From the NCBI RefSeq assembly GCF_964204645.1, contig NC_134025.1, positions 3,167,001-3,231,000 on the forward strand: DNA of 64,000 bases, written 5' to 3'. The stretch is from Tubulanus polymorphus (taxonomy: Eukaryota > Nemertea > Palaeonemertea > Tubulaniformes > Tubulanidae). The notes beneath the pieces are model-generated. The model was not told the DNA's origin. It made no database searches and saw only the letters and a list, made by a program, of their open reading frames with translations. A program made the translations under genes and the position numbers. Positions 1 to 64,000 of this stretch are shown here, one piece after another; position 1 is the stretch's first letter; each line of letters begins with the position of its first letter.

Positions 1-284
1 ATGCCACTGTCCTTTCAAAAAAGGCCCGATGAGTTTTAACATGGACAACATCATTTTACCTTCAATCCCAACAGGTCTCGGGTTACTTGCTGACGTAAGA
101 GATCATATTTTCTATCAAACTTTGTCACATTCAATACCAAACGACAAACTTCACAAATCTGCTTTTCCCAAGGACGAAGTTTTTTATTTTCTATTTTCAG
201 GGTCGTTTTTATGCTAAAGCTCACATTATGGCCGACGGAGTTGAAATCGGTTGCATTGAGGCTGAAGTAGAACTTGAATCTTGA
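1..284 (+). CDS. GM2A: GM2 ganglioside activator-like protein (ML domain), copy 1, 3' part
   Basis: This is the 3' end of a gene whose first exons lie left of the window. Two coding segments are visible: 1-94 (codons from position 2) and 201-284, joined over a GT-AG intron (gtaaga...ttttcag) and ending in TGA. The protein reads CHCPFKKGPMSFNMDNIILP, then a loop TGLGLLAD, then GRFYAKAHIMADGVEIGCIE. This matches the C-terminal half of GM2 activator, whose family has the same CHCPF motif and a final GxxxGCI strand. Family members are secreted or lysosomal lipid-binding beta-cup proteins that present glycolipids to hydrolases. The intron and 3' flank are nearly identical to copy 2 at 715-1697, so this is a recent tandem duplicate. 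The loop here is five residues longer than in copy 2. The identification rests on motif recall, not on a database search. Confidence 0.8.
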
Positions 285-660
285 GAATGACGACGGCTCC
301 TCGACATTTGTATTTAGATAGATGATAGCTTTATCTACAAAAAACTTCTTTTTTTTTCATTTGAGAAAGAAACAAATGGATTTTGTCAGCAAAAATATCA
401 ATTAATCTTATGAGTACTTCACGTGTCCAATTCATTTTTTATCGTTGATTATCTTAGCTTATGAATAATAGCTTATATTCTTTTCACCCAGTTAACTGCC
501 TTCCTGATGGATGGAATCCTACCGCTGGTGTAAATGCTAGTTCCCCAGCCAGCCTGCCGATACAAAAAACCCAGCCAGTTACACTCTTCAGTCATTTAGA
601 TTAATAACAGCTGTTCAATAATGTTCAAAAACCCCAAAAAAATCAACCGTTCCCCACCAC

Positions 661-668
661 TATATAAA
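661..668 (+). promoter_or_regulatory. TATA box of GM2A-like copy 2
   Basis: A consensus tatataaa lies 54 bases upstream of the start ATG at 715. This spacing allows transcription to start near 690 and leaves a short 5' UTR. Confidence 0.6.
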
Positions 669-714
669 GCCGAGTACACGATCGAGGAGAACGTGTGGAA
701 CTCAAACAAGCATC

Positions 715-1697
715 ATGTTGGATTATATCGTGATCGGGCTGTTGGTCGGGTTTGCAAATGCGGGCATGTATGTCAAAAACTGTGATGGTCAGTATAGTAT
801 TGAGTCAAGAAGTGATTTGAAAATTGTTTTGTCGATATCGGTATATCAATCGTGTACATTGTTCCAACAGATTGTCACATAGATAAGTGAAACATTATAG
901 ATCTATATGGAACTGTTCATCCATTTTCCGATTGATTTTATCGTTGTGTAGTTTTTCTTTGTTCTGTAAATAAGAAATTTTTGTATAGGCTTACAATAAT
1001 AAAACTGTGATAAATTTCAGAAAATAGACTTACTGACGGATAACTCATTGACACATTATATTTTGTAGAAAGTCAACTGATTGACTTTACAAAAGTTAGT
1101 CTTACACCCCATCCTATCGAGTTCCCGGGAACATTGATGCATTAGTAACTGTAAATAGGAAAATAGGCGGTCAGATCGATGTCAAAGTGTCATTAAAGAG
1201 GAAAGTTTGGTCCGCTTGGGTTTACATACCATGTGTAAAAGAGATCGGGTCATGGTAAGAATCGATGATTTACAGGATAAAAGTCGATACAACTGCCAGG
1301 AAATTTTATATGCTTCTATATTTCGTTTCAGCGAATACAGAGACATTTGTCCGCGATTAAACCAGTTAACTTGTCCCCCTGAAGTCGTTGAACAGGGAAT
1401 TCAATGCCACTGTCCTTTCAAAAAATGCCCGATGAGTTTTAACATGGACTACATCATTATACCTTCAATCCCAACCATTTATGTAAGATATCATTTTTTC
1501 TATCAAACTTTTTCACATTCAATCAGCATAAGAATTCATGTATACACTAACAGAGAAACTCAAACGGAACACACAAATCTGCTTTTTCGAAGTTTTTCAT
1601 TTTTTATTTTCAGGGTCATTATCATGCTAAAGCTCGCATCATGGCCGACGGAGTTGAAATCGGTTGCATCGAGGCTGAAGTAGAACTTGATTCTTGA
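715..1697 (+). pseudogene. GM2A: GM2 ganglioside activator-like (ML domain), copy 2, frameshifted
   Basis: Four exons can be traced: 715-787, 1069-1254, 1332-1482 and 1614-1697. Exon 1 encodes a signal peptide (MLDYIVIGLLVGFANAG) followed by VKNCDG, the usual ML-domain start. Exon 2 reads SLTPHPIEFPG in one frame and NIDALVTVNRKIGG through WVYIPCVKEIGS in another. Both halves align with GM2 activator, so one base is missing near 1128-1131 and the upstream frame stops at TAG 1144-1146. Exon 3 gives CEYRDICPRLNQLTCPP and QCHCPFKKC. Exon 4 gives the final GxxxGCI strand. Relative to copy 1, the loop at the end of exon 3 has lost 15 bases and a Gly has become Cys. Either the gene is decaying or the assembly has dropped a base. 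A TATA box (661) and an AATAAA (1732) are still present. An uninterrupted 158-codon frame across 1207-1683 runs through introns and is not the product. Confidence 0.7.
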
Positions 1698-1731
1698 GAA
1701 TGACGACGGCTACTTCGGTTTTTTATATCTA

Positions 1732-1737
1732 AATAAA
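1732..1737 (+). other. Polyadenylation signal, GM2A-like copy 2
   Basis: AATAAA lies 35 bases after the copy 2 stop codon. Confidence 0.4.
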
Positions 1738-2073
1738 TGAGCATATTTGTATCTAGATAAATGAGAGCTTTATCTACAAAAACATTTTGTTTTTCATTTG
1801 AGAAAGAAACAAATAGATTTTGTCAGCAAAAATATCAATTCATTCTTGTGAGTACTTTTTTCTATCGTTGATAATCTTAGCATACTGTGGCTTATGAATA
1901 GTAGCTTATATATTTTTTCACCCAGTTATTCTTATATCATTCTTATTCTATCGATTTGAAATCATTCTGTCTTCGCGAGAATTGTAGTGGACGCGTAAAT
2001 TACGGCCTATTAAGTAATTATCTCTACAATCATTTGATCAATAGTGAATTCATGTGTCGATCATCGACACTAA

Positions 2074-2098
2074 GTATATATATATATATATATATATA
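2074..2098. repeat. (TA)n microsatellite
   Basis: About twelve TA units lie directly upstream of the GPCR start at 2113. Confidence 0.85.
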
Positions 2099-2112
2099 AC
2101 TAAGAATATGAG

Positions 2113-3126
2113 ATGACTTTGTTTTTGGGAAGTCAACTATTCGCAGACAGAATGAATCGCCGATTCAACAGTAGTACCGGTGCTCTTGATGGCTTACAGA
2201 TCGGTAAACCATTTATCGCTTCGATTCTACTCAACATTCTACCGGTACAAGCCCAGAAGGAACCGTTTCTTCGCATGTTCGCTCTGATTTCGCTACCGAC
2301 GATCTACGGTGTCGGACTTCTCGGTAATCTATGTAGTTTATTTACGATGATGAGTGCACGTTTTCGCGGTCATTCCTACGCGAATTATTTAGCCGCTCTT
2401 GCTCTCGCCGATCTCGGCTGTTCGCAAATATTTTTTATCCCGATTCCTAATTACGTATTAGGTTATCCTTACATAACAATAAAACACGATTGGTGCGCCA
2501 TATATACTTATATAATGAACATTCCATTTTATCTCGGGTCTTATCTAGTGGTTTTCATCGCGTTGGAACGACTTATTTTGGTTCTAAAACCATTTACAGC
2601 GAGGATTCTGTGCACGGCAAAGTTTGCCCGGATCAACACTTTGTGCTTGACCCTCGCTTCAATGGCTATCCCTTCTTATAGCCTGTTCATAGTGAAATAT
2701 GAAGATCATCTCGGATGTTACGTCAGTCGTCTCCATCAACGTATACATTTTCTATTCAGCGTCATTATGAAATATTACATTCCGGCCATTCTTATCATCA
2801 TCTTCAACATCATCATCATCGCTAATCTACAGAAACAGAAAGATTTCGGTTCGGGTGAAATGAAAAGCGCGCAAACGATGAGAATAACGATGATGTTGCT
2901 GTCCGTATCGGCGATGTTTACGGCTACGACGTTTCCACCCGCTATTTCCAGCACATTCACCAGTCTCATGAAAGAACGACCGAAATATATCAATCGTCTG
3001 AACGCCATTACAAACCTCATACAAAGTTCAAACTACGCGACAAACTTTTATCTTTACCTTTTGACCGGTAAAGAGATAAGGGCACATTTATTCGATAAAC
3101 TTAGAAGTTGCTGTCGGACAAGGTAG
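2113..3126 (+). CDS. Rhodopsin-family (class A) G protein-coupled receptor, intronless
   Basis: This is a single open frame of 337 codons starting at ATG 2113. Seven hydrophobic segments fall at roughly residues 57-79, 91-113, 127-148, 172-190, 215-238, 256-277 and 292-312. Class A landmarks are TM1 GLLGN, TM2 NYLAALALADLG (Asp 2.50), and Cys 3.25 in HDWCAIY. The TM3 end is ALERL, so the usual DRY is ER-L. Other motifs are degenerate: TM6 lacks CWxP (it reads FTATTFPPA) and TM7 has TNFYLY instead of NPxxY. The short tail ends in a Cys pair (SCCRTR) that could be palmitoylated. The general look is of the peptide-receptor branch, like the expanded FMRFamide-receptor-like sets of invertebrates. 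The ligand cannot be told. Met 13 (2149) is an alternative start. A lone exon with (TA)n immediately upstream could be a retrocopy or a member of an intronless receptor expansion. Confidence 0.88.
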   Translation: MTLFLGSQLFADRMNRRFNSSTGALDGLQIGKPFIASILLNILPVQAQKEPFLRMFALISLPTIYGVGLLGNLCSLFTMMSARFRGHSYANYLAALALADLGCSQIFFIPIPNYVLGYPYITIKHDWCAIYTYIMNIPFYLGSYLVVFIALERLILVLKPFTARILCTAKFARINTLCLTLASMAIPSYSLFIVKYEDHLGCYVSRLHQRIHFLFSVIMKYYIPAILIIIFNIIIIANLQKQKDFGSGEMKSAQTMRITMMLLSVSAMFTATTFPPAISSTFTSLMKERPKYINRLNAITNLIQSSNYATNFYLYLLTGKEIRAHLFDKLRSCCRTR

Positions 3127-3879
3127 GCTATACAATTCATTCCTGAAATTTTTTGGTCGAACACATTGATTCCTTTGAGTAATCTCGATTCCCACAAAGT
3201 AAAACATCGTACCGCGTCGGGTTTTAATCACTAATGATTCATTTTTGATCGGATTCATCGAATCTATGTCTTCCACAATTTATTCGCGACATATTCAGAA
3301 AACGGTTTTCCACACAGTTTCCTATTTGAAAAATTCCCAAAAATCTCATTAGATTTTGTATTTTCGGATGAGGTTTCATACAGTGCGCACGATGAACTCA
3401 ATGTTTGAGAAATAAATGATCATCGGGCACGTAGTGTAGTCAGAGCGACGTTTCAAAAACTTAAACAAAACTCGGCGCCAAGAATCAGATTTCATCACGA
3501 TATTCTCTAAAAGGTTCAATAAAAATAGAATCACACAATCATACCGGCGTGCCGTCACGAGCCCGGATCCGTGACAGTAATTAAATAGCTATGCGGACGC
3601 ATTATGAAATTTAAAATTTTGGGAAACTTATTTAGATGAAAGCGAAATGTTGCTTTTAGTTTTGTGGTCCAGGATTCGAACCCAGATGCCAGGCATGAAG
3701 AACGGCATTAAGTCCTATAAGAGTAAAACACGTAATCGAAATTCCTATTCCGCGTTTTCGTCTTTTAAATTCAATGTCAATTCATTTCGTGCCCTTACTG
3801 TGACTGTGGTGGTCGCCTGTTAAAAGTTGTCAGTATTTTGCAGCTTTCAGTCTCTCTGTGTCCATAACTAATTGAAACG
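3127..3879. other. Intergenic: GPCR 3' flank and transaldolase promoter region
   Basis: I see no gene here. A short B-box-like GGATTCGAACC stands at 3672-3682, but no cloverleaf surrounds it. No TATA box precedes the transaldolase start. Confidence 0.5.
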
Positions 3880-5949
3880 ATGGCTTCTACATTAGATCAA
3901 CTGAAGGCATTCACGACTATCGTCGCTGACACCGGTGATTTTGGAGGTAATTAATAATTAACAACTCAAACGTGACAGAGTCAGAAAGGCAGGGCGGAAA
4001 GAAAGGCAAACCAGACTGAAACCCCTTTTTGACAGACTGGCAAACTGAATATGATCATGGTGCTCTTTTCACGTGTCTGAATAGAATTAAAACATTATGT
4101 GTGTGTGAGAGAGTTGTGTGTGATAATTTATTATTCATGTAATTTAATTCTTCAGTGATGGATAAATTCAAACCGACAGATGCAACAACCAATCCATCTT
4201 TAATTCTTGCTGCTACAAAGATGCCTCAATATCAGCACCTCTTACAAGAAGCTATTCAATATGCTAAGAGTAAAGCATCGTAAGTTCGATTAAAACCAAA
4301 TCAGCTGTTATAGGACTGCAGTTTAAAGGTCACCTTTCCACCTAAGTCAGTAACCTGTCTGTGTGGTAGAGTTTCATGATCAGATATATTCACAAACCAC
4401 ATAAGCCACATTGGACGTATAAGCCCAATGATGAGGTAACTTACTACTTTCCACTACGTGGGGCTAGTGTTACTGAGTGTCATGGTTAGGGACATTACCA
4501 TTAGGGTCACCTAAACTGCAGTCCCCTAGTCGCTTTTGATAGGTAAGTTCTTTAAAAGGTATTTGTTTTGTATGTGTCTTTATTTTCTAGGAATCTGGAT
4601 GAACAGGTTTTGGAAGCAACTGATAAACTGTTTGTACTTTTTGGAAACGAGATTCTGAAAATAGTTCCAGGAAGAGTTTCTATTGAAGTTGACGCGAGGT
4701 AGGTAAACTGCTCACAAATCTTGGAATCATTGCAACACAGTGCAATCGAATTCCATGATCGAACATAATCAAAAATCATTTGTTCCATTTGATTTTTAGT
4801 CAGAAATCTACTGTAGTCTATACTGCATATTCTACTTGATTTACCATAAATCATCCATTCATAGATTGTCATTTGATAAAGAAGCATCACTGGCCAAGGC
4901 TAAAAAATTCATCTCCATGTTTGAAGAAGCGGGAATAAGCAAAGAGCGAATTCTAATCAAGCTCGCTTCAACGTGGGAAGGCATAGAAACTGCTAAGTAT
5001 GTTTTGAACGATATGATACTAGCTGATTATGAAAGTGAAATTCGATTTAGAAGTACTAACAACAGAAATATTTATGATTTTCAGAGTGCTGGAAAAGAGT
5101 CATGGTATTCATTGTAACCTTACTTTGTTATTTTCATTTGCTCAGGTAAAGAGAATAGTATTTTGAATTCAAGATTGGAAAAAATGCTGTTTCTGGTGTT
5201 AACTTTTCAGCTCCTTTGATTTTTCATTTGCAGGCTGTAGCATGCGCTGATGCTAATGTTACTCTTATCTCGCCATTTGTGGGCAGAATTTTTGATTGGT
5301 TTGTTAAAAATACCGGACAAAAAACTTATGAGTTACTGGAGGATCCAGGTGCGTTAGAATTGTCCAAATATAATGTATAGATATTATATACACTGATATA
5401 ATGCAAAGGTTTTTATACTTTCAGGTGTTGTGAGTGTAACTAAAATCTACAATTACTATAAGAAGTTTGGATACAAGACTGAAGTTATGGGTGCATCATT
5501 TAGAAATACTGCTCAAATTCTGGGTCTTGCCGGATGTGATAAACTTACAATCAGGTAAATATACAAGCACCAGGCTAATACTGATCGCAACGGGACCAAA
5601 AATTGGATCTGTTATCAATTTTAGCCCAAAGTTGCTTGAAGAACTGAACAAGTCAATTGCTGAAGTGAAAAGATATTTGGATAATGATGCAGGTAATGCC
5701 TAAAACGCTTTTTGCATGCATATTTCATAACAGGAAAATCATTAAAAATATGACATGAATTTGTTATAATTCCATCCTTTTTCAGCATCTTCCATGGACA
5801 TAGAGAAGGTGGCCTTGAGCGAATCCAAATTCAGATGGATGTTGAATGAGGATGCGATGGCAACAGAAAAACTTGCCGAGGGTATTCGAAATTTTGCTGC
5901 TGATGGTATCAAACTGGAGAACATTATTCGAGAAAAATTGTCCTCTTAG
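3880..5949 (+). CDS. TALDO1: Transaldolase
   Basis: Cytosolic enzyme of the non-oxidative pentose phosphate pathway. It moves a three-carbon dihydroxyacetone unit from sedoheptulose 7-phosphate to glyceraldehyde 3-phosphate. There are nine exons: 3880-3946, 4156-4279, 4591-4698, 4865-4996, 5085-5145, 5234-5348, 5425-5554, 5625-5692 and 5786-5949. All splice sites are GT-AG, and the phases sum to 969 nt, or 322 residues, close to the animal enzyme. Recognisable blocks are [90 protein letters not shown] and VMGASFRNT. The Schiff-base lysine is Lys 132 in ILIK. Compared with the mammalian protein the N-terminus is short, starting MASTLDQL. The gene is convergent with SVIP and their poly(A) signals are about 100 bases apart. 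Confidence 0.97.
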
Positions 5950-6222
5950 ATTTAATAGAACCGATGTGATATATCATTAAAATGACCAGACCTTTCCGAT
6001 TCATTTTTGGATGAGTTTGAGCTTCCTTTGCTGCGACAGATTGTGCTCATTGTTAAATTCTATTGTGATACTGTATGCTACATCATAATGCAGACATACA
6101 TGTATTTCTATTGTGTAAATTCATCTTTGACGCTTAATAGACAAAACCTTATCATGTCACTATGTTGAAAATATTTGTTGAACATTCCTGTATATATAAT
6201 GATACAGTAAATTGCATAATTA

Positions 6223-6228
6223 AATAAA
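6223..6228 (+). other. Polyadenylation signal, transaldolase
   Basis: AATAAA on the plus strand, 274 bases after the stop codon. Confidence 0.6.
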
Positions 6229-6334
6229 ACATACAATTGAATGAAATTTCCATTTGAGTTATTGGTTTTTTTGGCCCAAATGATCAATGGCGTAGCTGAG
6301 GAAAGAACACTGATTTTAACAGCAAATATAATAC

Positions 6335-6340
6335 TTTATT
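6335..6340 (-). other. Polyadenylation signal, SVIP
   Basis: TTTATT on the plus strand reads AATAAA on the minus strand, about 250 bases past the SVIP stop. Confidence 0.45.
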
Positions 6341-6586
6341 TTCATACAAAAATACATCTAACATACAAAGATATAAGGTTTTTGGAGAAACTTGATTACT
6401 GTAGTTTTATATGCAGGATAGAATTTAAACATGACTGTTCAACTGAGACGACTCGATGACTTGTGTGACCTTTGAGCTGACGCGGATCTTTTCTCGAACA
6501 CTTCAGTAATGATGATTTCTGTCAACTTGAAGAAGATCATGAACTGGACACATTGGCACATTTGGTTTCGATGTTAAGCGATTAAT

Positions 6587-7338
6587 TTAGCCCATTTGCC
6601 ACTGAAATTGGAGCAAATATTATTGTGAATTCGTGTTTCGGCATTTTCAATAAGTGATAATACTGTAATATAGCAAGTCGTACCTTTAACCCATCTTGTT
6701 CATTACGATTTCCCGCTAATTCTTGTTTCTTTTCAAGTTCTGCTAGCCGTTTCTGCTTTTGTTTTAGTGCTTCGGGATCTTTAATTCCTTTTTTGTCTTG
6801 GTCAGATTTTCTCTTTTCCGCAGCCTCCGCTGCTTGTCGCCTTCTTGTTTCCTGTGAAAGGGAACCCAGCAATTAGTAATCACATCATAAAACCTGCAAA
6901 TCCTTGACCTTCGTAGTTTATACCAGATGATATTTCAGCAATTGCCCTAGTACCCCCTCCCAAAAATATTCTAGCATATTATCTATTAGTGAGGTCTGGG
7001 AATATAAATGAGCGAGTATTAGCCTATTAGCCAGAAAAAGTTGCTTTTTGTGTCAAAATCACAGGGACTTGACACAAAAGGATTTTGACCCCAGCATCCT
7101 AGGTACTATATGTAAAAAGACTTTTTATATATAGTGCCTAGGATACTGGGGTCCTTTGTGTCAAGTCCCTGTGATCAAAATGATTGATACAGATAATGAT
7201 AATACTTGGGCCTGAATTGCCAGAACAACGATTTTTGGGAGGGGTATGATTAAGTAAGTGCATAGCGCAGTAACTTACTGGGTCTGGTTGATCATAATCT
7301 TCACTTGCACCACCCAAACAAGGTAAACACATACCCAT
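6587..7338 (-). CDS. SVIP: Small VCP/p97-interacting protein
   Basis: Three exons on the minus strand (7338-7279, 6851-6684, 6601-6587) give 80 residues; the human protein has 77. The start chosen gives MGMCLPCLGG. This matches the family N-terminus MG-C-PC, with Gly2 for myristoylation and nearby cysteines for palmitoylation. ETRRRQAAEAAEKR fits the VCP-interacting motif (Arg, AA, Arg) that binds the p97 N domain. The middle is a charged helix, and the last exon holds only four codons and a stop (WQMG), matching the family ending GLxW. SVIP is known to inhibit ER-associated degradation and to act at lysosomes. Upstream TTG or GTG codons in the same frame are not preferred, because the MG start is what the lipid modification needs. 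Confidence 0.9.
7059..7175. mobile_element. Hairpin (foldback) element in the SVIP intron
   Basis: Two arms of about 50 bases face each other. The left arm begins atcacagggacttgacacaa and the right arm is its near-perfect inverse, ending at gtgat. They enclose a short A/T-rich loop near 7110-7125. The layout is that of a small non-autonomous inverted-repeat element, and it would form a strong hairpin in the SVIP pre-mRNA. Confidence 0.7.
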
Positions 7339-7962
7339 CTTACACAAATTGCGGCTCGAAAGGAAGATTTAGAAATTTTGACAGCCCAAATTGATTTACT
7401 TCCGTTTTTCAGCTCCATGTAATTGCAATAGATGGCAGCACCAGTTTTAACCAAGCAGAAAAATTTCTTTTTAGTCAGACTGTTTTTATTTACAGATATA
7501 AAATTTCCGTATTTAGTTACAATATTTCTTAACTTCAAAATAGCATTTAGAAGGCAATTAATGCATTTAATAGCTTCCATACATTAAAGAAAGCAAGATT
7601 TCTAATGCTACTGTAACTGAAATTACCTGGTACATATACATACATACATACATTTACAAATAGACTAGAAAATATGAAGAATGATGGACACACGTCAAGT
7701 GGACCACAAATCGAATCATTATTCATTGATTGCACATCTGACTAAAATCATAACAGATAAAAATATCAAACAGCTTTACAACAGAAATAAATCACTCTGC
7801 ATCTTCCGTCCCTGGTAGCAGTGCGGCTACCAACAGTTCCAGTTTCTTTCAATCTATGCGATCGATGAGGTCTGAGTTCAGCATCAGTAATTCCTAATGT
7901 TAGATCCACAGTTACAGACCGATTATCCAAACCAAGTGTCCTATGCATTATAACATATCTAT

Positions 7963-10387
7963 TCAAGATGCAAATGTCACTGTTTCCATCGCCATATTTC
8001 TAGCCATGTATAATGTTTCGCATACTTCTTGCACTAATGATTCTCGATTGTCTCTAGAAACCTGAAATTAATATCGAAATTCAAATCAAAACAAAAGACA
8101 AACAAGGGGCGTGCATAAACAGGGTCCCTACAGATCAGTCATTCCTGGGTATAAAGTTTTCTTCAAGGAGTAATTTTCAGATTTCGAGGAAGTGTCTGCA
8201 TGACTTTAATATCCAAATTTCAGTAGTTTCCACCTAAATCGGTACTGTTTATCTTAGTAAACCATTTAATCTGGTGGTTTTGTAATCAAATTTTTATCAT
8301 ATACACTAACTAAACTCGGTTTATAATTTGGTAACTGCTAATTGGAAAAAAATCCTGGTCCCAACTGCACCAATTTAGGCGTAGTCTACTGTGCCACTAC
8401 AAACTACAGTAGACAAAAATCTTTAATTGTTTATTTCTCAAAATTGTAGGAGTTTTAAAGGAATTTCACGGTATTTTAATCAAATTTTTCAAGTTTCAAG
8501 CGCCTTTAAAAGAATTTTTCCATTTAGAATTTTTAAGGAATCAAAGGGACCCTGGTCAAGAGGTGAAAACTGCAATACTCACATAAAATAACTTGGTATC
8601 TTTTCTTTGAGTGAGTTCATCTACGAATCTGTGAGGTCGGCCTTGTATTATAGGAACAGTGGCGAGTATAGTCACTCCTTCTAATTGAAACAGTTGTTGA
8701 ACTACGTGCAGAAACGACTGACTAAATGACTCCATCTTACCGATTTCATCGATAATGAATATAGGATAAGCTCGCAGATTCTGAAATGAGAAAAAACATC
8801 TTAGTATCGGTAAGTCGATTCATCCGAGGCTATTTCATAGCAAGCGAAAATCATGTACAGAGAAAATCAGTTGATTTTCAATAAAATTTGAACTGGATTT
8901 TTAGTGAGGTAGGTATTACCTGTACATGTAAAGATGGTAAAGCTATTTGCTCTAAGCTTGTGACATCTACACTGTATTTTCCTACTTTGTATTCACGCTT
9001 GTAACTGTGACCAACTGTTTCTTCTCTAAAAATTCAAATAAATAGAACAGGAATGACAACTGATTGTCCAGCTATCAATGAAGTGGATATTTAGGCTAAA
9101 AAAAATTGATACCTTGTTTCTCCGCTCTGCTGAGCTTAAATGTTGACCCGGCCGGCCGCCTATCTACCCTATACATTACTTTTTTTTAAATCGTGATCAA
9201 TTTTACCATAACAGACCCGGCCGCTATAGAAATGAACTGTTTATAAATTTTATCATATTTTACAAAAATGACCCGGCCGCTGCGGAGAAACAAGGTATCA
9301 TTTTTGTTTAGCCTTAGCCCATATGGTTTTATTCTAATAACCGCTATTTTGCCAACGTATAATATTAATTTTCAATCTCAATTATATATGCTGCACTAGT
9401 GTAGAGTAGGTGATGGGTTAAAATCCTAGTTTACTTCACTAATTTCTCTTCAATGCTCTCTTGAATTTTAAGTCCAGCACTTTAGAATGCACGCGCAACA
9501 TCAGAATGAGCCAAAATATCTACTACCCAAGTAAAGGACTCAATGCGGATATTCAAACCCTAGAGTCTTGCTGTGTTATTCCCCATCATCACTTGAATAT
9601 GGGCTTTGACCTTGTTGGTGCGTTAAAAATGATAAAATTTATCGTAATCTACGATAAAAATGCCAACGGGGTTGCCATCTTAATTATCCATGATGCAACT
9701 GTTTTACCCATGATCCAATGCGCATCCAGCGTCTAACTATACTATACAGAATATATAGTATAGTATAGTTAAACGACAGGCGTGTGTTGCATCATGGGTA
9801 AAATATTATAAAACATGGCGGATTATCGAAGTAGGAACAACGCATCGCTGGTGAATTACTAAATATTTATCCATTATCAAAGCCCATATTCAAGTGCCTG
9901 TGAGTAGGTGAACCCGTATACCTGTATTCAAACCCATATTCTGTATGTGCAATTTCTAAGACTGTTGATCACTTACGATACTCGAGCAAGCGGTCCTTTC
10001 AAACCATCAAGCGTTACAATGTCGAATCCACTTCGAACTCCATTTTGTCGAACTTCTTCCGTAACGAATCCTTGGCACGGTATACCTTCATTTACCAGCA
10101 TTTTATACACATTCATTATCAATGTAGTTTTACCAATACCTTGGATACGAACAAATAGCGTAGAGGAATTAAGAATCAATCAGACAGGCCAGTATTTCTA
10201 AAAGCACATAATTATTTAAATTATTTATTCATCGTGGGCATAGATTTATTGAATTGATGATGATAATTAATTTGATTTATGTTCTAAAGTATACAAAATG
10301 ATTATTTCAGTTTGGAGGACTCTATTAACCTGGTTTTCCTCTAAGGACCACATGTTTATAGACAGGTTCCACCGATGCTTCAGCCAT
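7963..10387 (-). CDS. NTPCR: Cancer-related nucleoside-triphosphatase (THEP1 family)
   Basis: Five exons on the minus strand (10387-10330, 10139-9977, 9025-8920, 8780-8583, 8061-7963) give 207 residues; human NTPCR has 190. The Walker A motif is split across the first intron: RGKP then GIGKTTLI. Further blocks are GIPCQGFVTEEVRQNGVRSG, GFDIVTLDGLKGPLARVS, YKVGKYSVDV and the Walker B segment PIFIIDEIGKMES. All joins are GT-AG and in phase. The family hydrolyses nucleoside triphosphates slowly and broadly in vitro; its cellular role is unclear. The large second intron carries two mobile elements (9094-9313 and 9590-9896), and the fourth intron holds a dispersed repeat. The start at 10387 is 286 bases from the LRRC57 start on the other strand. 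Confidence 0.95.
8120..8385. repeat. Dispersed repeat, family shared with 25586-25845
   Basis: The segment starting near ctacagatcagtca and containing tttttatcatatacactaac and ctcggttt is repeated at about 25586-25845 with moderate divergence. Here it lies in an NTPCR intron. No terminal inverted repeats were recognised. Confidence 0.6.
9094..9313. mobile_element. MITE with ~30-bp terminal inverted repeats, copy 1
   Basis: The ends are ggctaaa...gataccttgtttctccgc and the inverse gcggagaaacaaggtatc...tttagcc. Internal cggccg blocks stand out from the A/T-rich background. A second copy lies in opposite orientation at 35057-35276. Both are flanked by TTA-like bases, which suggests a short target duplication. 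No coding capacity. Confidence 0.85.
9590..9896. mobile_element. Foldback element with 19-bp terminal inverted repeats
   Basis: cacttgaatatgggctttg at 9590-9608 is matched by its inverse at about 9878-9896. Inner arms also pair (ttgcatcatgggtaaaa and its inverse). At the centre, 9734-9770 is a tactatac/gtatagta hairpin. It lies in the large NTPCR intron. Short open frames across it are chance. Confidence 0.75.
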
Positions 10388-10673
10388 TATGATTCTGCAT
10401 GCGGTTTGGGCTAGAAAACAGAAATTCTAGGGCCCCAAAGGTCCAGGAAGTCATTAAATACAATGTTGGATTTAGCTTCACGATCGTAAAATCAGGTTCG
10501 AACCCCAGGTGTTCAAGTTGATCGCGGAGGTGCCGAGTCTTGATCCGGCTTTTAAACTTACCCTAAATCGGTTGCAACACGACACTCGCAATTCTCTATT
10601 CAAGGTCGTTGAGCAAATTTCCCAAAATTTTATAATTTTCCAGAATTTTATCAAGATTTTATGAACTACGACG
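10388..10673. promoter_or_regulatory. Bidirectional promoter interval, NTPCR/LRRC57
   Basis: Two start codons on opposite strands are 286 bases apart, so the 5' UTRs and both promoters must share this interval or overlap. No TATA box is visible for either gene. The layout suggests coordinated housekeeping expression; this is inferred from spacing only. Confidence 0.6.
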
Positions 10674-11979
10674 ATGGGAAACTCTATAAAACCTCATATC
10701 GAAACAGCCCAGAAAACAGGAGCCTGTCAACTGAGTAAGATGGGGATAAGTGAGGTAAAATTGCAGTAATAATCACCGTAAAGCTTACAAGAATTAATGA
10801 TTTTGATGGAATAATCTTCAATCTACTACTAATCTTCTCTAATCTTCAAACTTCATTTTTTCACTTCATTGACACTACTACAGCATACTGAAGATATATT
10901 CCGAATCATGTTACTGTTGTCACTTATTTGACTCACCACTTTACTCTATTGTCTGTCGCCGAGAGCTCAGAGTGGTGGGTGGACAAATCAAGACGTGCAT
11001 TGCTCTCACACTTCACCCTTGCAGATCTCTTTTTCTATAGCATTCGGCATTTTTATTGTCCATTTCTGTTGTATCTATTTTACAGTTTCCCCCAGAACTG
11101 AAGAGATTGACCAAAAACTTAAGAACACTAGATCTATCAGAAAATAAACTAGCTGAACTTCCCAATGATATTGGATCATTTACGATGCTGAAAAACATGT
11201 CATTAAATTCTAATAGATTAGGTAGGCTACGTAAATATTTTAACAGAATCCATGATGCGATTTTGATATATCAACTAGACTAATTGATATGAATTGTTAT
11301 CTTTTCAGCTGCAATTCCAGAAACAATTGGACAACTAAAAAAATTGGAATCGCTGAGCCTGAATTCAAACCGACTACTTTCACTACCTCAGTCATTTAAT
11401 CAGTTGAACAATCTGCGTAGTATCACAGTTAATAACAATTTCTTAAAAGAGTTCCCGGCTCAACTGGGGGGCCTGAAAAATCTGGACTCTCTTGACCTGT
11501 CTCATAATAAGATAACCGTCGTACCGGATGGAGTGAAACATTTAAACGTGGTTGAAATAAACCTTAATGAAAATCAGGTAGGTATTTCTAAACAGCAGCC
11601 TTTAACATTGTGTGAAATAAACACTGTCAGAAATATATCACCTACAGTTTGGATTCTAATCTTTCAGGTATCAACTTTATCGGAAGCGATTGCTGAATGC
11701 CCGAGATTAAAAGTATTACGTGTAGAAGAAAATTGTCTCGAATTAAGTGCCTTCACGCCTCGTATTCTAAAGAACTCGCAGATTTCTTTGTTGGCAATTG
11801 AAGGAAATCTGTTTGAGCAAAAATCATTTCATAATCTCGATGGATATGAACAGGTTTGATTTTATTATTCAATTCCAGTACTTTTTGCATACAAATATGT
11901 TGATGAATGTTTCTTAAGACATTTCTTCTCATTTCAGTACATGGATAGATACACAGCCACTAAAAAGAAGTTCGCTTGA
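10674..11979 (+). CDS. LRRC57: Leucine-rich repeat-containing protein 57
   Basis: Five exons (10674-10754, 11086-11221, 11309-11577, 11668-11853, 11938-11979) give 237 residues; the human protein has 239. Exon 1 encodes [20 protein letters not shown], with Gly2 placed for N-myristoylation as in the family. Successive LRRs follow: [75 protein letters not shown] and [10 protein letters not shown]. The C-terminal cap ends [13 protein letters not shown], almost the same as in vertebrates. It is a membrane-associated protein of poorly known function. An AATAAA sits five bases past the stop. The gene is tail-to-tail with the SNAP gene, as in human. Confidence 0.96.
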
Positions 11980-11983
11980 ACAC

Positions 11984-11989
11984 AATAAA
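11984..11989 (+). other. Polyadenylation signal, LRRC57
   Basis: AATAAA begins five bases after the LRRC57 stop, which would give an unusually short 3' UTR. Confidence 0.5.
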
Positions 11990-14900
11990 CTGTACTTATT
12001 ACTGGATGCCATTTTTATTTCAGTGCATGTTTGTTGAAGTTGCATGTAAAACTTAAACTTTATCGAAATGCAGTCGGAATCTGTTCCCACTCAATTTCAG
12101 CACTAATTCTGTTATCTATTTCTTTGTGAGACACCATCACAGCCCAACATTCATTCAAACAAGTTGTCAGCATTGTTTTAATGTTGTAAAGAGAAAACCG
12201 TATACCGGTATGTACAAGGTACTAAAACTTCTAGTCTTTATTAAAATGCTTAACTTAAAAGGTTGCTTGCTATAATTATATAGGGTACAAATAGGGTGAT
12301 TATAAAAGGCATAATTGGATCACCTGTGTGTCTTTCACTTGCATTGTGATTTCCTTATCAAATATGAATGAATCATCCGTTATATAAACGTAAGAGAAAA
12401 AATGAATGTATTTGAAATTTTTGTTGTAAAGATTAATGTAAAATATGTGTATATTATTAAATATTATTATTATAATTAAAATCGGTGTTTTTGATTTATT
12501 CATTCTGATGTTGGGAACAATTAGATGTTGCTGTAATCTAGATGATATAGGACAGCAAAGGAAAGGAAAAACTTTTTAAGGTCCTGGTTGGTGCTTACTT
12601 TTCACAAAAATGTAAGTGCTGAAAAGTGGTAGTCTGAAAAAATTTTGTCATGTGATACTTAGTGTTGAGCAGTGTAACTATCTGTGTAAGTAGAATATAG
12701 CATTGATCGCTATTTTTTACTGTGGCGAGCGAATTGTTTCAATCGCTAATTCCATCAATCCTTCATTTAATGGAATTATTCTCTTGAATATCTCACTAAT
12801 TGATTAAGAGCTAAACCTCCATGTGACGGCTTAAGTCTAAAGTCTTGTGAAGGATGATTGACTGGCTTGGCGATCCTCAAACCGTCCAATAGGCAAAAAG
12901 ATTAAAAATCAATGAATTGATGCTGCATATGCCATTTATTATGAAATCAAAATTCTATAATACAACTTAATTTGATTTTGAATGTGAATAACAATATTCT
13001 ACACATATTGCTGTCTATTTTACATAAAGAGCCATATCTGCAGTCCATACATGCTGGTAGTTCAATAGAGCACATTGATATCATTATGCAGTGCAATTAT
13101 AGCTTTATCTACTGACTAGATGTAACTGATGTGAATGAAATTAATTTTTCTCACTTTATCTTCTATGTATGGACTGACAAATGCATAAAACACTACACAA
13201 ACCCTGCCCAGAGTATCGAATAATAACACAGTGTTATCAAACACATCCTACATGGTAAACATTCCCATGTGAAACAATAAGAAATGATGAAAAACTCATT
13301 TTTCTCAATAGACAGAATAATTCTGAAGAAAAAACACCTGAATGCCTAATAGAACAAGAAATAAAAAAGAAAAACAAACAATCAAAATCTAATGTTAAAG
13401 TAACAAATAAAATTCAGCAGAATTATTATCACAGCAGTTCAATTCTAATCTGTCTGAATTTCCTACAATCACATTAACTGAATATCATGACCACTAGTAT
13501 GTTATCATAGCACGAGGGTCTACTGAATTGATTGTCATATTCTTGGTTCATTAGTTAACACTCAGTTATGGCAGTTCTAGACTAGACAACAATTGACCCG
13601 TGAACACTGCGAACAACCTCAATTCTATTCTTAAAAAAAAAACAACTAAATATATGATATACATCCATGTGCCAAATCTATATCTATTCTTTACATGAAT
13701 CATTAACAAACTGGACAGGGTCTGTTTGTGTGAAAGAAAAAATTCACTTCCGAAATAACAACCTAATGATAATCACAAAGTTCATGCATAATATCTATTG
13801 TAGTATGAAAATCACATAATAACCCTAGCTTTAACACTGTACACGCTCTATTTCATATTTCATCCAATGCCATACAGGAATTTATTCATTTGTGACATCC
13901 TGCAACTGTATAGATCTTTATACCAACATGAACCGCAATTTATTTATAATTACAATCATTAGTGTCAAATATTCATATTTGGTATAAAATAATCATCTGC
14001 TTGGTAATGATTCAACACAGGATATAAAAAAACATCTTATTTTACTAAACTCAACATTTTGCAAAGTTGTTGCGATCTGATATGAAACTTATGAGAACAA
14101 GAATCATGAAATTTGTTAACCTTACATAACAACGATTCAGTCAATAAATTGATGATGGTTATAACGTGCTACACCCCTCTAGACAGTCTAGTCGCGCTTG
14201 CATTAGATATATTTACTATATATATGACAACAACAATGATTTACAAGACATTCTACCTATCTATAGGGTTAAAGGTGATAATATATAGCGTTGTATAATT
14301 CATGTACATATTATTAGCTATAAATGAATGTTTTCAAATTATGTCTTTAATGAAACATTGTTGCCATCAGTGATAACAGAATTCTGTAATGATGAGGACT
14401 GACCAATAAACAATGACTCGAGTAAATTCTTGATTCTCTAAGCAGAATTTTGCTACACATATTCAATAAACTATTTCTCCAGACAGCTGTCTCTTAGTTC
14501 TACTATTGCAAAAATATATATCAATTGCTGACTGGGGAATGAATATTTCTTTCTTCTTCAGTATGGAATGTTTAGTTTACATTTCAAAATGCAGACGACA
14601 TAACGTCAAACTCCATGAATATATCATATCTTTGCTCAGTCCTTTTAAACAATGAACTTTTTAAAAATGTATAAAACGTAATGAAACAAATTGAGTATTG
14701 CATAACTCGTAAATATACATTTCTAGATTGTAACTTCATAACAGATTCTTAAGTCATAATTTCCAGAATTTTTGGTTTCTATCATTTGATTTGTGGCCTA
14801 TTCTACGAGCAGATTTGAAATAATAGCAGAAAACAATCTCAATATATTTGTATTTTGTATATGTAGATTTTACACGTATAGCATATTTACAGTTATTCAG

Positions 14901-15258
14901 AATGTTAAAAAGAGAGAGAGAATAAGTCGTTGAATAGAGATAACCAACCACCTGTTCAATCTACAGCCACCAGGGTTCCAGACAAGTTAAACTAACACTA
15001 GGAAATAGGTAATAGTCACGGCAGACATGAATGAACAAGAGAAGACTTAGTTATGAATTTAGGCAGACAAGTGTGAAACAGTTTTTTTTTCGATACTGTA
15101 AACTAAAACCTTGTATAAGTAGTGACGACGCGTGTTGAAATCTCTCAGTAATTATCCATATCACTTCAGACGACCGATAACCGGGATCTTGAAATAAACT
15201 TCGGTCATCAATATTTCATGAGTAATAAAGTTTGAAATGTATATGCACATGTCATGCC
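11990..15258. other. LRRC57 3' flank and probable SNAP 3' UTR
   Basis: This A/T-rich stretch shows no credible exon on either strand. Its right part directly follows the distal SNAP last exon on the minus strand and probably forms a long 3' UTR. A candidate minus-strand AATAAA stands at 12935-12940, and others occur at nearer positions such as 13879. Confidence 0.5.
12935..12940 (-). other. Candidate distal polyadenylation signal, SNAP gene
   Basis: Plus-strand TTTATT reads AATAAA on the minus strand. If used, the 3' UTR would be about 2.3 kb. Several nearer TTTATT sites exist, so the choice is uncertain. Confidence 0.3.
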
Positions 15259-15321
15259 TCATTTGGCTAATTTCTGGGTTCGTTTTGTGGCTAAATCCAC
15301 CCGCGTGCCCAATGAGTCGGC
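15259..15321 (-). CDS. SNAP25: SNAP distal alternative last exon (ADSLGTRV form)
   Basis: After the acceptor ctcttacag the exon reads [20 protein letters not shown] and stops. It aligns with the vertebrate SNAP-25 end (ADS..TR.D.A..R..K). It is in phase 0 with the shared exon ending INQK, exactly as the proximal exon 16282-16217 is, so the two are interchangeable ends of the second SNARE helix. Confidence 0.85.
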   Translation of the reverse strand, partial: ADSLGTRVDLATKRTQKLAK

Positions 15322-18300
15322 CTGTAAGAGAAAAACATATCCGAAATGATAAAACCAACTCAATCATATAAGAAGAAATGAGGGCTGTTGTTCGTTTTGG
15401 GCGTGCTTCGAACCTATCAATCGATGGTGCAATATCTACCAAGGGTGGATCTAGGATTCTTCGAAGGGGGTGGACCTGAAAATTGGAATTTGCACTAACT
15501 TTGAAAAAGGCAGATATTGTAATGAAAAATATTGTGGGAGTTCTGGTGGCCCTCCCACAAAAACTTTGGGAACAAAATGGGCTTTTCCTGCTCTTATCAG
15601 GGCCATTTGGATTTATAGTTTGTCTTTTTAAAAATTTTCTTTGCAAAAAATATTTTTCCAGACCTTTTGGAGGGCACATTCGAATTTTGATGGATCCACC
15701 CCCTAAATCCACCTTTGCTAACGATAACATCTACAAAATTTGATTCTGAAATATCAATCTCTCATAATTAAAATTATCAGTGAAGAATAAGAAGCACTTC
15801 AGATTTGAAAAGATTTGTGATAAATGAAGACACCGCAATGCTTCTGAAATTAAATATCAAAATCATCAAACTGAAACCCAAACGCACAGAAACAAGCATC
15901 ATAGAACAAACTGTACAACTCAACAGAGAAATGCACAATCCACAGATTACAATAAATAGAGAACTACCAAACGATACAACTACAAAACTAGACAGCCTGG
16001 TGTCAATCAGTATGGAAAACCACTTAACAAAACATAATAATATTCAAGAAAATATTCAAGGAATAAAAGTACATGGAATCCTGTCTGGAAAAATTGAGGA
16101 GGAAAAATGATGTACGAAGAGAGAGAGAGAACTGTAAAATGTGCAAGACAAAAAAGAGTAAAAACGGCAAGAAATCTCCACTAATCGGATTTAGTTTAGC
16201 CAGAGAAGTAGTACCTTCACGAACTAAGTAACTTGTTGGCACGTTTGTTTGCCTCACTGATGCGGTATTCATTAGATGTAGCCTGTAAGAATAACACAGC
16301 GTGACATTGGTTAGTACAAAAAGTCTCGAAGATATCCAATTTTACAAATCCAGATCTTCTTGGTAAAATAATATCAAAGGACATCTTCTTCGAATATCTA
16401 ACATAAATTGATGTTGGCAGAGTGAGTATACATATCTCGTAGTAACATGCACTTGCTAAAGACAATATGTATATTCTAATATTACCAGTAGACTAACGTA
16501 AGAGAAAAAATAATCCATATTGTGCAAACATCTCATTTTAAAGCATATAGCAGTGACTAGATATACGCATTAAATTGAGATTTCATTGCAGCAATCATAT
16601 GCATAAATATGCAGTACAGGGTTAAGTAATAGCCGCACATCTTGTTATTTACAATAACTGTAGATGATAACTAACACAGATCATTGAAAAACGGCATCAA
16701 ACAGACAGTTCATCCAAGAAAAACCGATCCAAAAACAAGTGCAGGATTTTATTCAGACGACAGCAGTGAAAATACAGTAATAGAAGCATTGGAACTCGAA
16801 AACGTCAGTTGTTGTATAGATCATTCCCAGTGGACCGCCGTGTCAAATGTCGATAGCTCATGTATAAAACATGGCGTTAGTGCTGACTTAGTTCTGCATA
16901 TACACACAATACAGGATATAAAACCATTTAAAGACATTGCCAGCGATAGAATCAATTCCCTGATGATCAATCTCTGATTGAAAAAATAACAACATTATTT
17001 ATTTGCATGCACGGGTACGACGGATACAATGCGCATACCCAGGACTACGATATCAAAGTCTCCTTCTGAATGGTTATCAAATTCTACACATCGGTTATAT
17101 TGATATTTATCAAATATTCAGTGATTCATGCAGTTAGACATCATGAATTTCTATCAATTCTAAACACGAATGATTTATAATTGCTTATAGCAATTGCTGT
17201 TCTACGTGCATGTACCAGCATTTATCTAAACCACTCAAAGGTGAATTTTGAAACAAAACTTCTAATGAATTTTTCAAGGATTCTGACTGAATACCGTAAG
17301 TTGCAGTTCGAAATTTCGCTACGCTGGTACGAACACAAGGATCCCATCATCGAATCTATTCACCTCGTATAGATTCAGATTACCTCGAACAGCGAAGTGG
17401 CACTCACTCATTTCGCAAATCTTTTAATGGCTTGAGTCGGTTGAGTGAATTTTACGTAACAGGAGATTGGCAAAATGAATGCAATACCGATGTACATTAA
17501 GCCTGATCTGATTATTTCAGACATGCTATTTATTACCTTCTGGTTAATCCTGTCAATTTGTTTATTCTGAGAACCGATCTCGCTGCCCATATCTATGGCC
17601 ATGTTACGTAGATTGCCAATCATACCGCTAACTTCGGTAATATTCTGCTCCATTTCATCTTCACGTGCGTCATTCGTTACTCTACAAAACAACAAAATCA
17701 TCTGATAATGCAATTGATTGTAGTGACAAAACATGTTAAAATCAGTTGACATTTTCCACAAAATCCTTTTATACATCTATGCATGAGGACTGATAAGATT
17801 AAGATGGCCACCAATAGCCAATAGACTAAATACTACTCATATTCCAGAACTTAAGAAAATGTTGAATAAAATACTAGCTCAAGGAGACTTTATTTTGTAT
17901 TCTTAATATTCTTAAGTGTGGGATCTTTTATATAAATCATTTGAAAATCTTGGCTGTTAAAAAAGGCAGAATTTTTATCAAATGTATCCACAACACGAAG
18001 GGGCTTTCACTCGACAAATGATTAACAAAAGCAGCTATTGCCTGTATATAAGAGGTACTAAAACCAAAAGAAACACATCTAAGGCAAAGTCGAGCTTATG
18101 TCACTTTGAAGATTCCGTGTAAAAATTGAATTAACATCGTCGCATAACGGAGCGATGATTAATTAATTTGATTAGATCAGGCTTAATAAACCCCTCCCCC
18201 CGGGCACAATTTTGACGCCGTTATAATGTAATTAATACACAGCCTACTTAAAGCTTGCATCATATTTCAGCCGATGATACAAAGCAATACGACGACGACG

Positions 18301-21300
18301 ACGACGAACGGATGAATTATTATCAGACGAGATTGATTTTCTGTATTCGTCTTAAAGCACGCAGCGAGAAGCTTTTCAGTTAATTGCTCGGGCGGAAGAG
18401 TGCGTGCTTCATTCAGTATAAGGCTTATAGAGTAAAAAGAGAAACTAATCACGGCACCATCTTGACACGGCTCACATTACAAACATACAGATGTTATCCG
18501 TCCGGACGACGCATGAAAACAACATCATCTCGCGATGTTTTACTGAAGTTGTTTTTTATTTCTCTCGCGATGACGTGAAACAGTTCGTGAATTACGACGG
18601 AAATCGATGCAGATAAATAGAAAACCAGTGGATTACAAACCGTGTAATAAAACCACCGCTCGACTGCATTCCGTTTCCTGCATCCACCGTGATTCTCGGT
18701 CCATCCTGATTTACTTGTCCGTCGTCGTTCGCTTTCCAGGTAGCGTTATACGCGGAACCTTTCTCGAAATTCTTAGCCCTGAAAATAGAACAAAAACGTC
18801 TTCTTACACGCGGCATATCACTTGTTAGTCCGTTCTAATTTGGCCCGCACCAAATGGACCTATTCAGAATGGACCAAGTTAATACTCAAATGATTATCAC
18901 TGGTCCAACTGCTGCACACTGTGATTGCCAGACAATCGAAGCAAAGACTCCATCACGAATGGATGAAATGATCCATTCAAAAATTTAGAACAGATCTTGA
19001 GTAGTATAAGTTGGTCGGTTTAGGGAAGTGTAATGATTACACTAAGTGCAATCAATACACTCCATGGTCGGTTCTAAGAGGGAATCAACCAAATTAGCAC
19101 AGACCTTTTGCTAGAGCGGACACATGCTCGGTCCATTCTTAAAATTGAAGCGGATTAAATCTAGCAAATTCTAAGTTATGTAGTGGCTATAGTGACTGGG
19201 GAATGAATGATATTTCTTACTTCTTCGGTATGAAATGTTCTAGTCTCCTTCATCGGACCCAGAATCAGAAATTCATGATCAATAAAATGAAGCAATTATT
19301 ATCAGTTGGATAAATGCTATTAATCAAAACTTAAACATCTTTCATTTGATAGAATTCTTGCAATTTTCATGACAACTCAGCTTTACTAAAGACATGATTA
19401 ATCGTTCTTCATCTCATACATGAACCATTTATCCCGAGTTATACCTCTTCCACGGGAGAACACAAAGGCCGCAACATTTTTCTAGACCCTCTAAATTTTT
19501 CTCAGCATCTTTCATATCCTGATTAATCTGGTCCATTCCTTCTTCAGCGCGATCCAATTGCTCTGCAAGAAAAAGCAACAACTCGAATGAAAGATTACTC
19601 GAAATGATTCGGATTTTTTTCCCCAATATCCATTAAGGGAATGGCGTAATGAAAACCTATAACTGTCAAATATACGAATGATGATAATAAGAATCGAATA
19701 TAACCACATATCATAGCGTGAATGTCAAGAGTAATTACAAAATGAAGGATAATTATCTAAAGCATCCTCACTATTATATTTCACTATTTTCTGCTGGGAT
19801 TTTGACGAATACCGACAGAAAACAGCATGAAATAGTATCGTTGAATGCTATCATATTTTGGTTCGATCATTTCCCAGGGGTGGATCCAGGGGTAGGCTTT
19901 CAGAGAAGCACAAAGAAATGAAAAGCTGAAAATGGGCAAGTTTCCACGCAGAGCGCTCAAGAAGGGGTTTGGAAAATTTTGAAAGTTCAGTTTACTTTAA
20001 TGCAATTTTCAGGCATTTGAGTGACATAAAAGAGAATATAAGCTTAAACTTGTTCAATCAGTTATGGGTGGAAAAATTGCTGTCATTTTTCAAAAGGGCA
20101 CAGAAAAATTGGGAGCCAGTGTTTCCGCCAGAATCCACCAGTTTCCAATATTCTAACGTAACAAAGATACCGTTAACATTTGTCTAAAACCCGATCGATT
20201 TGATTTATACCCGATAAAAATGTTCTAAATGCGAGTGCGCGGAATATTCATCCAATAAGTTCATATGAATCGTAACCCGTACCAACCTACGATTAAAACT
20301 GCTAAACATCACGACATATCGACCTACACAGGTTTACAATTACAATTATTCTATTTTTACAAATTCAATACAAGCAACTCTTGCTATGTTTGAAATATTG
20401 CAGCTATAAACGATAGAATGTACAGTAAAAGGATGCTACTAATTTCGCAAGCCATCCGGCTTATCACTTCATGGGTTTTTACTCACCGCCATGTTCAAAT
20501 TAGACATGCATCTTTATTACCCATATATTATTGGATATGAAGTAGTATTAGTGAGATGAAGTTACGACTATAATAGCCAAGTTGTCATTCGGTTTTGTCA
20601 TTAGGATCGACATAATATTATTCCTCTCTACGCTCCACATAATTCAGCATCGAGAGGATATTGTGCATTGCGACTACAAATCAATATTATCCATCAGTCT
20701 AGACAGGAACCAGGCACTGGAAATATTTGCTTTTTGGAACAACCCTTTTCACTAAAACGCCTAGCGCTTTCTCTTGTGAAAGATGTTGAGTATGTATCTA
20801 AGAAGAATGTTTTCACGATAATGTTTGAGTCCTCGATATCAGAAGACCTTGATAAAAAGCATTATTCGCCGTGAAGAGACTGAAGAGATGTTTCATTGTA
20901 ACCGATAAAATCTGTACTCCATCTAGTCTATATACCCATCACCATGACGTCGTCAACGCGAATTCATGGCATCTTCGAATCGGAATAGAATTTTCAGACG
21001 TCGAATCCCATGAGGACTAAAACATTAGCGGCAAGTACGTATTAGCCATAAAATAGCATACGTTGTTACCATGGTTCTCTATTCACTCGTAATAAAATTT
21101 GTAGCGCAACATTTTGCAATTCATTCCGTATTACGCCGACGGTCACCATCAGCCAGAAATAAATTCTCCGAATGACAACCACATGAAATCATCGCGCGAT
21201 TCTTACCTCCTTGATGGTCCAACATTTGAATTGTTTTGACACCTACATCCTGACTCTAAAGAACACAAAATAGTTGACAACGTTGAAACAAAGTGCTCAC

Positions 21301-24300
21301 AAAATAAAAGCATGCGTAGTGAAATTTACTGTTTGACGGACAACAAATGAGGTTATTGCGAAATCTTTCAATTAATAAAAACATTCAAAGAAATCACTGA
21401 CGGTCCAGTTCTACAGTTCGACAGTCGAGATTTGATTCTAGGGTTGAAGAATACGAAATGTGAAAACTGCGGAACTGGCGTCGAAGAAACATGATTTTCT
21501 TTACAAATATTTTGATTTAACAAGTACTCATTGAAAAACGTTAAGGAAATTAATAAACTTATTTTGTGCGGACCAGGAAAAAAAATTCCCTGGAATAAAG
21601 TGCTATAAACGAAAGCATGCATTAGATTTTAAACATTTACTTTTATCTAAAAAATACAACATCGATCGATATTTTACAACGGAGAATATTAAGTTGTCAG
21701 AAGCGATAAAAAAATCTGTAATATTTCTTGTTCCCGTCCTATCAGCGAAAAGCGCTTTTTTCCCGCAATATAAATGTCTACTCGAACTACTCAATCTCGG
21801 GATTTCACCCATAATAAAAAAGCAGAAATTTCATGGCTTCTGACAACTGATGACATTCTACAACACTTATCCAGTGACATAGTGTGTACACATTAAGATA
21901 ATATTCAAACCTACCTCCTTGTTCATCTAACATTACCAGGGTACGAATACCCGCTTCTTTACCCTAATATTCATATTCATCAAAGTATGTTTAATTCATT
22001 TCATCTTCACAAGTATCGCATACGCTACTCATTATCAATGTTTTACACTAAAATCTGGTGAATGCTTGATACCACATCACGAGTTACACCATAATACCAC
22101 GTTATAGTATAGATACTTTATCGCTCAGATTCCTAGACACCGAAGCATGAAAATTTTATACTAAAATTAGACAGCTCTCCAGTTCAATAATATTCTATGC
22201 TTTTATCGGTCAGAATTTATGTAATTATTGCAATAAGTCTAAAATGGATTTACGGCATTTCATCAACTATGAACTAATGGGATGATATAATCAGTTTTAC
22301 GCATCCACAAATTCTGCCACGCCGCAATAATTATTGGTCACGTAAGGGTCAGAGTCGTCGAGGACAGAGGTTCACGAGAGTGGAGATAAACTACCATAGC
22401 GGATATTCACGACGACATCAGATAATGAGCGACTCTTCCCACCTTGTGGGAGATATAAAAACAACTAATCATATCACAGGTAGATCAGTAAAAATGGGAC
22501 TTACGCGAGAGTAATGGAAAGCAGCATTATGTATTATGAGTGGTTCTCTTGATTCATACAAGGAAATAAACAACCACAGAACAGATACTGAAATCTATGG
22601 ATCTCCTTATTCCAATACTCAAGTCAAATCAGAGATCGCCTAAAATGAATCACACCAAGACTCGATATTTGTGATGACATCAGATATACGTGAAACTTCA
22701 CTCCTCGCGGGAAAAAGAAAGACATAAACTAATCATATAAGGTGTAGATAGGATAAAAAAGCTTCTTCGGGGCTCGCAATATGTTTGTGTCGGTGAAAGT
22801 GGTGGAATAGCTTTCACTCGATGGTATTATAGTCGATGAGGGACTATCTGTATACGCTGAATTATCCATTATGTCACGTTATTTACGATAACGTTTCCTA
22901 TTTTCTCGTATCGCGTTACCGAGCAGCGAATCGATAGGACTCGATGACGACGACGACGCACTTCTTGCTTTCGCGAGCCACGTCCTCTACGCGGCAATGT
23001 TTCAGGTCAAATACTGCATAAATCATTTATTAAGCCCGATGAATACGCGACGGAAATTTCATTATCGCGTCGATCGATGATTAGGTATTGTTCGTATTTG
23101 TCGCGTGTGTTAAATGACATCAGTAGCTGCAACGATACTCGATTCTAAATGGATCAACAGCTACAACTACTGACATAGTCACGCCCAAACAACACAGGAC
23201 CACACTACAGCTATCATAAATAATTAACCCTTTCAGTGCTGACTAATTAATACCCTATAGTGCTGGAGAAAATTTGAAAATTCTTAAAAATTCCACCCTA
23301 GTGTGTTGAACAATGGGAATACCACTATAGTGCGTCTACACCGCAGTGCGGTGTATCGTTAGTTACTAGTATTTCACTATGTTTGACACTTGCTGCCATT
23401 TTTCAATAGAGATAATTACAAATTACTAATTACATCAATACACCGCAGTGCGGTGTACGAGCAAAATCCATCACTGATTTATACACCGCACTGCGGTGTA
23501 GACGCACTGAAAGGGTTAATCATCAAGCATATTTACTTAAAATGAGCCTCATACATCTTTATTTCATCCCTGAACCCCATTGTCACGAACGGATTTAGGG
23601 CCCCATCCCCCCACCCCCGTTCATTGCCAGGCCACATACATTTTCACAGAAAGTGGCAATTTACAGCTGGTCACATTGTGTAAGAATCATTCTAGATGCC
23701 CAAAAACACATATTTTCAAATTACTTCCTCAGGGCCGCTATTCTAAACTTCTGGATCTACCCGATTTAGTACCATGAGCAGGTGATTGGAGTTTCTTTTT
23801 CTGATTGGGAGGAGAGGCCAGAAAAGTTATGTATGTTCTCATTGACCCTAATGGCCACTGTATTGGATCAAATGATGTCTTTTTAAATGCAAGTGTTTCT
23901 CTTGAATTATTTAGATACGTGGTATATTTTTAGATTTCTGGTTTTTTTTTAAAGGAAATCACAATCCACGAACGTCATTGAATGTCATGGTTACATGTAA
24001 ATAAGTAATGGCACTGCGATAGAGCCAAGTGAAATCACAGCACGAACTGACTAACTGACTGACTGACTGGCTGGCTGAAGTCTAAGTCAGGATACACTCG
24101 TGAACGAACTATTATATCCCTAAATGTCTAGCTCCAATAACAGGCACGTTCCAGTCAAAACAATTAAAGCTTTTTGCATGATGAACTTCGCGTTGTAAAT
24201 TTAAGGTAATGCTTCTTCAATTTGCATAAAACCGATCTCATTATCAACAATTCTAATCCGACTATTTACAGCGTCTAAGAAACGGCCATTAAGCAGAGAA

Positions 24301-26946
24301 ACTCCCGTCGTAAACTGTGAGTTTATCTTCGAAACTAAGTTAACGAATATGTCTCGAATTCATGGATGATTACCCGAAACAGAATCCGAAAAAAACCATA
24401 TAAAAATCGTAGGAACTAGTGGCAGATCCCGTGGCAAGGTCACGGTCGAACCAATTTTTTAGGGAAGGTTAAATGTAACTCGTGTAAGTGCATTCCGATA
24501 GTTCCATATTGACAGGATTCTTTTTAGGAATCTTCAACGACAAGTTAAAAAATCTTTTCGACAAAATCCTGTCGTTTATGACATAAAAAGCCTCTAGATT
24601 TTAAGGAGACACAAAATATCGTAAGAATCCCTCGATCCAGGCCCGGAAACTGTTTACTTTTACCTCTCAGATTTTACATCGAAAGATTCGCAATCTTTTA
24701 TTACATATATGTAATTGACAGGAACATTATTCTCATAAATAACTGTATGTCAGAAATTCACGGGAGTCACAGACATTTTTGTCGATCCAACATGAAAAGG
24801 GTGGTGAACGACACAAGACAACGCAGCGAACGAGAGAAACAGCTCATTATTTTCCATCCAGTCTTTGATCATTCTTGATGTTCTTTTGAAGCTCGCCGCG
24901 GATTTGTCCCCGTAGATTTCAAAATATCCTCCCTCCCCCCGCCGCAAACCAGACTAACTTTGAAGAAACGGCAGATATCTTCCATCTCTCGCGCGTATAT
25001 GAAATCGGAACCAAGCGCCGGAAAGGATAAATCTTGCGAGGCCAGATACGCTGACCCCGGTGCTTAATGGAAAATCCAAGATCAATAAACTGGCGAACGG
25101 AAAGCGTCGAATCCTCGGGAGAAATGGCAAACTGAGACAGACATGAGTTATCAGGGCAGAAACGGCTGCCGCCAACAACAGATAATTTTTACCACGGCGT
25201 GAATCCTGATTATGAAAACTGATCATCAATCAGCTGTTCATGATAAATAACGCCTCTCCCGATAACACAAACTATTGATAACCAGCAAACCATTATTGAT
25301 ATAACCAGGGGGGGGAAGGGGAGGGGGCGTACAGCACAATACCACAATACCATAATATCCAAACAATAAAAACAAATGGCTATCAGTCTAGACTTTTGAA
25401 AGAACGTTATTTGCCTTCACAAAAACAGACCAAACACAGGAGGGGGGTCATGCGAGATTTCTATAAGACCCTCAACATTTTCAGTGCCCTGTCGAAAAGT
25501 ATATTGTGTCAAAAATAGAGCAATTTGGCTTTGAAACGGATACTTTGGGTAAAAAAAAACATCACTTTGTTGAAAGTTCCTGAAACAGAGTCCTACAGAT
25601 CAGTCACTCCTGGATATAAGGAGTTTTCAAGGAGAAAATTTCAAATTTTGAAGAAGCGCCCACTTTCCAATTACAGTAGACTCCTCTGAAATTGATACCG
25701 TTTTTCTCAGTAAACCATTAATTCAGTGGTTTTGTAAGCAAATTTTTATCATTTACACTAACTAAACTCGGTTTCTAATTTGGTAACTGCTAATTGGGTA
25801 AAAAGATCCTGGTTCCAACAGTACTGATTTAGGGAGAGTTTATTGAGTAACCCCTGGATTTACCCCTGAAACAGGACTGATATATCTCACCCCTGGATTT
25901 ACCCCTGAAACAGGACTGATATATCTCACCCCTGGATTTACCCCTGAAACAGGACTGATATATCTCACCCCTGGATTTACCCCTGAAACAGGACTGATAT
26001 ATCTCACCCCTGGATTTACCCATGAAACAGGACTGATATATCTCACCCCTGGATTTACCCATGAAACAGGACTGATATATCTCACCCCTGGATTTACCCC
26101 TGAAACAGCAACCAACCGACGTAATCAAATAAATGCAGCGAAGACGGTCACTACGAGATGAAGCTGTTGCTAATTGTTCAGTTGCAATCTTCAACACGAC
26201 GAACGGACGGTGCAACAAGCGACGTCAGTGTCTCATCTGTTAATGTCTGACGAGACAAATCAAATTTCAGAATCACATTATCACCATCGGTGCATTCCGT
26301 TACTAAACTGACACGGCCAATCGGAAATAACATGTTCAATATGTGTGTGAACATAGGAAGACAAACACGCCGCTGAGCAGGTTATCATTAAGCACTAACC
26401 CCCCAAGATACGATGACACAATGAATCAAATTACACGACTCAGTCGGTTAACTCAGATTACCCAGCTGAAATTATCCACTGCTCGTGTTCTGGGCCCGGT
26501 TCCATAGTCGAGACTTAGGTCCAAAAGTGGTCTTTAATCTTAGGAATAATCTTAAGTTGGGTATATCACTAAGTAGGTCTTAGACTGGTCTTAAGTCTTA
26601 GTCATGACTATGCAACCGACCCCTGAAGACTGCGTCACCCGGATCAGGTGGAGGCTATTTGGCCCGGGTCAAACTGGTACGCACCAGACCCCCGATTAGA
26701 GTACATCGAGACATAAATCGATCAAATGATACTAAAATGCTATCAAAAATATGCAGCGGCGAGTGAGGTGAGTGATTTCCAGAACCCGGCGCGGAATGAT
26801 TTGACCCAGCTCAATTTGAGCCTATGTAATCATTAATCATTATGATTGATGAATATCACGATTATAACTGTGAATATCAGCGAAATGGAGTAAAAACTAC
26901 TTAAAACAGAAACGCCAGTGAAAATAGAAAAACTGGTTGAATCCCG

Positions 26947-27013
<67 letters not shown>

Positions 27014-27153
27014 CGAGAATGAGAGGAGATAAGTGGTGTAGTCAATGATGGATTCAAACAGCGTTTATGGTGGTGGTGAATAACGACGGGTGCCTGCCTC
27101 GTGATGTAGTATCTTACAAATTTATCGATATATTACTTATACATAGCCGTTTA

Positions 27154-27201
<48 letters not shown>

Positions 27202-30200
27202 AAGCACTCGTGTTTAATGATCCTGAATAAATGAAGCATACACTCGGTGTATTATATCGCAGTTTATTATATACGTCAGTCGTGTTAACTTACCTCTTCA
27301 CATAATGCCAGCATACGACGAGTCGTCTCCAATGACTGAAAATATAAAACACATCGGTATCAAAAACGTGAATTAAATACTGAATATATCGGTAATAATC
27401 TACTAATCATACATGCAGTTTATAATGACAGTCTAACAGGCTCGGACCAGACCCGAGTCAAATTTGGCCCGTAAGTGAATCACTCACTCATTACTAAACG
27501 ATGCCGCAGCAAGCGAGGTGAGTCATTTCCAGACAGTTTTTGGTCAGGCCAAACAGGCTCGGACCATTATGACACCTACGCGATCAGTTTGGCTCCGGTC
27601 AAAAATGCTTGTGCGATCGGGGCTCAAATATTGCTTAAAGAACTATTAACCCTTTCAGTGCGTCTACACCGCAGTGCAGTGTATAAATCAGTGATGGATT
27701 TTGCTAGTACACCGCACTGCGGTGTATTGATGTAATTAGTAATTTGTAATTATCTCTATTGAAAAATGGCAGCGAGTGTCAAACATAGTGAAATACTAGT
27801 AACTAACGATACACCGCACTGCGGTGTAGACGCACTATAGTGGTATTCCCATTGTTCAACACACTAGGGTGGAATTTTTTTTAGAATTTTCAAATTTTCT
27901 CCAGCACTATAGGGTATATATTAGTCAGCACTGAAAGGGTTAAGCTGAGCATTGGTATATACAGAAATGGGTAATTATGAAATGTTGATTAAAGAGAGTA
28001 AGGGGCTATGGCTAATGATTTGAAGTGATGTAACCCTTAATTACGAATCAATTCTACTGATATCAGATTCAATATACCGATTCATGTTGTACTCGATAAG
28101 TTTTGGAGCTATGTAATTAATTTTCTGCCAACGTCCCATCGCCCATAGTCAATGTCGTAATTAGTGCATCTACGAGCGCGTGATTTAGTGCAAATCGCTC
28201 GGTTACTGTCAGACACAAGACATCCGGAATAAGAGATGACGATTCTATTTCTGTCTCCGGTATCAGCGGGATTTAAAACGATCGCAGCGATTTCGGATAT
28301 TTTAGGAATGTTACGTCACAGCGTGGTCCAAACTGATGATTCGTAAGATCAGTTTTTCAAGAATGCTTTTTCAATGAGTTTAAGTCAATCAGGTCATTAT
28401 TTTGTCTCTATTTTTTAGTCCCACTTTGAAATTCCAAGTCAGTCGTCATTTGGATAAATTGTCAACATAATGATGACCAAAAGCCCAAATCTTTATCACC
28501 AACCAGACAGTAAAATAGAGTTCGGAAATATAGCGACTTTTAGACTAAATTGAATTCGATCATTCTCATTGGTGATCAAGATCAAGGTCATCAAATGAAA
28601 TGCTGAGAATCTTTGACCATTTCTGATCTAAGAGCGCTCTCCGCGTTCAAGCATTCTAAGTAAATAAAAACATCGGTACATTTCCGGCGGGGAAATTGAA
28701 ACCTAGATCGGGGAGAACAGTCTCTCTGTTTTCTATCCTGTTCGGCTGAAATAACTTGCAGACGAAAAACGGATATGCGAAAAGAGGATTGATACTCGTA
28801 ATCATTGATCTCATATCTGACGTTTACCGCGGAGTGTTGAATATTAACATCGAGAGGATTATCGCGACCTCTTTACATTACCATATAGAAAGAGACAGTC
28901 AGAGATTTCATCATTCATCGCAGTCGACAAATATCATTATACGATGAAAATAATATATATATATATACATGAAAGATGTATCGCTTGATCGTCGGAGACG
29001 TTTCCAAACTTACTTCAGTTGTGCCATCGTCGATCTGTTGTTGAAGTAACTCGCCGGGTGATAAATTAGCGTCGTGTTCCCTTTTCAAGCGTTCCTCCTC
29101 GGTCTCCTTCGGTTCCTCATTCAGTAATCCACTGAGACCCGGCACTTCGAACACCATTATCGAATAATAGCTTTACCACAAATTACGGAATTACGATTTC
29201 ACGATATGCCTCGAAACGCGCGGGTTTTTCACTCTAAATCTACAATTTCATATCCTCGCGATCTTCCGTTTTTGATTCTATTCCATTTCCGTCGATCTTT
29301 TCATTATCCTTTTTTTTTTCGAACGAAATTCTTCCGCGTTATTTCCTCTCGTCGCGACACATGCTTTCAACGACGACGACGACGACGAATATTTGTGCGA
29401 TTGCGCGCGCGTGAACCCAAACTAAAACGGACGTAGCGACGACGACGTTGCCTCTATGCGAAGTTGCACATTCAAATGAAAATCCATACACGACGAGAGA
29501 AGGCCGATCTAATGAGACCCTATCAGCACGAACCCGCGAACGACGATGCTTTGCGAGCCGGTTGACACGATGCTTCTAACGTCGACGCCGTGTGTGACTC
29601 GATAGCTGCTGCATATTCGGTGAAACACGAGCAGCGAGCGACATGATTGTTTTAAAATTCGCGTATGAACGTACACGGGGGACGTGTCGTCTCACATGGC
29701 AGAAGATATCGCCGCGGTGTTTCATCTATAATTTATGAAACGAGCCACCATCAGTATTCACGAATATAACATTCTAGAAACAGACTGTAGAGAGCTAGAA
29801 ACTCGCCCGGTATCAATTAACGATGTTAATTCAATAATTCATGAGTATGTGGACCATGTGTGAATACACTAATACAATAGATAACTAATGAGACGAGTCC
29901 GGTGAGTGTCACTTCATAACCTATAGGACCGACCATCGGGCTAATTTCATCGACGGAGAGTTTGAAGATGAATTTCGAGATATGCGAAAAACCCTACTAT
30001 AATCAAAAATCTCAAAAGGATCAAATGTACTTTGAAGATGCGAATGGAATGTAAATAGATATATCTATATCAAATAGGTTTTTTTTATGGGGGAAAGCCT
30101 TAAGTAGCTATGGCAACGAAGGTCATAACGAACGACTAGGAGAGGCCATTTATCAAACAACTATGCTCATGTAATGACCAATTTCGTCTGGGAAATGGGA

Positions 30201-32359
30201 TGAATTCCCAATGTTCAATAGCCCCAAAAGTATTGCGCTAATCACTAACAGTTGTATATTTACGACTCCGCTAAGATTGCTTATTTGCTCCAACAACGAT
30301 CTATCATTGCTACGATCATTTTGATGATCGCGAAAATATCCGCATATCCTTCATATTATTATTAGCGAACATTGTAGAACATTCGAAAATAATAAGCTTC
30401 ATGAAATAGTTTCCTGTCCGTATTGAAACAATAATAAACAGTAAAATCCTTCTAATCTTTGACGATGACTGTTAGGCTCTAGTTGAAATGTCCTAAAACG
30501 GGATACCGGCAAGGCTACTGAGGGAAGGGAGGATTCAGCGATAATCCACCAGGATCAATAGTGGTGCTGGGTTACCGCGCTTCCCATACACTGAGGGAGA
30601 AAGGCAATCTTATATTTATCCGATGACTTCGCATTTGGAAGCCTAAAAATCAAGTTCAAATTTCATTGAAGATGAACTGATTTTCACTATGAATGACCCA
30701 CTGTTTTGTTGCGCCATCTGGTGGTGCCCGCATCCCATTGTACTAACTACTAGCGCAAGGAAAACCATATCCGATTATCTTCTGGGATTCGAAATTCAAC
30801 TTATCGATTCATATTCTGAAATTTTACGACTTCAGAAAGATTCGTACCATTTCGGAAGCGCTACAAGCCAAGTCTACTCACTATCAGTAGTGGCCACATC
30901 GGAAAGTGGTAAAATTTCATAATGTATTAAGCGATCAAAACCGGGCATCCATTACAGTATGACTGAGACATTTGACGAAGCCAATCTGAAAAGTACAAGC
31001 TTTATCGCAAGGCTACACGACTGATGGATGAGTATTTCTGTATTATTCAAGCATTAGTCTCACGACGGATATGTCACAATATGCATGTCGGGTAATACCT
31101 CCAATCATTCAAGGCAGCAATAACATAAACCATAAATCTTTATTGTTCATACATATGAAATATTCATTCGTGAAATTTTCCAATTTCATATCGGAAACTG
31201 TCAACCGAATTCATCAAAAACTGCATTTTAACAGATACACGCGTAAAATATCAATTTGAGCCGACATGAAAATTTAATTGGTCGAAATAATGGTAGAAAT
31301 AACGGAGCGACATCGCAAGCAACAATACGATATTCGAAACAATTTAGGCAGCATCTGCATAAGCAGCAATAAATGTAATTAGTTATGCACATGTTTGGTC
31401 CATTGGGATATATGTAATTTGTAGAACAACTAAATGAATACTTGAGTATGAGAAGGGTATGATTAGAGAACGGGTCAGATGACTGCGCAGACCAGTAACA
31501 CCTCACTACGTCCATATTGCGCAAACACAGAGGAATTAACGCTACGGAAATAATCGTAACATTATTCAGATACGAATTGGAATAACTAGTGATTGAGATG
31601 TGAAGTTTCTCGGTTGTTCATTCATGAGCGCCGTGAATCTAGACTGTATCACGGTATCCGCAGATTCCATCAGGATTATCACCATATATCTTCCCTATAC
31701 CGAGGTCATCTACAGTACATTCCATACGAGATAAGTACGAAAAGTTCATCTGTATCTATTCACTTTTTATAGTCTTTACGCAATTTCTAAAACATATATT
31801 CTATAACGTGACTAAAAGACAGCAAAATCTATCAATTTATACTTCAAATGATAAACAAATATAGGCGAGTAGCGCACAGCTGTGTAGAATTAATTCTCAT
31901 TTTCATGATTTGCGATGTCATTAAACTGTATTGAACCGACACCTGTTGGGAGGAAATTAGAGTAATCGATCGCATTAGTGATTATTTCCATCGACAGAGC
32001 GCGCCACTGGCTAGTCACGCGTACATATCGAACGGAATGATCGAGTTACGAATGACGTATGGCCGATACTCGATGATAGATCGCTGCAGGCAATTAACTG
32101 ATCTGATTCGTCCGCAAGAAAACACGCTTCGAACGGAGGATAGAACAGTAGTAAATTGCGGGGAACTCGTTTCATACGAGAATTCACCATCTCCGACAAT
32201 GCTTCAAATAACATATACCTATATAATCCCTTGGGCTGAATATTCGAAAAATAGAACGCCCAACATTTAAAATTTCTCACTTACTTCATCAGTAGTAGTG
32301 TTCATTTTGAGCTGGAGCTCAGCCAGCTCGCTACGCATTTCATCATCAGTCTTCGACAT
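15259..32359 (-). CDS. SNAP25: SNAP-25/SNAP-23 t-SNARE with three sets of alternative exons
   Basis: Plasma-membrane Qbc-SNARE that supplies two helices to the fusion complex with syntaxin and synaptobrevin. Common exons on the minus strand: 27335-27294 ([14 protein letters not shown]), 19562-19445 ([17 protein letters not shown]... to [10 protein letters not shown]), 18778-18641 (linker, [15 protein letters not shown]) and 17681-17537 ([12 protein letters not shown] to QIDRINQK). Alternatives: first exon 32359-32285 or 29157-29014; second-position exon 21963-21915 or 21255-21207; last exon 16282-16217 or 15321-15259. Phases agree for every choice, giving 209-210 residues with the upstream first exon and 232-233 with the other. 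The zero-layer glutamines are kept: DEQG or DHQG in helix 1, and SQNKQ in helix 2. The palmitoylation segment has three cysteines and a Trp ([10 protein letters not shown]) where vertebrates have more cysteines. An acceptor-like cttctgaaag on the plus strand at 32382-32391 suggests a further 5' UTR exon upstream. Introns are large and rich in mobile elements. Confidence 0.95.
15425..15715. repeat. Dispersed repeat resembling 19875-20160
   Basis: Begins ggtggatctagg and ends with ggatccaccccc in the other sense. A related ggtggatccaggggtaggct begins at about 19878. It lies in the intron between the two last exons of the SNAP gene and is a likely non-autonomous element. Confidence 0.4.
16217..16282 (-). 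CDS. SNAP25: SNAP proximal alternative last exon (ATSNEYRI form)
   Basis: After the acceptor ttacag the exon reads [18 protein letters not shown] and ends LSS-stop. It aligns with the C-terminal end of the second SNARE helix. It is phase 0 after INQK. No strong minus-strand AATAAA was found between here and the distal exon, so how its transcripts end is unclear. Confidence 0.9.
   Translation of the reverse strand, partial: ATSNEYRISEANKRANKLLSS
21207..21255 (-). CDS. SNAP25: SNAP mutually exclusive exon B ([16 protein letters not shown])
   Basis: A 49-nt exon with acceptor tttag and donor gtaaga. It encodes [16 protein letters not shown] plus one base that joins with AG to give Glu. Its length and phase match exon A at 21963-21915. 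It keeps the zero-layer Gln (HQG). The pattern SQD-G-KTI-MLD resembles SNAP-23, whereas exon A resembles SNAP-25. Using both would add 49 nt and break the frame. Confidence 0.88.
21915..21963 (-). CDS. SNAP25: SNAP mutually exclusive exon A ([16 protein letters not shown])
   Basis: A 49-nt exon with acceptor attag and donor gtaggt. It encodes [16 protein letters not shown], which is almost the canonical SNAP-25 sequence around the zero-layer Gln. It is located 660 bases upstream of exon B in transcript order. Confidence 0.92.
23223..23519. mobile_element. MITE carrying three 19-bp palindromes, copy 1
   Basis: The terminal inverted repeats are ttaaccctttcagtgc and its inverse. Inside are three copies of the 19-bp palindrome tacaccgcagtgcggtgta (23337-23355, 23440-23458, 23482-23500). 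A second copy in opposite orientation is at 27646-27943. Confidence 0.85.
25586..25845. repeat. Dispersed repeat, family shared with 8120-8385
   Basis: Moderately diverged copy of the element in the NTPCR intron. It ends directly against the 39-bp minisatellite at 25850. Confidence 0.55.
25850..26107. repeat. 39-bp minisatellite, 6.6 copies
   Basis: The unit begins cccctggatttacccctgaa and continues to atatctca. Copies are almost identical; two carry an acccatg variant. Because 39 is divisible by three, several frames stay open through it and give repetitive, meaningless ORFs. Confidence 0.95.
26492..26623. mobile_element. Foldback element, cccggttccatagt family
   Basis: cccggttccatagtcgagactta at the left end is met by an approximate inverse (cttagtcatgactatgcaaccg) at the right end. 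A related pair is seen in a ZNF106 intron (43157-43274). Confidence 0.5.
26949..27014. repeat. (GA)n microsatellite
   Basis: About 30 GA units with two interruptions near the right end. Confidence 0.95.
27157..27198. repeat. (AT)n microsatellite
   Basis: About 20 AT units in a row, 95 bases from the donor side of a SNAP exon. Confidence 0.95.
27294..27335 (-). CDS. SNAP25: SNAP common exon ([14 protein letters not shown])
   Basis: A 42-nt phase-0 exon shared by transcripts from both first exons. It encodes the SLE-TRRML block of the first SNARE helix. Acceptor attttcag, donor gtaagt. Confidence 0.93.
27646..27943. mobile_element. MITE carrying 19-bp palindromes, copy 2 (inverted)
   Basis: Same element as 23223-23519 in reverse orientation, with the ttaaccctttcagtgc termini. 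One of its three palindromes has a mismatch (cagtgcagtg). Confidence 0.85.
29014..29157 (-). CDS. SNAP25: SNAP alternative first exon B (long N-terminus)
   Basis: 48 codons from ATG 29157 to the donor gtaagt. It starts [16 protein letters not shown], runs through an acidic stretch, and ends [17 protein letters not shown], which joins SLETTRRM in phase 0. The end aligns with the beginning of the first SNARE helix (compare LSxEEIQQR in SNAP-23). An exon with its own start codon inside the gene implies a second promoter near 29.2-29.5 kb. Confidence 0.75.
29158..32284. other. SNAP intron between the two first exons; probable internal promoter
   Basis: No coding exon was recognised. The 250 bases upstream of 29157 are richer in CG dinucleotides (repeated cgacgacg near 29370-29450) than the rest, which would suit a promoter for first exon B. 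Confidence 0.4.
32285..32359 (-). CDS. SNAP25: SNAP alternative first exon A (canonical N-terminus)
   Basis: 25 codons, [20 protein letters not shown] to TTTDE, then gtaagt. Matches the usual SNAP-25 start (DMRNELEEMQ...DE). An acceptor-like ctttcag 23 bases upstream of the ATG implies an untranslated exon further out. Confidence 0.92.
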
Positions 32360-32807
32360 TTTTTTCCCCGCAATTCACCGACTTCTGAAAGTAATATAAG
32401 AACCAGTAATGAGAAACTGCAGTAGATCATAATCGAACTGAAATATCTGATACATACGGCCATCGACAAATTTGACTCGGAGACAGATAGGAATATACGG
32501 AGCCGATTTCCGAGTGGTTTAAATCGATAAAAACAATGCTATTGCAATATTTACGCCGAGGATATTGGTTATAACTGCCGGGCAGATATACATTATCTAT
32601 GTATAACACGAAGGCGATTATTGACAAATAGAACTAACAATACAAACCAATCGATATCAGGAAATCTGTCCCTGGATAGAAATCCAATTTTCTACGACAT
32701 CTATTTATCAACAAAACGCGTAAAGACAAATGTCTCAAATCAAGAGGGCAAATTGACACGCATTCATACTAATGTCTATTTCAACCTGACTTGAGAGCAT
32801 TCCGGGT

Positions 32808-33245
32808 GGCCTAGCTCAGTCAGTTTTGGTAGTACATACCTGATAAAGGTCTTAGTAGGACCAGAAAGGACGGGCAGTCGACCTAAATCATCATTTTAAT
32901 CCATTTGAAACTGTATTGAAGGATATCCAAAAAGACTTCACTGAAAGGGGTTAAATGAAGAGAAGTGACTCCATGATTTGAAAGTTTAACAATATGTCTC
33001 CATGCCTACATACCAAACTTCAGTTGGTAGGCATGGAAACATATTGTTAAACTTTCAAATCATGGAGTCTCTTTTCTCTCATGAACCCCTTGAACCCCTT
33101 TCAGTGAAGACTTTTTGGATATCCTTCAATACAGCTTCAAATGGATTAAAAAATGATGATTTAGGTCGACTGCCCGTCCTTTCTGGTCCTACTAAGACCT
33201 TTATCAGGTATGTACTACCAAAAATGAGTGAGCTAGGCCACCTGG
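32808..33245. mobile_element. Long foldback element with tRNA-like ends
   Basis: Two arms of roughly 200 bases mirror each other around 33008 (catgcctacataccaaactt...aggcatgg). The outer ends read ggcctagctcagtcag, like a tRNA A box, followed by ggtagtacatacctgataaagg. This could be two tRNA-derived SINE-like units head to head. A related, more diverged element is at 62485-62735 in the NOVA gene. The open frame 33002-33271 is chance. Confidence 0.75.
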
Positions 33246-36200
33246 AATGCTCTCAAGTCAGGTTGAAATAGACATTACGACAGATGTTATTATTAGTATA
33301 CGGTGTATGATATAGCAGTCAAGTGTTCGTGGGAATATTTATGAGAGTAATTCTCGCAGGTAAAATATCACGCATCTCGATACATAGCGTGGCGCGCCAC
33401 TCCGCATCTTATCAGAGATCGGTACGCTCCGTCCTGTCCCGAGACTGCTACTCGAGTCAGGGGAAATGAGCGTTGTCATGGTAACAAACTGCTTTCCGCG
33501 GGTACGATATATGTCGCGTTCGTAAGTGGGAGACAATACTAACGTCTGGATTAGAGAAACAAATCACTGACAACTGTTACGCATTACACAAACGATTTCG
33601 AAGAGGCCAACAATTTATATCTATATATGTATTTAGGCTATATGAGATACAATTATCGCGTAAGCCATCAATTTATTCTCTCTTATCAAACTCTTACTGC
33701 AACATTGACTGTTGATGCGTTCAATATTCACATTCGCCTGATGTCAGTACTGCGTCAGTTGCTGTTTGCATTATCCATAGCAACAAATTACCCCTAATAT
33801 AGTTCTCAACACTCCAGACATTATAACTGGAATCTTGTATATCAGATGAAATGGTTTTGTATGAATGCGCAGCAGCGCTGCTGCTGCCGGCTATCATTGT
33901 ATATGTTTTGCAGGCTTTCATGTATGTTTTCGCTCGTTATCAAGAATAAATATATACACTCATAATTTTTCCGGCTGTATTCGCGATTATAAAATAATCT
34001 TTCGTCGAACCGTCGTCTATATATGAAATATGCAACAGCTAGCGAGCCGCTCCCCACAGGGCCGACAGATTTACAGAGTCTACGATCTCTTTCCGATAGA
34101 CGGGGATAATTCCATTAACGGGATTGTGTAACGAACATGATTGCGCGGATCAGTTAATTGAAACGGCGACAGAAGTTGATTGATTTTCAAAAGAGCCATC
34201 GAAGCCGGCTTCGCAGTTGAAAGTCGCCGTCGAAAAAAGCCAATTACATATTGCTGATAAATAAAGACGGCTTCGAAGATGGATGAGTTCATTTGAGACA
34301 ATACAGCGCGGAAAGTGGTAACAGCCAAAACGACCCGATAGATTTCATTTTTTATTGACACGTAATAAATCCTCATTTCTGCCGAAGCAAATCACAGCAA
34401 CCGCAATGTTTCACATGCAATAGGCTAACATAGCTCGAAGATTAGAAATAGAAAATACTGATTCGTTCAGAATTAACGTTCTTGTCATTCATTCCTACCC
34501 GGTATTCGGACCTGTTGTATCGCGTAAATATGGCTATAATCGTATTAACACCAAGTCGTCGTTGATATGTTAATACGACAATCATGAACCACATCAGGAT
34601 ACATTGATGCTATTGATATTTGTTGACCATCTCTTCAGATTAGTTACAAGTGAGATAGTTAATTTAATTAAGATGCCTCAGCGTTGACCGTTAAGATGAA
34701 ACTGGTTATTCCGAGGCCGTTAGGAATCTTACGCTAATAACCATTAAGCGCGCATTACCGACTACTCGAAATGGATTGATACGTAGCTGAAAACTAAGTT
34801 TTCTCGCTGAATTAACGAACGAAGAACCATTCAAACTTATCTTATCGTCTTTTCTGTTGACCTAAGAGCCATGCTAGATACAGTTCTATATCTACATGTA
34901 CCATATTAATGACAGATATCAATGTTAATAGTTTCTTGTTCTTGGACTCAGTTCAACGCAGTCGAAAATTAGATGATTTCCATTGCGATAATTCATGTAG
35001 ACCTAGGCCTATTAGAGTCAACCGAAAAACTGTGGAATCCATTCTATGAACCATTAGGCTAAACAAAAATGATACCTTGTTTCTCCGCAGCGGCCGGGTT
35101 ATTTTTGTAAAATATGATAAAATTTTTAAACAGTTCATTTCTATAGCGGCCGGGTCTGTTATGGTAAAATTGATCACGATTTTATAAAAAGTAATGTATA
35201 GGGTAGATAGGCGGGCGGCCGGGTCAACATTTAAGCTCAGCAGAGTGGAGAAACAAGGTATCAATTTTTTTTAGCCTTAATCATTTTTGATTCACAGTAA
35301 AATCTTTTGAAATTGACCAACTCTTTAAGTCATACAACTGCAGTCCTGGCGTTTTAACAGTTACTTTTAAATTTCCTTAACATGTATTGATATTTATATT
35401 ATATATAACTACACAAGTCTACAGATTCACACATCAATGAATTCAAAATTTCAATTTCATTCATTAAATGATCGCATCTTAACTTGCATTGACTACTGGT
35501 ATTGATGTAGAATAGACTAAATATAACCATATACACTTGACAATACAGTCGAGAAATTAAACCAGCATCTTATGACTATCGGTCAATGAAGTCAGTCGAT
35601 ATCCAATCAAGCCGTCTAAAATAGTAGGCAACGATCAGATAGTGACAGAGACTGCAATCCCACTAATACTGACAATATACAGTGGATCAATCACTTGCTA
35701 GATCGGTTACATTGGAAAGCAATTGCCCTGATTGGATCTACAAAAAGCATTGATGCATTTGAAATATTGATTAATCTTTCAACCAATCCATCTTGAATTG
35801 ATGGATTTATAGCAGAAAATGTGACAAACTGTTCCATCAAATAACAACCAATGACGACATCCAGAATGGCCTTTCAGAGAATCTTTCCACAATTGATTTT
35901 TTAGACAATGATAATCAAATATTCGCACTCAATCACACCATGCCAATGGCGATGAACGAATGATAGGATTGCAAAATCTGTTGGTTCTAAAAGAATTTTT
36001 TAAGACCCAGTGTAAATAAATCAGCCCATCCTGCACAAAATAGAATGACAGTATGAATAATTTTCAAATGAATACCTAGGCCTTCATACCGACTGGTGCC
36101 CTGGGGCACATACATGTGAAGTTTGATACTCAAAAATGACAGAAACACGGAAGTGAAATTTTTTCGGTGATTTAATGACTATTTGTAATTGATTTACGAA

Positions 36201-37389
36201 TAATTAAGGCCCCAAATTTAGTCACAAACACAATTCTATTACATCGAATTCAGATTTAACACTTACACAAATAAAAACCAAACACAGACTTAGAGATTCG
36301 TTATTCTCAGCGCGACAGTTCTGTCAAACCTGGTCAACCCTTCTAAATTACATGAAATATGGCGGATATATGAACTCGTAAACTCGACCCTCACTTACCG
36401 AGGTAAGTTTCTCACCCTGTGTACGGCCAAATGCGTAACAAAATAGCATGAAATATAGCTTTATTTGTGTATGATTAAATAATATATTTAATAGAACTGT
36501 AAGTAGCAGATCAGCATTAAATGAACAGTTTCTATTGTGAAAAAGGAATTGAAACTCGAACTCGATTCAGTTCCGAACTCGCTTAAAACTCGTACTCGAT
36601 TATTTCGCCCTTCTAAAACAACATGGCGACGCTACTAAAACGCTCGCCTGAAGTGTTCTACTCGTAATTCGGCTTGATATGTCAATTATCGCGTAGCCAG
36701 CGAATCCCAATCGACCGAAAACCTTAAGTTTAGCTTATTCTGCGTGTAAGTCGTGCATTAATTTCATTGAAAACATTCAACGTATCTAATTTTATCGCTG
36801 TTTAATTCGGACGGAAAATTGTTTTAGTTATTGAACCGGAAGTAAACAAACCCACATGGTTGACATATACGCTAAACGAGTTTTGACATGTTGGCTTGGT
36901 GCCTTGAACATCTATGACTAAGATATCTCGTTTAGATGAAAAAGGATTAATTAATCTCGGATATAGAAGTGTTAAATTGTTGTATTCAAGATGGGAGTTC
37001 AACATGTTTCTGAATCTGATGTCGAGGTAGCAAATAATGTGAAAACTTAAGAAAATGACAGAAGTTTGATCGAACTGATTAGTAATTATCAAGTTGAAAT
37101 TCCCTGTAGATTTGAACATATAGTAGCTATATTCATACTGGTATCAAAATACTGTATGTTAGATAAGGGTTAAGGTCAGTTTAGGCTCCATTAGATTTAC
37201 CCAACAAAGTAATTGAGTGAATATCTTTAGCAGTTTGTAGTGATTATATTATGGTTATAGCCATGGCCTGATTAAAAACCATCAGTTTGGATGGGAGTGA
37301 ATGCAGTTTTAATTGTCTCTTACCTAGAATAGTGGAAAGTTGACCTAGACTATATTTCTAGCCGTTATATATTGTTTCAGTCAGTTAAG
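33246..37389. other. Head-to-head interval between SNAP and ZNF106
   Basis: No coding exon was recognised. It should contain the untranslated first exons and promoters of both genes. A ttgtttcag acceptor at 37372-37380, just before the ZNF106 ATG, shows that ZNF106 has a 5' UTR intron here. It also holds MITE copy 35057-35276. Confidence 0.45.
35057..35276. mobile_element. MITE with ~30-bp terminal inverted repeats, copy 2 (inverted)
   Basis: Inverse of the element at 9094-9313, with the same gataccttgtttctccgc ends and internal cggccggg blocks. The copies are highly similar, so the family was active fairly recently. Confidence 0.85.
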
Positions 37390-40300
37390 ATGTCAAAGTT
37401 GAAAGATAATAACTGTGATCTTTGTGATATTTCATACGTAACTCGTGAAGTAAGTATTCAGCTTTGAAATCATCAACAGAGTTGCGTAACATTCTCTGCA
37501 TCAAGAGTTTAACTAAAAACATTGCTTGCTTCACAGGAGCTGACTGAACATTATTGGTCTTTGATGCACCATATCAAATTGGAACAACGCAAGAAGTAAG
37601 ATAGAAAATAGTTCGAATCCGTTTCGATTTCATAATTCACGAAAAACGTTCGATATATTTCATTCTTGTCGAATTATTTCAGGGATTCCGTGCACTACTG
37701 TACTATTTGTTACGCGTCTTGTGAAAATTTGACCGAATACAGCAAACATTTAAATGGCGACCAACATCGCAAGGCGTTATTAGAAGAGAGAAAAGCGAAA
37801 CTCAGAGAAAGGTAATTTTGATGATAGTAATTTGTATAGCTCAGTTTTCCATGTAAAACAAAAGTTTAAATGCGCTTCCTTGGATTAAAGGTTGAAATGA
37901 GTGCAGAACATTTAGGTTTTTATGAACGTTTTGAAATGAGTAAGTGACATATTGAACACAGTTTGCAGAGAGTCGATGCACTTATTCCAAAGTCTAAGAG
38001 CGATCCGCGAAAACCTCTCCCGCCTAAATTGACGTTTTCAATTTTGTATTTTCAAATCGTTTATTCTCGATTTAGATTTGGTTTGTATCCTTACTAAATG
38101 AAATGGTTATTTTGAATTATTCAGTGATGGAAGTAACAGCAACGTTCAAACCGATGATTTAGATCACGCCGGGACGGATGACCGATCGAGACCAAGATCG
38201 AGGACATCTAATAGCACCAATTCTGATTATGCGTATAGTAGAACAGGTTGGTTATGATATCTCTTTAGTAAGCTAATAGTAGATACACTCATCGGAGTCA
38301 TAGAAGAATAGAATAATGAAGATGAAATGTAGAATAGATAATCAGGGTGGCCACTGACCTAGAAAACCTGGAAAACTCGGGGAATAAAAAAAAATCAGAA
38401 GTTGACCGATTCCGCAAAAAAACCTGGAAAATTCAGGGAATTCGAATATATTGTTGACAACATGTTTCTTTATAGATAAGTGATTCATGAAAATTGTAAC
38501 TTTTGAAACTGAGAAATTCTTTGAAAAGTGCAGAACACACAAATATAAATGAGTCATAATTTTATGAAAATGTGTCAAGGATTTATCCAAAGCCTAACAC
38601 CTGTACTCTAAGAGGGGATGAACCCTAAAAAAACTGATAATGAGAATTTAGATAATGATGATCATTCTGATAATTTAGTCCGAACAATAATAATATTACT
38701 AATAATACAGAAATAATGATAATAATTATAATGAAAACATTTTGGACTCTCTCAAGACCCTCAGATGTGCTTTAAATCTTATTATCTGCTTACTAAATTT
38801 GATTCTAATTTTCAATTGTAAATCTGAAATTGCACAAATGAATATTTCTAGGTGGCTCGACGGAGCGTTCCCATCCTTACTCCGGAGGATCGTCGTATCG
38901 TAATCGTTCGTTCGAAAGTCAAAACCAGGCGGCGACCAACGACAAACATTATCATCATCATCACCACCACCGCTCCTATTCAAACCGATCGCAGAATTCG
39001 CAGATCGACGAAAATTATCAGCACCATCGTTCGTCGTCGCACCGGCCGCAGCAGAACAACCCGAAAAGAGGTTTCAATAATAAAAAACGAGGCAGAGGGA
39101 ACCGGAGAGAGGGAAATACGTGGCACAGATATAACAGGTGGACGTACCACACAACGGGTAGAGACGCACCTAACGATCTGTATGACGGTTATTACAAAGA
39201 TTGTAATAAGCAGAGACAGTATTGGAATAATGATGATTATCCGATAGATGGCGAGTCGTTTACTAGCGATACGACCGAATTTATACACGGATTTGATAAT
39301 CATTCGGTCGGAGATGAGGTCATACCGCAGCATCGCGATCACTCGCGGTCGAAATCTCAAGAAATGATGGTAGATTCGGTCGCCGTTTGTCAACCGGAAA
39401 CGCAGCAAAGTGTTCCTCGCAGTAGATCGCGATCGCCGTTGAAAATGAAAATACCGAGTCTGTTAGACGCGCCGGTGAAATTGGCCAGCGGTTACGCGTC
39501 GGTGAAATGGCCGATCGGTTACGACGTTTCGACTACCGAGATCGACGAGACGCCGCGCGAGGACTGCGGAAAAACGTTGTTGGACAAAGCTGAGAATTTG
39601 TGTAAAACGTTGAGAGAAAAACGCGAACAAGCGAAGGCCGATCGGGAGAAACGCGAAAAACAGGACGAAAAACGACAGCAACACGACGAATTAGACAAGA
39701 AAATTCAAGATTATTCCGACGTTTGTCAGTCGAAGATCAAGGGTATTTTGAACGAGACGATGGACACGACGGATTTAGGAAGCGTGACGACTTTAAACGA
39801 GACGACGTCGATACGTTTACCGACGTCGAAAGAGAATTTAACATCGCTCAATCAGAGCACGGCGACCGAAACATCGAGCGTTTCGTCTCCGTCGACATCG
39901 ACGACCGTCGGTAAAACGTCGACGAGGAAACATCCGGTAAAAAGCGTCGATTCGGCGAAGGTTAATTTCGTCAAACAAAACGCTGAACCGATGAATAAGA
40001 CGCAACTGATGAAGATGATCAACGCGCCGAGGAGTTTGAAAGAACGGCGACATTTGGAGAAGATTTTAGTCAATCGGCCGAAGAAATCGTCGCGACCGAA
40101 ACTGAATCTACAGCCGCAAGTAGAAGACTGTCAACCGGTAGAGAATGTGGATGTTGAAGAATTGCCCGACGAACTGCGTTTGAAGGTGTGTAGAAAACTT
40201 TGTAGAATATGATAAGTGCAGTAGCTTAATTCGTCACTTATGTCATCACTATTGTTCAGTCATAATTCGTATTTTCATGATTCAATTCATTAAGTGTAAG

Positions 40301-43300
40301 TCGTCTTTGGGATCAATCTGATCGTCACAACTACAATGACTTCTGCGAGTTTGACTGTTTATTTTCGTTTAACTCGCGCGTTATTTTGTGTCTATCGTGT
40401 TAAGGTTGAAAAGCTGTGCGATGTTGAACCGTTGGATTGCGACAGCGATACTCTTCTAGCTCAGTGTTCAGATCTGATCGATTCCAACAGATACGGCGGA
40501 TCTGCTTTATCCGAGAGTCAGTCAAAACGTCGTCATTCTCTGACATCACCTCCGGTATGAATCGATCATTACTAGCAGAGCTACATTTTATCTTTTTCAC
40601 TGTTTAGTTTACAGATTTATGTTTTTTTATTTAAGGTTTCTAGCTTTTCGATGGACACTTTGAATAAAAAGAAAAGAACAGGCGAGTACATGTAGTGGTT
40701 TGTGATACTTTCCTTCCCTGTTGCTGAATATAAAGTAAAGATTTTTTTTTTGTTATTTGTTTCTAGGTTCGTCATCTCGAATGGATATTTCAATGGAAAT
40801 ATCACGCTCTCCATCTACGCCTAGTACAGTGGTTGACACGGGTTGTGGTGAATCTGTTATTTCTGTGAAACAAGAGCCAGTCTGGGTGCCTGAATACTCC
40901 GTTATTCATTCTACAATTCCGCCAAAAATGCCAGAAACAATTCTACCAGCGGATGTATCTTCGAACGTCATAAATCAACAGCCACCTGTAACCTGTGCTT
41001 CTGTCAATGAGAATCCTGATACCGTTCAAAATTCTCCGATACCTCAAATGCCGCAGATCGCTTCGAATATAATGGCTAATCATCCAACATTCTCTGAGCT
41101 GTCCGTGCTCAACAAGGCAACGTCAGTGTTAACCATGTCTGGCAATAATAGAGGTAAATATCTGTGAATTGCCTGACAATAACTCGATACGATATGGTTC
41201 ACGCGCGACAGCTTTTTGTGAATCAACAAACTTCAATGAAAAACCGGTTTTACTCAATTGTTTACAAACTCCTATCATATAAAAGACAAATTTCATTCAT
41301 CTGACTTTTGAAAAGTCTTTATCTGATGATTTAAGGTTTAAAGTAAATTTATTTAAGTCATAAAAATTCCTGACAATACCTTAAAATACTCGAGTGTTTT
41401 GCAGGTTTATGTTCTTTATTCCACTCGGTTAAGAATGGATATTGATGTCCTGTATTGTCATGTTTTAACATGTTTGTACAAGTAGAATATCTCTTCATGT
41501 TGTCATCGAGATGGTTTTGTGTTTTGTGAAATGTGATGTTTCGGAAATTTCAGGAAATCTAGATTTACAGCACATAGATCCACCGACAGCGATGAACACC
41601 TCTCAGGATTCCAATCAGTCGATGAGTCAGGTTTTACAGATTACGTTACGAGAGGAACAGATTCGCAACAATCTAAATGTTATTCATTCTCACGTCGATC
41701 GCTGTAAAACATTACTACGCGAAACACAGAAAGAAATTGAATACTTCACTAATCTTCATGAATTTGTAAGTTTAGTTTTACTGTCGAACCTTGTTACAAT
41801 GAACAAAATGTTCTTTATAATGGACAGTTTGTTAGGTATCATATCATTACTTACCATCAAAGCTTTTAAGGCCTATATACAGACAGCCTCTTAGTTTAGA
41901 TACTTAGTCACGTCCTTTGTGATGTAGGTACGTACCTCTCTTAAATTGTCCTTTATGCAGGTGCTGCCATAAGATAAGTCCAGTTTCTATCAAATAAGTC
42001 TCATATCCAGAGTGAAATTATTGAAATTTTTCCTTTGAAGAAACTCTTGGTCTGAAATATCGGATAAAATGTTATGTCTAAGGTAACTTCCATTTCTATA
42101 CACAATATAATCGTTGCTATATTGAGAATTTTTTCCTCATAGTTGATAAAAGAAGAGGTCAATCTTAGACAACAGAGGCTCAATATCTTAAAAGGTTTGT
42201 CCGCATTCGAATTTAGAAGGTTCAAATAAAGAAATTAGCAGATTATATTTTTAAAATATTCATTTATTTTGCAGGAGCTGTAGGAAATGCGAGTACCTCG
42301 AGTATTCAAACGCCGATATTAATCTCATCACCTCAGACCAACCGAGCTATACATGATGATTCTATAACTAGTCAGTCTGCTAATGATAATACACTGCCTT
42401 CAGCTGAATCTAATAATAATAATAAAAACGTCACGATGGAATATGTCGGTACATTACAATCACAAGTGGCGGCTGAAAAACTACTTCACGAACTGTCTAG
42501 TAATTCTCAGGAAATGAAGAGTAGCACTCCTCAGCCGGGTGTGTTCGCGGTTCCCGAACCGGTTCTCTCAGATATAAACACCGATACCGAGCTGAATCGA
42601 GATTCCACTTATCTTAAACCAAAAAAGAAGCAAACGAGCGTCCGATCGAAATCGACGGATTCTTCGATGACCGATGAGTCGAGCGCGTCGACTTCGTCGT
42701 CGACTATTACCAAGAAGAAGCAATCGAAAAAGAAATCCGATAAGAAGAAACTCGAAAAGAATATGAAGTTGCAGAAGAAGAAAAAGAGTAAAAAGGCAGC
42801 GAAAATGAATAATGATGACGATAATGTTGATATAAGTTTTCTCTACCAATCCAGTTCAGCTACGGATACCGATAGCACCGTTCAAGAAAAAGCTGATTCC
42901 GAAAAACGAGCCGATTATTCGTCGGATATTTCACGCGGCGGTGAATCGAGGAGTAACGCAGACATTCCTCCCGATATGGCATTAGAGATATTATCTGATA
43001 AGCGCTCGCATAAAGAAAAATTCAAGGCTATTCTATTAGACAGTGTAGATACTACTATGCAGGTAACTGTTCAATTCAGTTAAGATTAATCTGACGTATG
43101 ATATTCGAAATAGATTTTGATAAGTTCGTTTTGAATAACTGAAAATTGATAGAAGTCTGGACCCGGTTCCACAGTTGTGAGTTAAGATTTGACGCTGACT
43201 CTAATGAACTCATTAAAAAATGAACTAATTTATAACTCATTAACACTAACTCACAACAGTGGAACTGAATCCAGATTTTATTCGTTAAATTTTCCTACTG

Positions 43301-46300
43301 CTGGTTTTTTATAAGCGTGTATAATCGAGGCATCGTGCGGGACCAGGAATTTCAATATGTCGATGTGAATCATGAAAATTAGAAATAAAACTTCTAGTTT
43401 CGTTCTCTTTCAGATATCGAACACGTGGGAAGACCCGGATTGTATATTCTTGGATAAGATCAGTCCGTATCAGATGGAAACAGACACTTCAGCTTTAAAC
43501 ACGCCGACATCAGTCATGTCATCGCAGCTCTCGTCCGTCGGTAATTCAAGCCGATACCCGGTAGTCGTGTTGAACCGTATCGACGAGGCCAGTAAACAAG
43601 AGAAAATAGCTCAGTTCAAAGACGACCTGCTCCAAATACCCGATTCTTCCCCGAATACGACGAAAAAGAAGCGCACGAAAAAGAAAAAGAAAATTCAAAC
43701 AGATTCTAATATGGGCTCGACGTCGAGTTTGGCCGATTCGAGCACCGAGTCATTCAACGATATTTCGCGTCATGATAGCAGAAATGCGGGGAATTTGAAA
43801 GTATCGCGGGACTTACTGGTGGAAGCTGGCGTGATTTTCACGAATTCCGACGCCGAACAGATGTTATCTGATTCGACGGTGATTAAATCCGAAGATGATG
43901 ATCACAGTATTGTGTCGTCGTCTAACTTAACTGAAAAAAATAGGTAAGTGTCTGGTCTGTATTCAGCTTTCTTCAAGCTGAGTTTCTGCAACATTTTTGT
44001 TAACCATTGATGAAACACTGTCCGTGTTGCAACAATAAGAATGAAAAATAGAGACTGAGATGTTTCCTCGATGTTGGTTTATTTCAATATTTCAACTATA
44101 TCCAAACAATCATTCTCGGGAAGATACTCGGTATTTGTAAAGATGACTATTAAGATATATAGTCGAAAAGTTGAAATGAACTACCAGCTCGAGGAAATAT
44201 TTCATTCACTATTTTCATTTTTTTTGTGGGATTTCATTTTAACGTATGTTTTATTGTTTATGATGTAGTTTACAGCTTGATTTGTCAACTCCTAAATCTG
44301 CTACAAAAGTCATCCGTAGTGTAAAGGAATCTTATAGTTCACTTGCGACACCTGGAGAATTTCTCGGTCATTCGATGCCGATATTCTGCATGCAGGTGTC
44401 CGGAGGTTTTCTTTATTCATGTTCTCAGGACGCATCCATTAGAAAATATGATCTGAAGGTAATATAAACTCTTAACAGGATTTTAAATTTTATTACAAAT
44501 TCAGGGGCTGCTTGTACTACTAATACGTGAAACAATCTTCTTTTTAGACTCATGCATGTGTTCTCAAATTTTCCGGCCATACAAAAGCTGTGCATTGCTT
44601 ATCCGTCACTAGTAGTCCAGAGGACCTGCTTTTCACGGGAGGATTCGACAATATGCTCATCATTCATAGTTCAAAGGTTGGACATTGCTCATTTAGAAAT
44701 ATTGTCTTTGAAAATGAACTTCTACGCTGCAGTAAGTGTAAATCCAACTGAACCTCTTTATTTCAGACCGCAACGATTCTAGATAAGTTTGAAATGGACT
44801 CGAAGCTACACTGCATGCACAGTGCTTGGGGTAAATTATACATAGGCCTCGAAGATGGCTGCGTTCATTGCTTCGATTTCAAGGTAAGAAGGAAAACGTA
44901 GACACTGAAATTTTCAGCCGTGATTACACAAGCGTTTTTGACCCACGCTAAATTTAGCCTTGCCAGATAAGGCCACTGATGCCAAGTTGGTCCATGCATT
45001 CGTGGTATGTTCAAAAACGTCATCTGAAATTTGATATTTTCTCCTTTAAAACTCATCGAAAATCAAACTCCTTATATCCAGGAATGAACAATCTGTTAGG
45101 ACCATAGACTCTAATCATCTCCATGTAATCAACCTCGAAGTGATAATTGATTTTTGTTTATTCGCATTTCAGAGTAATTCAGTAATTGATACATTCAGAT
45201 GTTCGGATCGTCCAATCAGCGCGATCACGTCGACGCGAGAAGGAATACGCAGACTATTATTGGTCGGCTCATACGATACTCTTATTACTGTACGCGACGC
45301 GAACTCGTGGTTATTACTGCGCACAATCGAAGCACACGACAAAACACCACTCAGTATTCGGGTAATTCATCATCTTCAGGGTGGCCACTGACCTGGAAAC
45401 CTGTAATATTAAGGGAATCTTGAAAATCTTGAAATAAAATCAGGGAAAACTCGGGGAATTCGAATATTGTTGCAAAAAAAGAACCTGGAAAACTAAGGGA
45501 TTTTGTCTATGGTATTGACCACACGTTTCTTTATCAATTCTCCTGCCATTACGCTCATATTATTCGGGGAAAACTGGGTAATTTGTAAATGCAGTAAAGT
45601 GGCCACGCAAATGATGTTGTTAAATATTAATTCTATTCATTCGATTAAATGGTAAATGATGATTTCAGGTTCACGGTTCTCAGATATTCAGCACCTCAAA
45701 CGATTACACCGTAAAGGTTCATGATCTTTATGTAAGTAGAATCGGATGACATCGAATTTCTGGTTTCAAAATGACACACACTCGAGTTTTAGATTATTAT
45801 TATAATGATAATTATTATAACAATATACACACGTTCATTACTTACAGACTGCTGGTCATGTATATACATTCCCTAAATTTCCCGGAGCTATGACATCATT
45901 AGCTGTACATAAAGATGTTATTCTAGCGGCTGGTTTTGATGGATTGATTAGGTGCTACGATATAAAGGTGAATTATCTCAATCATCCTCGGTGAATTTCT
46001 CAAGTTCGTAACGATATTCTTATGACATAATTATACACTCTTTCCAGACGTTTCAATTACTCGCGTTGTATTATGGAGCGGGGAAGACACTCATATTAGA
46101 TATGCTTGTCTATAATAATATGGTTAGTCATCAAAGCCAATTTTAATTCGACAATTTATTGAAATGTGACATTGTACAAAACTTTCATTGAAACATGATG
46201 GTTTGTTTGTAGATATTCACGGCTAACAGACATGGCGTCATCGAAGCTATCAGTTTCAATCCTAAAGTTGTATTTCCGTGTAACGTAAGTATTTTTGAAT

Positions 46301-46746
46301 TATTCAGTGATTATCTATAGCAGGGGTTTGAGTGATACGAATAGAAATTTGATGAATATGCGAAAAATCCTGGTATTTTGTCATTTGAAAAAATGTGAAA
46401 AATTGTAAGGATGGGAAAAATGAAAATCACGTTTATCAATTTGACCCGTGCTATAGTGAATTAGAACGATCATCAGCGTAATACACAATATTGACTGATT
46501 TTCTGAAATTTTCATGATTTACGATATTTCCAGGTGATCGGTTGCAAGTTGAAATTCGGTTTGACCTGCGATCTGTTATACCACGTTACAGAAGCTCATC
46601 TGCCCGCGACCTCCACCTCAACCGGTGTCAAGTGTCCGTGGAATGGTTGTTATTTGATGTTGATATTGGGTTCTAACGCCAGAGAACATATCGCTCATCA
46701 CATCGAAGATCTCGATGATGATTCGCTTTCAAATTTATCATCATGA
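37390..46746 (+). CDS. ZNF106: Zinc finger protein 106 (C2H2 fingers plus WD40 propeller)
   Basis: 21 coding exons: 37390-37449, 37537-37595, 37683-37811, 38125-38246, 38852-40185, 40405-40554, 40636-40681, 40767-41153, 41554-41765, 42143-42194, 42275-43062, 43414-43943, 44269-44458, 44548-44676, 44767-44883, 45173-45361, 45669-45731, 45848-45967, 46048-46122, 46213-46284, 46534-46746. The sum is 5037 nt, or 1678 residues; human ZNF106 has about 1880. N-terminal fingers: CDLCDISYVTREELTEHYW and CTICYASCENLTEYSKHL. A long disordered middle contains a His run, Arg/Ser stretches and MKMINAPRSLKERRHLEKIL. A coiled coil QITLREEQIRNNLNVIHSHV is followed by poly-Lys segments and a TWED block. The C-terminal WD40 propeller starts EFLGHSMPIFCMQVSGGFLY, then two Cys/His fingers (CKLKFGLTCDLLYH, CPWNGCYLML). 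The family is nuclear, RNA-binding and linked to splicing and neuromuscular integrity. The intron after 40681 begins GC. Confidence 0.95.
38344..38480. repeat. Dispersed repeat (ggtggccactgacct family), copy 1
   Basis: Begins cagggtggccactgacct and contains cctggaaaa and gggaattcgaatat. The same order occurs at 45376-45610. Both lie in ZNF106 introns. Confidence 0.6.
40636..40681 (+). CDS. ZNF106: ZNF106 46-nt exon with a GC donor
   Basis: VSSFSMDTLNKKKRTG, acceptor ttaag, donor gcgagt. Needed to restore phase between the exon ending SLTSPP and the exon starting SSSRMDIS. Without it the next exon is read in a stopped frame. Confidence 0.8.
43157..43274. mobile_element. Foldback element in a ZNF106 intron
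   Basis: ctggacccggttccacagtt and gttaa at the left are mirrored by taactcacaacagtggaact...ccag at the right, about 118 bases in all. Confidence 0.65.
45376..45610. repeat. Dispersed repeat (ggtggccactgacct family), copy 2
   Basis: Diverged copy of 38344-38480 starting cagggtggccactgacct. It lies directly after the exon that ends at 45361. Confidence 0.6.
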
Positions 46747-49700
46747 ACAGATTTTATTCAACGAACAGTTATGGGGGTTTTTGATATTTTCTAGGTAGTT
46801 TAATGTAGTATTAAATTGATGTTTAATAATAGTATTATTTTCAATAGATTTGAACGCTTTGTTTTCTTGGATTTTCTTTCTGAATGAAATTTTAACACAA
46901 AACTGTATTTGCTCATTAATCATGGTTTGAATTTATGATGAAACTGAAAATGATTCAAATAATGCGTCTGATAACGATAAAATCGAAGGTTCTGACGACA
47001 TATACTGTTATATACATGTATTTAAAAACAATTATTTTCGTTTTGGTGAAGTGAATGACTTTTAATGAAATGCGAAACCTAAATGATACCGGAACTGGGA
47101 TTATTCCATTGATATGTCACCCATTTATAACACAGCATAAAGGTTTATAAAAATGTGCTTGTGGTATTTGTTGAAGGGCTATGTATTTCGTATATGGAGA
47201 TGATTGATCTTGTTCACGGTGTATAGTGTTATTTTCTGATGGAGCGTTGAAGTTCATATAATAATAGTATCTTACGTGTGAATAGTTAAAACGAGGTCAC
47301 ATTAGTACATGATAGTTCAATAGTTTTCATAGTAGTCTTAATTTATAAAAGTCCTAGTGACATTCCGACTTCATTCGAAATGCTGACAAATGTTATGTAT
47401 ATTGTAATCCGCATGAGATGAATTTCCTACTAATTCGTTTTGTCGCTAATATCTAATTTTATGAAGGTGACTGGGTTTAACAGCTGGACACACTCCCATA
47501 GATCTATCTGATTTATCTTTTCAGTCATAGACTCAAATTGGCGGTAAGTTCATTTCCAAATGTTAACTCGGATCTGTAGAACTGGTTCCTGATCGACTAA
47601 AATCTAACTGGTTGTGTTAAGCTATAGTAACAACGATATCTGTATAAAGAATTCATGTGAATGAAACTAGGGGTGAATATGTGTGTCGGTACGAATAATA
47701 CAATGTATATGAATTTATTTTTTTACCCATCTATGTATTCTATACAGACAGCTTGTAATAAATCATTTTTGTACAGTAATTCATTTTGTTTTTTTGTTGT
47801 TTGCTGTTGTTTCTTCGAGACGAGAAATTCTCTATTAATGGACTCTATATGATGATACCGATTGTCACGATGCCCAAGTATCCCCGGATTATAAGATAAA
47901 ATCCCACTATTTACAGATTAAAAGAATTTAAAAACAAGAATTTATTTATTAAATCTAAAATATTTAAAAGACACGACGTTTCGATCTCACCCTAGAGATC
48001 ATCGTCAGGTGTGATTATCGTTCTATCCCCGGATTGTTATGGCTCTTCGCTGATAGTTTATACAACATTTAATTATTATAATGTTCTAAACTGCAATAAG
48101 TGATGGGTTATTATCCTCAACGAGAATAGATCATTGACCACACCCTGATATCGGTGATAATCGTGCGTTTACGTAATATCGAAAGAGATTACGAACGCAT
48201 CATTTTTCCATTTTATTGAGAAATACTTTTAAGCCATCATTCATAGAATACGCCTTCGCTAGAATCTAGCGAAAATTATCCCTTTTGGTTCATTGGTCGT
48301 AGAGCTGTACTGTCGTTATGGGCCGTGTACACAGAGCCGCATAGATATATAGACAAGTGAGAGTAAACCGACACAGCTGTTTTCATGCGTTGTGTTTCGC
48401 AGTACTATCCTCGAGTATCGTCGTCAAGGTGTTAATCTCTTTCTAAACAGGAAGATCGAAATATTCAATTCACTGAACCAACTGTGCGCTATACCTTCAG
48501 TCAGTGAATAAGATGCATATTTCTACTGGGTAGTTGTTTTTATACCCTTTTACAGGTGAGTTGAGTCGATGAATTCTTGAGAAGATTTTTCAGATCGTTC
48601 AAAATGAAAGATGTATATGTTGTTTGTGTTGTGAATTAACTCATGTACACCGTGATTAATAACACTTTAAGGCGCGTGATATCCCGTCCATTTATTCAAT
48701 ACTCGAGTACGGTTTATAAAACTGTAACGCATATTTCCACGTACATGCGTTAATACGAATCTTACGGGCTTAATTAAAATTGTCGTATTAAACGGGTTTC
48801 GTATTTTCTAAATCTGAATTGATATGAATATGTTAGCTGGGACATGCTGGAAATCATCATTTGTTATAAATCGGTTTCGTCTTTTACAGAATCGTATAAC
48901 CGTTATAAATCGGTTTCGTCTTTTTCAGAATCGTATAACCGTTATAAATCGGTTTCGTCTTTTACAGAATCGTATAACCGTTATAAATCGGTTTCGTCTT
49001 CTACAGAATCGTATAACCAAGGTTCAGACTGTAGTACATATATATATATTACGATACCATAATTATTCTCTTTTAAATGAAAAAAAACGATTCGCGTGGT
49101 GTTAATATTTGCTTTAAAACGCTGCGACAGAAAAGAGTCATAGTTGAAAAAATAATGATTGACCTGAATTTAACTGCCATATTATCAGTTCATTTATTAT
49201 TCAACAAATATCGAGCATTTCCTTCCCGGTTCCAATTAATATTTCAAGGACCTTGAATTGAAGTGTCCAATACACACGAGACAGTTTTAACCAATATGAA
49301 TAGATCTAGGTACCTAATAATTTCATGTTAGAAATGAAAGTAAGAATTTGAAAATAATTTAGAAAATTTGTCTTTTAGAAAGATATACACTTAGCATTGT
49401 ATCAGTTTGTAATAAACAGGAATAGCGCCTGATACAAGTCGAACTATATTGAAATATGAGAACTGATGGCCAGCACGATTTTGATTCCTGTGCGTGAAAG
49501 TTTGATGAACATTCCTCTCTGGATTAAAGAACATTGAACTTTTCTAATTTACGACGATAGAATTTAAAATTTAGCCCAAAATTAAAAACGTGTATCTGTT
49601 TACAGCGGTTTTTGAACCAGGTTCTCGAACTCAGGCTATCTATTTTGCTAATTGTAAGCCTACTCTTGACTGTTAGAAGGTCAAATACACAATTTGAAAA

Positions 49701-52246
49701 AAAACGAAAGATATAAAATGCGAAAAATTTATCCTCTAACTACGAATTTTCGGTCTTCTAAAAACCATTTTCAAGTGATGATAAAGGTTTTTAGATGAAT
49801 ATCGAAATTTTGGAGTTTTCGGAGAATAGATTTTTCACAGTTTCATATCTTTCGTTTTTTTATTGTGGATTTGACATTCACTATTTGACATATAAAAAGC
49901 AAATTCTACATATTCTAAGCTGTTAGGTTTAGTTCACTGCAAGATGGAAAATGGTACGGTTATTTGATTGAGAGTCGTGAAACAAGACAGAAAGAAAGAT
50001 GATTTAACAACAATATTTTCTATTAAATTTTATTCATATCTAGTATTTCTAACGCACGGTATATTGCGTAGTTTACCATTTCAGACTTAGTGCGGTAAGA
50101 TGTTTACCTTGGTCGTCAATATTTGCCCCGGGACAAATAGACATAATACTTCCAAATAGCTATATCGCAAATTCGAATCGGTGACGAAGGAACGCAACGG
50201 CATATCAAATAACATGATACGAAACAAGATATTCGTTACCTATCAACTAACGTCTGACATCGAATTTCGATTAGCCATATAAATCTGCTTAAGCTAATTT
50301 TGGAGCTGTATGCCGCGCCCATCTCAAAGGTAGTTTTCGTTCCCATGAAGGGAAATCTACTTGATACGAAAGATATGAAATAAACCTTCAAAAAATTCAG
50401 AGGGGTCGAACCACATTTGCCGGGATAAACCATGCGCGTAAACCACTACACCACAGATTGTACTGACATACAAAGCATTTTAGGTCTGGTGGTCTTGTCG
50501 ATTGTCGTGGCGACTTAGCTGTTGCTTGGAGTATTTGGACAGATGTCAAAAAGCATTAAAAACATTCAATAAAACATTTGCCATACGATTCTAAACTCTT
50601 GATTTCACAAACGACCGAACTGTGCATTTATAGATTAATTTTCGAAATCAACATTTCAAACCAAATTCTCTTGAAAAAAAAAATGTTTGGACCTTTTAGG
50701 GCTAGCTACTAACGACAGAACGTTGCTTGCAGGGAGAGGATCAGTGATAGGCGATAGTTTATAAATGGAAAATGATGCCATATAGAAAAAACACCTTCAG
50801 CTAGTTGTCAGATGTAATATATTTTATGAATATGATTGTAGAGGTCCGCGCGGCGTATCGTATCGTTTAATCTCGCAGTCGATGTCTGATTCTTTAAAGT
50901 TGTTTCATTTCTAAATATACTATTTCTGATGTGAACTGCGTCAGAAATCTTACATCGATATCCGAACTGTCTTGTTGCCTTCGGCAATGCGATATATTTA
51001 TATAATTCAGTACGAAAATATTTATATTCGTATGTTGTTGCTAATGAAAAAAGGTGCTTAGATTTATATATATATATATTGACGCAAACTCGATTTGCCC
51101 CTCGAAAACATCGATCAGATATTATCCTATCGTCGCATCGCGTGTTCTAAATTGGAAACACCATCATCCGATGTATTTCAGGTAAATTCATCTGGTCAGG
51201 AAAATCATTCAATACACACACGCACATACACTCTCTTTAATAGGTACTATAACTTAATGACCTTATCAATTATTTATTTCAATTATAGAAATTGAATCAA
51301 TTGAATTGATAATCAAATAGAATATCAACTAAAGAAAAAATTTTTTCCACTACTTTGATATCTCTCCCGTGGGCTGAAATGATCACGTTTCCGTTTGATC
51401 GTGGATGTTCTCTAGTTGATATACATCCATGGTTGGATACAAGCTCGACTATAAAGATACCCGGTTTTCGGTAAGTTGGTTGATTTTATGACGTGTCGCG
51501 TCGACGATACAACCATCAAGGATTAGGTATATTGATCATATACTCCCGGTATAAATAATTGTATAACATACACCTGAGGGTGTTGCCGTTTAGAATTATA
51601 AATAGATGATACAAATTGACATGGATGTTGCTAGTCGTTGTCCATCCGTTTTGGTCCGAACTGGTTTTATGAGGCGTGCACTTTAGATGTTGTCATTAGT
51701 AACCGGGGATACTACCTTCTTGGTTATATCTATCTACCTACCTACTCGAAAGAATGTTCGAGCTTTGAATGTATGCTGTCGTCATGGACCTTAGGAATGT
51801 TATGAAAATCGCAAGAAAAGGATTTCCTTCAGTATATTGATGGAACGTGATAGGTGTGTACTTGAATTCATTTTGTTCTCAAAATTTCAGAATGAAAAGC
51901 TAATCTCTCGAGAAAGCAACTTTATTCAACTTCTTAGAGTATATATATTTATATATCATTTTCTGTGTGTATGCCAGGATGTTGAAGAAATAGATTCACG
52001 TTTGTTTCAGAGATGTAGTAAAGTGACAATTGAGAATTTATCCATGTATTATAGACGGTTCAACACGATAAGGAGCATACATTATCACTTAGAGAGTATA
52101 TGTATATAGAGGTGTCATATACTACGCCCTGCTATTCCCAGACGAATTCATACATTCAAGGATTATATCGATGGAAATTAGTTGATTTTTAATGATTATC
52201 TTTCTTGCCATTCAGAAGCCGTTCAGATTGCTGAAAAACCTTAAAC
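46747..52246. other. Intergenic: ZNF106 3' flank and K2P channel upstream region
   Basis: No coding gene was recognised in these 5.5 kb. A repeat-like block gacgtttcgatctcacc...gagatcatcgtcagg stands at 47977-48010. A 39-bp minisatellite lies at 48863-49018. Non-coding exons of the K2P gene may be present but cannot be placed. Confidence 0.45.
48863..49018. repeat. 39-bp minisatellite, exactly four copies
   Basis: The unit begins gttataaatcggtttcgtct, continues tttacagaatcgtataacc, and is repeated four times with single-base changes. Each unit contains a splice-acceptor-like cttttacag. It is unrelated in sequence to the 39-bp repeat at 25850. Confidence 0.95.
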
Positions 52247-54880
52247 ATGCACTGGAAAGTGGTTCTAGTGTTGGCATTTCTTGTTACATTGTACTTGATC
52301 TTAGGAGGAATCGCTTTCCACTACATAGAACATCCAAATGAGACAACCAACCAGGAACAAGCATTAACGGCAAACAAAGAATTTTTAGGTAAGCTGTTGT
52401 TTGTTTTTTTTTTAAATAAATTTATCTAAATGTGTATATGAAAATAAATGATAACACAACTCGTAATTATTTCCTATATATGCGTGTTTACACCATTCTT
52501 AAAACTCCTCAGGCGTCAACACAAGCTACAGTGACGTAGCTACATCATTGCTTCCTCACTTGAAATAGATATTTTTTCTTCGTTTCAGCCAATTTCACGT
52601 GCGTGGATCCAGAAAAATTTTCAGAACTCATTCAAAAAATAATTGAAGCTTATAACCAAGGAATAATAGCTTCCAATGACTCGATGGTCAGCAATAGTAA
52701 CTGGGATATCGTTAGTTCCATATTTTTTTCCACAACTGTTGTCACTACTATAGGTATGTCAACTTTTAAAAAGTGGCCATGTTTTTGTGGTGGTCACTTT
52801 TTAGGAATACCGCGGTGTCTTCTTCAGCATTTGAGATTGTCCACAAATAGCAAAGATTACGATTAAGATATTACAATCCTTTACGACGATATCATGTCAA
52901 TAATAGTACGTTCGGTACACATCTGTTTGGTCTAAACAATTATCTATATTTTCGGGTTCTCCACTATCCAACCCTAAACTGCCGACTTCCCAAATAACCT
53001 TATCCTGCTTTGCCTCGTTTGTCTGTTCAGAGAAGCCGCGTAATCTTGGTTTTACCAACACTTGGTCGGTCGTCCAGTTTGTTCCTTATAGCCTAAAACG
53101 CAATTAGCGTATGAATGATTTAAGGCAGTGCCGGTATAAAAAAATGGCCGGAAACTCGACCTTTGGTGAAATAGAGTGGAATTTGAAATTTATTTGAATA
53201 TTTTTTACTATGTAATTTATCAGTTGAATCCACTGTCGAACAATTAAAGTATGTGAATTCAACGGGACGCTCGAAACTGATAGGTTTTTCTTTTTGTTTT
53301 GTTTTTAGGATATGGACACATAGCCCCGGTTACGCATGGTGGTCGTGCATTCTGTATCATATACGCGCTTATCGGAATACCACTAGTGGGAGCATTTTTA
53401 GCGGGAATCGGTGAAAATATCGCGGAATCGGCACGAGCTCGATATAAACCTGCGGAAGAAAACTCTAAGTGTTCTAAATACAGTCGTATCTGGATAGGAA
53501 TGATCTTTCTGTTTTCCGGTGCCGTCGTATTCATATTCATTCCGTCGATTTTATTCTCATATATGGAACGGTGGACATACGGAGAGGCACTTTATTACTC
53601 TGCAATTACACTCACAACTATAGGATTTGGAGATTTTGTGGCCGGTAGGTTTTAGTATGCAAACTCATCTTTACTTCTCTGAAATATATTTTCTTCAAAT
53701 TTTTAACTTATTTCCTCTTTCTTAAATTGTACATATCTTGTTTATACACATTTTTATTATGATACTTTTGATTGGTTTCGATTGAATAAATCTGTATTTC
53801 TATAATGTGGTATATTAGGTCGCGTACATAATCCCCCTCGACCGGGTATGTACCAAATTCGTAAAAATGTTGTGGTTTTGATCGTCATATGTGCTCAATT
53901 TCCCGAGAAGTTGAATCGATAGAAAGAAAGTTTTTTTTGTCGCAAATTGAATATATCAGGCGGCATTCACTTTAGCTCACCTTTCTTTGTTGTTTAAGTT
54001 CTGTCCAAAATTTCTATTTCGTTTAATTTTGTACTGCACTACACTTTTATGGTTTATGTTCATAAAGCAAAGACCTAAGAAAAATTAATACTGTAACTGA
54101 AATTAACCGAAATATCCGTCTTTGACCCTATGAACTAAAATAAGATATTATCGTAATCGCTTTTTAGGTTTAAGATCGAGTGGTTCACAGCGGATCTGGT
54201 ATAGATTACTCATATCAGTTTGGATCCCGGTCGGTTTGGCGTGGTGTGCGTTACTTATCAATGAATTCAGCGATGTAGTGAAACGATATTTCTCGAAACC
54301 CGAAGTAGAACCGGAAGACGAAGAGGCGAACGAACCCAACCACGTGACCGGAAAGACAAATAATGGCTTCGAGCGGGTAAGTGGCGTTCGATAGACCATA
54401 TAGACAGACATAAAACAATTTAATGTTAACGTGTGTAACTGCATTCCACCGAAGGCAGCCGTATTGTCCAACTGCATTATTTTAGTCGCAGCCAATTGTG
54501 ACTTTAAACGCGATCAGCGTATAGTGACTGTACCGGCAAATCATACACGGGCCAACCGTTCGGCACCGGTGCCAAATGGGTCCGTGCCTGATTGACACGG
54601 CCAAAAACGTTGGCCCATGCCCGTGCCATATTCTAGCACGAATCAATCTAAACAGTGTCGATTTTTTCCACCAGTAACGAGTTAGTGACTTACGCGTCTT
54701 ATGAGGCACGGCCAAATTTGGCCAGTGTGACCCGGGCCAAAACGTTTGTTGCGCTCGAACTCATGCAGGAGACATCGAATTCATTCCCGATAAAAGACAT
54801 CGAATTCATTTCGAATTCATTCGAATTTTTACTTTTAGGATAATCACAAAATGGAATTGAACGATATCGAAAATAAATGA
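52247..54880 (+). CDS. Two-pore-domain potassium channel (K2P, TREK/TRAAK-like)
   Basis: Five exons (52247-52388, 52589-52753, 53309-53644, 54168-54376, 54839-54880) give 297 residues. M1 is at about residues 4-24 (VVLVLAFLVTLYLILGG). The cap holds Asn-linked glycosylation sites (NETT, NFT, NDS). P1 is VVTTIGYGHIAP, with the intron inside the filter codon for Gly. M2 is CIIYALIGIPLVGAFLAGIG, M3 IWIGMIFLFSGAVVFIF, P2 ALYYSAITLTTIGFGDFVAG, and M4 about 224-244. The two filters (GYG and GFG) and the MxWKVV start resemble the TREK/TRAAK group, which carry background K+ current and can be mechanically or lipid gated. The C-tail is short and acidic (EPEDEEANE). The last coding exon has only 14 codons (DNHKMELNDIENK). 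Confidence 0.93.
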
Positions 54881-55289
54881 AGTGAGATCATGCGCATTGT
54901 GACATTGTGATAAGTACTTTTGGTTTGAAAGTTGTGATCTCTGAAAAAGGTTAGTTCTTCCTTGATTTGGTCGAGAGTTGGTCGAGGCCGGGCTGTGCGA
55001 ATTTGACAATTAAAATCGAGGCTAGAATATGAAGAAGTTACGAAGAAACCACGAAAGTGTTTTATGCAGATGATTTATATATATATATATATATAAACAT
55101 TAAGATAATATATTCTATGCTCATATTTATAAACCGCGTACATTCTTGCATAAATCTTCACTTTCTGTTATTATCAACATTTTTTAGAAATATTTATAGT
55201 TTTCAAATTAAAATCACCGCATATTTTAATCGTCTTTTGAATTAATTCGATATCTTTTATTTCACCCGAGTTGTATTGTATATAATGTA

Positions 55290-55295
55290 AATAAA
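55290..55295 (+). other. Polyadenylation signal, K2P channel
   Basis: AATAAA on the plus strand, 410 bases after the stop. Confidence 0.5.
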
Positions 55296-55500
55296 AATAG
55301 AATTATTTTCAAATGTATTTTACTGTGAATTTGTCGTAGCGGTGAGACTTGAGTAGTTTTTGGAAAGGACGTACAGCGACCACATAGCGACCACATGCGT
55401 ATTCTAATAGAAATCGATTGTTCTAGTGGCTAAGTGTCGTACATGAGAATATCAACTTACACATTCATCCGGTAGACACTTCATTTTAGTGACGGATACA

Positions 55501-55506
55501 TTTATT
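55501..55506 (-). other. Polyadenylation signal, carboxypeptidase
   Basis: TTTATT on the plus strand reads AATAAA on the minus strand, 190 bases past the stop. Confidence 0.5.
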
Positions 55507-55695
55507 TCTATCAATCGTTGATACAAATGTGTTAATATTATGATACGAATTGCTAGGTCTCACAGTTCCATCTCCTGTTTACATGAATGATTAATTTGAA
55601 CATAAGAATAGTATCTATAGATAGAAACAAATCTAGAATTATAGATTCGTGCAATTGAGCTGCGATTTAAAACGTGTTTTGAATAAGATTTTGTA

Positions 55696-58600
55696 TCAGA
55701 AATTAGCGACATCGGCGAGAGTTGAAGCAGCAGAGAGAAACGTGTACGTCACGACCGATAGATGTTTCTTGAAAGTCTCCCACCGTTTTTTCTGGTTCGG
55801 GTCATCTTCAATTTCAAACAGAGCGTCAACAAGACCAGGAAGACTTACACCAGAGTAGTTATCAGTTGAACTAGGCGCGTATATTATATGTCTGAAAACA
55901 AAAACAAACTACACTGGTTTCATACGAATGCACTGAATCTATATTTAAAATATTGCATATTTGATTGAAACACGATAAGTCTTGGTAGAGTTAGTTTTTT
56001 TATTTGCTGCTGCCTGATTATTGGTTCTTCACTTGAAGAGACATTCGTCGTATCACCGATGATGGATGACTGGTTACATACCGATCTCTAGGTCGACCTG
56101 GCAGACCATTCGGATCCGTGAAAGCTCGTTCCAATTGCATCATTTGATCACTGGCTTTACGTGCGTCCAAAGGACTGAAAATAAACAGCGATCAATCAAA
56201 ACCCATTCAATAGTATGATTATCGTTATTGGGCGATTGAGTGGCTGTTACTGAAACTTACTTATTCCTGTTAATAGAGGGTAGTAATGAATGGAAATCTT
56301 GGCAGGATTGTGAAAAAATGTCAGCCGCTTCTTTCAAATCAGCTGTAATATTAAAAATATGGTCATTAGAACCATCGCATAGATTCGATTTTGATTAAGA
56401 TCGCACGGCTATCACTTGCCCACAGATATGTTGTGCTTTTCTAACAACGTTCCGTATTCTTTGATAAAGGAATTAACAAATCCAGTTATAGAATTCCCAT
56501 AGTCTCGCACGTCGAATGGCAGTATATACGTATCAGCGATAGATCTCGCAACTTCTCCCCAATACTGAGTTACAGCCGCATGATACTAAAAAAACAAACA
56601 TTCTAATTGAACGATTCAATGAATACCAAACATCTATATAGGTATTACGCTAAATGCTTTACCTTAAACGTCGGATCAATGATATCATTCATCAATGAAA
56701 ATGTCTCATACACGGAATGATACAACGGATAACTAGATAATTTCTTCAATTTCACCTAGAATCAGGAAAACTCGATTATAATCATTATTGAATGTTTTGT
56801 TCTTCTGAAACGAACGGCGTGATATACATATAGATGGCATAGATAGAGGGCATTCAAGCATCGACATGCTCAAAAAGTACAGAAATATACGTTGATGTAC
56901 CTCATCATAAGTATGATAGAAATCTGCACTGGTTATTCCGCACGTTACAAAAGAAGCATAATCGCTACCACTACCCAAAACTAGAATTCTAAATATATTT
57001 TGATAAGATTAATGAACAACCTTGTCATACGTATATCGAGTATCCATACTTGACACCCCTAATTTCGTGATAAACGGAGCATAATCACTACCACTGCCCA
57101 ATATCTGAATACTGCAAAGATAAAACAGCTCCGAAATGCTCCATCATTGTGAAATAATAGATTATTGAAAACCGTCTGATAATCTTACGTTGGTACGGTT
57201 GAGTTTGAAAACTGTGCCCATTTGTCATACAACGTCTTCTTTCCAAAACCTACTTCAGTCGTGTTTGGATTTGGTACCTTCGGAAAATATTGAAATCGCT
57301 TTTCAATTTCATACAAATGGTCATCATTTGAAATAGAAACATCAATGATTTATATTTACTAATTTTGCTGCTTCGTGTAAGACTTTCGAAAGAAGCGGCG
57401 TTCCTTTAACTTGTATGGAATGATTACCTAAAATAAACAGAATGAAATGAAAAGATTGACAAAGATATGAAAAATTAAGTTTTGAAAATATGAGCTCAAT
57501 CATATACTCACCCTGAACTGCGATGTCAACATTAAGGTAAGCTACAGCCCGTTCACCTAGACTCTTAGTGAAATGCTATATATTGAAAGTGAAAAAAAAT
57601 TGAAAGTTGAGTAAAATGGAGCCATATGCAGATTACACACTACAATAAGACATGTTTTTATATTATACCTCAACCCATTCCGTCGATCCAACTAATCCAT
57701 ACTCTTCTGCACCCCAACTACAGAACATCAATGACCTTCGAGGTCTCCATCCTTGAATTATTCGAAATTAATATATATAAAACATTTATCATTTATGATT
57801 CAAGTAATGCGTGGATATGAATCAATGACGAACCTTCTTTTACAAGTTTTCCAAATACGCGGCTGAGTTCGACCATTGCTGCAGTTCCGCTGGTTGGGTC
57901 AACGGCTCCGAAAACCCAAGCGTCTCTATGATTACCTAATAGTACGTATCTGTCAGGCTCCATATCTCCTCTTATAGTTCCGATAACATTATAGACAGTT
58001 TTTATTATATTATACGTTTGAACGTTCAACTGAACTTGCCTGAAAATTAAGGATGAAACATTTACATTGTACATATAGTGGAACCTCGTTATAACGAACT
58101 TACGGAGCCCCTGAGGGGACATGGTTAGAAATAGATATCTTTTTCCGTTCGAACGAAATAATCTTTTCGTGGGAACGAAATGATTTCGTTGGAACGAAAA
58201 AAATTTATATTAATCATGATATCGGGGCTCCGTACGACATCCAGGGGACGTACAAGAAAATATGTTCGTTATAACTTATAATTCGTTTTCGGTATCAATT
58301 TCTTGAACTGTGGTATTAATCACTGAACTTACCATGAACTGTCAACGAATCCAGGTCCAAGTTTGTATTTTATCCCTGGTATGGCACCTTGCCATTTATC
58401 AGGGGCATCCTTACCAGCGAGATTTCTGGAATTTGATAAGACCGAAGAGTATATGATAGATGTCTCTGAAATTATAGGAGCACAAGAATAACATCTGAAT
58501 AAGTCCACACTGATTTGTTATGCCCCGACCTTAGCAATGTCTGTGCATCGTCGTAACCTATCGGATGACTAGGAATTTTCGGGATATCGATATCCTCTTC

Positions 58601-60191
58601 AGAAATACGATATGCAGAAGCTAAAATTGATAGCAAACAATTCAAAACCCGTTTCGTAGAAATAACTACAAACTGGATGTACAAAACGATTTCTTCCCCC
58701 CACGAGTCCCGAATTTTAACATGTCCTTTAGTTTCTAAAACTTACATATCGAAGGATAACCAAGTGTTTGTGGATCTCCCTTGTCTATTAGCAACGTTCC
58801 TCTTTGCACACCTGTGCCGGGTAGCCACCACGTTTCAGGGAATACCTTGACATTTGTATCTGGTGCGTAATTTGCGGGATCACTGTATAAAATCATCCCT
58901 TTACAACCGAACTCCTCCCCAAATTTCACCTAATCAAAGGCAAAATAAACACAGGATTAATCGGAATTTGTTGAACGATACGTTAATCTAATTAGATAAA
59001 AGATGATATAAACAAAGTCATACTTTATCTCCTCTAAATATCATTCCATATCTTGCCAGACAGAGTTTCCCAGATATATCAGTTGTCTTATTTAACCAAT
59101 TGAAATCTTCATAGCGGCCGTAATTCACATAGACAAGCTGACCCTAAAAGATAATTTCCAGACTATCAAATATGAATCATCAATATTTTCAGTTTATCAC
59201 GCAACTGTGTTACGCAGTGATTACTGGCATCAGTAGATTATTATGAGGCACATTGTTAGATATATGAATATTATCAGTTGATGGCAAAATTGATAAAAAA
59301 TTTGTCTATGCTTTATTATTGTACGAATGTTTTTATTGTAAAATGTACATATGTATAATGGAAGAAAGAGAATATATGTGAAAATATTATAGAACGATGT
59401 AACAAAAAGAAATCGTCTTTACGTGTTAAAATGAATCTCAAACTTACTCGTGGATTTCCTGCTACTGAATATGCGTTAAATGGAGGAACAACATCGGGTT
59501 GACTTTGGTCTGGACTCAGCACCTTCTCTGCGAGTTGTGAAGTGAATTTAGCTCTGCCAGTTCCATCATACAGGACGACTGTGTTCGGTTGGGAAGTATT
59601 TGGATAGGACAGCAGAACGTCATAAGGTTGCAATTTTACGTGATCGAACCCATATTCAGTCCAAATATCTCTAATTCGTTCTGCAAGCTCTTTACTACCC
59701 TCGGTTCCTGCGAGGTGTGGATGCAGTGTAAATTCCCTGAAACATAGAATTTATAACAAAATATACATTAATCCATTTAGAATGTTAGTAATTGTTTCTA
59801 ATATCGATCATAAAAGATGAATTCTTCGATTAACTTACTTTAGATTTTGTCTGATTTTTTCAGAATTTATCTCTTTCAATAGTTTTTGTTGTATACTTGG
59901 ATCGCCATCTCTGATGATGTTCTTTGAAACTCCAGATAAGTATGTACCATTTACATTCGAATCACCACGCGCAATAAGTAATCCAATAACTAATCCCAGT
60001 ACAAATATCACTACAGCGCCAATAATCACTGCCAAAGCTACTTTTAGTCTTCGTTGCATCGTTATTTGTTTAGTAGTAGTTGTTCTAACCAGATGAACAA
60101 ATTCTGTGTCTGCCCAATCAAAGTCATCCGAATCAGAACTCTTCTCTGACCTTAATAGGGGCACATCCCCAGTATTTCTATGTCTAACCAT
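55696..60191 (-). CDS. FOLH1: Glutamate carboxypeptidase II-like M28 metallopeptidase
   Basis: Type II membrane zinc peptidase; relatives release glutamate from N-acetylaspartylglutamate or folylpolyglutamate. 17 exons per transcript: 60191-59839, 59736-59448, 59143-59024, 58929-58746, 58620-58530, 58425-58333, 58039-57834, 57751-57669, 57575-57512, 57427-57360, 57277-57189, then 57111-57021 or 56988-56901, 56755-56663, 56585-56420, 56342-56261, 56174-56082, 55891-55696. The product has 786 residues (785 with the alternative exon). The transmembrane helix is at about residues 51-74. Zinc ligands are all present: GNHRDAW (His), DPTSG (Asp), WGAEEYG (Glu, with the catalytic Glu before it), NVDIAV (Asp) and YHSVYET (His). 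VQRG keeps the arginine that binds the substrate C-terminus. The counterpart of Lys699 is Asn while Tyr700 is kept (DNY), so the glutarate sensor differs. One intron (after 56420) starts GC. Confidence 0.95.
56901..56988 (-). CDS. FOLH1: Carboxypeptidase mutually exclusive exon B (no Arg)
   Basis: An 88-nt exon: acceptor tttag, donor gtacat. It encodes [29 protein letters not shown]. It is a diverged duplicate of exon A (57111-57021). It begins at phase 2 and ends at phase 0, like exon A, so only one of the two can be used without a frameshift. It lacks the arginine that exon A retains at the S1 patch. Confidence 0.85.
57021..57111 (-). CDS. FOLH1: Carboxypeptidase mutually exclusive exon A (Arg retained)
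   Basis: A 91-nt exon encoding [30 protein letters not shown]. It aligns with the human LGSGNDF...ARYT segment; the Arg of TRYT is at the place of human Arg536. Acceptor gcag, donor gttgtt (weak). Confidence 0.88.
58076..58281. mobile_element. Pogo/Tigger-like MITE in a carboxypeptidase intron
   Basis: The left end is agtggaacctcgttataacg and the right end contains gttcgttataac, with internal repeated gaacgaaa. AACCTCGTTATAACGAAC ends are typical of pogo/Tigger-type elements. No transposase is present. Confidence 0.55.
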
Positions 60192-61303
60192 TTCCCCTCA
60201 TTGGTCGATTAAATGCGGGTCAACCAATAGAATTCAATTGAAGGATATCGTCTTACTTTTTTATAGCACGATATTCACCGCCGAAATGTATCCTATTTCC
60301 ACTACTAGTTGCCACTAGTTCAAAAGACCATTCCTAGCATATTTGACGATTATCTTATGCATTATTTCGTTGGAATTAATTGATGAAAAGCTAAACGTCT
60401 CAGACTATCCAAATGATTAGCCAACATCGAGATATCAAGAGAATATCTATTTAGCTATGTCACAATGCTGTGGTGTGCATATGGTAGTAGTATGACGTGT
60501 GTCACATGCTATATACTGGTAGGTGCCTCGCGTTCGTTTAATTTGCTTAAAAATAAGAAATGTCTGATACGATATGCAAATACTTCAGTATATATTGTTC
60601 ACAAATATTTCAACAACTGGATTAAATGCAAAATTTGCCACAATTCGTTCCAGCGCAGGGTCCGACTGTGAGTCTTTATCCCGAGTAACCCGGGGGCCCG
60701 GTCGTAGGAAGCTCGAGGCCCAGGTACGCTGAGAACTAGGCATACTGCTGGGGATTTTTAATTACTATAATGACGAGGTAAAACTTCGCAATGAATCGCG
60801 AAAGAAGGGTAAAACCTTGAAATATTGTAATGTTAAAATTTGATAAAAATCCGAAATTTCGGGGTTTTCCTAAAAACCATATAACGTCAGGTTTTTATTG
60901 AAAAATCGAAAATTCGGATTAGCCTACCTAATTTTAACATAACGAAATTTTCAGTTTTTTGGCTTTGTGATGGTGGGAGTTGTATCTTTAATATAATGTC
61001 CAGTATCTGTTTTGACGGTGTCCTGGCACCCGCCGCCGGCGCTTCACTGATTGCAAGAAATCCATTTCCGTGTTTTCCATGATATATCCAATTCCGTGTT
61101 TTATGAAAATGTTGAGTTAAGTCCTAATCCATGTTTTATGTTTTACCTGTAATGATAACTACCGAAAGAAACACTACCAAACATTTAAAAAAAACATTAA
61201 TTTCTGATAAATGAAGCTAATTTCGTGTATCTGAGGATCCGTTTTGACGTATTTAGATACTTTTCGGTTGATATTTGATTAAAGTTTGATTAATTAAGCG
61301 TTA
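60192..61303. promoter_or_regulatory. Head-to-head interval between the carboxypeptidase and NOVA
   Basis: The 1.1 kb between divergent starts must hold both promoters. A c/g-rich patch (cgggggcccgg, cgccgccggcgc) appears near 60690-61040. No TATA box was found. Confidence 0.4.
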
Positions 61304-61384
61304 ATGGTTTTTCCCGATGATTCGGTAATTTCCGGATTTGCGTCACTAGTCTCTAATGTCATTCGCGAAGTGTTCCGAACAATT

Positions 61385-64000
61385 ATGGCCCAAAATGTTA
61401 CAGCGATGGAAACGAGTGACTCCAGAAAAAGGCCCCTGGATGGTGAAATAGACTCCGGAGTCACTAAAAGATCCAACCCAGGGGGAGGTAAGAATATATT
61501 TGAATTATCTGTGATTTTTCATTTTAAACGCTATGCAGATTGATATGTCCAGACTTTCACTCAGACTCATGCAGTGCCAGCCAGCCAGCCAGGTTAACAA
61601 CCGGTCAGCCACACCTTCACCTTTGACTGGTTGTTATTATGTTACGTCTGGCTCCACACGATAATGATTTGATCCGACCTAACTAATTTCTTGCAATTTT
61701 AATGAATTAATGATAATTGTGCATGTAAGTGCAAATCCAAATGCCAACTCTAATAACTGACTGCTATCTATGCTGCTATTGTGGGTCAGAAAGCAAAACG
61801 GCTGTCAAACCAGGCAGTCAGTACTGTACTGACTGACAGTAGATTGTTATAATGTTTTATGTGTTGCAAAAGATTTACTACTGGTAATAATTGGTCTGGT
61901 TAGTTTAGCTTTAATAATCCGATCTAGGCTTGTGGTTTGAGAGATGTAAACGTAAAACCACAGAGTGAGAGTGGTTTACCTACGCAGTTAACCATGCCTG
62001 GATTGCAGGTTGCAACGCTTACCACATGGGATGGCCTTCTTTCGATCCGGGGCATTGGGAGGATGTCTGAATAATGGCCCATCTTACTGGTTAACCTTGG
62101 GATTAATGGTTTTAGATGCTAGGACTTCAGGTCTTCATGTCTATTGCACCGATATTCACAAATTATTTCTTTCATTTCAGAAATGGCAGATAGTAAGTAT
62201 ACAAAATCCGGTAATCAGAAATCCTCGGTACTCATAGATGTAAATATTGTGGTACAAATCATGGTACCTAAGTCGATATAATTATTTTCAGGTGATCATG
62301 TACATTTCAAAATCCTTATTCCAAGTATTGCTGCCGGAGCCATTATTGGCAAGGGAGGTGAAACTATTGCGCATAAACAAAAGGATACAGGGGCCCGGAT
62401 AAAGATGTCGAAAGCAAATGATTTTTATCCCGGTATGTTGAGAAATTATATACACAATAGATAATGTCTCTTCAAGTAATGCCTTAGCTCAGTTTGTACT
62501 GTATCAAAGGATTGCCAACATACATGGAAATATATATGTTTAATCTTCAGAAAATGAATTACTTTTCTCTTCATTCAACTTGAGTAAAAGGCTTTTTGGC
62601 AATCCTTCAATACTGTGTAATATGGATTAAATGCCAATTTTTTAGTTGAGCTACCCATCTATGCTGATCATTTCAAGACTTATCAAAAATGCATTACCAA
62701 AACTTATTTGAGCTAGGGCGCCTGATGTCCGTTCAAGCAAGTCGAAAGACACCCTTTACCTCAGTAGCAATGCCTGTTCTAAATGTATATTTGCGTCAAT
62801 GCAGGAACGTCGGAACGTATTTGCCTCATCACTGGAACTGTTGAAGCCATCACAGTCATGCACAATTTCATCACTGAGAAGATATTAGAAAAACCGGATC
62901 CTAATCCAAAACCAGCTGAAGGAGAGGTCAAGGTAAACTTGGAAAGACACAAACAGGTGAATATCGACGAGATTGGCATGCATTGTTTCAACTTCTAGAA
63001 TTCACTCTCAAACAATCATCGTTCCTTTAATTCACCAATGAAAACTGCATCCCATCAGAAATTTATGTGTTTGTGTCATTTGCAAGTGGTCAGAGAAATG
63101 TTAATACAATCGTGTTCGGGTTTTAATGAATTATCTTAAATGTTTCGATGGTATTAATGTGAAAGAGTTAAGAATAAATATATGGTATATGGTATGAATG
63201 AATGCATAAAAATTCTACACTCACGAAGAAAATAAGAGTCTGAAAATGTTTTCATTATTAACTAAAGGAAACCTTTTTGGACGTTTTCTTTAAGAGTGTG
63301 GGATTTCATTACAACATGGACAGAGTGTTTCGTCGATGGTTATGATTGATCTCATTTCATTTGTTTTTGGTTTCCACATCATTTAGAGAATGAATGTGTC
63401 TCATGTGTTTGATGGTGGTTATGTGTGTCTTGTATGTGTGATACATTACACCATTTCATCTTCCTGATGCCGTCCTCTATCCAACATTTGATTGGAGATA
63501 AACTAAGCAGGAAGGTTGTTTTAATGTTGACAGGTGTTTGAATATCATAGTGACTAATTCCCTGGTACTGGTATATAAATACAGCTAGTAACTGTGTTAA
63601 TTTAACGGTTACATTTGAATTTTAAGTTAATGGAGTCGAATACTTGAAAATGAATTTTTAAATTATAAACAGTGATTCCGATGGATTCAAGATACAGGAT
63701 TTCATGTAAAACATTTTGGAAAATGTAGATCTTTGTCCTGGTTATCATTAAACCTCATCGATAAGTTTTAAGTATGGATAATAGCAAAAATAGGGCCTAT
63801 TAGAGGAGTTCACTTTTATGTGGAGAGTCAATCATTTAGAATATTGAAATTTTGAGACTGGGCAAATGGCATTCATTAAGGGGTAGTATTCACTGTTATA
63901 GAAGTTTTACAATATATTGCCATTGAATGCGTATTATAGTTTTTGTTTCCTGTTTACGTATATTTCGTAGGTGAAAATTCTAGTTCCAAACAGTACTGCT
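61385..64000 (+). CDS. NOVA: NOVA/pasilla-type KH-domain RNA-binding splicing regulator, 5' part
   Basis: Neuronal-type splicing factors that bind YCAY clusters. Exons: 61385-61487, 62181-62192 (12-nt microexon), 62292-62432, 62805-62956 and 63971 to beyond the window end. The start is followed by DSRKRPLDG and TKRSNPGG, matching the NOVA N-terminus (DSRKRPLE, TKRTN). KH1 runs from [20 protein letters not shown] through [18 protein letters not shown] and DFYPG, then [15 protein letters not shown]. The GKGG loop is intact. The last visible exon begins [10 protein letters not shown], the first strand of KH2. An in-frame upstream ATG at 61304 would add 27 residues; 61385 is preferred by similarity. 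The rest of KH2 and KH3 are beyond the window. Confidence 0.92.
62181..62192 (+). CDS. NOVA: NOVA 12-nt microexon
   Basis: AAATGGCAGATA between tttcatttcag and gtaagt. Inclusion inserts Glu-Met-Ala-Asp before KH1; skipping is also in frame. The upstream intron has several TCAT/TCAC motifs, the type that NOVA itself binds. Confidence 0.7.
62485..62735. mobile_element. Foldback element related to 32808-33245
   Basis: Starts gccttagctcagtttgtact. The right half, read on the minus strand, begins gcgccctagctcaaataagt and goes on ttttggtaatgcat, parallel to the tRNA-like end of the 32.8-kb element. Shares ggattgccaa...ttcaatac...atggattaaatgc. Confidence 0.6.

Follow-up and report, generated by a model that had tools for sequence, protein, structure and literature searches.

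A single SNAP-25/23-type gene with doubled start, 49-nt and C-terminal exons, and the predicted effect of its alternative exons on coupling to synaptotagmin-1

The window, namely the whole 64,000-nucleotide stretch of DNA analysed here, contains on its minus strand (15259-32384) a gene encoding a SNAP-25-type Qbc-SNARE. The Pfam SNAP-25 domain PF00835 is matched at 74.5 bits (curated cut-off 25), and the equivalents of Q53 and Q174, the zero-layer glutamines of the two SNARE motifs, are found in every isoform. The canonical form is identical to human SNAP-25 at 124/203 residues, a slightly low count since the human reference is a solved chain with cysteine substitutions, while its linker displays three cysteines where the vertebrate proteins have four. 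Within the SNARE motifs, squid SNAP-25 fragments outscore the human fragments covering the same region and give the best PDB scores, which is consistent with a lophotrochozoan without proving one; a COX1 search gave no match. The constant exons, shared by all isoforms, are all SNAP-25-like. The gene is laid out as follows, residues being given in human numbering.

32285-32384, minus strand: exon 1A, with 5' UTR from 32384, ATG at 32359 and coding sequence 32285-32359
29014-29157, minus strand: exon 1B, alternative start of 48 codons, beginning MVFEVPGL, with donor GAA/GTAAGT
27294-27335, minus strand: exon 2, constant, 42 nt
21915-21963, minus strand: exon 3can, 49 nt, layers -4 to 0 of SNARE helix 1, synaptotagmin-1 interface residues intact
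21207-21255, minus strand: exon 3alt, 49 nt, core layers intact, with K40Q, L47I, V48Q and E52H
19445-19562, minus strand: exon 4, constant, 118 nt, remainder of SNARE helix 1 and start of the cysteine-bearing linker
18641-18778, minus strand: exon 5, constant, 138 nt, linker
17537-17681, minus strand: exon 6, constant, 145 nt, SNARE helix 2 with the zero-layer Q and the D166 equivalent
16217-16282, minus strand: exon 7A, canonical C-terminus and stop, with a possible donor GT at 16214
15259-15321, minus strand: exon 7B, alternative C-terminus and stop, with layers +4, +5 and +7 changed
12500-15258, minus strand: probable 3' UTR after 7B, its extent inferred, with AATAAA at 13944, 13886, 12940 and 12500

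Coding positions 1 to 7 are collinear (75/144, 42, 49/49, 118, 138, 145 and 66/63 nt), with three of them doubled (1A/1B, 3can/3alt and 7A/7B), and GT-AG borders are found at every exon. These ten exons had been proposed in an earlier note on this DNA and lie at, or a few bases off, the positions it gave, those of 3alt (21207-21255), 1B (29014-29157) and 7B (15259-15321) being exact. Its proposal that every combination is in frame, so that eight proteins are possible, also holds: all eight translate without internal stop into open frames of 209-233 aa. The 49-nt exons, described there as mutually exclusive, have equal length and the same phase, and inclusion of both or of neither results in a frameshift and early stops, so that exactly one of the two has to be used for the frame to be kept. 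We infer from the sequence that the alternative exons are used in transcripts and that 3can and 3alt exclude each other in vivo; the alternative exons could also be rare or unused in mRNA.

A search of the 267.8 Mb genome revealed no second SNAP-25/23-type locus and no spliced retrocopy. Weak matches that were considered as a second SNAP-25/23 gene were rejected, as they correspond to SNAP-29, a separate gene present on another contig, and no relatives were found in viral and prokaryote sequence collections, which were screened in case they contain stray animal DNA. Given this, together with constant exons that are single-copy and a collinear exon order, it is scarcely credible that the assembly has fused the exons of two paralogous genes into one locus, and nothing was found in favour of such an artefact. 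Tail-to-tail with the SNAP gene lies a leucine-rich-repeat gene (10676-11990, plus strand) that we take to be LRRC57-like. In human, one annotated SNAP23 exon, about 30 kb downstream, is antisense LRRC57 exon sequence (PMC4054009), and in a table of sheep genes SNAP23, LRRC57 and HAUS2 are adjacent (PMC9104502). A tail-to-tail arrangement with LRRC57, as for SNAP23 in mammals, supports the gene as an orthologue of the SNAP gene that preceded the vertebrate duplication, the LRRC57-SNAP microsynteny having apparently been retained since before that event. A published phylogeny places the split between SNAP-25 and SNAP-23 in the vertebrate stem (PMC7385117; also PMC6143360). With a sole SNAP-25/23-type locus found, this agrees with the earlier claim that the locus predates the vertebrate duplication, and supports its assignment as a lone invertebrate SNAP-25/23-type gene of pre-duplication type.

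The alternative exons 3alt, 7B and 1B resemble SNAP proteins beyond chance, the null being first-order Markov sequence in simulated 64-kb strands. For the 49-nt exons, every open AG-49 nt-GT stretch was scored against the gene's canonical exon, the SNAP-25 of squid and human, and human SNAP-23. The scores are 79 and 55 (3alt) for the real exons, compared with 11 for the next stretch in the window and a maximum of 25 over 600 simulated strands. The last exons score 96 and 40 (7B) with a null maximum of 33, and the start exon 1B, whose homology is weak (5/14 residues), scores 18 with a null maximum of 16 (800 strands). No further duplicated exons rose above noise when both isoforms were run by tblastn against the whole window. 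In that search 7B by itself is indistinct (15.8 bits), as would be the case if 3alt, 7B and 1B were noise or old exon copies, no longer spliced at useful mRNA levels; its support comes from homology in combination with acceptor, phase, length, stop and position. Such relics are nonetheless improbable: the frames are open, the phase is correct, the core residues are retained and the splice sites are good (the 7B acceptor ranks in the top 0.28% and the 3alt donor in the top 0.08%). The change is also far below what neutral decay predicts for such a divergence, since in simulations of unselected decay run at the observed nucleotide divergence the observed protein similarity was reached in 56/110,661 stop-free runs for 3can/3alt and in 455/99,235 for 7A/7B.

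The signals at the two ends of the gene bear on how the alternatives could be chosen. An acceptor, TTACTTTCAG, lies just upstream of exon 1A, whose body starts at 32384, which implies that the transcript starts further upstream in a non-coding exon or that this is a trans-splice site. The earlier description of two first exons is thus right in that 1A and 1B are both present, but inexact for 1A, whose ATG is preceded by this acceptor. The donors of 1A and 1B are identical. By inspection exon 1B has no clear acceptor, and the CpG-richest bin of the scanned 14-36 kb (29001-29500) contains it; both observations suggest that 1B probably has a promoter of its own. A near-perfect long inverted repeat, probably a foldback element, is located 0.4 kb upstream of 1A (32770-33277, arms of about 240 nt, 88-98% complementary).

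At the other end, several AATAAA follow 7B, the 3' end of the gene lying beyond 15259, and neither AATAAA nor ATTAAA occurs in the 895 nt separating 7A from 7B. The two last exons of the earlier note are both present, but 7A may alternatively be a stop-containing cassette: 7B would become 3' UTR when 7A is included and coding when it is skipped, the 3' UTR after 7B being common to all transcripts, and a junction 2 nt past the 7A stop would escape nonsense-mediated decay. The distribution of polyadenylation signals fits such a cassette, as does the donor AAG/GTACTA at 16214, which scores 4.0 and is comparable to the constitutive donors of exon 4 (3.7) and exon 5 (3.3), although it is weak in absolute terms and non-canonical poly(A) signals do exist (TATAAA at 15617 and others). 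We consider the chances about even that 7A is a stop-bearing cassette or that it is a last exon in its own right, served by a non-canonical poly(A) signal. The distinction alters the mode of choosing 7A or 7B and leaves the resulting proteins the same.

For the 49-nt exons, the acceptor of 3can is the weaker one (top 35% among AGs, compared to top 11% for 3alt). Splice-site crowding is unlikely to cause their exclusion, because the 659-nt intron that separates them is too long; regulators or nonsense-mediated decay would have to enforce the choice. Five copies of TGCATG, the Rbfox motif, are found in the introns flanking alternative exons (P 0.02 uncorrected, a lead only), and in mouse the choice between exons 5a and 5b of Snap25 is governed by RBFOX2 (PMC10676425).

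We then consider what the alternative exons resemble. Over its 16 residues, 3alt is identical to human SNAP-23 at 11, to human SNAP-25 at 9 and to squid SNAP-25 at 8, and it shares Q40, K45 and I47 with SNAP-23 beyond what a simple substitution model gives (P about 0.001-0.006, indicative only, as the model ignores site-specific constraints). Exon 1B scores 18 against both squid SNAP-25 and human SNAP-23, and 7B is identical to squid and human SNAP-25 at 9/20 and to its sibling 7A at 8/20, with no lean to SNAP-23. The earlier idea that the alternatives partly mimic the SNAP-25/SNAP-23 split consequently stands for 3alt but not for 1B and 7B, and the shared exons are SNAP-25-like. A switch of the whole gene between SNAP-25-like and SNAP-23-like products, by linked choice of 1B, 3alt and 7B, would draw on the closeness of 3alt to human SNAP-23 and on its three SNAP-23-specific residues; we regard it as unlikely, since 1B is equally near to SNAP-23 and squid SNAP-25, 7B is as near to SNAP-25 as to 7A, the constant exons point to SNAP-25 and the vertebrate-stem split leaves no shared descent. 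For the same reason the invertebrate gene is excluded from descent as SNAP-23, and the SNAP-23 likeness of 3alt must be convergent.

The counterpart of the 49-nt exon in human SNAP-25 is residues 39-54, which by the layer numbering of established structural work carry layers -4 to 0 of the first SNARE helix. In 3alt all five layer residues, the zero-layer glutamine among them, match human SNAP-25, and its eight differences from squid SNAP-25 are all off-layer (P 0.013). Four of these eight fall at the synaptotagmin-1 primary interface, at positions 40, 47, 48 and 52. The key SNAP-25 residues at this interface are K40, D51, E52, E55, Q56 and D166 (PMC8967716), and K40A/D51A/E52A/E55A/D166A is a set designed to break it (PMC9811660). 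With V48F or D166Y, synaptotagmin is bound less well, spontaneous release goes up and evoked release becomes desynchronised (PMC10911398). While 3can together with the constant exons retains K40, L47, V48, D51, E52, E55, Q56 and D166, 3alt departs from this pattern in a manner close to SNAP-23, which at or near the interface differs from SNAP-25A only by K40Q, L47I and V48T (PMC8967716); the match is incomplete, with V48Q in place of V48T and E52H in addition. The synaptotagmin-1 of the same genome retains the partner residues R281, E295, Y338 and R398/R399. Because the layers are kept, the interface residues are changed and the partner residues are present, 3alt most likely encodes a SNAP-25 that would still form the fusion bundle, its coupling to the calcium sensor being reduced or different. 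As D51, E55, Q56 and D166 are retained, the change in binding may be only mild.

The other two doubled positions would act elsewhere on the protein. Exon 7B retains the equivalents of R198 and K201 and changes layer +4 from N to L, +5 from I to V and +7 from A to T; the best reading is that the choice between 7A and 7B would tune membrane-proximal zippering. Exon 1B makes the N-terminus 23 residues longer, ahead of the first SNARE layer.

Altogether, we propose, with a probability of roughly 0.6, that a single SNAP-25/23-type gene is diversified by RNA processing at three sites, the 3can/3alt choice tuning coupling to the sensor and the 7A/7B choice tuning zippering; the function and expression of the isoforms are predicted here from sequence. 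Two start exons, probably with two promoters, would provide either a short or a 23-residue-longer N-terminus before the first SNARE layer. Of the mutually exclusive pair, each member encoding layers -4 to 0 of the first SNARE helix, 3can would give isoforms tightly coupled to the calcium sensor, and 3alt would keep zippering with weak or different coupling, so that spontaneous, asynchronous or non-synaptic release may be favoured. Finally, 7A and 7B, differing at core layers +4, +5 and +7, would alter the last, membrane-proximal zippering step. Splicing could in this manner tune how closely release follows the nerve signal. Nerve and hormone release depend on SNAP-25 as their t-SNARE, and human disease mutations strike its synaptotagmin-1 interface; if the proposal is true, a natural exon swap edits this interface with the SNARE zipper intact and offers a ready-made in vivo test of it.

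Part of this arrangement has counterparts elsewhere. The C. elegans SNAP-25 gene ric-4 has alternative N-termini and so, likewise as an invertebrate SNAP-25 gene, a choice of start exons; it is not known to have a doubled 49-nt or last exon. Alternative C2B exons have been described in Aplysia synaptotagmin-1. In the present genome the synaptotagmin-1 gene also has two tandem C2B exons (4999-5135 and 5885-6021 of the locus; about 11504000 and about 11504886 on the plus strand of contig C1), likely a mutually exclusive pair. As in the SNAP gene, an exon is duplicated in tandem, here in the partner of SNAP-25; unlike it, the protein is another one and both exons keep the primary-interface residue Y338.

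The vertebrate SNAP25 exons 5a and 5b form a tandem pair in the region of the first SNARE helix and linker, of which one is used (PMC2581893; PMC10676425), and they resemble 3can/3alt in this. However, the exon doubled there, in bony fish, is the next one (118 nt, 5a/5b; PMC2581893), whereas in the present gene it is the 49-nt exon before it, plus the start and the end. The doubled 49-nt exon is vertebrate exon 4 and not the vertebrate-doubled exon 5, whose equivalent is here the 118-nt exon 4; the two duplications are independent events. Vertebrate SNAP-23 shares with 3alt K40Q, L47I and a polar residue at 48 (PMC8967716), but it is a separate gene, while in the present one the likeness is convergent and confined to 16 residues, and E52H comes in addition. 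It is tentatively conceivable that splicing does here, at the synaptotagmin-SNARE interface, what vertebrates did by gene duplication: 3alt would have converged on SNAP-23-like residues and one gene would supply both tightly and loosely calcium-coupled SNAP-25, possibly jointly with the tandem C2B exons of synaptotagmin-1. If so, alternative splicing and gene duplication independently arrived at similar residue changes. We found no published description of a doubled 49-nt SNAP-25 exon or of the triple arrangement, in a search that most subscription papers lay outside, and automatic invertebrate annotations may list such isoforms.

Intron 2 contains a number of repeats. A short element, about 300 nt long and containing TACACCGCAGTGCGGTGTA palindromes, occurs there in two copies of opposite orientation (23224-23520 and 27645-27943) that are 99% alike over 235 nt. 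Genome-wide, the best 40 of 2824 candidates are all 99-100% identical, which marks the element as a MITE-like family that is abundant and very young. In the pre-mRNA, the two inverted copies could form a fold upstream of the 49-nt exons. The same intron displays a tandem array of about nine copies of a 39-nt unit (25811-26161), together with neighbouring (GA)n and (TA)n runs (26950-27012 and 27158-27197). Outside the SNAP gene, a single-exon open frame of 337 aa on the plus strand (2113-3126) resembles by eye a rhodopsin-class G-protein-coupled receptor.
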